NCBI GenBank assembly: GCA_017413105.1
Contig: JAFPVA010000240.1
Coordinates: forward strand, 1-39,233
Source: Butyrivibrio sp.
Lineage (GTDB): Bacteria > Bacillota > Clostridia > Lachnospirales > Lachnospiraceae
DNA length: 39,233 bases
Direction: 5' to 3'
Made by a program: the position numbers and the translations under genes. Every line of letters starts with the position of its first letter. Positions within the stretch are counted from its first letter, which is position 1. Below are positions 1-39,233 of this stretch, piece by piece. A model generated the notes under the pieces. That model did not search any database and was not told the origin of the DNA. It saw only the letters and a list, made by a program, of their open reading frames with translations.

Positions 1-48
1 CCCCTCGTTCCACCCAGCCCCCTCGTTCCACCCTACCCTCGTCCCGAC
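1..48. repeat. decayed pieces of the 60-bp palindromic repeat
   Basis: Three imperfect head-to-tail pieces containing CCCTCGTTCCACC or a shortened form of it. The same motif forms the outer arm of the complete palindromes near 4.5, 6.8 and 23.5 kb. Only half-arms are present, so no hairpin is expected. The left window edge cuts the first piece. Confidence 0.75.
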
Positions 49-63
49 CATTGGTTGTCGCAT

Positions 64-92
64 AAAAAGAGCCCTGCGCAAGCGCAGAGCTC
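64..92 (-). terminator. Rho-independent terminator of the AraC-type regulator gene
   Basis: On the minus strand a GC-rich stem (arms 69-79 and 82-92, one mismatch, realistic four-base loop CAAG) is followed by five T. It lies about 27 bases past the stop codon of the regulator gene, in the right orientation to end its transcript. Confidence 0.85.
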
Positions 93-118
93 ATAGTTGT
101 TTCAATAATATACAATTC

Positions 119-2395
119 TCATTTTTTGCTGTCGCGGTAGGAGCCGGGGGTAATGCCCTCGTACTTCTTGAAGGCACGGGTCAGGGCTTTGGCATCGAGA
201 TAGCCGGCACCAACAGCTGCATCATTAACGGATGCCCCGGACTCCAATAGTTCTTTTGCCTTATCAACACGAAGCTTTTGAATGTATTCAAGAAGTCCCG
301 TTCCAACGACATTCTTGAAGGTTCTTGAAAGGTGGGACACTGTAAAGCCGTATTCATCGGCAATTCCTGAAACAGAGAAGCCCTGTTCAGTATAGTGCTC
401 CTTGATGTAGACCTGTACGTCATCCATCCAGGCAGGAATTCCCTCTTTTTCCTGATTCTCCATGTAATCAATAATAGAGGTAAAGACAGACTTGCACACC
501 TCTTTAAGCTCTTCCATGCTGGTGACGTTCATGAGTCTTTCTTCATAATTTAAGGACTCTATGAATTCCTTGTCAGCCTTCTCCATTCTGTTGGAGATCG
601 ACATAGTCAGTATCGCCGCAAGACCGTACATACGGTAGTTATTGAGGCGCAAAAACTTTCTGTTATGCGGAAACGCTCTGTTAAGATACGTATCAAGCAT
701 CTGATAGGCCTCTTTGAAGTTACCGGACTCGAGACAGTTGATCATCATCCTGACTGTTGATGCATAATCATCGAAATTAACCAGATCTTCACTGGTCTGA
801 TCGGATTTCATAACCCAGACGGTATCCAGCTCCCCGCCCTCACGCCAGAAAATCCTGTACTCCAGCTCTCCCTTAAGGGCAAGGTAGATATCCCGCACAT
901 TCCCAAAGCTTCTATATATATCACCAAGAAGAATATAAATTGGTTCTCCTAAAGTCTGATCGTAGAAAACCCGCATCTGATCAAGCTTTGCCTCAAAGGC
1001 TGCGACATCCAGCGCATCCGGGGATGCTTTCTCCGGAAGCGGGGCAAAAATAAGGTAATCATCACTATACTTGTAGACCCTGCTATAGGTGGTCTCTGTC
1101 AGCTCGTCAATGATATTTTTCAGGGTAAAAGACATTATGTCTTCATCGGCACTGTCAAAAGAAAGTGCTGCCTCCTGATTAATTAGTGAACCCTGATCAG
1201 CACTCTTTGGACGAACAATAATCATGGACCAGGCACTACCTTCTTCAATTCCGGTAAACTCAGCAAGCACCTTGATCACCGCATCTCCGGCGTTTATATC
1301 TCCATCAAACACCCTTCTTACGCGATTTTCATAGAGATACGGCTCAAGCCTTGTAACATTTCTCTGCATAAGAGAGTTCTCAGACATAATCTTGGAAACC
1401 TTATCGTTTACTCCTTTAAAGGTCTCCATGAATCCCGCATCATCTTTTGCCTGGATAACATCCAAAAGCTCCTGCATGGGCTTCCACAGGCGTGATGTGG
1501 ATCTGAAGGAAAGAAACAGCGCAAGGGCTATGGCTCCTACAAGCTCAATACCAAGCACTATCCAGAAAATCCTGAGGGACTTGTAGAGGCTTGCCTTAGG
1601 CGCCCCCACATAGCAGTACCAGGGCAGTGTGGAAAGACCTGCTTTTACATAGTAGTAATCGTCCTTAAGGAACTTGTCATTATCGGAATTTGTGATATTT
1701 TCTGCGATATTGCTGCGTGCCTCGTCTGAGACATAGATTCTTCCGGCTCCATCTGACAGAACTGTCACTGTCCCATCGGGCTCTCCCACGTCGATCTCAT
1801 TCATCATACATTCAAGCACGATGACTGCTTTTTTCTTGTAATGGTCATCATATACGTTCTGCATGACCCATACTCGGCCGTCTGCAAAAATTGACCCATT
1901 CGAAATGCCCTTAAAATCCACTCTTTCCATGAATTCCTCAGGTGTTAACCCCAAACTTTTGATATAGGAGTCAATTATCTGAGAATTCCACAATCTGCTG
2001 TAAGTGGAAAAAAGCGAATTGGTATCGAAATAGTAAATATATGCTTCTTTTATGGTATTACGGTGGATATTGTCTAAAATAAGTTCCCTGAGTTCCGAAA
2101 GCTCATGGATCATGGCTCCCATCTCTGCCTCACTAAGGGAAAGGGACTTGGTCAATGCCCTGTCAGAAGCTATGTAATCAGCGCTTCCAAGGAGCTGTGC
2201 AAACTCTTTATCCAGGTTGGCTGCTGTTATCTCAGCCCTCTGTCCTGCGATAGATGCAATATTTGCCTCAATGACCCTGTAATTATAAAAATTCCCCAGC
2301 ATTGTGCCCAAAAGGATAATCCCGCAGATCACAATGTAGGAACTCATTATTGACTTAAAAAAATTGCCACCCAATAATTTGGTCTTCGACTTCAT
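119..2395 (-). CDS. membrane-anchored AraC-type transcription regulator with extracellular sensor (YesN-like)
   Basis: Seen: a 758-residue protein with a membrane segment near residues 15-35, a roughly 240-residue extracellular part, a second membrane segment (IVLGIELVGAIALALFLSF), a long cytoplasmic middle part and a C-terminal AraC double helix-turn-helix over the last ~100 residues (SVSGIADEYGF, then LESGASVNDAAVGAGY and ending ITPGSYR). Known: such one-component regulators sense ligands outside the cell through a Cache-like region and usually control neighbouring sugar-uptake genes. Inferred: it controls the divergent binding-protein gene at 2744. A TTG 15 bases upstream (2408-2410) is in frame, but the ATG at 2395 has GGAG nine bases ahead and is preferred. 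The middle region is not one I can name. Confidence 0.9.
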   Translation of the reverse strand: MKSKTKLLGGNFFKSIMSSYIVICGIILLGTMLGNFYNYRVIEANIASIAGQRAEITAANLDKEFAQLLGSADYIASDRALTKSLSLSEAEMGAMIHELSELRELILDNIHRNTIKEAYIYYFDTNSLFSTYSRLWNSQIIDSYIKSLGLTPEEFMERVDFKGISNGSIFADGRVWVMQNVYDDHYKKKAVIVLECMMNEIDVGEPDGTVTVLSDGAGRIYVSDEARSNIAENITNSDNDKFLKDDYYYVKAGLSTLPWYCYVGAPKASLYKSLRIFWIVLGIELVGAIALALFLSFRSTSRLWKPMQELLDVIQAKDDAGFMETFKGVNDKVSKIMSENSLMQRNVTRLEPYLYENRVRRVFDGDINAGDAVIKVLAEFTGIEEGSAWSMIIVRPKSADQGSLINQEAALSFDSADEDIMSFTLKNIIDELTETTYSRVYKYSDDYLIFAPLPEKASPDALDVAAFEAKLDQMRVFYDQTLGEPIYILLGDIYRSFGNVRDIYLALKGELEYRIFWREGGELDTVWVMKSDQTSEDLVNFDDYASTVRMMINCLESGNFKEAYQMLDTYLNRAFPHNRKFLRLNNYRMYGLAAILTMSISNRMEKADKEFIESLNYEERLMNVTSMEELKEVCKSVFTSIIDYMENQEKEGIPAWMDDVQVYIKEHYTEQGFSVSGIADEYGFTVSHLSRTFKNVVGTGLLEYIQKLRVDKAKELLESGASVNDAAVGAGYLDAKALTRAFKKYEGITPGSYRDSKK

Positions 2396-2654
2396 GAATT
2401 GGATCTCCAATGATTCATCATAATGAAACGATCAGGCCTTTTTTCCTGCAAAAGCATTCTAACATAAAGGTCTGAAATAAGAAAATAGAAAAATGACATT
2501 TATTGTTTATCCAATTATATTGTTCGCAACAATCCGCATGGTTAAGCGTTTTTTCCTGTATGCGACAGTTCTTTTCATCAATAATTGGCACCATAAATCA
2601 ATTTTTGGGTGCCCCCTTTTGTCAAAAAAATTACCGCCTAAAAAAAACTAGCCC

Positions 2655-2683
2655 TTGAAGGAGGATTCATCAAAAAATATACT
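2655..2683 (+). promoter_or_regulatory. candidate sigma-A promoter of the binding-protein gene; rest of the 348-bp divergent gap
   Basis: TTGAAG and TATACT are spaced by 17 bases, giving a start about 50 bases before the gene's ribosome site (AGGAGG near 2731). The remaining divergent gap (2396-2743) holds a small palindrome TTGTTCGCAACAA at 2520-2532 and a short hairpin GCCGA/TCGGC near 2694-2706 in the leader. I see no riboswitch fold and no clear promoter for the regulator gene. Confidence 0.55.
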
Positions 2684-2743
2684 AAGCTCACCGGCCGACA
2701 TTCGGCATCAATTTTATAAACGCTTTTTTAGGAGGGTAACAAA

Positions 2744-4378
2744 ATGAAAAAGAGAGGTATAGCAATTCTGCTGTCAGTCATCATGACCACATCCGTTATA
2801 GCAGGATGTGGTTCACAGACTTCCGGAACAGGAGAAGCTTCTGTATCAACAACATCTTCTGATACTACTGCAGCAGTTGCAGAGGCGGGAGAGCTGACAC
2901 TTCCATTAACAGACAAGACAGAAACCATTACAGTATGGATGACAAACGACACAACTGCAATGGCAAAAAATGGTGGTGACTACAACAACAATCCTTATTA
3001 TAAGGAACTTGAGGCACGCACAAACGTACATATTGACTGGCAGGTTCCTGCCGCTCAGACAGAGTCAGAGCAGTTCAATCTTCTTTTCACATCAGGAGAG
3101 CTTCCGGATGTAATGTACTACAGCACAGGATCTGTATATTATAAAGATGGTCTTGATGCAGCGGTTGAAGATGGATACTTCCTTGATCTTACAGATCTTT
3201 TACCTAAGTATGCACCTCACTATCTCGAGGCACTTAAGAAGTCCAGCGAGAACGTTCAGAAGGCAGCTGTAACAGATGACGGAAGATACGTTCAGATCTA
3301 TTCAATCCTTCAGACTTCACAGCCTTCTTTCTTCGGATATGTAGTTCGTCAGGATTGGCTTGATGAGTGTGGTCTTTCTACACCTGAAACATTCGATGAT
3401 TGGGAGAACATGCTTAAGACTTTCAAAGAAAAGTACGGCGCTTCTGCTCCACTTAGCACAGTTCCTACATTCCTCTGGAACCTTGGCTATGGTATGGGCG
3501 TATACAACATCACAGATTTCTATCAGGAAGATGGCAAGGTTAAGCAGGCACTTCTTGATGAGCCTGAGAAGGTTCGTGATTTCCTTACACTTCTTAATAA
3601 GTGGTACAACGAAGGACTTCTTGATCCTGACTTCGCTTCTGAGACAAACTTCTGGGGCAACTCAGTTCTTATCTCAAACAACAACACAGGTGTTACCTGC
3701 ACAATGTACACAATTCCTTCAGCATTGTTCATTCCTTCAATGAACAATGAGAACGCTTCTTTCACAGCCCTTAAGTCCCCTGTATTAAACGCAGGCGATA
3801 CATTAAAGGCAGGTTATGTAGTTCCTGACACAAACGCTTCATGGGTTATCTCTGCAGACTGCAAGAATCCTGAGCTTGTTCTTAAGTGGATCGACTACAT
3901 GTACACAGAAGAGGGTGCTCTTTTCGGTAACTACGGTAAAGAGGGTGAGACCTTCAACATGGTTGATGGAAAGCCTGTATTCACAGATGTAATCTCAAAC
4001 AACGCAGATGGTCTTTCCTATGACGAAGCTATGAGACTTTACACATACGAGCCATCATGGCCTGGTATCTACTATGATTGGGAGAGAGAGCTTCAGTTCG
4101 TATCTGAGAAGGACTTCCAGATGTGCTATGTATGGGATGATTTCGATCACACAGCAACCTACTATCCTTCATACGCATCTCTTAACCTTGAAGAGACAGC
4201 TGAGTACTCAGATATCTTCTCTGATCTTAGCACATATATTCAGGAGAATCTCCTCTCCTTCGTAACAGGTTCAAAGAGCCTTAGCGAGTATGACCAGTTC
4301 ATCGAGACTGTAAAGAGCATGAACCTGGAGAGAGTTGTTGAGCTTAAGCAGGCTGCTCTTGACAGATTCAACAAATAA
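2744..4378 (+). CDS. extracellular solute-binding lipoprotein, oligosaccharide ABC type (LipO/YtcQ-like)
   Basis: Seen: 544 residues with a lipoprotein signal (basic KKR, hydrophobic stretch, lipobox IAGC with Cys22), a Ser/Thr/Ala-rich linker to about residue 50, then a large bacterial type-1 binding-protein fold starting TITVWMTNDT, with aromatic-rich ligand-side segments. Length fits the 500-560 residue binding proteins of CUT1-like importers that work with LplB/YtcP-type permeases. Ribosome site AGGAGG is well placed. Inferred: it captures an oligo- or polysaccharide fragment and is controlled by the divergent regulator at 119-2395. Odd: no permease or ATPase follows; a strong terminator ends the unit at 4420-4481, so it must share a permease encoded elsewhere or act as a sensor partner. 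Confidence 0.9.
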   Translation: MKKRGIAILLSVIMTTSVIAGCGSQTSGTGEASVSTTSSDTTAAVAEAGELTLPLTDKTETITVWMTNDTTAMAKNGGDYNNNPYYKELEARTNVHIDWQVPAAQTESEQFNLLFTSGELPDVMYYSTGSVYYKDGLDAAVEDGYFLDLTDLLPKYAPHYLEALKKSSENVQKAAVTDDGRYVQIYSILQTSQPSFFGYVVRQDWLDECGLSTPETFDDWENMLKTFKEKYGASAPLSTVPTFLWNLGYGMGVYNITDFYQEDGKVKQALLDEPEKVRDFLTLLNKWYNEGLLDPDFASETNFWGNSVLISNNNTGVTCTMYTIPSALFIPSMNNENASFTALKSPVLNAGDTLKAGYVVPDTNASWVISADCKNPELVLKWIDYMYTEEGALFGNYGKEGETFNMVDGKPVFTDVISNNADGLSYDEAMRLYTYEPSWPGIYYDWERELQFVSEKDFQMCYVWDDFDHTATYYPSYASLNLEETAEYSDIFSDLSTYIQENLLSFVTGSKSLSEYDQFIETVKSMNLERVVELKQAALDRFNK

Positions 4379-4419
4379 TTAAGCTAATAGTTTCTATTTC
4401 ATAATATTTCATCCTTAAG

Positions 4420-4481
4420 AAAAAGCCAATGGGGACGGTTCTTGGTAGTTGTTACCAAAGAACTGTCTCCATTGGCTTTTT
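4420..4481. terminator. long hairpin terminator built on the palindromic repeat
   Basis: Arms begin AAAAAGCCAATGG and end CCATTGGCTTTTT, pairing over roughly 25 bases with a few mismatches and ending in a T run on either strand, so it can stop transcription both ways. The inner arm contains GGGGACGGTTCTTGG, the core of the 60-bp palindromic repeat next door. It closes the binding-protein gene. Confidence 0.85.
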
Positions 4482-4495
4482 GTGGAGTCTAGTGG

Positions 4496-4578
4496 GTGGA
4501 ACGAGGGGACGGTTCCTTCGTTCCATGGAACGCAAGAACCGTCCCCTCGTTTCACATGGAACCGTCCCCTCGTTTCAC
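4496..4578. repeat. 60-bp palindromic repeat plus an extra half-arm
   Basis: A near-perfect 60-bp palindrome (4496-4555) centred on CCATGG, outer arms GTGGAACGAGGGGACGG and its complement, is followed by a third arm copy at 4556-4578. The thioredoxin stop codon lies only about six bases further on. The same unit recurs at 6784 and 23533, with diverged versions elsewhere in the window. Confidence 0.9.
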
Positions 4579-4584
4579 AATGAA

Positions 4585-4902
4585 TCAGAGTGCAGAATCA
4601 AGTAGTTTTGCAAGAGCGTCAGGTGACATTGCCCCCATTCCGCTGTTAACCACCTCGCCGTTCTTGAAAACGAGAAAACTTGGGATTGACATGATGTTGT
4701 ACTTAGCAGCAAGAGCGCTCTCGTCGTCGGAGTTAACCTTGCCTACCTTTGCCTTTCCTTCATAAGTTTCTGCAAGCTTCTCAACTACTGGCATCATCAT
4801 CTTGCAAGGGCCGCACCAGTCTGCGTAGAAATCAACCAGTACAGGTACATCACTCTTTAAAACTTCTGCTTCAAAATTATCTGTTGTAAATCTATATTCC
4901 AT
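4585..4902 (-). CDS. trxA: thioredoxin
   Basis: Seen: 105 residues, the usual thioredoxin length, with active site WCGPCK (Cys30, Cys33), the preceding DFYADWC strand, and the cis-proline loop SIPSF (Pro74). Known: it reduces protein disulfides in the cytoplasm using thioredoxin reductase. The in-frame ORF extends 20 codons upstream, but GGAGG sits nine bases before the ATG at 4902 and the shorter start gives the normal thioredoxin N terminus. The -10 box of its promoter (4946-4951) lies inside that extension, which also argues against the longer start. No reductase gene is nearby; the gene is probably transcribed alone. Confidence 0.97.
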   Translation of the reverse strand: MEYRFTTDNFEAEVLKSDVPVLVDFYADWCGPCKMMMPVVEKLAETYEGKAKVGKVNSDDESALAAKYNIMSIPSFLVFKNGEVVNSGMGAMSPDALAKLLDSAL

Positions 4903-4945
4903 ATTATTTGCCCTCCATTTAATTGTTGGTTTATTTGATGGTTGA

Positions 4946-4974
4946 ATAATATCATAAGACAATTATATTGTCAA
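4946..4974 (-). promoter_or_regulatory. strong sigma-A promoter of thioredoxin
   Basis: Minus-strand TTGACA (perfect -35) and TATTAT with a 17-base spacer, placing the start about 40 bases upstream of the thioredoxin ATG. It is one of the best promoters in the window. Confidence 0.85.
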
Positions 4975-5014
4975 CAATTAAATTGCAAACGATAAAAGGA
5001 GTAGATTATAACTC

Positions 5015-5159
5015 GTTACTGTTCAGACAGAAATGCGCACTAAGCTGCGCATTTCGTGAGAACTTGATGCAGGAGTGAGCGCATTCCTTCGACGAAGTCG
5101 ATATGGAATGAATGCACGAATTGGTTACTGGAGCGAGCTGTATGCGAGTGAACAGTAAC
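5015..5159 (-). repeat. 145-bp element with terminal inverted repeats, copy 1
   Basis: The ends are GTTACTGTTCA and TGAACAGTAAC, perfect 11-bp inverted repeats. Inside are a hairpin GAAATGCGCA/TGCGCATTTC and a second palindromic part around TCGACTTCGTCGA. Flanks are TATAACTC (5007-5014) and TATAAATC (5160-5167), a 7/8 match that could be a target-site duplication. Copies 2 (16777) and 3 (39094) run in the opposite orientation. No coding capacity is seen; it resembles a miniature inverted-repeat element. Confidence 0.88.
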
Positions 5160-5193
5160 TATAAATCTGCTCCCTTATACTATCTCTTGTCCA

Positions 5194-6750
5194 TCATCCC
5201 GCAGCAAAAAATACGCTCACTCCCGGGCCAACCGGAAGTCCGATCAGCATCCAGATGAACAGGAAAATAATCCATGCTGCCATCATGACCAGGCCTATCG
5301 GCAAAAGATTTGATACAAAAGTTCCAAGCTTTATCTTGGGGTCATACATATCCTGAGCTGCCTTAAGTGCAACCCACATATACGGCGAAAATGGCGTAAA
5401 TGCGTTGGTCGATGAATCTCCAATCCTGTAAAAAATCTGCGTCATGGCAGGATGATAGCCGCCTGCCATAATCATCATCGGTATAAATACCGGGGCCATG
5501 ATTGCCCACTTTGCAGATGCCGAAGGAATAAAAATATTGATAAATCCGCTGAATATGATAAAGACAACTATCATACCAAATCCGGTAAAGCCGGTGGCAT
5601 TAAGAAGATTGGAACCATTTACTGCCAGAAGCTTATCAATATTAGTCCAGGAAAAAAGCTTTTGAAACTGGGCACAGAAGAAACAGAAAACCAAATATCC
5701 GCCCATCTTTCCCATGATTTTAACTACAGTTTTGTATATTCCATCTACTCCCTTGAAGGCTCCGGATATCAGTCCATATACAATTCCCGGAATGCTGAAA
5801 AAGAGTAAAAGAACAGGCACCATGTACTTAAGAAGGTAGGACCCGATGAAAGCTCTTTGCCCTTCTGCCTCGTGACCTACTACTATTCCAAGAGGTCCCC
5901 AGATTGTAAATACAATTACCAGTACCAGAAAAGCCTGCATGGATATTCCAGCCCATAATAGTGCTTTCTTTTCCAGAGGAGTTGACTTCTTTTCTTTATT
6001 TATCTCCATGCCCTGTACAGGCACAAAGACTCCAAATCTCTTTTCCACAAAATGATTGATCAAAAATCCTATAACAAAAGTACAAAGGAAGGTCGATGCA
6101 GCCATGAAATACCAGTTGCAGGTTATGTCCACAGACAGAGTCCCCTCCCCGAGAAAATCCTCCACTACACCCTGTGTTATGGATTGAAGAAGGCCATCAG
6201 TTCCCGCCACCATAAGGTTTGCTGAAAAGCCTGCCTGCACAGCTGCATAGCCGCAGATTATTCCTACAAGGGGATTCCTTCCCGCCGCCAAAAAGATAAG
6301 TCCTCCCAGCGATGGAACAACGATTGATGCCGTATCGGAAGCTATGTTCCCAAGAATGCCAATAAATGCCACTACATACGGCACCAGCACCGGAAGTGTT
6401 TTCTTGACTCTTTCATTGAGAAGTGTCTCTATAAGCCCGGATTCCTCGCACAATCCAACAGCCGCTGTCATGACCAGAACCATCCCCAGAGGTGGAAAAG
6501 ATGTAAAGTTGGTTATCAGATTTCCAAGAAACCAGTATAAGCCGCCCGTGGAAAAGAAATTTTGCACAAAAACCACTTCGTCGTTGGCAGGATTAATAAA
6601 TGATACCTTGAATAGCGACAGTATCAGAGATAATACAGCAGTTATCCAGAAAAGAGTCATAAAAAGTATTCCCGGCTGAGGAAGTTTGTTGCACGTTTCT
6701 TCTATCCATGCAAGAAATCGACTTCTTTTTACAGGTTTCGTGTTTTCCAT
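5194..6750 (-). CDS. AbgT-family transporter (p-aminobenzoyl-glutamate type)
   Basis: Seen: 518 residues, strongly hydrophobic with about twelve membrane segments, an N terminus of the family style (FLAWIEETCNKLPQPGILF) and the conserved C-terminal half motifs PSASAKWAIMAPVFIP and GDSSTNAFTPFSPYMW. Known: AbgT members move p-aminobenzoyl-glutamate or act as drug (sulfonamide) exporters, driven by ion gradients. No AbgA/AbgB hydrolase genes flank it, so the substrate is open. Start: the ATG at 6750 has GAGGG eight bases upstream; the in-frame ATG five codons earlier has no ribosome site. No promoter was recognised in the short upstream gap, which is mainly a repeat. Confidence 0.93.
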   Translation of the reverse strand: MENTKPVKRSRFLAWIEETCNKLPQPGILFMTLFWITAVLSLILSLFKVSFINPANDEVVFVQNFFSTGGLYWFLGNLITNFTSFPPLGMVLVMTAAVGLCEESGLIETLLNERVKKTLPVLVPYVVAFIGILGNIASDTASIVVPSLGGLIFLAAGRNPLVGIICGYAAVQAGFSANLMVAGTDGLLQSITQGVVEDFLGEGTLSVDITCNWYFMAASTFLCTFVIGFLINHFVEKRFGVFVPVQGMEINKEKKSTPLEKKALLWAGISMQAFLVLVIVFTIWGPLGIVVGHEAEGQRAFIGSYLLKYMVPVLLLFFSIPGIVYGLISGAFKGVDGIYKTVVKIMGKMGGYLVFCFFCAQFQKLFSWTNIDKLLAVNGSNLLNATGFTGFGMIVVFIIFSGFINIFIPSASAKWAIMAPVFIPMMIMAGGYHPAMTQIFYRIGDSSTNAFTPFSPYMWVALKAAQDMYDPKIKLGTFVSNLLPIGLVMMAAWIIFLFIWMLIGLPVGPGVSVFFAAG

Positions 6751-6783
6751 CTGCAGGTCCCTCATTATTCTATTTATTAACTA

Positions 6784-6842
6784 TGGAACGAGGGGACGGT
6801 TCCTTCGTTCCATGGAACGCAAGAACCGTCCCCTCGTTCCAC
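6784..6842. repeat. 60-bp palindromic repeat, complete copy
   Basis: Palindrome centred on CCATGG at 6812/6813, with the same arms as the copy at 4496 including the two off-centre mismatches (TTCCTTCG against CGCAAGAA). It sits between the carB stop and the AbgT gene. With no T run it is not a classical terminator, although its RNA would fold strongly. Confidence 0.9.
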
Positions 6843-6861
6843 CCAGTTCCACCACTTTACA

Positions 6862-9800
6862 TCAAAGTTTAGCGATATCGACAAGCGTTAAGGTTTCTTC
6901 AGTGCTTTCGTTTTCAAGACTAGTAACCAGTGCTCTTGCAGTATCCAGAGCAGTGATTACGTTTACACCGGTCTCGATAGCGGTACGGCGGATAAGGAAG
7001 CCGTCGCGGCTCTTATCGCGACCCTGAGTAGGTGTATCAATGACAAGGTCAATCTTGTGACCCAGGATAAGGTCGATGACCGTAGGCGACTCCTGGCTGA
7101 TACGGTTGATCTTACGGGCAGAAACGCCGTTTTCATTAAGGGTATCAGCAGTTGATCTTGTGGCATAAATAATGTAGCCAAGTTTCTTGTAACGCCTTGC
7201 GATATCGATGATCTCACCCTTATCTGAATCCTTAACGGTAATGATCATCTGCTTGTACTTAGGAAGATTTACGCCTGCGCCAAGGAATGCCTTATAAAGG
7301 GCTTCATTGAAATTCTTACTGATTCCAAGGCACTCTCCTGTACTCTTCATCTCAGGTCCAAGGCTGATCTCAGCACCTCTGATCTTTTCAAAAGAGAATA
7401 CCGGCATCTTGATGGCAACGTAGCCAGCCTCAGGCTGAAGTCCCGGTGTGTAGCCAAGGTCCTTAAGCTTCTTGCCAAGCATAACCTGAGCTGCAAGATC
7501 AACAATCGGAATGCCTGTAACCTTACTGATATAAGGAACAGTTCTTGATGAACGAGGATTTGCCTCAATGATGTAAACCTCATCCCCAACTGCGATGAAC
7601 TGTACATTTATAAGTCCTATTACATGAAGTGCCTTAGCAAGCCTTCTCGTATACTCTGCAATTGTCTCTTTTACCTTAGGAGAAAGAGACTGAGCAGGGT
7701 AAACAGAGATTGAATCTCCGGAATGGATTCCGCTTCGCTCGATGTGTTCCATGATTCCGGGGATTACGATATCTTCGCCGTCGCAAACCGCATCAACTTC
7801 AGTTTCAACGCCCTGAAGGTACTTATCAACAAGGATCGGGTGATCCTGAGCATATCTGTTGATGATATTCATGAACTCTTCTATTTCTTCATCGGAAAGA
7901 GCTATCTGCATGCCCTGACCACCAAGAACGTAGGAAGGTCTTACAAGTACAGGATATCCGAGGCGGTTAGCTACTTCTTTTGCCTCCTCTGCAGTGTATA
8001 CTGTAGCACCCTGTGCGCGCTTAATCTGGGTCTCTTCGAGAATCTGGTCAAAGATCTCACGGTCTTCCGCAGCATCAACGTCTTTGGCATCTGTTCCGTA
8101 GATCTTTACACCCATCTCCATCAGATCCTGAGTGAGCTTGATGGCTGTTTGGCCGCCGAACTGAACAACAGCTCCATCCGGCTTTTCGAGGCGAACGATA
8201 TTCTCAACATCTTCTCTTGTAAGTGGCTCAAAATAGAGCTTGTCTGCGATATCAAAGTCGGTACTTACAGTCTCAGGGTTGTTGTTGATGATGATTGTCT
8301 CGTATCCTGCCTTCTTAAATGCCCAAGTAGCATGGACAGAACAGTAGTCAAACTCAATACCCTGACCGATTCTGATAGGACCTGAGCCAAGGACAAGGAT
8401 TTTCTTCTTGCCGCCGCTTGTATCAGCTCCCTCGCCTGCCGCATCAGCTCCGGTCTCATTCAGCGCAGCCTCATCCTCTGAATCCGGACCGTTGTAAACT
8501 GAGTAGTAGTAAGGCGTCTGGGCTGCAAACTCAGCAGCACAGGTATCAACAATCTTGAAAGTCGCATGGATATTGTATGCATTGCGGAGCTCTTTTAACA
8601 CGTCCACAGAAAATCTTGTAAGTCTAGAAATAACTGTATCCGGGAATTCAAGGCGCTTTGCCTCAAGAAGTGTGTCAAAGCTGATGACTTTCTTGGCATC
8701 CTCCAAAGTTCCGTTCTTTCCGGCGCTGTTCTTCTCACCGGCTCTAAGAAGCTTAAGCTCCATCTTAACAAGAGTGTGGAGCTTATCTATGAACCAAAGA
8801 TCGATCATGGTGATGTCGTGGATCTCATCGTGACTGATACCGCGACGAAGAGCCTCTGCGATAACCCAAATCCTCTGGTCGTCAACGACCTTTAATCTCT
8901 CTAAAAGCTCGTCATCATCAAGCTCTGAAAAATCATAGCTAGTAAGGCAGTCCACATGCTGCTCAAGAGAGCGGATTGCCTTCATCATAGCACCTTCAAA
9001 GTTGGTGCAGATGCTCATTACTTCGCCGGTTGCCTTCATCTGTGTGGTGAGGGTTCTCTTGGCGGTAATGAATTTATCAAAAGGAAGTCTCGGGAACTTA
9101 ACTACGCAGTAGTCAAGCGTAGGCTCAAAGCTTGCGTAGGTCTTGCCTGTAATTGCGTTTTTAATCTCATCAAGAGTGTAGCCCAGGGCAATCTTTGCAG
9201 CCACTTTGGCAATAGGATAACCTGTAGCCTTTGAAGCCAGCGCTGATGAACGGCTAACTCGGGGGTTAACCTCGATTACACAGTACTCAAAGCTTGTTGG
9301 ATGCAGGGCAAACTGAACGTTACAGCCACCTGTGATCTTAAGCTCATCAATGATGTTGAGAGCTGCACTTCTGAGCATCTGGTATTCCTTATCAGAAAGA
9401 GTCTGAGAAGGAGCAACAACTATTGAGTCACCGGTGTGAACGCCGACAGGGTCAATGTTTTCCATGTTGCAGACAGTGATGCAGTTGCCTGCGCTGTCTC
9501 TCATCACCTCGTACTCGATTTCCTTCCAGCCTGCGATGCATCGCTCTACAAGAACCTCATTGGCGCGGGAAAGTCTAAGACCGTTCTCAAGGATTTCCTC
9601 GCACTGGGCCTGATTGTAGGCAATACCGCCGCCTGAACCACCAAGGGTAAAAGCAGGGCGAAGCACTACCGGGTAGCCGATCTTATTAGCAAAAGCCACG
9701 CCGTCTGTAACGTTATGAACAACCAGTGAAGCTGCGCAGGGCTCACCTATTTTTTCCATGGTGTCCTTAAACTCCTGCCTGTCCTCAGCTTTACGGATAG

Positions 9801-10164
9801 TCTCAGCTGTAGTACCAAGAAGCTTAACTCCATGGGATTTCAAAAAGCCTGATTCATCCAGCTCCATACCAAGATTAAGGCCTGCCTGACCTCCAAGGGT
9901 AGGAAGGATTGAATCCGGTTTTTCTTTTTCTATTATCTGCTCAAGGACCTTGACTGTGAGGGGCTCAATGTAGACCTCATCTGCAATATCCTTATCTGTC
10001 ATGATGGTTGCCGGGTTTGAGTTTACCAGCACAACCTCTATTCCCTCTTCCTTAAGGGATCTGCAGGCCTGAGTTCCGGCGTAGTCGAACTCCGCAGCCT
10101 GACCGATTACTATAGGTCCCGAACCGATAACGAGAACCTTTTTAACGTCTTTATTCTTGGGCAT
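6862..10164 (-). CDS. carB: carbamoyl-phosphate synthase large chain
   Basis: Seen: 1100 residues with the duplicated ATP-grasp synthetase plan. The N half opens VLVIGSGPIVIGQAAEFDY and contains LRPAFTLGGSGGG; the C half opens ILVLGSGPIRIGQGIEFDY and contains VRPSYVLGGQGM; an MGS-like allosteric domain ends the protein. Known: it makes carbamoyl phosphate from bicarbonate, ammonia (from CarA) and two ATP, for pyrimidines and arginine. Odd: an acidic, Gly/Ala-rich linker (EDEAALNETGADAAGEGAD) of about 20 residues lies just before the second half, longer than I recall for CarB. The start has GGAG seven bases ahead; only one base separates it from the carA stop, so the two are co-translated. Confidence 0.98.
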   Translation of the reverse strand: MPKNKDVKKVLVIGSGPIVIGQAAEFDYAGTQACRSLKEEGIEVVLVNSNPATIMTDKDIADEVYIEPLTVKVLEQIIEKEKPDSILPTLGGQAGLNLGMELDESGFLKSHGVKLLGTTAETIRKAEDRQEFKDTMEKIGEPCAASLVVHNVTDGVAFANKIGYPVVLRPAFTLGGSGGGIAYNQAQCEEILENGLRLSRANEVLVERCIAGWKEIEYEVMRDSAGNCITVCNMENIDPVGVHTGDSIVVAPSQTLSDKEYQMLRSAALNIIDELKITGGCNVQFALHPTSFEYCVIEVNPRVSRSSALASKATGYPIAKVAAKIALGYTLDEIKNAITGKTYASFEPTLDYCVVKFPRLPFDKFITAKRTLTTQMKATGEVMSICTNFEGAMMKAIRSLEQHVDCLTSYDFSELDDDELLERLKVVDDQRIWVIAEALRRGISHDEIHDITMIDLWFIDKLHTLVKMELKLLRAGEKNSAGKNGTLEDAKKVISFDTLLEAKRLEFPDTVISRLTRFSVDVLKELRNAYNIHATFKIVDTCAAEFAAQTPYYYSVYNGPDSEDEAALNETGADAAGEGADTSGGKKKILVLGSGPIRIGQGIEFDYCSVHATWAFKKAGYETIIINNNPETVSTDFDIADKLYFEPLTREDVENIVRLEKPDGAVVQFGGQTAIKLTQDLMEMGVKIYGTDAKDVDAAEDREIFDQILEETQIKRAQGATVYTAEEAKEVANRLGYPVLVRPSYVLGGQGMQIALSDEEIEEFMNIINRYAQDHPILVDKYLQGVETEVDAVCDGEDIVIPGIMEHIERSGIHSGDSISVYPAQSLSPKVKETIAEYTRRLAKALHVIGLINVQFIAVGDEVYIIEANPRSSRTVPYISKVTGIPIVDLAAQVMLGKKLKDLGYTPGLQPEAGYVAIKMPVFSFEKIRGAEISLGPEMKSTGECLGISKNFNEALYKAFLGAGVNLPKYKQMIITVKDSDKGEIIDIARRYKKLGYIIYATRSTADTLNENGVSARKINRISQESPTVIDLILGHKIDLVIDTPTQGRDKSRDGFLIRRTAIETGVNVITALDTARALVTSLENESTEETLTLVDIAKL

Positions 10165-10165
10165 T

Positions 10166-11404
10166 TTACTTCTCCTTGCGCATGGAATCTATAAATCTGT
10201 CAAACAGGTAGCTTGAATCCTGTGGTCCGGGGCATGCCTCCGGATGGAACTGAACAGTGAAGATGTTCTTGCCAACGTAGGAAAGTCCCTCGTTTGTTCC
10301 ATCGTTTACATTTATAAACGCAGGTTCTGCCACATTTTTGTCCAGCTTGTCCATGTCTACGCAGTAGCCGTGGTTCTGGGAAGAGATATATACACGGCCG
10401 TTTGACAGGTCTTTTACCGGATGATTTCCGCCTCTATGACCGTACTTAAGCTTATAGGTGTCTGCGCCTGTAGCAAGAGCCATGAGCTGATGTCCAAGGC
10501 AGATTGCAAAAATAGGCGTATCTGAAGCATAGAGCTTTTTAATCTCAGCTATTACTCCCTGGCAGTCCTTTGGATCACCGGGGCCATTTGAGAGCATGAT
10601 TCCGTCCGGCTTGTCACGAAGAATCTCCTCAGCGCTTGTATCAAAAGGATAGATTGTAACGTCGCACCCTCTCGCAGCAAGCGAATCTCCGATGTTCTTC
10701 TTGGCACCAAGATCAAGAAGCGCAACTTTGAGAGGTCTTGTACCTTCTGCTTCACCGCCATCTGCTACTCTTCCATTCAGCTCTTTTACGATTGCAGGTC
10801 TTTTCTCTCTCTTTGATAAGTCGCCGCAAAGCGATGCCTCGTAGTCGTACTTGTTAAAAGAGGCACTTCCGGAAAGCGGACCGTTCTCAGATAGATCCGT
10901 TATTCCTTTCTGGAACTTCTTCTCCTTACAGGAAACTCTGCTTACCACATCGCCTGTAGTGTAGGTGTGAAGCTTATCCTTGACCGCCTCATAGGTAAGA
11001 TTCTCATTGGTAGTGATGTAACCGTTCATTGTGCCCTTATCTCTAAGGTGTCTTACAAGGGCTCTCGTATCTATTCCTTCAATGCCCGGAATCTCGTATT
11101 TATCCATGAAATCCTGCAGTGTCATGTCACATCTGAAATTTGATGCAACACGGGATAACTCCCTGACGATTATCGCATCCACCCAGGGTTTTTCTGATTC
11201 CATATCATTAAGGCAAACGCCGTAATTACCAATAAGCGGATATGTCATGCACACAGCCTGCCCTGCATAGGACGGGTCTGTGAAAACTTCTGTATAGCCA
11301 GCCATCGATGTGTTGAAAACAATCTCGCTGACCACATCCTTATCCGCACCTATATGCTTTCCGGTAAAAACCGTTCCATCTTCAAGTATCAGTCTTGCTT
11401 TCAT
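10166..11404 (-). CDS. carA: carbamoyl-phosphate synthase small (glutaminase) chain
   Basis: Seen: 412 residues with a CarA N-terminal domain (LILEDGTVFTGK, NTSMAGYTEVFTDPSY) and a class I glutamine amidotransferase domain with nucleophile Cys302 in FAICLGHQLMALA and catalytic His/Glu in VQFHPEACPGP. Known: it releases ammonia from glutamine and channels it to CarB. Slightly long for the family; extra residues lie between the domains (about 180-225, including REKRPAIVKELNGRVADGG). The ribosome site GGAGGAAGG abuts the ATG. It follows purL on the same strand after a 185-base gap rich in hairpins. Confidence 0.97.
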   Translation of the reverse strand: MKARLILEDGTVFTGKHIGADKDVVSEIVFNTSMAGYTEVFTDPSYAGQAVCMTYPLIGNYGVCLNDMESEKPWVDAIIVRELSRVASNFRCDMTLQDFMDKYEIPGIEGIDTRALVRHLRDKGTMNGYITTNENLTYEAVKDKLHTYTTGDVVSRVSCKEKKFQKGITDLSENGPLSGSASFNKYDYEASLCGDLSKREKRPAIVKELNGRVADGGEAEGTRPLKVALLDLGAKKNIGDSLAARGCDVTIYPFDTSAEEILRDKPDGIMLSNGPGDPKDCQGVIAEIKKLYASDTPIFAICLGHQLMALATGADTYKLKYGHRGGNHPVKDLSNGRVYISSQNHGYCVDMDKLDKNVAEPAFINVNDGTNEGLSYVGKNIFTVQFHPEACPGPQDSSYLFDRFIDSMRKEK

Positions 11405-11432
11405 CCTTCCTCCAATATTCCTTATACCTTAC

Positions 11433-11465
11433 GCCCCAATCATACGAATATGTATGATTTGGGGC
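11433..11465 (-). other. hairpin in the carA leader
   Basis: Minus-strand arms GCCCCAAATCATAC and GTATGATTGGGGC pair with one bulged A around a six-base loop (ATATTC). No T run follows, so it is not a terminator. It ends about 28 bases before the carA start codon and could be an attenuation or RNA-stability structure. I see no PyrR-type consensus. Confidence 0.6.
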
Positions 11466-11510
11466 TGTTAATGCTTAAAAGTAAATGTCTTTCATAGACA
11501 GCTGCATGTT

Positions 11511-11567
11511 CTGGCTATATATGCTCAGGTCAGCACAATGAGCACTGACCTGAGCATATATAGCCAG
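11511..11567 (-). other. perfect 23-bp inverted repeat between purL and carA
   Basis: Arms 11511-11533 and 11545-11567 are exact complements over 23 bases (starting CTGGCTATATATGC) with an 11-base loop. It lies 22 bases after the purL stop. Outer GCTGC/GCAGC sequences could extend it. No T run follows on either strand, so it is more likely an RNA-processing or 3'-stability element, or a repeat remnant, than an intrinsic terminator. Confidence 0.8.
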
Positions 11568-11589
11568 CGCTGCAGCGTCCTCATAGTCA

Positions 11590-14500
11590 TCACTTGAAGT
11601 ATTCAACGCCTGACTCAAAGATCTTAAGATCCTGCTCGCCGAAGATGTTGATGGCAACACCGTCGCCGCGACGCTCTGAGTGAGCCATCTTACCAAGGCA
11701 GCGACCGTCAGGTGAAAGGATACCCTCAACTGATCTGTAGGAGCCGTTGATGTTCCACTCATCGTCCATGGTTACATTGCCCTCCAGGTCGCAGTACTGA
11801 GTTGCAATCTGGCCATTTTTAAAGAGCTGATCCAGCACATCCTCAGGAGCAACAAATCTTCCCTCTCCATGGGATGCAGGGTTTGTGTAAACTCCGCCCA
11901 GAGTTGCCTTCTGAAGCCATGGTGAGTTGTTTGAAACAACCTTTATTGTAGCCATCTTGGAGATATGTCTTCCGATGGTGTTGAAGGTCAGAGTAGGTGA
12001 ATTCTCATTCTGACCGGTAATCTTTCCGTTTGGTACAAGACCCAGTTTGATCATAGCCTGGAAACCATTACAGATTCCAAGGCAAAGACCGTCTCTGTTG
12101 CCAAGAAGGTCCTCAACTGCCTCTTTGATTGCAGCATTCTGGAAGGCTGTTGCAAAGAACTTGGCACTTCCGTCAGGCTCATCGCCTGCTGAGAAGCCGC
12201 CTGGGAACATGATTATCTGGGCCTGTCCGATTGCCTTCTTAAATTCAGCAACGGATTCCTCGATATCCTGGGCATTTCTGTTTCTGAAAATCTTGATATT
12301 TACATCAGCTCCGGCTCTTTCAAAAGCCTGAGCACTGTCATACTCGCAGTTACTGCCTGGGAATACAGGGATAAATACTGTAGGCTTTGCAACCTTGTGC
12401 TTGCATACATATACGCTGTCTGCCTTGTAAAGAGGGCTCTCAACTGCAATCTTCTCCTCATTTACTGTTGAAGGGAATACCTTCTCAAGCTTGTTCTTCC
12501 ATGCATCAAGAGCTTCGTCCATGGTTACTGTAGCTCCGGCAAACGCAAACTCCGCAGCGTTAGTAACTTCGCCGATTTCTCTGCTTCCTGCGATAGCAAG
12601 TGCATCTGCAAGAGCATCTGCTTTAACCTCTGCAACGATATCTGCAATGTCATTTGTAAAGAGTTCCTCAGCCTTAACAGCATCTGAAATCTTAACACCA
12701 AGCTTGTTACCAAAGGCCATCTTTGCTACTGCTGCAGCGATACCGTAGCAGTCCTCAGCATAAGCAGAAACAATCGCACCTTTTCTCATAAGCTCTGTGA
12801 TCTGACCGTAGAGCTCCATAACCTTCTCATAATCAGGAAGTCCAAACTTATCCTTGGCAATCTTGAACTGAACCAGCTTGTTGCCTGCTTCCTTAAGCTC
12901 TGGTGTAACAACCTCCGAAAGCTTTGCCACATCTACGGCAAAAGAAACAAGTGTCGGAGGAACGTTTATCTCGTTAAAGGATCCGGACATTGAGTCCTTA
13001 CCGCCGATTGAAGCAATACCAAACCGCAGCTGTGCCTCAAATGCACCGAGAAGTGCAGTGAGAGGCTGGCTCCAACGCTGTGGATCCTCTGTCATTCTCT
13101 TGAAGTACTCCTGGAAGGTGAAGTGGAGTTTCTTATAATCACCACCTGTTGCCACAATCCTTGCTACAGACTCAGTTACTGCATAAGCTGCGCCGTGGTA
13201 TGGGCTCCAGCTTGAAAGATAAGGATCAAAGCCGTAGCTCATCATTGTTACTGTGTCTGTCTTACCTGCAAGAACAGGGAGCTTTGCAACCATAGCCTGA
13301 GTCTCTGTCAGCTGGTACTTACCGCCGTAAGGCATGAGAACTGATCCGGCGCCGATTGAGGAGTCGAACATCTCAACAAGGCCTTTCTGTGAGCACACAT
13401 TAAGGTCTGAAAGCTCAGCCAAAAGAGCTTTTTTCGCATCGCCGGCTTTAAGAGCTTCTGCAGCTTTTTCACTGGCAATCTTTTCAAAATAGTTATCCTT
13501 CTCTGAAGGAATCTCAACCTTTACAGTTGTCTCCTGATGAGCTCCGTTAGTATCAAGGAAAGCACGCTTGATATCTACAATTTTTTTGCCTCTCCAGTTA
13601 AGAACAAGTCTTGGCTCTTCAGTAACAACTGCAACCTTTACGGCCTCAAGGTTTTCCTCGGCTGCATAGTCAAGGAACTTCTCTGCATCCTTAGGAGCTA
13701 CAACAACAGCCATTCTCTCCTGTGACTCGGAGATTGCAAGCTCAGTTCCGTCAAGACCAGCATACTTCTTGGGTACAAGGTCAAGGTTAATATCAAGCCC
13801 CGGAGCCAGCTCACCGATTGCAACGGAAACTCCGCCGGCACCAAAGTCGTTACACTTCTTAATAAGTTCACTTACTTCAGGTCTTCTGAAAAGTCTCTGA
13901 AGTTTTCTCTCTGTAGGAGCGTTACCCTTCTGAACCTCTGCTCCGCAGCTTGTAAGGGATTCGCTGTTGTGAGCCTTGGATGAACCTGTAGCTCCGCCAC
14001 AACCGTCTCTTCCTGTTCTTCCGCCAAGGAGGATAATGATATCTCCGGGATCAGCGCTCTCTCTGATTACGTGTTCCTGAGGAGCTGCGCCCATTACCGC
14101 ACCAATTTCCATTCTTTTAGCTACATAGCCCGGATGATAAACCTCTTTTACATAGCCTGTTGCAAGACCAATCTGGTTACCATAGGATGAATAGCCGCTT
14201 GCTGCGCCGCGAACCAGTTTTTTCTGTGAAAGCTTGTCCTTGAGGGTCTCAGATACAGGAACCGTAGGATCTGCAGCACCTGTAACACGCATTGCCTGAT
14301 AAACATAGCCTCTTCCTGAAAGTGGATCTCTGATCGCACCTCCAAGGCAGGTAGCAGCGCCACCGAAAGGTTCGATTTCAGTAGGATGATTATGGGTCTC
14401 GTTCTTGAAGAACACAAGCCAGTTCTCAGTTACAGGTCCCTTACCATAGTCAACTTCAACAGGAACCACAACCGTGCAGGCATTATTCTCCTCGGACTCC

Positions 14501-15396
14501 TCCATATCTGTGAGCTTTCCGTCCTTCTTGAGCTTCTTCATGCCCATGAGTGCGATATCCATAAGGGAAATGAATTTCTCTTTTTTCTTGTCATCTGTAG
14601 TATAAAGAGCTTCTCTGGCAGCAAGGTACTCGTCATAAGCCTTCTGTATTGGCTCCTTGTAGAAGCCTTCGCCAAACTCAATTTCTTTAAGCTCAGTACC
14701 AAAGGTTGTATGGCGACAGTGATCTGACCAGTAGGTATCAAGAACCCTGATCTCTGTCATTGATGGATCGCGCTTCTCATCTGTCTGGAAGTACTGCTGG
14801 ATCCACTTAAAGTCGTTGAAAGTCATGGCAAGGCCAAGGGACTCATAGAGGTCCTTAAGGCTCTTTTCATCCATATCCTTAAAACCGTCGAAGATCTTAA
14901 CATCCTCGGGTTCGTCGTAGTTCTCCACAAGAGTCTCCGGTTTTTTGTCCGCTGCAATCCTTGAATCCACCGGGTTCATGGTATAGTCCTGGATCTTCTT
15001 AAGTTCCTCATCGGTCACATTTCCGATGAGCATATAGGTAACGGCAGTCTTGATAACCGGCTCCTCGTCTCCTTTTATGAACCGAACGCACTGCACAGCT
15101 GAATCAGCTCTCTGGTCAAACTGACCCGGAAGAGCCTCAATACTGAAAACTCGGGCATTCTCAGGAATCTCGATTTCTTCTCTATATAATATGTCTACAG
15201 GAGGCTCGGAAAAAACTGTGTTGCAGGCTTTTTCAAAAACCTCATCCGATACGTTCTGTACATCGTAGCGGATAAAGATTCTTACCTTCTCAACGCTGCT
15301 GATGCCAAGGTAACCCTTGATCTCAGACTTCAGCTCTTTTGCCTTTCCTGCGAAGGGGGCTTTCTTTTCAACATAGATTCGTCTTACAGTGCTCAT
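11590..15396 (-). CDS. purL: phosphoribosylformylglycinamidine synthase, single-chain
   Basis: Seen: 1268 residues. An N-terminal PurS-like part (to about 170) precedes the synthetase core with RDPSMTEIRVLDTYWSDHCR, FKNETHNHPTEIEPFGGAAT and GGRTGRDGCGGATGSS, then a second AIRS-like half, and a C-terminal glutaminase with FPGGFSAGDE and nucleophile Cys1109 in LGICNGFQAM. Known: the fourth step of purine synthesis, FGAR plus glutamine and ATP to FGAM. This single-chain form is common in clostridia, whereas Bacillus uses separate PurS, PurL and PurQ. GGAG lies just ahead of the ATG. It is downstream of the TetR gene and upstream of carA on the same strand, with no other pur gene in the window. 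Confidence 0.97.
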   Translation of the reverse strand: MSTVRRIYVEKKAPFAGKAKELKSEIKGYLGISSVEKVRIFIRYDVQNVSDEVFEKACNTVFSEPPVDILYREEIEIPENARVFSIEALPGQFDQRADSAVQCVRFIKGDEEPVIKTAVTYMLIGNVTDEELKKIQDYTMNPVDSRIAADKKPETLVENYDEPEDVKIFDGFKDMDEKSLKDLYESLGLAMTFNDFKWIQQYFQTDEKRDPSMTEIRVLDTYWSDHCRHTTFGTELKEIEFGEGFYKEPIQKAYDEYLAAREALYTTDDKKKEKFISLMDIALMGMKKLKKDGKLTDMEESEENNACTVVVPVEVDYGKGPVTENWLVFFKNETHNHPTEIEPFGGAATCLGGAIRDPLSGRGYVYQAMRVTGAADPTVPVSETLKDKLSQKKLVRGAASGYSSYGNQIGLATGYVKEVYHPGYVAKRMEIGAVMGAAPQEHVIRESADPGDIIILLGGRTGRDGCGGATGSSKAHNSESLTSCGAEVQKGNAPTERKLQRLFRRPEVSELIKKCNDFGAGGVSVAIGELAPGLDINLDLVPKKYAGLDGTELAISESQERMAVVVAPKDAEKFLDYAAEENLEAVKVAVVTEEPRLVLNWRGKKIVDIKRAFLDTNGAHQETTVKVEIPSEKDNYFEKIASEKAAEALKAGDAKKALLAELSDLNVCSQKGLVEMFDSSIGAGSVLMPYGGKYQLTETQAMVAKLPVLAGKTDTVTMMSYGFDPYLSSWSPYHGAAYAVTESVARIVATGGDYKKLHFTFQEYFKRMTEDPQRWSQPLTALLGAFEAQLRFGIASIGGKDSMSGSFNEINVPPTLVSFAVDVAKLSEVVTPELKEAGNKLVQFKIAKDKFGLPDYEKVMELYGQITELMRKGAIVSAYAEDCYGIAAAVAKMAFGNKLGVKISDAVKAEELFTNDIADIVAEVKADALADALAIAGSREIGEVTNAAEFAFAGATVTMDEALDAWKNKLEKVFPSTVNEEKIAVESPLYKADSVYVCKHKVAKPTVFIPVFPGSNCEYDSAQAFERAGADVNIKIFRNRNAQDIEESVAEFKKAIGQAQIIMFPGGFSAGDEPDGSAKFFATAFQNAAIKEAVEDLLGNRDGLCLGICNGFQAMIKLGLVPNGKITGQNENSPTLTFNTIGRHISKMATIKVVSNNSPWLQKATLGGVYTNPASHGEGRFVAPEDVLDQLFKNGQIATQYCDLEGNVTMDDEWNINGSYRSVEGILSPDGRCLGKMAHSERRGDGVAINIFGEQDLKIFESGVEYFK

Positions 15397-15446
15397 AACT
15401 TCTCCTCTTACCTAAATTCTTGCATATTATTTCTGCTTTATATAAA

Positions 15447-15464
15447 GTCATGTTTTATCATGAC
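15447..15464. promoter_or_regulatory. operator-like inverted repeat upstream of purL
   Basis: GTCATG and CATGAC flank a six-base spacer TTTTAT in the AT-rich 116-base gap between the TetR gene and purL. Its size suits a dimeric repressor such as the adjacent TetR protein, but no clear -35/-10 pair could be fixed around it. Role inferred. Confidence 0.4.
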
Positions 15465-15485
15465 ACTTATATCATTATATGAAGA

Positions 15486-15513
15486 AAGTGCTAAATAAAA
15501 TAATTTAGCACTT
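15486..15513 (-). terminator. weak terminator-like hairpin after the TetR gene
   Basis: Exact 11-base arms AAGTGCTAAAT and ATTTAGCACTT with a six-base loop begin at the TetR stop codon. On the minus strand the stem is followed by TTCTTC rather than a clean T run, so termination is likely partial, or the palindrome may be a binding site. Confidence 0.5.
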
Positions 15514-16100
15514 CACTCTTCGGGCACTAGTCCCTCTAAAACATACATTAATTCTCTATCAATGGCTTCTTCGGTAACGCCAATAGTCTTGGACATTATC
15601 TTGAGTCCTTCCACCACGTACATTAAATTGCGAGCACAACCAAGCGGATTCTCGCAATAAAATTCATCGTTTTCAACACCGTTCTCGATAAGCTTTTCAA
15701 CTATTCTAACGGCAGTATCAAATTCATTTTTAAGTGGATTTTCTTGGGAAGGTACTTTATGAAGAGAAAAAAATTCATAAGTCGCCACAGTGAGATTGTT
15801 TTTCTTTCTAAGAATATCTTTTTTCTGCTCCTTAAGGAAAAGAGCAAGCATATCGCCGGCAGAAGCATCGCCTGATAAAGCTGCGTCAACTGCCTCTTCG
15901 TCATCCTCTTCATGAGTATCGGCGAGAACTGCCAGGAATAAATCTTTTGTACTGGAAAAATAGAGATAAAGACCCCCGCGGCTGATGTCACAGGCATCTA
16001 CGATGTCTTTCATTGTAACGTCCTTGAAGCCTTTTTCCGAAAAAACAGCTCTGGCTTTGTCAAGAATGTATTTCTTTTTCTGCTCGGACTTTTCTCCCAT
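15513..16100 (-). CDS. TetR/AcrR-family transcriptional regulator
   Basis: Seen: 195 residues with an N-terminal TetR helix-turn-helix (residues ~10-56: ILDKARAVFSEKGFKDVTMKDIVDACDISRGGLYLYFSSTKDLF) and a divergent helical ligand domain. Known: dimeric repressors released by small ligands. The ribosome site GGAGG is four bases before the ATG. It follows the unknown gene at 16138 by 37 bases and is likely co-transcribed with it. Targets are not shown by sequence; the inverted repeat at 15447-15464 and the gene's own leader are candidates. The ligand domain gives me no subfamily. Confidence 0.93.
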   Translation of the reverse strand: MGEKSEQKKKYILDKARAVFSEKGFKDVTMKDIVDACDISRGGLYLYFSSTKDLFLAVLADTHEEDDEEAVDAALSGDASAGDMLALFLKEQKKDILRKKNNLTVATYEFFSLHKVPSQENPLKNEFDTAVRIVEKLIENGVENDEFYCENPLGCARNLMYVVEGLKIMSKTIGVTEEAIDRELMYVLEGLVPEE

Positions 16101-16137
16101 CGCTCCTCCATAACTTTTTCACAAGGAAGTACTTCTC

Positions 16138-16626
16138 TCAGCCCAGAGGTCTGTCGGATTCCTGTCCCCAGAACCTGCAAAGCTCATCCATTTTCTCAAC
16201 GACCAGATGCAGCACTCCGTTCCTGACTCCTTCGGCCCATACAGTGCCCTTGGTCATACCGCCGAGAATATATTTGGAAAGAATACCTGCCAGATCATCC
16301 ATATCGGTGATCGATGCGTCCTGAATGAACATAATCTCATCCTTGGCAGTATTCAGGTGATTTCTGCTATAAACGTAAACATAGTTGCGATCAAGCAAAT
16401 CGGTTGTCTGGCAAGCTTTCACAAAAGCCAGCAAATTTGAATCATAAATTGGGAAAGGCATAGATTTGAGATCGCTGTTAGAATAGCTCTGGGCAACATT
16501 AGTATTAGAACTGTTATCCTTGAGCCATCTTAAATATGGAACTATCTTCTGAAGCTGTGGACGATATCTTGAAACAATATCTTCAACACTGTTCTCATTG
16601 ACATTGTTGTCATTTTCCATACTCAT
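16138..16626 (-). CDS. hypothetical protein, possibly DUF6508-like
   Basis: Not recognised with certainty. Seen: 162 residues, no signal or membrane segment, Asn-rich and acidic N terminus, then PYLRWLKDN, a central MPFPIYDSNLLAFVKACQ segment and a C-terminal block ILGGMTKGTVWAEGVRNG followed by KMDELCRFWGQ. The order of these parts recalls the small uncharacterised DUF6508 proteins common in clostridia, but that is a weak impression. The start has AAGGAG nine bases upstream; a second Met two codons on is possible. It is the first gene of the transcript that continues into the TetR gene, so it may be the thing that regulator controls. Confidence 0.8.
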   Translation of the reverse strand: MSMENDNNVNENSVEDIVSRYRPQLQKIVPYLRWLKDNSSNTNVAQSYSNSDLKSMPFPIYDSNLLAFVKACQTTDLLDRNYVYVYSRNHLNTAKDEIMFIQDASITDMDDLAGILSKYILGGMTKGTVWAEGVRNGVLHLVVEKMDELCRFWGQESDRPLG

Positions 16627-16708
16627 TGAAAACCGCTCCTTGTCTGGCTTGTAGCCATTTCAACTCTGTTTTCGTCTGTGTCATTTTTTCATTTCCGAAC
16701 TCTCACAC

Positions 16709-16737
16709 ATTATATCAAGGCTTCCCCAAAATGTACA
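16709..16737 (-). promoter_or_regulatory. extended -10 promoter of the hypothetical/TetR unit
   Basis: On the minus strand TGTACA, 17 bases, then TATAAT preceded by TGA (extended -10 TGnTATAAT). The start would be about 75 bases before the ATG at 16626. Confidence 0.65.
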
Positions 16738-16776
16738 GATAGAAAAATATAAAATGAATGGAACTCATTTTTACTC

Positions 16777-17065
16777 GTTACTGTTCACTCGCTTGCAGCT
16801 CGCTCCAGTAACCAATTCGCGCATTCATACATTCTTGGATATAAAATCCAAGAATGTATCAACCAAGCCATTTGAAGGCGACTAACGTCGCAGGGCTTGG
16901 TTGACTCTTGAATCATGCTCTCACGAAACCCGCAGCAAGTGCGGATTTCTGTAATTTTATCCAAGAACTCATACCAATTCGACTCCGTCGAAGGAATGCG
17001 CTCACTCCTGAATCAAGTTCTCACGAAATGCGCAGCTTAGTGCGCATTTCTGTCTGAACAGTAAC
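16777..17065 (+). repeat. 145-bp element family, copy 2, enlarged to 289 bp
   Basis: The ends match copies 1 and 3 (GTTACTGTTCACTCGC and CTGTCTGAACAGTAAC), but about 144 extra bases are inserted after GCGCATTCAT. The insert carries a 14-bp-arm hairpin (16827-16859), a two-part hairpin with arms AACCAAGCC/GGCTTGGTT and GCGAC/GTCGC (16861-16902), and a diverged duplicate of the element's own hairpin (CACGAAACCCGCAGC). This fills most of the 568-base gap 16627-17194. Confidence 0.85.
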
Positions 17066-17068
17066 AAT

Positions 17069-17115
17069 ACTCTCAGTAACGACTTTTGCTTCACCGTAGC
17101 TGAGGGTGTTTTTTT
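17069..17115 (+). terminator. plus-strand terminator with no plus-strand gene upstream
   Basis: ACTCTCAG pairs with CTGAGGGT (8 bp, one G-T), with inner ACG/CGT, followed by seven T at 17109-17115. No plus-strand protein gene lies between 4378 and here. It therefore ends either an unrecognised RNA made across the repeat element or background transcription. Confidence 0.75.
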
Positions 17116-17125
17116 GCTCTTGCTT

Positions 17126-17134
17126 TGATATAAT
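17126..17134 (+). promoter_or_regulatory. extended -10 of the receiver gene
   Basis: TGATATAAT fits an extended -10; no good -35 is visible. It lies just after the terminator and about 60 bases before the receiver's ATG. Confidence 0.5.
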
Positions 17135-17194
17135 TATAGTACGATAACAAATATTCAAATTACAGTTTGCGACCACATTTTGCAGGAGGTCTCA

Positions 17195-17548
17195 ATGAAA
17201 AGCGTACTTATAGTTGATGATTCAAGAGTTTCACGTCGAATACTCAGGAACATGCTTGAGGTTGTTGGTTTTGAAGTGGCGGGGGAAGCAATTAATGGAA
17301 AAGAGGGCTTCGAGCAATACAAGAAGCTTTCTCCAGATGTGGTCACTATGGATATTACAATGCCTGAGATGAATGGAATAGATGCCCTCAAGCTTATCAG
17401 AGAGTATGATCCTGAGGCAAAGATCATAATAATCACAGCAGCAGGCCAGGATGAGAAGAGGGATGAGGCGATAAGGAGCGGAGCTACAGCCTTTGTGACT
17501 AAGCCTTATGATAATCAGAAAATCATCGATGCAATAAATAACTGTTGA
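17195..17548 (+). CDS. stand-alone CheY-like response regulator
   Basis: Seen: 117 residues, a single receiver domain with acidic pair Asp8-Asp9, phospho-acceptor Asp53 in TMDITMPEMNG, Thr81 in IIIITAAG and Lys103 in FVTKPYD; no output domain. Known: such proteins act by protein contact, as CheY does at the flagellar motor. The sequence style (VLIVDDSRVSRRILRNMLE) is close to CheY-type receivers of Firmicutes. An in-frame TTG five codons earlier exists, but AGGAGG directly precedes this ATG. No kinase is adjacent; the receptor at 21750 and the hybrid kinase at 27682 are the nearest signalling partners. Confidence 0.95.
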   Translation: MKSVLIVDDSRVSRRILRNMLEVVGFEVAGEAINGKEGFEQYKKLSPDVVTMDITMPEMNGIDALKLIREYDPEAKIIIITAAGQDEKRDEAIRSGATAFVTKPYDNQKIIDAINNC

Positions 17549-17615
17549 AAGAGATTGTGAGTGAAAAATTCTTTTAATTTCACAGTTTGTTCACAAATTT
17601 TTGTGCATCTTTTAA

Positions 17616-17644
17616 TTGAATCCATCTGTCAAATCGGTTAATAT
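17616..17644 (+). promoter_or_regulatory. promoter of the 52-residue gene
   Basis: TTGAAT and TAATAT spaced by 17 bases, about 40 bases upstream of the start codon. Confidence 0.6.
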
Positions 17645-17684
17645 ACATACGCTGCGTTGTTTTTACAAACATGGAGGTAGACAA

Positions 17685-17843
17685 ATGGGCGAGTATAAAA
17701 AAGCCTTTGACAGGATAATGGACCAGCTTTATAACCACCCTGAGGAGATGAGAGCAAGGCTACTGGCGAAGTATGAAGCTCCGGTAGGAAACTCTGACAG
17801 ACACCCTCAGACAGCAATCGAATTGCTGAAGAGTATGCATTGA
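17685..17843 (+). CDS. 52-residue orphan protein
   Basis: Not recognised. Seen: MGEYKKAFDRIMDQLYNHPE opens a charged, mostly helical 52-residue protein with no signal, Cys pair or membrane segment. A clean GGAGG seven bases before the ATG, its own promoter-like sequence upstream and a perfect terminator 20 bases downstream make it a genuine monocistronic gene. A longer in-frame reading from 17616 begins inside the -35 box and is rejected. The location, between a receiver and an HD-GYP gene, suggests but does not show a signalling role. Confidence 0.8.
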   Translation: MGEYKKAFDRIMDQLYNHPEEMRARLLAKYEAPVGNSDRHPQTAIELLKSMH

Positions 17844-17862
17844 TAATAAAATATGGAAATAT

Positions 17863-17911
17863 AGACGTTTTTCCGAAGCAGAGATTGATTTCGGAAAAAC
17901 GTCTTTTTTTT
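17863..17911 (+). terminator. strong Rho-independent terminator
   Basis: Arms AGACGTTTTTCCGAA and TTCGGAAAAACGTCT are exact complements over 15 bases and are followed by T8. It ends the 52-residue gene. Confidence 0.95.
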
Positions 17912-17934
17912 CCGTATTTGTGACATTTTATAAA

Positions 17935-17963
17935 TTGTTTATGAATGGAAAATTATGTATAAT
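17935..17963 (+). promoter_or_regulatory. promoter of the first HD-GYP gene
   Basis: TTGTTT and a perfect TATAAT with 17-base spacing, giving a leader of about 90 bases before the ATG at 18059. Confidence 0.7.
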
Positions 17964-17985
17964 GAAAAATATGTAATAACTAAAA

Positions 17986-18062
17986 AAATTTACTTTTAAG
18001 ATAGAAAAGTTAAATTTAGTTTATCCGGAAACGAAAGGATCATGCTGCGGCATTTTTTATGA
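17986..18062 (+). promoter_or_regulatory. structured leader with a six-codon overlapping ORF
   Basis: Three possible hairpins in the leader: AAATTTACTTTT with AAAAGTTAAATTT (17986-18017); ATCC with GGAT (18023-18040), which would hide the AAAGGAT ribosome site; and ATGC/GCAT followed by T6 (18042-18058). An ATG at 18042 opens a six-codon frame (MLRHFL) whose TGA overlaps the main ATG as ATGA. The only Shine-Dalgarno-like sequence is about 20 bases from the main ATG but close to the small ORF, so translational coupling is plausible. Confidence 0.4.
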
Positions 18063-20161
18063 AAAAGTTAGCTAAATTAAGAATATGTTCTGATTCACAT
18101 AATATGCCCAAAATTGGATATTTTATCCTGATTGGGCTATATCTTATCGCCTCGAGGACCACATCTCATTTTGCCAGTTCTTCTGAGGTGGTGGTCCTTG
18201 GACAGATGCATCTTCCACTCAACTCTTTTGTAGGGGTAATTGCTTCTTTAGCAAGTGTTATCATAATATTCATGGTAGTGTTCTATGGACGCATTGGTTT
18301 CTATACCGGCACCATCATTATCGTTATCCGAGGGTTTATTCTTTTAGATCATATTATTTTTTCTCACAATATTCAGAGCATACCCGGAATTTTTACAAAT
18401 CTCATGACTTTTCTGGCGATTGCACTGATTCAGCGCAGAAATAACAGGATTGATAAATTCAAGGAAAGCGAGATCACACACCTCAAGGAACAGCAGAAGT
18501 TTTCTCAAAGACTCTTTGAGCAGACCGCAACAGCTCTTGTTAGTGCAATCGATGCTAAGGACGAATATTCAAGAGGTCATTCCCAGAGAGTTGCGGATTA
18601 TTCAGAGAAGATAGCCAGATATCTTGGTAAGAGTGAAGAGGATTGCAGAAAAATCTACTATGCAGCTCTTTTACACGATGTAGGTAAAATCGGTATTTCA
18701 GATAATATTATCAATAAACATGGTGAGCCCACTGAAGAAGAGTATGAGGTGATAATGCAGCATCCGATCATCGGAGAGCAGATTCTTTCAAGTATTACCG
18801 AGTATCCTTATCTTAGTATCGGTGCCAGATATCACCATGAGCGCTACGATGGAAAAGGCTATCCTGAGGGGCTTAAGGGCGAGGATATTCCTGAAATTGC
18901 GAGGATTATTGCTGTAGCAGATACCTACGATGCCATGACCTCCAGCAGAAGCTACAGATCGGCACTCCCTCAGCTGGTTGCAAGGGAAGAAATAGTTAAG
19001 GGCGCAGGAACGCAGTTTGATCCATATATCGTCCGAATTATGCAGCATGTCATAGACCTGGATCTTGAATATATTGAGAGAGAGAAGGCTGCGATAAAAG
19101 AGCTTTCCGGTAAGAGCGAGCTGGTATGTAAGGAATTCAGAGATGAAATCTCAAGTGGTATAAGAGTTACATATTATAGAATGAATCTTCAGTTTAAGTG
19201 CCGCATGGATGATGCTGAAGGAACTGGCAGAGGACCTGCAATTCTTCTTTTTGACTCTTTTGACGGAAGATATCATAATGATGAGACAACCATGAGAGAT
19301 CTGTGCTACTACGAGTTCTGTGAAATTTGGCTTGACGGTACTACCAAGGGGGCAGGTGTCAGGAAGATTGAGACCAGCATAACTGCTCATGATACGGGAG
19401 CTATTCAGGATGCAAATCAGTCCGGAGCAGATGTGGTTTACTATAATATCGAGGCTGTTAAACGTAAGGATCACGCTCAGATAACAATTGATGATGGCAG
19501 CAAGATCATAAAACATATTATTGCTCTTCCTGATTCTTCAAGATTTGTTTATCTTGCAATTACAGGAGAAAACTGCACCATCAGTGATGTTAAGATAGAA
19601 TCTACACAGGATATGATTCCGGAGGATTACATTCCAAGAATTGCAGAGAAGATCAGTTATATTGATGTTCCTGAAGGAGATGTTCCAAATGTTCAGATTG
19701 ACTCCTACAGAACAGCTGCTACAAGAGGCATACCGATCGTGGATGGAATGGAACTGAACTTCCATACAATGAGCCTCCCGACAGCGACACTTATCTGGCA
19801 TTGTGCATATATAGTAATTTTCTATTCCAAGGACGGTGAGATAAACGGAGAAGATTACAGAGAATATGCACTTATCAGACTGGACGGAGAGTACTGGGAT
19901 ACGGATAAAGGGGCAGATAATAAGCTGGTAGTCAATACCAATGATAAATTTGAAGGATGGGATAAGTGGAAGGCAGCCAACAAGAAGGGCCTTGACTGCC
20001 GAGTATTCTTCAAGAGAAAAGACAACGAGTTTGTTGTTACGACAGAGAATCAGGGACTTTTCATAAAGAATACCACTATTATTAATGAAATGCCTGAAAA
20101 GGTGTATGTGGCACTTTCCGGTGACGAATGTGCGCTGACTAATATCAAGGTAATAGCTTAA
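18059..20161 (+). CDS. membrane HD-GYP phosphodiesterase with tandem beta-rich C-terminal region
   Basis: Seen: 700 residues. About four membrane segments (residues ~18-125), a short linker, then a full HD-GYP domain (~150-340): His174 in RGHSQRV, His206-Asp207 in LHDVGKIG, MQHP, His259-His260 in YHHERYDGKGYPEG and ADTYDAM. Known: HD-GYP enzymes hydrolyse c-di-GMP. The remaining ~340 residues contain two related beta-rich halves, each ending alike (VYLAITGENCTISDVKI and VYVALSGDECALTNIKV), which I cannot assign to a family. A paralogue with the same C-terminal plan is at 32721. The ribosome site is poor and distant. It is transcribed alone from 17935-17963. Confidence 0.93.
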   Translation: MKKLAKLRICSDSHNMPKIGYFILIGLYLIASRTTSHFASSSEVVVLGQMHLPLNSFVGVIASLASVIIIFMVVFYGRIGFYTGTIIIVIRGFILLDHIIFSHNIQSIPGIFTNLMTFLAIALIQRRNNRIDKFKESEITHLKEQQKFSQRLFEQTATALVSAIDAKDEYSRGHSQRVADYSEKIARYLGKSEEDCRKIYYAALLHDVGKIGISDNIINKHGEPTEEEYEVIMQHPIIGEQILSSITEYPYLSIGARYHHERYDGKGYPEGLKGEDIPEIARIIAVADTYDAMTSSRSYRSALPQLVAREEIVKGAGTQFDPYIVRIMQHVIDLDLEYIEREKAAIKELSGKSELVCKEFRDEISSGIRVTYYRMNLQFKCRMDDAEGTGRGPAILLFDSFDGRYHNDETTMRDLCYYEFCEIWLDGTTKGAGVRKIETSITAHDTGAIQDANQSGADVVYYNIEAVKRKDHAQITIDDGSKIIKHIIALPDSSRFVYLAITGENCTISDVKIESTQDMIPEDYIPRIAEKISYIDVPEGDVPNVQIDSYRTAATRGIPIVDGMELNFHTMSLPTATLIWHCAYIVIFYSKDGEINGEDYREYALIRLDGEYWDTDKGADNKLVVNTNDKFEGWDKWKAANKKGLDCRVFFKRKDNEFVVTTENQGLFIKNTTIINEMPEKVYVALSGDECALTNIKVIA

Positions 20162-20165
20162 TAAA

Positions 20166-20197
20166 GTTGAAACGAGGTGACGTTGAAACGAGGTGAC
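20166..20197. repeat. two tandem 16-bp units related to the palindromic repeat
   Basis: GTTGAAACGAGGTGAC occurs twice back to back between the converging HD-GYP and prs genes. The unit resembles the outer arm of the 60-bp palindrome (GTGGAACGAGGGGACGG). No terminator hairpin is seen in this 43-base gap. Confidence 0.85.
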
Positions 20198-20204
20198 GGT
20201 AGTT

Positions 20205-21305
20205 TCATTTCCCTTTAGAATATACTTTAATGGTTTCTCTAATACGTTCAGCCGGTTTAATGAGCTTCTGCATGGAAGAATTTCGATTCAAGGTATCAAT
20301 TATGGCAGCAATATATTGATTCATGCTCACTCCCATATAATATTCTTTTTCCAAGAGTTCAGGCTTCTGATAGACAAGATTAGTGGTAAAAATGCGATCG
20401 AACAGGCCATCTTCATAGGCTTTGTCGAGTTTTTCAAAACCGTTGGAAAAGAGACCGAAGGTGGAGAAAATAAAAACTCTTTTTGCTCCCCGATCTTTTA
20501 TCTGCTTGCATACATCTATAATGCTGCTTCCGGATGCAATCATATCATCTACAACAATGGCATCCATTCCTTCAAGATTTCCACCACAAAAATCATGGGC
20601 AATAATAGGGTTTGTTCCGTCAACTATGTTGGAGTAATCTCTTCTTTTATAAAACATTCCAATGTTTACACCAAAGACAGAGGCAAAGAATACTACGCGT
20701 TCTGTAGCGCCTTCATCCGGAGCTATAAACATCAGATGTTCGGGATCTATTTTAATATCTTCGTATTCTGTAAGTAGAACCTGGGTAAACTGCAGCGCCG
20801 GAGATATGTTTTCTATTCCGCTTAAAGGAAGAACGTTTTGCATCCTCGGGTCATGGGCATCGAAGGTTACGATGTTGTCTACGCCAAGGAACTCCAGCTC
20901 TTTTAACATAATGGCACAGTCAAGGGATTCCCTGCCGGTCTTACGGTGCTGTCTGCTTTCATAAAGGAATGGCATGATGACAGTGATTCTTTTTGCCTTG
21001 CCTCCACACGCAGCTATAACGCGCTTCAGATCCTGATAGTGATCGTCAGGAGACATTCTGTTGAGCTCACCATCCATTTTAAACTTCAGGGAATTGTTGC
21101 ACACATCAACTAAGATATAGATATCTTTGTCCCGGACAGATTCCTTGATAACGGCCTTTGCTTCGCCACTGCTAAATCTTGGGCAATGAGCCTCAATAAG
21201 GAAATTATCCTGATGCCTCCAGTTGCAAAGAATTTTATTTATTTTGTCCGCTTTATCCTGATAGGATTCAAGGGATATAATTCCAAGATTGTTTTCATTG
21301 TTCAT
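20205..21305 (-). CDS. prs: ribose-phosphate pyrophosphokinase, divergent form
   Basis: Seen: 366 residues with PRPP synthetase landmarks: an N-terminal half with VIMPFLYESRQHRKTGRE (flexible-loop and Arg-rich region), FDAHDPRMQN (metal-binding HD/H motif) and the PRPP loop VVDDMIASGSS at ~251-261. Known: makes PRPP from ribose-5-phosphate and ATP, the precursor used by PurF-, PyrE- and HisG-type enzymes. It is longer than the usual ~315 residues and has divergent termini, so it may be a second Prs-like enzyme; a phosphoribosyltransferase-like regulatory homologue cannot be excluded. The ribosome site GAGGTG precedes the ATG. It ends tail-to-tail with the HD-GYP gene. Confidence 0.88.
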   Translation of the reverse strand: MNNENNLGIISLESYQDKADKINKILCNWRHQDNFLIEAHCPRFSSGEAKAVIKESVRDKDIYILVDVCNNSLKFKMDGELNRMSPDDHYQDLKRVIAACGGKAKRITVIMPFLYESRQHRKTGRESLDCAIMLKELEFLGVDNIVTFDAHDPRMQNVLPLSGIENISPALQFTQVLLTEYEDIKIDPEHLMFIAPDEGATERVVFFASVFGVNIGMFYKRRDYSNIVDGTNPIIAHDFCGGNLEGMDAIVVDDMIASGSSIIDVCKQIKDRGAKRVFIFSTFGLFSNGFEKLDKAYEDGLFDRIFTTNLVYQKPELLEKEYYMGVSMNQYIAAIIDTLNRNSSMQKLIKPAERIRETIKVYSKGK

Positions 21306-21383
21306 TACATCACCTCAGCTGATATGAAAAACTAGGAAACTCCGAAATTGCCAGGGATTTTCCTTTTGCAGATATTTTTATTA

Positions 21384-21412
21384 ATTGTATCAATTCATTT
21401 TTTTATCGTCAA
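21384..21412 (-). promoter_or_regulatory. promoter of prs
   Basis: Minus-strand TTGACG and TACAAT with a 17-base spacer, about 80 bases before the ATG. A small inverted repeat TCGT/ACGA (about 21406-21424) overlaps the -35 and could be an operator. The rest of the gap 21306-21749 holds the receptor gene's promoter, riboswitch and terminator. Confidence 0.7.
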
Positions 21413-21524
21413 AAATTTTACGACAATTTCATTTTTGAGGTTGTACAAAATTGCTAAGTAGTTATTGCTTTTTTGATAGAGGATATTGCATAGTGCAGAA
21501 TATAAAAAAATTATAAAAAAATAG

Positions 21525-21553
21525 TTGAAACAGGATAACATCTTCCGTATAAT
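21525..21553 (+). promoter_or_regulatory. promoter of the riboswitch-receptor transcript
   Basis: TTGAAA and a perfect TATAAT, 17 bases apart. The start would be near 21560, a few bases before the aptamer. Confidence 0.85.
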
Positions 21554-21566
21554 TCACTTCGGTTTA

Positions 21567-21640
21567 AATATTTAGCAAAGCAGACGAAAGTCTGTGACGC
21601 AAAGCTATAGGGACTTTAACATGTCAGCCAGTTGCATCTT
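21567..21640 (+). ncRNA. c-di-GMP-I (GEMM) riboswitch aptamer
   Basis: The run has the class hallmarks in order: GCAAAGCAGACGAAAGTCTG (P2 hairpin with its GAAA tetraloop), then TGACGCAAAGCTATAGGG, then CATGTCAGCCAGTTGC, whose TTGC can pair with the opening GCAA as P1. Known: this class binds c-di-GMP and often precedes motility and chemotaxis genes. It lies between a strong promoter and an intrinsic terminator upstream of a chemoreceptor gene, as expected. Recognised by eye, not by covariance model. Confidence 0.92.
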
Positions 21641-21659
21641 ATTTGATTAAGATTTTCAG

Positions 21660-21688
21660 AGCATGGGACATGTATCCCATGCTTTTTT
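21660..21688 (+). terminator. riboswitch expression-platform terminator
   Basis: Perfect nine-base arms AGCATGGGA and TCCCATGCT, six-base loop, then T5 after the stem. It comes 20 bases after the aptamer and 62 bases before the receptor start codon. A weaker hairpin ATCTTA/TAAGAT lies between aptamer and terminator (about 21636-21653). The antiterminator pairing, and so whether c-di-GMP turns the gene on or off, is not resolved by eye. Confidence 0.92.
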
Positions 21689-21749
21689 ACTTAATAATAT
21701 TGTTTCTTGTAAATTGGGTTTTTTAGAGATCATTCAGAAAGGGTTTTTT

Positions 21750-23483
21750 ATGAAAAAGAAAAGTAGAAACATGGTACGTAGTATTATCCTCCTTGCTTCA
21801 GCACTTGCTCTGGCTATGGCAGCTTGTGTTGGATACATTGGATACTCCCATATAAAGAAAGCGTATTTTGCTTCTTTCCAGGAGGGATTACACGCAGCAG
21901 CTATTCTTTTGGAGGATGAGCTTTCAAATCAGTATTCCGGTGAATGGTCATTATCTGAAGACGGCCAGCTTATGAAGGGAGATGTGGCTGTTCATGATAT
22001 TTATCAGCAACAGCTTGATTCACTCAATGAAAAGACTGGAATGCATTACACTCTTTTCTTTGGCGATACCCGCTATGTGACATCACTTGTTGACGCTACA
22101 ACAGGAAAGCGTATGGAAGGCACACAGGCTTCTGAGGCTGTAGTAAGTGAAGTGCTCAGAAGAGGAAACGAGTACCTTGCAACTAACTTTGAAATTGGTG
22201 GTCAGGAATGGTATGCGTATTACCTTCCTTTGAAGAACTCAGATGGAACTGTAGTAGGAATGGTATTTGCAGGTCGTGACACTTCAATTGTTTCCGGTAA
22301 TCTTTCAGCTGCAGGTAAGGCACTTGTTTTTACTTTCATCCTGTTTTTCTTATTTAACTGGGCTGTTGCACGTGTTATCATTTCAAGATCAACAAAGTCA
22401 ATCCGCGATATTATCGGAGGTCTTCAGAGTCTTGAAGAAGGAGAGCTTTCCTTCTATATTCATGATCGTACCTTCAACCGTAAGGATGAGCTTGGTGTAA
22501 TTGCCTCAAGTTCAGCTCAGGTACGTGACAAACTTCAGGATGTTATCAGTGCAACAAAGAAGCTTTCTGAGGATGTAACACAGTCAGGTGTAAGCCTTGC
22601 CAGCAGCGCAGAGTCTGCTTCCCGTGTAGCAGAGCAGGTTACCAATGCAGTAGAGGACATCAGCCGTGGTGCTACTTCCCAGGCTGAAAGCGTAGAAAAT
22701 TCAGTAAATAACACCAATGAGATGGGTGAAAGCATAGACGATATCACAGATAGAATTGAGGATCTTTCAGCTGCAGCTAATGAAATGCTTACAGGTGCAA
22801 ACCGTACAGTTGAGACTCTTAGCAGCCTCATGAACAAGAATGAGGATGTTATGAACTCCATGAAGGACATCAATGATCAGATCCGTCTTACAAATGATTC
22901 AGTAAAAGACATTGCTGAGGCATCAAGCGTTATTACAGCAATCGCAGAACAGACACATCTTCTTTCTCTTAATGCTACTATCGAGGCTGCAAGAGCTGGA
23001 GAATACGGAAAAGGATTTTCAGTTGTTGCTGCGGAGATTGGAACTCTTTCTTCTCAGTCAAAAGAGGCAGCTGTTTCAATTAAGAAGATAGTTGAGACTC
23101 TTGTAAGTGAATCTCAGAAGAGCGTTGAGACTATCGAGGAACTCAGTGAAAGCATGCAGCAGCAGAACAAGGATCTTACTTCAACAAAGGATGATATGGA
23201 TGCCGTTGTTGTAAATGTAAATAATGTTGACAGTTCAACAAAGCTTATAGCTGAGAAAATACACCTCCTTAACGGACTTAAGGCAAGTTTTGCAGATATC
23301 ATTTCAGAGCTCTCTGCTATCTCTCAGCAGAATGCAGCATCAACTCAGGAGACAAATGCTTCTATGGAAGAGCTTAATGCTACATTCTCGCTTATCAGCA
23401 ATGCAGCAAATGATCTTCGCGACATGGCTGAGACTCTTAATGAGAAGATGTCATTCTTCACAATGGAAGAAATGTCAGCTTAA
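21750..23483 (+). CDS. methyl-accepting chemotaxis protein
   Basis: Seen: 577 residues; membrane segment ~10-30, a ~150-residue extracellular single-Cache-like sensor ([39 protein letters not shown]), a second membrane segment ~187-207, HAMP, then a long coiled-coil signalling domain with the conserved tip [20 protein letters not shown] from residue ~399. Known: controls CheA kinase in chemotaxis arrays. Start: ATG at 21750 with AAAGGG upstream; a frame open from 21663 would begin within the terminator and is not used. Expression is predicted to respond to c-di-GMP through the upstream riboswitch. No C-terminal CheR-binding pentapeptide is present. Confidence 0.96.
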
Positions 23484-23495
23484 GTCAACGGGATA

Positions 23496-23640
23496 GTGGA
23501 ATGAGGTGAAACGAGGTGGAACGGGGGGGACGGTGGAACGGGGGGACGGTTCTTACGTTCCATGGAACGCAAGAACCGTCCCCTCGTTCCACGCAAGAAC
23601 CGTCCCCTCGTTCCACCGTCCCCTCGTTTCCCTCGAAACT
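23496..23640. repeat. palindromic-repeat cluster
   Basis: One complete 60-bp palindrome (23533-23592, centre CCATGG, only one arm mismatch near the centre) with partial arms on both sides: TGAAACGAGGTGG and GGAACGGGGGGGACGG upstream; CGCAAGAACCGTCCCC and CGTCCCCTCGTTTCC downstream. It is the richest cluster in the window, lying between the converging receptor and aldo/keto reductase genes. Confidence 0.9.
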
Positions 23641-23666
23641 AACCAGGTCGAAATCACTGGGAACAG

Positions 23667-24653
23667 TTAGATAAGTTTGTCGATTGCTTTTAGTTCTTCA
23701 TCAGTAAACACAGTATTATTGGCTGCTTTTATGTTATCAAGAATCTGCGCTGTCTTCGACGCACCGATGATCACAGAAGTGATGGCGTCATCCTTTAAGC
23801 ACCAGGCAAGTGCCATCTCGGCAAGTGTCTGGCCACGATCGGAGGCAATCTCATTCATTTTCTTGAGATTAGCTATCTTGTCTTCAGAAATCTGATCTTT
23901 TTTTAAGAATCGTCCATCTGTTTTTACCCTGCTATCTGCGGGAATTCCGTTAAAATATCTGTCTGTAAGCATGCCCTGTGCAAGAGGAGAAAAGCAGATG
24001 ATACCCTTGCCAAGTTTCTTAGAGGTTTCTTTCAGACCATTTTTTTCAATCGTTCGATCCAGAATGTTATAGCGGTTCTGGTTGATGATGAAAGGAACGC
24101 GAAGGTCTTCAAGTATTGCAGTCGCCTGTTCAAGGCGGTTTCCGTCATAATTTGATAGTCCAACATAAAGAGCTTTGCCTGCTCTTACGATATCTGCAAG
24201 AGCCAGCATAGTCTCTTCCAAAGGCGTATCGGGGTCAGGACGATGATGGTAGAAGATATCAACGTAGTCAAGACCCATTCTTTTTAATGACTGATCTAGG
24301 CTGGCGATGAGATATTTGCGGCTTCCGTGATCGCCGTAAGGCCCTGGCCACATGTCATAGCCGGCCTTTGTCGATATAATCAGCTCATCCCTGTAGGGAA
24401 GAAGATACTCTTTAAGGATTTTGCCGAAATTTCTTTCCGCAGCTCCAGCTTCGGGACCGTAATTGTTGGCAAGATCAAAGTGGGTGATGCCATTGTCGAA
24501 GGCTGTGGTGCATAGGCTGACCATATTGTAGTAATTACTTGTGTCGCCGAAATTGTGCCAAAGGCCAAGGGATACTGTCGGCAGTAATAAGCCTGATCTA
24601 CCGCATCGGTTATATTTCATCATTTCATATCTGTTTTCTTTTGCTGTGTACAT
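23667..24653 (-). CDS. aldo/keto reductase, YghZ-like
   Basis: Seen: 328 residues with the family tetrad Asp60 and Tyr65 (HFDLANNYGPEAGAAERNFG), Lys96 (ISTKAGYDMWPGPYGDHGSR) and His137 (FYHHRPDPDTPLEET), and C-terminal NADPH-site residues IIGASKTAQILDN. Known: NADPH-dependent reduction of aldehydes; the FDLANNYGP and GPYGDHGSRK segments match the YghZ group that reduces L-glyceraldehyde-3-phosphate and methylglyoxal. The start has GGAG seven bases ahead. It follows the PH-like gene on the same strand after 80 bases with only a small hairpin between, so co-transcription is possible. Confidence 0.94.
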   Translation of the reverse strand: MYTAKENRYEMMKYNRCGRSGLLLPTVSLGLWHNFGDTSNYYNMVSLCTTAFDNGITHFDLANNYGPEAGAAERNFGKILKEYLLPYRDELIISTKAGYDMWPGPYGDHGSRKYLIASLDQSLKRMGLDYVDIFYHHRPDPDTPLEETMLALADIVRAGKALYVGLSNYDGNRLEQATAILEDLRVPFIINQNRYNILDRTIEKNGLKETSKKLGKGIICFSPLAQGMLTDRYFNGIPADSRVKTDGRFLKKDQISEDKIANLKKMNEIASDRGQTLAEMALAWCLKDDAITSVIIGASKTAQILDNIKAANNTVFTDEELKAIDKLI

Positions 24654-24733
24654 GGCGTATCTCCTTCTGATTTCAGATCAGTTTTTTATTCAGTGGCGGG
24701 GGCGGATAATTAGAGCACACTAGTCTTTCTTCG

Positions 24734-25201
24734 TTAGTCCAGATGACCGCTGATGTCATCAAGTTCGTCTACGTCGTGGATGTCGCTGGCCCCGAAGCCG
24801 ATGTTCTGCATGCTTACGGTTCTGCGGCGAAGTCTTGCAGACTCGGAAGCTTCAAGGAGGAAGTCCTTGATCTCGCGTCCGTGTTTGATGTTCTTCATTA
24901 CGATAGTTCTGTCGGTTACATCCGAGGTGTACATAGTGATGGTGGACAATCCGAATATGCGCTGTCCCAGGGAGCTTGTGATTTCCACGTCGCTGATCTT
25001 ATACATGTAACAGTCATTTTCATGGACGGTAAAAAATCCATTCAGAATTGTTATAACATTTTCTCTGAGCTCGTATCTAGTAAAAGTCCAGGGAAGTCCG
25101 AAGAAGAGGAGCCTCTTTTTTTCGTCGTAGCACATTTTTCCCTTAGCTTCCATCGATTGATTGAACTGTTCCTGATTTACAATTTTTGTCATGGCTGTCA
25201 T
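24734..25201 (-). CDS. small PH-like (YdbS/bPH2-type) cytoplasmic protein
   Basis: Seen: 155 residues; a beta-rich central part (KRLLFFGLPWTFTRYELREN, VHENDCYMYKISDVEITSSL, QRIFGLSTITMYTSD) followed by MKNIKHGREIKDFLLEASE and an acidic tail. The order, especially the strand pair around FGLSTI and the final helix, matches bacterial PH-like domains; unlike YdbS it has no membrane helices. Function unknown. Start is uncertain: the ATG at 25201 has AAGGA very close; a second in-frame ATG three codons on sits further from it. Confidence 0.82.
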   Translation of the reverse strand: MTAMTKIVNQEQFNQSMEAKGKMCYDEKKRLLFFGLPWTFTRYELRENVITILNGFFTVHENDCYMYKISDVEITSSLGQRIFGLSTITMYTSDVTDRTIVMKNIKHGREIKDFLLEASESARLRRRTVSMQNIGFGASDIHDVDELDDISGHLD

Positions 25202-25286
25202 GGTTCCTTTCGTTTATTCTTCTTTATATTACCACCTTTTCGGGTAGCATCCCATCCCTCAAATCATTGGCGACGGCAAATCTAGG

Positions 25287-25341
25287 GTGGAACGAGAGAA
25301 CCGTCCCCCCGTTCCATGGAACGCAAGAACCGTCCCCTCGT
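25287..25341. repeat. palindromic-repeat family, direct-repeat form
   Basis: Two copies of an AGAACCGTCCCC...CGTT unit in the same orientation, meeting at CCATGGAACG. The left arm (GTGGAACGAGAGAACCG) has the sense normally found only on the right, so this copy cannot fold as the others do. Confidence 0.8.
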
Positions 25342-25436
25342 TTTATTTTATACAATTTTAACAATATAATTAATCGGTATATGGTAAAATTTTGTTAAGA
25401 ATTATCATGGCAAAAAAGGCGGCTGAATAATTATTT

Positions 25437-27575
25437 ATGAAGACAAATAGATTGTTGACCAAGATAAGAAGCAGTTTCTGGATACGTATACTGCTTTGTA
25501 TATTCGGAATAATAGTCAACGTCCTTATGGCATTTTTGATGAACAGATTTGGCCTTCATCTGTTCCTGGACACTATTGGTACAATAGCTGTCTCTGCCAT
25601 GGGAGGCTTATTCCCTGGTATTTTTACGGCGGTGGCTACGAACGCTATCTGTGCGCTTTTTAGCTATAATTATATTTACTACGGCTTTGTTAATGCCATA
25701 GTGGCAATCTTAACTGCGTGGTTTGTCAGAAAACATGCATATAAGAATTTCGGAAAAGTATTGTTGTTCATATTGGCACTGGCCCTTATTTCCGGTGGCT
25801 TAAGTGCTATTATCAATTGGAATCTTTTGGATGGGGCAAAGGCGGCTAAAGCCTCCGAGATGACCACGATCATTGCTTCTTCCATTAAGATATCTTTATT
25901 CTGGGCATATTTCCTCTACAACATTCTGATCAATTTTTTGGATAAATCTATAGCGATATTCATTTCCTGGATACTGATGATAATTATGCCTGACAGTATA
26001 TTAAAGAATATCGAAGAGGGGAGCTGGAAGCAGCGTCCGATTGAACAGAAGGAAATAGACGACCTCAATTCCTGGGGAAAAGGAATGCGTCATAGCATGC
26101 GACGCAGGACTACCCTGGTCATTGTGGTGACTTCAATTCTTTTGGTAATAGTCACAGGCTGGAGCGGCATACGTTTATATTTTGCCAAAACCAAGGAAAG
26201 CATGACTATAGATGCTTTAAATGCATTAAAGCTTGTAGTTACATTAGTGGATGCGGAGGATGTCAGAGAAGTTCTGAGGGACGGAAATTCTGCAGAGTCG
26301 TATCAGGAGGTAAAGCAGGTCCTGCAGCAGGTTATCAACAGCTATAGCTCGGTTGAGCATATGAGCGTGGTTGAGTTTAACCAGAAGCAGGGACGCATTA
26401 TTTATGATATAACCACCGCTGAAGCCGCTCCAAGGGAAAAGAGAACTATCCTTGAGTATGATGAACTGATAACCCCTGTGCTTACAAGACTTTTTGCTGG
26501 TGAGATCATAAGTCCTATCGAACATGGTGATATAAATGGCTGGGTACGCTCGGTGTACTATCCCATAAATGATGCTGAGGGAAACTGCCTCTGTTATGCG
26601 ATTGCTGATGTTTCGATTACATTTATGGCGGATTACATGCAGGATTTCATCATAAGGTCTCTTCTTATCCTCTTTGGCTTTTTTATTCTGGTTATTGCAA
26701 ATAATATGTGGTATACCAACGTTTTCATGGTTTATCCGATACGAAGCATGGCAAAATGCGTTGATGATTTCTCGAGCCTTGGCTATGAGCAGGAGCAGCT
26801 GGACAAAAATGTCAAGAACATCCGTGCTCTCGATATCAGGACCGAGGATGAAGTTGAGAGATTATATCAGTCAATCTGCAAAATGACCCTTAACCTGTCG
26901 GAACAGATGAGGGATCTAAGGCGTCTTTCAGAAGCAACCGCCAGGATGCAGGACGGTCTTATTATCACAATGGCGGACATGGTCGAGAAAAGAGATTCCG
27001 ACACCGGTGAGCATATTCAGAAGACAGCTCTTTATGTAAAGATTATCGTAGAGGGCCTTAAGAAAAAAGGCTATTATGCAGAAAAGATCACACCTAAATT
27101 CATATCAGATGTGGTGAGATCTGCGCCTCTTCATGATATAGGAAAGATAAACATTTCTGATGGTATTTTAAATAAACCCGGAAAGCTGACTCCGGAAGAG
27201 TTTGAGATAATGAAGACTCATACCACAGCGGGTAAAAAGATAATGGAAGATGCCATCAGTACGGTTTCCGGAGAAAACTACTTAAAGGAAGCAAGAAATA
27301 TGGCTGCATATCACCATGAGCGCTGGGATGGAAAGGGGTATCCCGAGGGGCTTCATGGCGAGGTTATCCCATTATCTGCCCGTATTATGGCAGTGGCGGA
27401 TGCTTTTGATGCTCTTACATCACCAAGGATATATAAGCCTGCTTTTCCTCTTGATAAGGCACTTGCCATCATTACGGAGGAAGCGGGAAATCAGTTTGAT
27501 CCAAAATGTGTCGAGGTATTTTTGGAAGCCCTGCCTGAGGTCAGGGTAGTACTTAAGAAGTATAACGATATGTGA
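25437..27575 (+). CDS. membrane HD-GYP phosphodiesterase with large sensor
   Basis: Seen: 712 residues. Residues ~15-190 form several membrane segments, including FLDTIGTIAVSAMGGLFPGI, reminiscent of ECF-transporter S-component-like sensor regions; a membrane segment ~230-248, an extracellular region to ~405, another membrane segment, a linker, and a complete HD-GYP domain: His526 in DTGEH, His566-Asp567 in LHDIGKIN, KTHTTAG, His626-His627-Glu628 in YHHERWDGKGYPEG, ADAFDALTS. Known: hydrolyses c-di-GMP. All recognisable metal and GYP residues are present, so probably active. The ribosome site is weak. It precedes the hybrid kinase by 106 bases on the same strand. Confidence 0.94.
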   Translation: MKTNRLLTKIRSSFWIRILLCIFGIIVNVLMAFLMNRFGLHLFLDTIGTIAVSAMGGLFPGIFTAVATNAICALFSYNYIYYGFVNAIVAILTAWFVRKHAYKNFGKVLLFILALALISGGLSAIINWNLLDGAKAAKASEMTTIIASSIKISLFWAYFLYNILINFLDKSIAIFISWILMIIMPDSILKNIEEGSWKQRPIEQKEIDDLNSWGKGMRHSMRRRTTLVIVVTSILLVIVTGWSGIRLYFAKTKESMTIDALNALKLVVTLVDAEDVREVLRDGNSAESYQEVKQVLQQVINSYSSVEHMSVVEFNQKQGRIIYDITTAEAAPREKRTILEYDELITPVLTRLFAGEIISPIEHGDINGWVRSVYYPINDAEGNCLCYAIADVSITFMADYMQDFIIRSLLILFGFFILVIANNMWYTNVFMVYPIRSMAKCVDDFSSLGYEQEQLDKNVKNIRALDIRTEDEVERLYQSICKMTLNLSEQMRDLRRLSEATARMQDGLIITMADMVEKRDSDTGEHIQKTALYVKIIVEGLKKKGYYAEKITPKFISDVVRSAPLHDIGKINISDGILNKPGKLTPEEFEIMKTHTTAGKKIMEDAISTVSGENYLKEARNMAAYHHERWDGKGYPEGLHGEVIPLSARIMAVADAFDALTSPRIYKPAFPLDKALAIITEEAGNQFDPKCVEVFLEALPEVRVVLKKYNDM

Positions 27576-27655
27576 TAACAGGCTCCAAAGGTCATAAGGC
27601 GTTCATGCTTGCAACGGAGCAAGTCGTGTTATCTATAACAGGCTCCAAAGGTCAT
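27575..27655 (+). repeat. 21-bp direct repeat, exactly 60 bp apart
   Basis: The 21-base unit beginning ATAACAGGCTCC occurs at 27575-27595 and 27635-27655, starting at the HD-GYP stop codon and filling the gap before the hybrid kinase. Between the copies is a small hairpin CTTGC/GCAAG. It could be a pair of binding sites in a promoter region, or a local duplication. Confidence 0.85.
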
Positions 27656-27681
27656 GCAAACCACAGAGAAAGGAGAGAAGC

Positions 27682-30600
27682 ATGCATAAGAACATAAGCA
27701 TAATAAAAAACATTGCAGCTTCTCTTTGTGCTGCCCTGGCACTGACCCTTCTTTTGGGAAACTCTGCCTATGCAACAGTAGGTTCGGAGAAGTCTGTTGA
27801 CGCCGAGGGTGCAGAGCGCATCGGCGGAGGTTATGCCCTCACCGGCCAGTCTGCTTCTGTGGGTTATAGGGCAGAGGTCTATGATGAGACCAATGGCCTC
27901 ATTACTTCTGACGCCAATTACATACTGGGAGCTACAGATGGATATATATGGATTGGCAGTTACAGCGGAATTTTCAGATATGACGGAACGGTATTTGAGA
28001 AGATAGAATACTCTGAAGGGCTTACCAGCGGAAGAGGTCTTTTTGAAGATAGAAAGGGAAGAATCTGGGTTGGAACAAATGATAACGGTGTTGTTGTTAT
28101 TGATGGTGATGCTACAACCTGGTTAACCTACAAGGACGGGCTCCCGTCTTCTTCCATAAGGGTATTTGCCGAGGACGATCAGGGAAATGTCTTTATAGGA
28201 ACCACTTCCGGTGTATGCTATGCAGATGAAAATCTGAAAATTCACCTTATAGATGATGATAAGCTAAATAAGGAAAGAATACTCCGCCTTGATTCTGATG
28301 GTGCCGGAAATGTTTATGGTTCCACCAAGAACGGATATATTTTTATGATAAAAGACCGGAAGGTAACTCATGTCTATAGTTCGCTTGAACTTGGAACAGC
28401 CAGAATCACATCAATCCTGGCAGACCCGGACAGGGATGGATATGTCTATATTTCAACTGATGGAAACGGGATCTACCATGGGAGATTTGGTAGTAGCGGC
28501 GAAGTGATGGAGAAGATTTCTGTTTATCCTTTAAATGTGATTCACTGGATGAACTATGACTGCGGAAGGATATGGGTCTCCTCAACAAGTCAGGTGGGGT
28601 ATCTGGATGAAAGTAAAGAATTCCATTTGGTAGAAGACCTTCCGGTAGACAGCGGAATAGAGATGCTCACGTCTGATTATCAGGGAAATTTGTGGCTGGC
28701 ATCTTCCACGAAGGGAATCATGAAGGTTGTTTCCTGCAATTTTGAGAATCTTTCCAAGGAATATGGTCTTCCGGAGGATGCAATAAATTCAACATGCATG
28801 CACAAGGGCCTTCTTTATATTGGAACGGATAACGGAATCCGCATTCTTGATAATTCAAGAGTGATGGAAAACAGGCTTACCAGGTACCTAGCCGGTGTAA
28901 GGGTAAGATGTATCATGGAAGATAAAAATGGCAACCTGTGGATATCTACTTATACCGGAGGACATGGGCTTGTCTGCTATTCTGCAAATGGTGCTATAAA
29001 AACCTTCTCCACGGTTGATGGGCTTCCTAGTAACGAGGTCAGATGCACAAAACAGGCATCGGATGATTCTATTTTAGTGGGGACCAACGGTGGTCTTGCC
29101 GTTATATCGCACGGCGTAGTGACAAAGACCGTTGAAGCTGCTGACGGCATAAATAATACTGTTTTTCTAACTATTGAAGAAGCAGAAAACGGAGATATCT
29201 ATGTTGGAACCGACGGAGATGGAATGTATATCATCTCCGATAAGGAGGTAAAGAGGCTTGGAAGAGACGACAATCTTTCAAGTGACGTTATAGTGCGCAT
29301 AAAAAAGGATAACAAGGAAAACCTATACTGGATAATAGCCTCCAATTCAATTGGATATATGAAGGGTGGCGTAATCAAAACAGTTACCTCATTTCCTTTC
29401 AATAATATCAATGACCTGTTTTTTGATAAAAACGACAATATGTGGATCCTCTCTTCCTATGGCATATACATGGTAAGTAAGGAGCAGATGTTGAATAACA
29501 CAGTTACCGATTACAGGCTATTTAACCTGGCAAATGGTGTTCCCGGTATTCCGACTTCCAATTCCTTCAGCCATCTCGACGAAGCAGGAAATCTTTATAT
29601 TGCAGGAAGAAAGGGAGTTGGAAAGGTCAACATAAATAACTTCTTTGAAGAAAAGATGGATGTTAAAGTCGATCTTAAGTCTGTCTATGTGGGCGATAAT
29701 AAAATCCAGCCTGACAGCCTAGGAAGATATGTCCTTCCTGCCACGGATGCCCGTGTAAAGATAACGGCAACGGTCATCGATTATACGCTGATGGACCCAC
29801 TGGTGCATGTATACATGGAAGGAAATGAAGATGACGGCATATTAGTTTCAAAGAGCGCCCTTTCCACCCTTGAATATACAGGCATGAAGCATGGCACCTA
29901 TAATCTCCATGTTCAGGTTTTGGCAAGTTCAAACGCAAAAGCGATTCTTGATCAGACCTATACGATAGTAAAGCAGCCGAGATTTTTTGACCTTCTGATA
30001 GTAAGAGCTCTTGCTATAACTCTTATCGCGGTACTGGCAGGTCTTTTGGTATTCAGGATAATGAAGGGAACTGTCGTAAGGAGTCAGCTTGAGGAGATAA
30101 AGAAGGCCAGAGATGAGGCAGAACGTGCCAATTCTGCCAAGACAAGATTCCTTGCCAATATTTCTCATGAGATAAGAACACCGATAAATACTATCCTTGG
30201 TATGGACGAGATGATCATGAGGGAAGATGCCACAGGCGTTCCAAAGGGTTATTTCATGTCTATGATGAACTATGCCTTTGATATCAAAAATGCCACAGAC
30301 TCTCTTCTTGGTCTTATAAATGACCTTCTCGACATATCCAAGATAGAATCAGGAAAGATGCATCTTGTGGAGCAGGAGTATGATACTGCTGATCTCTTAA
30401 GGTCCATCGTGTCCATGATCAGAGTAAAGAGTACGGAAAAAGAACTAACTTTTGACGTGGTTGTAGATGAGATCATGCCTCAAAGGTTTTATGGTGATGC
30501 GGGAAAAATCAAACAGATAGTCCTTAACCTTCTTACCAATGCTGTCAAATATACGGATAAGGGAGGCTTTATTCTTAGTGTTTCCATAAAAGAACGCACG

Positions 30601-31929
30601 AATGATAAAGCAAAATTATCTTTTTCTGTAAAAGATACAGGAATCGGCGTAAAGCAGGAGGATATGGATAAGCTCTTTACTGCTTACGAAAGACTCGACG
30701 AGCAGAAAAACAGCGGAATTCAGGGCACGGGACTTGGACTTGATATATCAAGAAGATTTGCAGAACTCATGGGCGGGAGCCTCATCTGCGAAAGTGTATA
30801 CGGAGAGGGATCTGAATTTATTCTTTCCATAGAGCAAAAAATTGTAGATGATACGCCGATAGGTCTTTTTGTGGAGCATGATGATAAAACTGCAAAAGGT
30901 CCTTATGTGCCGCAGTTTATTGCACCTGATGCGGATGTGCTGGTGGTTGATGATAACCCTATGAACCTGAATGTTATAAAGGGTCTTCTGAAGGCTACCA
31001 AGATATTTGTAACAACTGCAGGCGGCGGCGAGGAATGTCTGGAAAAAATGAAGACAACAAGGTTCAATGTTGTGCTTCTTGACCATATGATGCCCGGAAT
31101 GGACGGCGTCGAGACGGTGGCCAAGATCAGGGAAACCGATAAGGAAATCCCGGTCTATGCCCTTACAGCCAATGCATCAGTGGGGGAAGAATTCTATAAG
31201 TCCAAGGGCTTTACCGGGTATCTTGCAAAGCCTATTGACAGTGAAGCTCTTGAGAAGACTATCATGAAACATCTTCCTGAGGAGATAATGTTCAAGCCGA
31301 CAAAGGAGGATGCAATAGTTGAGCTTGAAACAATTCCTGAGGAGCTCTCATGGATAGGCGAAACAGAGGGAATAACAGTTGATGAGGGAATAAAGAACTC
31401 CGGTGGAATATCGGCATTTATTTTCTCTTTAAAGCTTTTCCTTGAAACTATCGACGGAAATGCAAAGGTAATAAAGGATGCCTATGATGCAGGAGATATC
31501 AGGCTTTACACCATAAAAGTCCATGCACTGAAGAGTTCTGCAAGGATCATAGGAGCAGAGGCTCTGTCAAAGTTATGCGCAGAACTTGAGGATGCCGGCA
31601 ACAGGCAGGATACTGATTTTATCGATATGTACACTGAAGAGCTCTTGCAGGATTATCTTAAATACAAGGATAAACTGGCGAGACTTTCCGAAAGTACAGA
31701 AAAGGTGGATAATAAAGATAAGGAAGAAATCTCTGAGGATGAGCTTAAGGATGCCTATGGGGCTTTAAAGGATTTCATACCTCAGATGGATTATGATGCA
31801 GTTGAACTGATATTAAAGGATCTGAATGAATACAAACTTCCTAAGGAAGATGAGGAGCGGATCAGCAAGCTTTCCGGCATGCTTAAGGTCTTTGACTGGG
31901 AAGGAATGGAAGAACTAATAAATCAGTAG
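27682..31929 (+). CDS. hybrid sensor histidine kinase: propeller, kinase, receiver and Hpt
   Basis: Seen: 1415 residues. Signal peptide ~1-32; about a dozen propeller repeats (GYIWIGSYSGIFRYDG, GRIWVGTNDNGVVVIDG, GDIYVGTDGDGMYII); a Y_Y_Y-like beta domain (~675-755); membrane segment ~770-793; HisKA with His829 in FLANISHEIRTPIN; ATPase with Asn953, DTGIGV and GTGLGL; receiver with Asp1134 in LLDHMMPGMDG; Hpt with His1281 in KVHALKSSARIIGAE; ~85 extra helical residues. Known: such proteins bind a ligand outside and pass phosphate His-Asp-His to a separate regulator. There is no DNA-binding domain, unlike Bacteroides HTCS proteins. The likely partner is the next gene, 21 bases on. GGAG six bases before the ATG. 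Confidence 0.96.
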   Translation: MHKNISIIKNIAASLCAALALTLLLGNSAYATVGSEKSVDAEGAERIGGGYALTGQSASVGYRAEVYDETNGLITSDANYILGATDGYIWIGSYSGIFRYDGTVFEKIEYSEGLTSGRGLFEDRKGRIWVGTNDNGVVVIDGDATTWLTYKDGLPSSSIRVFAEDDQGNVFIGTTSGVCYADENLKIHLIDDDKLNKERILRLDSDGAGNVYGSTKNGYIFMIKDRKVTHVYSSLELGTARITSILADPDRDGYVYISTDGNGIYHGRFGSSGEVMEKISVYPLNVIHWMNYDCGRIWVSSTSQVGYLDESKEFHLVEDLPVDSGIEMLTSDYQGNLWLASSTKGIMKVVSCNFENLSKEYGLPEDAINSTCMHKGLLYIGTDNGIRILDNSRVMENRLTRYLAGVRVRCIMEDKNGNLWISTYTGGHGLVCYSANGAIKTFSTVDGLPSNEVRCTKQASDDSILVGTNGGLAVISHGVVTKTVEAADGINNTVFLTIEEAENGDIYVGTDGDGMYIISDKEVKRLGRDDNLSSDVIVRIKKDNKENLYWIIASNSIGYMKGGVIKTVTSFPFNNINDLFFDKNDNMWILSSYGIYMVSKEQMLNNTVTDYRLFNLANGVPGIPTSNSFSHLDEAGNLYIAGRKGVGKVNINNFFEEKMDVKVDLKSVYVGDNKIQPDSLGRYVLPATDARVKITATVIDYTLMDPLVHVYMEGNEDDGILVSKSALSTLEYTGMKHGTYNLHVQVLASSNAKAILDQTYTIVKQPRFFDLLIVRALAITLIAVLAGLLVFRIMKGTVVRSQLEEIKKARDEAERANSAKTRFLANISHEIRTPINTILGMDEMIMREDATGVPKGYFMSMMNYAFDIKNATDSLLGLINDLLDISKIESGKMHLVEQEYDTADLLRSIVSMIRVKSTEKELTFDVVVDEIMPQRFYGDAGKIKQIVLNLLTNAVKYTDKGGFILSVSIKERTNDKAKLSFSVKDTGIGVKQEDMDKLFTAYERLDEQKNSGIQGTGLGLDISRRFAELMGGSLICESVYGEGSEFILSIEQKIVDDTPIGLFVEHDDKTAKGPYVPQFIAPDADVLVVDDNPMNLNVIKGLLKATKIFVTTAGGGEECLEKMKTTRFNVVLLDHMMPGMDGVETVAKIRETDKEIPVYALTANASVGEEFYKSKGFTGYLAKPIDSEALEKTIMKHLPEEIMFKPTKEDAIVELETIPEELSWIGETEGITVDEGIKNSGGISAFIFSLKLFLETIDGNAKVIKDAYDAGDIRLYTIKVHALKSSARIIGAEALSKLCAELEDAGNRQDTDFIDMYTEELLQDYLKYKDKLARLSESTEKVDNKDKEEISEDELKDAYGALKDFIPQMDYDAVELILKDLNEYKLPKEDEERISKLSGMLKVFDWEGMEELINQ

Positions 31930-31950
31930 TCAGAAACGAGGAGAAAATGT

Positions 31951-32709
31951 ATGTCTGACGATCGCATGATTGTAATTGGAGAGAAGGCATCCTTTATCGT
32001 CCGGGTACTTATCAGTAAGGCTCAGGATGCCGGCATAAAATGCGAATATGTGCCCTGCGTTATAGATGAAATTGACAAGAAACTGGAGGGGGCAGCTCTT
32101 GTTACGCTTTATATGGATGAAGATTCCCTGCCTCATGAGGATATAATCCACTTCCTTAAGGACAAAATGGATGAGAAGAACATGCAGATGATCCTTATAG
32201 GAGAGCAGCGCGATATTCAGCGTATCGGGAATCATATACCTAAAGAGATGATATACACCATTTTTACCCGCCCTGTCGATAACGCGGAATATATCAGCAC
32301 GGTCAAGGATTATATTAAAAAAGTCAGCATGGGAGAGTTCAGGAAGAGCATTCTCGTAGTTGATGATGATCCTAACTATCTGGCTATCGTAAGGGAATGG
32401 CTTAAGGAGGATTATAAGGTATTCATGGCTAATTCCGGCCTTCAGGCCATTAAGTGGCTTGGGAAAAACAGTGTAGATCTTATCCTTCTTGATCATGAGA
32501 TGCCTGTAACAAGCGGTCCTCAGGTTCTTGAAATGTTAAGAAGTGATGAGGAAACCAAGGGAATTCCTGTCATGTTCCTTACGGGAAAAAGTGACAAGGA
32601 AAGCGTAATGGCTGTGGTAGCCTTAAAACCTGAAGGATATTTTCTTAAGACCATACACAAGGAAGAACTTTTGGAGAAACTGAAGGAATTCTTTATACTG
32701 CATAAATAA
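31951..32709 (+). CDS. two-receiver response regulator, N-terminal receiver degenerate
   Basis: Seen: 252 residues. C-terminal receiver (~131-250) has Asp138-Asp139, phospho-acceptor Asp181 in LILLDHEMPVTSG, Thr211 and Lys233. The N-terminal ~120 residues look like a receiver fold without the catalytic set: no acidic pair (MIVIGEKAS), VTLYMDEDS where the phospho-Asp loop would be, and IFTRPVD where TKPVD is normal. No DNA-binding or enzyme domain. Inferred: accepts phosphate from the upstream hybrid kinase and acts by protein contact, possibly on the HD-GYP protein encoded 11 bases downstream. GGAG seven bases before the ATG. Confidence 0.92.
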   Translation: MSDDRMIVIGEKASFIVRVLISKAQDAGIKCEYVPCVIDEIDKKLEGAALVTLYMDEDSLPHEDIIHFLKDKMDEKNMQMILIGEQRDIQRIGNHIPKEMIYTIFTRPVDNAEYISTVKDYIKKVSMGEFRKSILVVDDDPNYLAIVREWLKEDYKVFMANSGLQAIKWLGKNSVDLILLDHEMPVTSGPQVLEMLRSDEETKGIPVMFLTGKSDKESVMAVVALKPEGYFLKTIHKEELLEKLKEFFILHK

Positions 32710-32720
32710 GTAGGTATTAC

Positions 32721-35081
32721 ATGTATGATTTTATAAGAGAAAATCAATTGAATATCATGCTGCTCTTATGCGGAGCCTGCGGGATTCTGACGTTTCTTCT
32801 CATTATTACAAGATTTCTTACAATGATCAGAAAATGGATCCTGATCCAGATGGAGCTTGTGGCCTTTTTTCTTCTTTGGTTTGACAGACTGGCATATATC
32901 TATTCCGGAGATGTCTCATCCAAGGGCTACGTTATGGTGCGCCTTAGCAACTTTATGGTGTTCTTCCTGACCCCGGCTATAGTTCTGGGATTCAATATGT
33001 TTATCTGGAACTACCTCTCTGAAGAGGGAGGCATGGATAAGCATCCGAGGCGCCTTTTAGTAACGGGGTATGCGTCCGGAGCAGCAATGCTTCTGGCAGT
33101 TATTTCTGCTCTTACAGAGTTATACTATTACTTTGATGAAAGGAATGTCTATCACAGGGGGCCGGGTTTTCTTATTGCATATATAATCCCGATAGTCTGC
33201 CCTCTGATCCAGTGGAGTGTTGTATTACAGTATAAAAAGAAATTCAGCAAACTTATTTTTATTTCCATGCTCCTTTATATATTTGTGCCCATATTCTGCG
33301 GAATACTGCAGATTTTTACCTATGGAATTTCAATAGTCAACATGGCGATGGTGGCTGTTTCCGTAAGCCTTTATATCTTTATGTATCTTGACCTGAACAA
33401 CACGGTTGAGCATGCTCATGAGATTGAGATTAAGACCATGCAGGGGCAGCAGAGGCGTATGCAGAGAGTCTTTGACCAGATAGCAAAGGCCTTTGTGGCA
33501 GCAGTAGAAAAGAAGGATGACTTTACAAAGGGAAATGCGGTAAAAGAAGCTGAATATGCCAGAAAGCTTGCAAAGCTTGCGGGAAAAGATGAGGAGTTCT
33601 GCGAGAAGGTTTATTACGCAGCGCTTCTCCATGATGTAGGAATGATCGGTATTCCGGACTCCGTTATAAAAAATGATACAGATCCGGGAAAATATGACTA
33701 TGAGACCATAAGGCAGAAGCCAGTTATCGGAAAAGAGATCCTTGCAAATATCACTGAATATCCATACCTTTCAGAAGTGGCTGCCTATAGCCATGAAAGA
33801 TACAACGGAACAGGTTATCCGGAGGGATTAAAGGGTGCGGAAATTCCGGAGATAGCCAGAATTGTGGCTGTTGCGGATGCCTATGTGACCATGACGACCC
33901 CAAAGAGATACCGGGATGCAAAGCCTGAATTTGTGGCACGAGAAGCCTTTATTAAGGGCCAGGGTGCTGAGTTTGATCCTGTGTATGCTGAACTAATGGT
34001 CAAGATTATTGACGATGAGGGCAGGGAAAAAATCCGCGATGATATTTCACTGGTTGAAAAAGAACTTTCCTTTGAGAAGTATCGCGAAACAGTTTCACTT
34101 GGTATACCGGTAACCGGAAAAATAACCAATATTACATTTAAATGTGATCTTTCAAAGAATAGTCCCAGTGGCTTCAGCGCTCCTTCCATAATTCTTTTTG
34201 ATTCCTATGACAGGCGTGTGCACGCTGAGGCAAAAGCCATCAAGGTATACCACTATATTGAATATGGAGAAGTATGGTTTGACAACCACAGCATTACAAC
34301 AGCTGCCAGGAAGATAGAAGAAACCATGCTTGAGACTGAAAAAGGTCTTTTGGGAAAAGGCGAGTACACAATTGTCTGTGCCAAGTATGAGGACCACTTA
34401 AAGCTTACAATGACCAGTCCTGAAAATAAGAAAGAGGTCATTGTTGCGCTTATGGATGGTTCAACTTCCGTATACTTAGGAATTACCGGAGAATACTGTA
34501 AAGTATCAGGTATCGAGATTGTTCAGACCGAGGAAGAGGCGGACGTTACCTATATTCCAAGAATCTCGGAAGAGATAAGTTACATCGACCATATGGAGTC
34601 TGACATACCAAATATCCAGATAAATCAGACACGTTCTTCCTCCACGGAGGGAATAGAGGTGGTCGGAAAGCTTAAGCTGGCCTTCCATTCAATGAGCCTT
34701 CCGATAGCAAACTTTGTATGGCACTGTCCTTATGTGGTTATTTTTTCTTCTGACAACGGACGTGTTCAGGGCAGAAACTACAGGGAATACGCACTTATAA
34801 AGATAAACGGCGAGTTGGAAAACAAATATGAATTTGCCGAGAATTCTTTTTCCATGAAAAGAAAGGACAGTTTCCCGGGATGGGAAGCATGGAAAGAAAA
34901 GAACAGAGAAGGGCTTGACTGCGAGATAAGCTTTGAGAGAAAGGGAAATCGCATAATTACTTCAACTGAAAATCTCGGAATTATCATAGATAATGTTACA
35001 ATTATTAGTGAGGTCCCTGATAAGGTATATGTGGCGCTGACAGGAGACAGATGTGCCCTGACCGATATCAGGATCAAATAA
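32721..35081 (+). CDS. membrane HD-GYP-like protein with degenerate active site and tandem beta-rich C-terminal region
   Basis: Seen: 786 residues. About seven membrane segments (~10-230), then a domain clearly paralogous to the protein at 18059, but with catalytic positions changed: the first His is Asn272 (KGNAVKE), HDVGK is HDVGM (His304-Asp305 kept, Met308), MQHP is RQKP, HHER is SHER (Ser357), the following Asp is Asn362, and ADTYDAM is ADAYVTM. GYPEGLKG is kept. The C-terminal ~340 residues repeat the unassigned two-part beta-rich plan (VYLGITGEYCKVSGIEI; VYVALTGDRCALTDIRI). Inferred: a non-catalytic c-di-GMP binder or signalling partner. Weak ribosome site; 11 bases after the receiver gene. 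Confidence 0.93.
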   Translation: MYDFIRENQLNIMLLLCGACGILTFLLIITRFLTMIRKWILIQMELVAFFLLWFDRLAYIYSGDVSSKGYVMVRLSNFMVFFLTPAIVLGFNMFIWNYLSEEGGMDKHPRRLLVTGYASGAAMLLAVISALTELYYYFDERNVYHRGPGFLIAYIIPIVCPLIQWSVVLQYKKKFSKLIFISMLLYIFVPIFCGILQIFTYGISIVNMAMVAVSVSLYIFMYLDLNNTVEHAHEIEIKTMQGQQRRMQRVFDQIAKAFVAAVEKKDDFTKGNAVKEAEYARKLAKLAGKDEEFCEKVYYAALLHDVGMIGIPDSVIKNDTDPGKYDYETIRQKPVIGKEILANITEYPYLSEVAAYSHERYNGTGYPEGLKGAEIPEIARIVAVADAYVTMTTPKRYRDAKPEFVAREAFIKGQGAEFDPVYAELMVKIIDDEGREKIRDDISLVEKELSFEKYRETVSLGIPVTGKITNITFKCDLSKNSPSGFSAPSIILFDSYDRRVHAEAKAIKVYHYIEYGEVWFDNHSITTAARKIEETMLETEKGLLGKGEYTIVCAKYEDHLKLTMTSPENKKEVIVALMDGSTSVYLGITGEYCKVSGIEIVQTEEEADVTYIPRISEEISYIDHMESDIPNIQINQTRSSSTEGIEVVGKLKLAFHSMSLPIANFVWHCPYVVIFSSDNGRVQGRNYREYALIKINGELENKYEFAENSFSMKRKDSFPGWEAWKEKNREGLDCEISFERKGNRIITSTENLGIIIDNVTIISEVPDKVYVALTGDRCALTDIRIK

Positions 35082-35112
35082 AAAAAAGTATTTATAAGAG
35101 GGGAAAAGAAAA

Positions 35113-36171
35113 ATGAAAAGAAAACTACTTGCGATTCTGTTGACTGCACTTATGGTTACCGGATGTGGTGCCCAGAAAGCTCCGGCATCTTCTGAAAGTA
35201 CCGGAGCTGCCGGTGATGGCGACGTTTCAGGGAAGATCGTTATCTATACTTCCATGTATGATGACATTATCGATGCAATGGAAAAGGAGATGAAACAGGT
35301 CTTTCCTAATCTTGAGGTTGAGTTTTTCCAGGGGGGAACCGGAACAATTCAGTCCAAGATTGCAGCAGAAATGGATGCAGGAAAAATGGGCTGCGACATA
35401 CTTATGGTTGCTGAGCCTTCCTATTCACTGGAATTAAAGGAACAGGGAGTTTTGCATTCCTATAAATATGCTGATGCAGATAAGCTGATGTTTGAGTATG
35501 ATCCGGATGGATACTGGTATCCTGTACGTACACTTAATATGATCCTTGCTTATAACCCGGATATTTATGATAAGTCTGAAGTGCCTCAGACCATGGAAGA
35601 TTTTGCAAAGGATGCTTCCGTAAAGGGAATGATCTCAATGAGTAATCCTTTGACTTCAGGAACAGCCTATGCTTCTGTAGTAGCTCTTCTTGACAAGTAT
35701 GGCGAGGACTATTTCAAGGCACTTGGTCAGCAGAATGTTGCTATAGAGTCAGGGTCTGTTGCTCTTACCAAGCTTGAGACCGGCGAATGTAAGGAAATAA
35801 TGATCCTTGAGGAATCTGTTCTTAAAAAGCGTGAGGAAGAGGGCTCTTCTCTGGAAGTTATTTATCCTGAGGACGGCTCCATTCCTGTTCCTTCAACAAT
35901 TATGATCATTGATGATAAATACAGTGCAAATGCCAATGCCAAGGCTGCAGAAGCCGTTGAGGAATACTTCTTATCGCCTGCAGGACAGGAGCAGATCATA
36001 AAGGGCTGGATGTATTCTGTAAGAAGCGATGTGGATAAGTATCCATACGACGCAGCACCTTTATCAGAGACACTTAAAAAGGCAATTCCTGTAGATTGGC
36101 AGAAGTGTTATAAACAGCGTGAAGAGATCCGTACCATGTTCCAGGAATATGTAACAGTTCCGGAATCATGA
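35113..36171 (+). CDS. ABC-importer binding lipoprotein, ferric/phosphorylated-substrate type
   Basis: Seen: 352 residues; lipobox VTGC with Cys18, short Ser/Ala-rich linker, then a type-2 periplasmic-binding fold (IVIYTSMYDDIIDAMEKEM, FFQGGTGTIQSKIAAEMDAG, DILMVAEPSY, SNPLTSGTAYASVVAL). This is the AfuA/FbpA/PotD-like group. Known substrates of relatives include Fe(III), 2-aminoethylphosphonate, sugar phosphates, thiamine and polyamines; the sequence does not let me choose, and I do not see a clear tyrosine pair typical of ferric-ion proteins. It follows the degenerate HD-GYP gene by 31 bases and heads a binding protein-permease-ATPase set. Confidence 0.92.
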   Translation: MKRKLLAILLTALMVTGCGAQKAPASSESTGAAGDGDVSGKIVIYTSMYDDIIDAMEKEMKQVFPNLEVEFFQGGTGTIQSKIAAEMDAGKMGCDILMVAEPSYSLELKEQGVLHSYKYADADKLMFEYDPDGYWYPVRTLNMILAYNPDIYDKSEVPQTMEDFAKDASVKGMISMSNPLTSGTAYASVVALLDKYGEDYFKALGQQNVAIESGSVALTKLETGECKEIMILEESVLKKREEEGSSLEVIYPEDGSIPVPSTIMIIDDKYSANANAKAAEAVEEYFLSPAGQEQIIKGWMYSVRSDVDKYPYDAAPLSETLKKAIPVDWQKCYKQREEIRTMFQEYVTVPES

Positions 36172-36214
36172 TCTTTCTGGGGAAACAGGATTACATGTCA
36201 GCAGGGGGAATGAT

Positions 36215-37900
36215 GTGAAGACGGAAAAGCGCGTTTACTTCGATATCAAATGGATCTTTATTGGGGCAATTATACTGTTTCTGTTTGTGTTTCAGGTTTT
36301 TCCATTGGGATATCTTGTCATAAGAATGTTCTTTGAATCGGGACATTTTTCTTTGACGGGACTTGAGAGGATTTACTCCTATGCACTTAACTGGACCTGC
36401 CTCAAAAATACAATAATTACAGCTACGTTTTCAATGATCCTTGGCGTGATGATTGCCTTTCCACTGGCCTGGCTGGTGGGAAGGACCAATCTTTACGGCA
36501 GGACTTTTTTTAGAACACTGTTTGTCATGACATATATGGTGCCGCCTTATGTGGGTGCTATGGCATGGCTACGTCTTTTAAATCCAAAGGTTGGCACCCT
36601 GAATGTCTTTTTACAGAAGATATTCGGGCTTGAAAGTGCGCCCTTTAATATCTATTCCATCGGGGGACTTATCTGGGTCCTTTCCACCTTCTATTATCCC
36701 TATGCGTTTATTACAATATCCCGGGCCATGGAACACATGGATCCGTCTCTTGAGGAAGCTTCAAGGATTTCAGGAGCATCTCCCATAAAGACGCTTATTA
36801 CGGTAACTCTTCCGCTAATGCTTCCGTCAATTGTTGCAGCGGCTCTTATGGTCTTTGTGGCAGCTTCCTCATGTTATGGAATACCGTCTATCATTGGTGC
36901 TCCGGGCAAGATTTACACAGTTACCACCAGAATAGTAGACTACGTCTATGTGGGATCACAGCAGGGACTTACCGATGCCACGGCACTGGCAGTCTTTCTT
37001 ATGGTCCTTTCTCTGATTCTTTTGTATATTTCCAAATTCGTTGTTGGGAAAAAAGAGTATATAACTGTCGCAGGTAAGTCTGTAAGGCCGGATGTGGTGG
37101 ATCTTGGAAAATGGAGGATTCCGCTGACTGTCCTGGTTGGTGCTTTTGCTTTTATTGTGATAGTACTTCCTTTTGCCACGGTATTTACGACTTCATTTAC
37201 TGTAAATATGGGTAAATCCTTCTTTGAACCGGGAAATATCACCACAAAATACTGGGGCATAATCACCTCCAGAAGCTCGATAATAAAGTCAATAAAGAAC
37301 AGCTTTGCATCTGCTATATGGGCGGCATCTCTTGGTATGGTCATCTGCCTCATAATGGCTTACCTCTTGGAGAGAACCAAGGTCAAAGGAAGGAAAATAC
37401 CTGACTTTTTGATAACAGTAGGAAGCGGAACTCCAAGTGTTGCCATTGCCCTTGCTCTTACCATGACAATGTCCGGAAAATTTGGCATAAATATCTACAA
37501 CACAATGTTTATCCTGGTTGTGGCTTACATGGTAAAGTACATGCTGATGGGAATGAGGACCATGGTGTCAGCTTTTTCCCAGATAAGTCCATCCCTGGAG
37601 GAAGCTGCGCAGGTCTCAGGAGCCGCCTGGCTATTAAGGTTAAAAGATGTGCTGATGCCCCTGCTTCTTCCGTCCATAGTTGCAGGGTGGTTTCTTATCT
37701 TTATGCCTTGCTTTTATGAACTGACCATGTCGAATCTGCTTTATTCGGATCAGACCAGGACGCTTGGTGTTGACCTTTATATCTATCAGACCTATCACAG
37801 CCAGCAGACAGCATCGGCTCTTGCCAGCGGAATTCTTATTCTTGTAACAGTACTGAATCTGCTTCTTTTCAAATTAACTAAAGGGAAGTTTTCTATATAA
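36215..37900 (+). CDS. ABC-importer permease, two fused permease domains
   Basis: Seen: 561 residues, about twelve membrane segments in two homologous halves, each with the EAA loop that contacts the ATPase: EEASRISGASPIKTLITVTL near residue ~180 and EEAAQVSGAAWLLRLKDVLM near ~465. Fused permeases of this length are typical of the FbpB/AfuB group. Start is GTG with GGGGGA six bases upstream; two nearby ATG codons are out of frame or hit stops at once. It pairs with the binding protein 43 bases upstream and the ATPase 91 bases downstream. Confidence 0.95.
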   Translation: MKTEKRVYFDIKWIFIGAIILFLFVFQVFPLGYLVIRMFFESGHFSLTGLERIYSYALNWTCLKNTIITATFSMILGVMIAFPLAWLVGRTNLYGRTFFRTLFVMTYMVPPYVGAMAWLRLLNPKVGTLNVFLQKIFGLESAPFNIYSIGGLIWVLSTFYYPYAFITISRAMEHMDPSLEEASRISGASPIKTLITVTLPLMLPSIVAAALMVFVAASSCYGIPSIIGAPGKIYTVTTRIVDYVYVGSQQGLTDATALAVFLMVLSLILLYISKFVVGKKEYITVAGKSVRPDVVDLGKWRIPLTVLVGAFAFIVIVLPFATVFTTSFTVNMGKSFFEPGNITTKYWGIITSRSSIIKSIKNSFASAIWAASLGMVICLIMAYLLERTKVKGRKIPDFLITVGSGTPSVAIALALTMTMSGKFGINIYNTMFILVVAYMVKYMLMGMRTMVSAFSQISPSLEEAAQVSGAAWLLRLKDVLMPLLLPSIVAGWFLIFMPCFYELTMSNLLYSDQTRTLGVDLYIYQTYHSQQTASALASGILILVTVLNLLLFKLTKGKFSI

Positions 37901-37991
37901 GAAACTTGTGGTGTATTTTGCCGGTTACGGTATACGTATAGGACAGGATAAACTCAGATTATAAACTGGAGCTATTGAAGGAGTATGCATT

Positions 37992-39059
37992 ATGTCAGTG
38001 ATAGAGCTATCACATGTTAGTAAAAAATTTGGGGATGTTACAGTTTTGAATGATTTTTCGGATAAATTCATTGACGGAGAGTTCATTACGCTTCTTGGCC
38101 CCTCCGGCTGTGGCAAGACAACGATGCTTAGAATGATCGCGGGATTTGAAAAGCCATCAACAGGAGAAATCAGGATTGACGGCAATATTGTCAGCGGAGG
38201 CGGAGTATTTGTGCCTCCGGAAAAACGTGGTATCGGAATGGTTTTCCAGACCTATGCCGTCTGGCCCCACATGAATGTCTTTGACAACGTGGCCTATCCC
38301 TTAAAGATACAAAAGAAATCCAAGCAGGAGATTAGGGAAAAAGTCGAGCAGGTTCTTGGTATAGTTCACCTTAGCCAGTACATAAAGCGGATGCCCTCAG
38401 AGCTTTCCGGCGGTCAGCAGCAGAGAGTTGCTCTTGGAAGGGCTCTTGCAGCAGAACCCAAGGTACTTCTTTTGGATGAACCATTATCAAACCTTGATGC
38501 CAAGCTCCGTGAGGAGATGCGCTTTGAGATAAAAGAAATTGCTAAAAAGCTCAATATAAATGTGGTCTATGTAACCCACGACCAGAGCGAAGCCATGACT
38601 ATGTCAGACAGGGTGATAGTCATAAACTCGGGAGTTGTACAGCAGCAGGGAACGCCGGTTGAGGTTTATACCAGACCCACGAATCCTTTTGTGGCGGACT
38701 TTGTTGGTAAGGTAAATTTTCTTAAGGGAACTGCTTCAAACGGCAGGATACAGCTTGAAGGAACACAGGAATCTCTTTTATATAACGGGGACTTAAGCGG
38801 CAGAGTTGATGTTGCCATACGCCCTGAGAATATCCATATTGTCCCACTTTCAGATGACGGCATAAAAGGGAAGATTGTCTCCGAATACTACATGGGAGAA
38901 AATAACGACTGCCGGATACAGCTTGGACAGAATCAGATTCGAACTATTGCTGATGCCGGTTCCTACGGAAAATGGAGCGGTCAGGATATAGGACTTGAGA
39001 TATCTGATTTTATGGTATTTCCTGAAAGCGGCGAAGATTATCATAAGATACTTACTTGA
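37992..39059 (+). CDS. ABC-importer ATP-binding protein (FbpC/PotA-like)
   Basis: Seen: 355 residues; Walker A GPSGCGKTT (Lys42), Q-loop FQTYAVWPHMNVFDN, signature LSGGQQQRVALGRALA, Walker B VLLLDEPLSNLD, switch His in YVTHDQSEAMTMSD, and a C-terminal TOBE-like domain (~240-350) with VDVAIRPENIHIV. Known: powers import through the permease encoded just upstream. GGAG eight bases before the ATG. No terminator is seen after the stop; a repeat element begins 35 bases later, so the end of the operon is not defined. Confidence 0.96.
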   Translation: MSVIELSHVSKKFGDVTVLNDFSDKFIDGEFITLLGPSGCGKTTMLRMIAGFEKPSTGEIRIDGNIVSGGGVFVPPEKRGIGMVFQTYAVWPHMNVFDNVAYPLKIQKKSKQEIREKVEQVLGIVHLSQYIKRMPSELSGGQQQRVALGRALAAEPKVLLLDEPLSNLDAKLREEMRFEIKEIAKKLNINVVYVTHDQSEAMTMSDRVIVINSGVVQQQGTPVEVYTRPTNPFVADFVGKVNFLKGTASNGRIQLEGTQESLLYNGDLSGRVDVAIRPENIHIVPLSDDGIKGKIVSEYYMGENNDCRIQLGQNQIRTIADAGSYGKWSGQDIGLEISDFMVFPESGEDYHKILT

Positions 39060-39093
39060 ATTAAAAATTCAAATGCGTGTTTCTGCATTATAC

Positions 39094-39233
39094 GTTACTG
39101 TTCACTCGCTTGCAGCTCGCTCCAGTAACGAATTCGCGCATTCATTCCATATCGACTTCGTCGAAGGAATGCGCTCACTCCTGATTCATTTTCTCACGAA
39201 ATGCGCAGCAGAGTGCGCATTTCTGTCTGAACA
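39094..39233 (+). repeat. 145-bp element, copy 3, cut by the window edge
   Basis: Starts GTTACTGTTCACTCGC and runs 140 bases to GTCTGAACA, lacking only the final GTAAC expected from the other copies. Same orientation as copy 2 and opposite to copy 1; full length would be 145 bp as in copy 1. It lies directly downstream of the ABC importer. Confidence 0.88.

Follow-up and report, generated by a model that had tools for sequence, protein, structure and literature searches.

The window, i.e., the whole analysed stretch of 39,233 nucleotides from Butyrivibrio sp., encodes two HD-GYP proteins with a common C-terminal region (protein 1 and protein 2; the region is called the tail below), and three further genes that form an operon with the second (Table 1). 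Both open reading frames are present as the earlier note had described them, and the Pfam family HD_5 matches residues 160–323 of protein 1 (E 4.7e-35) and residues 258–420 of protein 2 (E 9e-27). The tail comprises about 350 residues (353 and 346, respectively) with 43% identity between the two proteins (E 2.9e-90), and contains all the short motifs previously named for it, i.e., EISYID/KISYID, MSLP followed by WHC, YREYALI and VYVAL.GD.CAL. When the genome of origin was searched with the tail, these two copies were the sole matches, and a profile of surface relatives (see below) finds one more, distant protein.

Table 1. Features of the two tail-bearing HD-GYP genes and of the operon around protein 2.
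Feature	Position	Strand	Description
Protein 1	18059..20161	+	700 aa; membrane part, intact HD-GYP domain, tandem lectin-fold C terminus (predicted); outside the operon
HD-GYP domain of protein 1	18536..19027	+	residues 160-323; seven checked metal-ligand positions all intact
First ConA-like beta-sandwich of protein 1	19100..19645	+	about residues 348-529; predicted, model pLDDT 92.7, fold matches
Second ConA-like beta-sandwich of protein 1	19646..20158	+	about residues 530-700; predicted
Operon partner HD-GYP	25437..27575	+	712 aa; transmembrane, metal ligands intact, ECF-S-like N terminus
Operon partner hybrid histidine kinase	27682..31929	+	1415 aa; Reg_prop propeller sensor, HisKA, HATPase (HATPase_c), receiver (Response_reg), Hpt
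Operon partner response regulator	31951..32709	+	252 aa; C-terminal receiver, no recognised output domain
Protein 2	32721..35081	+	786 aa; multi-pass membrane part, degenerate HD-GYP domain, tandem lectin-fold C terminus (predicted)
Degenerate HD-GYP domain of protein 2	33492..33980	+	five PmGH positions replaced, as mapped by the spacing of motifs; GYP loop retained
First ConA-like sandwich of protein 2	34056..34571	+	about residues 446-617; putative, by homology to protein 1
Second ConA-like sandwich of protein 2	34572..35078	+	about residues 618-786; putative, by homology to protein 1

The tail had been proposed to consist of two related, beta-rich halves. Profiles of the halves, built from an 80-row alignment, matched each other with a probability of 99.1% (E 1.6e-17) in global and 98.6% (E 9.2e-16) in local comparison, showing that the repeat is real. 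With single sequences, the half-versus-half score of protein 1 was 95, a value that none of 500 shuffles reached (mean 30), while the score of protein 2 was weaker (50; shuffled mean 30, reached by 2 of 500). Structure prediction for the region of protein 1 (pLDDT about 93) gave confident models in which both halves are beta-rich and fold into concanavalin-A-like two-sheet jelly-roll sandwiches, and the nearest folds of the modelled tail are galectins and the C-terminal domains of levanases.

The tail was then compared with described families. The C-terminal 353 and 346 residues alone matched no Pfam or NCBIfam family above the curated cut-offs, and among 30 members of the tail family scanned against Pfam the best E was 0.0044, with each such match confined to one or two members. 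PHROGs yielded no match to the tail, and a profile search of the PDB sequences none at E up to 10. Hence, across these four collections we found no described domain of this kind already fused to HD-GYP, and among the literature matches listed no printed description of such a fusion was found. The earlier statement that no HD-GYP output or sensor domain of this shape is known therefore holds for the sequence family but not for the shape, which is the known concanavalin-A-like (galectin/LamG) fold. Galectins, the C-terminal sandwiches of levanases/GH32, CBM66 and LamG domains resemble both halves of the tail in the predicted sandwich fold, and galectin-8 also has the tandem arrangement. In contrast to all of these, the tail has no detectable sequence family membership and is joined to a cytoplasmic signalling domain. 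Within the scope of these searches, the tail is thus an undescribed sequence family with a known, predicted fold in a new place.

Weaker matches within the family Lachnospiraceae are proteins with signal peptides, several of them with C-terminal anchors, and some distant relatives have lipoprotein-type cysteines (all judged by eye). A profile built from ten domains of such surface relatives finds the C-terminal half of protein 1 at E 4.9e-25 and has matches in 37 of 250 genomes of the family, HD-GYP tails included. Eight surface relatives scanned against Pfam gave nothing above cut-off; in a scan of nine surface proteins, Laminin_G_3 was above cut-off in three and a glycoside hydrolase domain in none. 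Against the PDB sequences, the surface profile gave one match at E 0.3, and single surface proteins none better than E 0.48. The signal peptides and anchors, the profile match and the LamG neighbours together suggest that the tail family is, in these bacteria, a lectin-type module of the cell surface, from which a putative cytoplasmic branch occurs on HD-GYP proteins. The distant protein that this profile finds in the genome of origin is a putative lipoprotein (L215, contig C58, 1385-3949) with three copies of the tail-related surface domain; the protein has no Pfam match, and an arabinanase structure matches its N-terminal part (E 2.2e-5).

A cytoplasmic position of the tail, as the earlier note had inferred, is suggested by the lack of a hydrophobic stretch after the HD-GYP domain (the highest 19-residue hydrophobicity means in the tail are 1.38 and 1.24 in the two proteins). 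An unusual topology with the tail outside the cell would agree with the exported or anchored distant relatives, but it is at odds with this absence and with the fact that c-di-GMP enzymes work in the cytoplasm, and we consider it very improbable.

The suggestion of a module conserved in this lineage was borne out, as the full tandem fused to HD-GYP occurs almost exclusively in Lachnospiraceae in samples of the genus, family, order and phylum. Of 61 relatives, 30 carry a tail match, which in one case is a remnant. All 30 belong to the window's genus (37 genomes), and the 24 genomes that represent other families of the order yielded no tail. In the family sample, 53 of 397 genomes have a match, some being merely weaker surface relatives or fragments; the matches in the order sample (28 of 392 genomes) and the phylum sample (3 of 398) all belong to Lachnospiraceae. 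A contig collection contains at least 595 stretches fitting a search pattern, at least 514 of which encode relatives; the labels of the best 80 of these at least 514 are Butyrivibrio, Lachnospiraceae or other Clostridia in 77 cases and Spirochaetaceae or Treponema in three. The HD-GYP and tail genes in these last three metagenome-assembled genomes (L125, L133 and L136) were all confirmed. Two of them, L125 and L136, group in the tail tree with rows labelled Lachnospiraceae or Clostridiales, a placement that may reflect either transfer between gut bacteria or misbinning. The tail of Butyrivibrio sp. INlla16 is identical to one in a genome of the window's genus (L003, L078), an identity that suggested the genus and family names.

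At the loci examined, an HD-GYP domain lies upstream in the same open reading frame for every tail match except four pieces, namely a remnant (L031), two pieces 3' of a frame break (L063 and L129) and one truncated at a contig end (L066). In L063 and L129 the tail frame is split over two open reading frames, by a frame break or an assembly error. Two proteins (L098 and L107) have a Reg_prop propeller followed by HD-GYP and then the tail, and L150 resembles them by length and sequence. No close relatives were found in viral contigs; 27 annotated phage records match protein 1 and, among the matches listed, the match lies between residues 95 and 355, i.e., in the HD-GYP part.

The two proteins of the window differ in their HD-GYP domains. 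Protein 1 has all seven checked metal ligands and the GYP motif, like the canonical HD-GYP phosphodiesterases PmGH and RpfG. By motif spacing, protein 2 has N272, M308, K333, S357 and V389 in place of H189, K225, H250, H276 and D308 of PmGH, and thus lacks a complete catalytic metal-ligand set, although it keeps the HD pair, the second histidine of HHE, the VAD aspartate and the GYP loop. In contrast to both proteins of the window, PmGH and RpfG are devoid of the lectin-fold tandem, and protein 2 further differs from them by the loss of several catalytic residues. Neither this degenerate domain nor the conserved operon of protein 2 had been mentioned in the earlier note. Among 137 tail-bearing HD-GYP domains, 96 have the seven ligand positions intact, one is truncated, and the other 40 (here called altered) lack one or more of the ligands; the HPxxG histidine is a lysine in 28 of the 137 proteins. 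The GYP loop, I277, R282, M293 and P304 are conserved in the intact and altered groups alike.

Residual enzyme activity of the altered domain in protein 2, be it through a diminished metal centre or on a different substrate, would accord with the retained HD pair, HHE and VAD residues and with the conserved GYP loop and fold. However, replacement of H189, H250 or H276 of PmGH by alanine left essentially no activity, and the effect at K225 and D308 was similar (PMC4159591); these are the five positions changed in protein 2. Moreover, the lysine that replaces the HPxxG histidine in the proteins mentioned is a poor metal ligand. We therefore regard residual catalysis by protein 2 as quite improbable, with inactivity being less sure for those altered proteins that differ at one ligand only (e.g., L054 and L057).

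The loss of much of the metal centre, together with the retained GYP loop, leads us to propose that protein 2 acts as a binding and regulatory subunit. A precedent may be DvhD from Desulfovibrio vulgaris, whose degenerate HD-GYP domain binds c-di-GMP without metal and changes shape (PMC13090378). As described there, DvhD resembles protein 2 in being a membrane protein with a degenerate HD-GYP domain that misses metal ligands and keeps the GYP-loop tyrosine; it differs in having SQ for HD as well as dCache and PAS domains, whereas protein 2 keeps HD and has a lectin-fold tail and a kinase operon (PMC13090378). Judged by spacing, protein 2 keeps some but not all of the putative DvhD-type contacts: the GYP tyrosine, M, Y and basic residues are retained, while the equivalent of R314 is K and that of K235 is N.

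The operon of protein 2 has the order transmembrane HD-GYP protein, propeller hybrid kinase with Hpt, response regulator and lectin-tailed HD-GYP protein. Its conservation was assessed in 60 neighbourhoods (20 of altered genes, 20 mainly of other long forms, and 15 of further altered plus five of short intact genes), which span 38 of the 40 altered proteins, i.e., all but protein 2 of the window and L009, whose locus is cut short, and two more. They contain 61 tail genes, 40 altered and 21 intact. On the same strand and within 7.5 kb, the 40 altered genes have the HD-GYP partner in 38 cases, the kinase in 37 and the regulator in 32; both genes that lack the HD-GYP partner lie near contig ends, with no more than about 4 kb of upstream sequence, and do have the kinase. 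Among the 21 intact genes, 11 have an HD-GYP partner and 11 a kinase match. The seven short forms similar to protein 1 are all intact, with an HD-GYP partner in none and a kinase match in one, two of them having little upstream sequence. A kinase of this type (at least 50% identity) was found in the flanks (up to 6 kb) of 5 of 80 named loci, which are mostly intact short forms. In this neighbourhood sample, every one of the 40 genes with altered catalytic residues has the HD-GYP partner or its kinase as a neighbour.

In the HD part, dN/dS was 0.043, 0.049, 0.054 and 0.065 for four altered pairs, three of which have dS >1.5 and are near saturation; one further altered pair has no amino-acid change, and the ratio was not computable in 5 of 11 pairs. 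In the tail tree, the altered state needs five changes, and 35 of the 40 altered rows belong to a single group of 36. Decay into pseudogenes, or errors of assembly, would explain the broken copies or remnants in relatives (L031, L063 and L129), but nearly all 40 altered proteins have open frames of about 780-830 residues (L048 is shorter), dN/dS is near 0.05 where computable, and the operon is conserved. Given this selection and the operon, we dropped decay for the group as a whole as scarcely credible, while single copies may still be broken. The loss of catalytic residues and the location in a conserved sensory gene cluster make protein 2 look like an enzyme turned into a regulator.

In the RpfC/RpfG layout, a hybrid kinase with receiver and Hpt lies beside an HD-GYP protein. 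The operon resembles it in this respect, but in RpfC/RpfG the receiver is fused to HD-GYP, whereas here it resides on a separate 252-aa protein, accompanied by two HD-GYP proteins and a propeller sensor. Hybrid two-component systems of Bacteroides combine a propeller sensor, kinase, receiver and AraC. They share the Reg_prop sensor with the hybrid kinase of the operon, which in contrast has Hpt instead of the AraC output and HD-GYP neighbours. The acidic pair, the phospho-acceptor D and the K of the regulator receiver are kept in all 32 sequences, the window included, and the T is S in two. The HD-GYP partner of the window has intact metal ligands, and its N terminus resembles, below cut-off, S components of ECF transporters (CD3073 family), an odd sensor for an HD-GYP protein.

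In 49 tail/partner pairs, 36 combine an altered tail protein with an intact partner, five an intact tail protein with an H221Y partner, six have both intact and two both altered (Fisher 0.004). In the five H221Y pairs (L195-L198 and L206), HD is YD in the partner; they form one clade, and only three independent pairs lie on supported branches, so that reciprocal loss is a hint rather than a result. The statistic fails on independent pairs and was dropped as proof. ABC uptake genes, weakly like 2-aminoethylphosphonate-type systems (below NCBIfam cut-offs), lie directly downstream of protein 2 at 35113-39059. They were rejected as part of the module, since homologues of the ATPase near tail genes are few and have 25-37% identity; the binding protein and permease were not matched near tail genes, and no such set was seen next to the operon in relatives.

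Combined, these observations lead us to a tentative explanation, held at slightly less than even chances, in which the tail is a cytoplasmic lectin-type regulatory module, protein 1 a working phosphodiesterase and protein 2 a pseudo-enzyme in a four-gene relay. The two concanavalin-A-like sandwiches, kin of secreted and cell-surface modules, would be attached to membrane HD-GYP proteins on the side facing the cytoplasm. In all likelihood, protein 1 is a c-di-GMP phosphodiesterase whose activity may be gated by its tail, and protein 2 most likely the binding and regulatory subunit of the relay. An extracellular signal, plausibly an oligosaccharide, would be read by the propeller hybrid kinase; by analogy with RpfC/RpfG, its receiver and Hpt would relay the signal to the separate response regulator and, from there, to the HD-GYP proteins. 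The regulator could thereby control how the intact HD-GYP partner, either on its own or in a pair with protein 2, breaks down c-di-GMP. If true, this would give a cytoplasmic second-messenger enzyme an unusual input in the form of a lectin-fold tail, and a conserved relay with a catalytically altered HD-GYP protein beside an intact one would offer a natural experiment on the role of a pseudo-phosphodiesterase. A further-reaching version, speculative and rather unlikely, is that Lachnospiraceae recruited a surface lectin module as a cytoplasmic sensor for c-di-GMP breakdown, and that a live and a dead HD-GYP protein of the four-gene relay form a mixed pair, in which the dead subunit with the lectin tail senses both c-di-GMP and an internal ligand and so sets the activity of the live one.

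A comparison of the intact and altered tails bears on what the tail may do. The polar and aromatic residues W580, D399, D402, D471, H472 and E611 are invariant in the 94 intact proteins, and among the 40 altered proteins 37 to 40 retain each of them. The signature R-x-D..W, which the tail has in common with the surface domains, is kept in the intact proteins and mostly replaced in the altered ones, suggesting that the two tail forms may differ in what they bind, or that the operon form may bind nothing at all. Concanavalin-A-like sandwiches can mediate protein contacts. Together with the loss of R-x-D..W from most altered tails, which nevertheless stay conserved, and with an operon receiver that has no output domain and needs a target, this would favour a tail that is solely a scaffold for dimerisation or protein docking (e.g., for the response regulator or the partner HD-GYP protein) and binds no small ligand. 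Such a scaffold is possible, though less probable than a lectin-type regulatory module, as the near-invariance of the six residues, which may or may not line a pocket, and the seven short protein-1 types with no HD-GYP operon partner nearby speak against it.

Among the literature matches listed, no description of HD-GYP systems of Lachnospiraceae was found; one paper names HD-GYP only in a list of domains (PMC9540692), and another has a phage context (PMC7824862). The genome of origin, with an estimated contamination of 7.28%, is rich in c-di-GMP proteins, with 56 GGDEF matches, 53 of them over cut-off. The locus L200 (4199-11410) carries an intact and an altered tail-bearing HD-GYP gene on one strand, about 2.4 kb apart.
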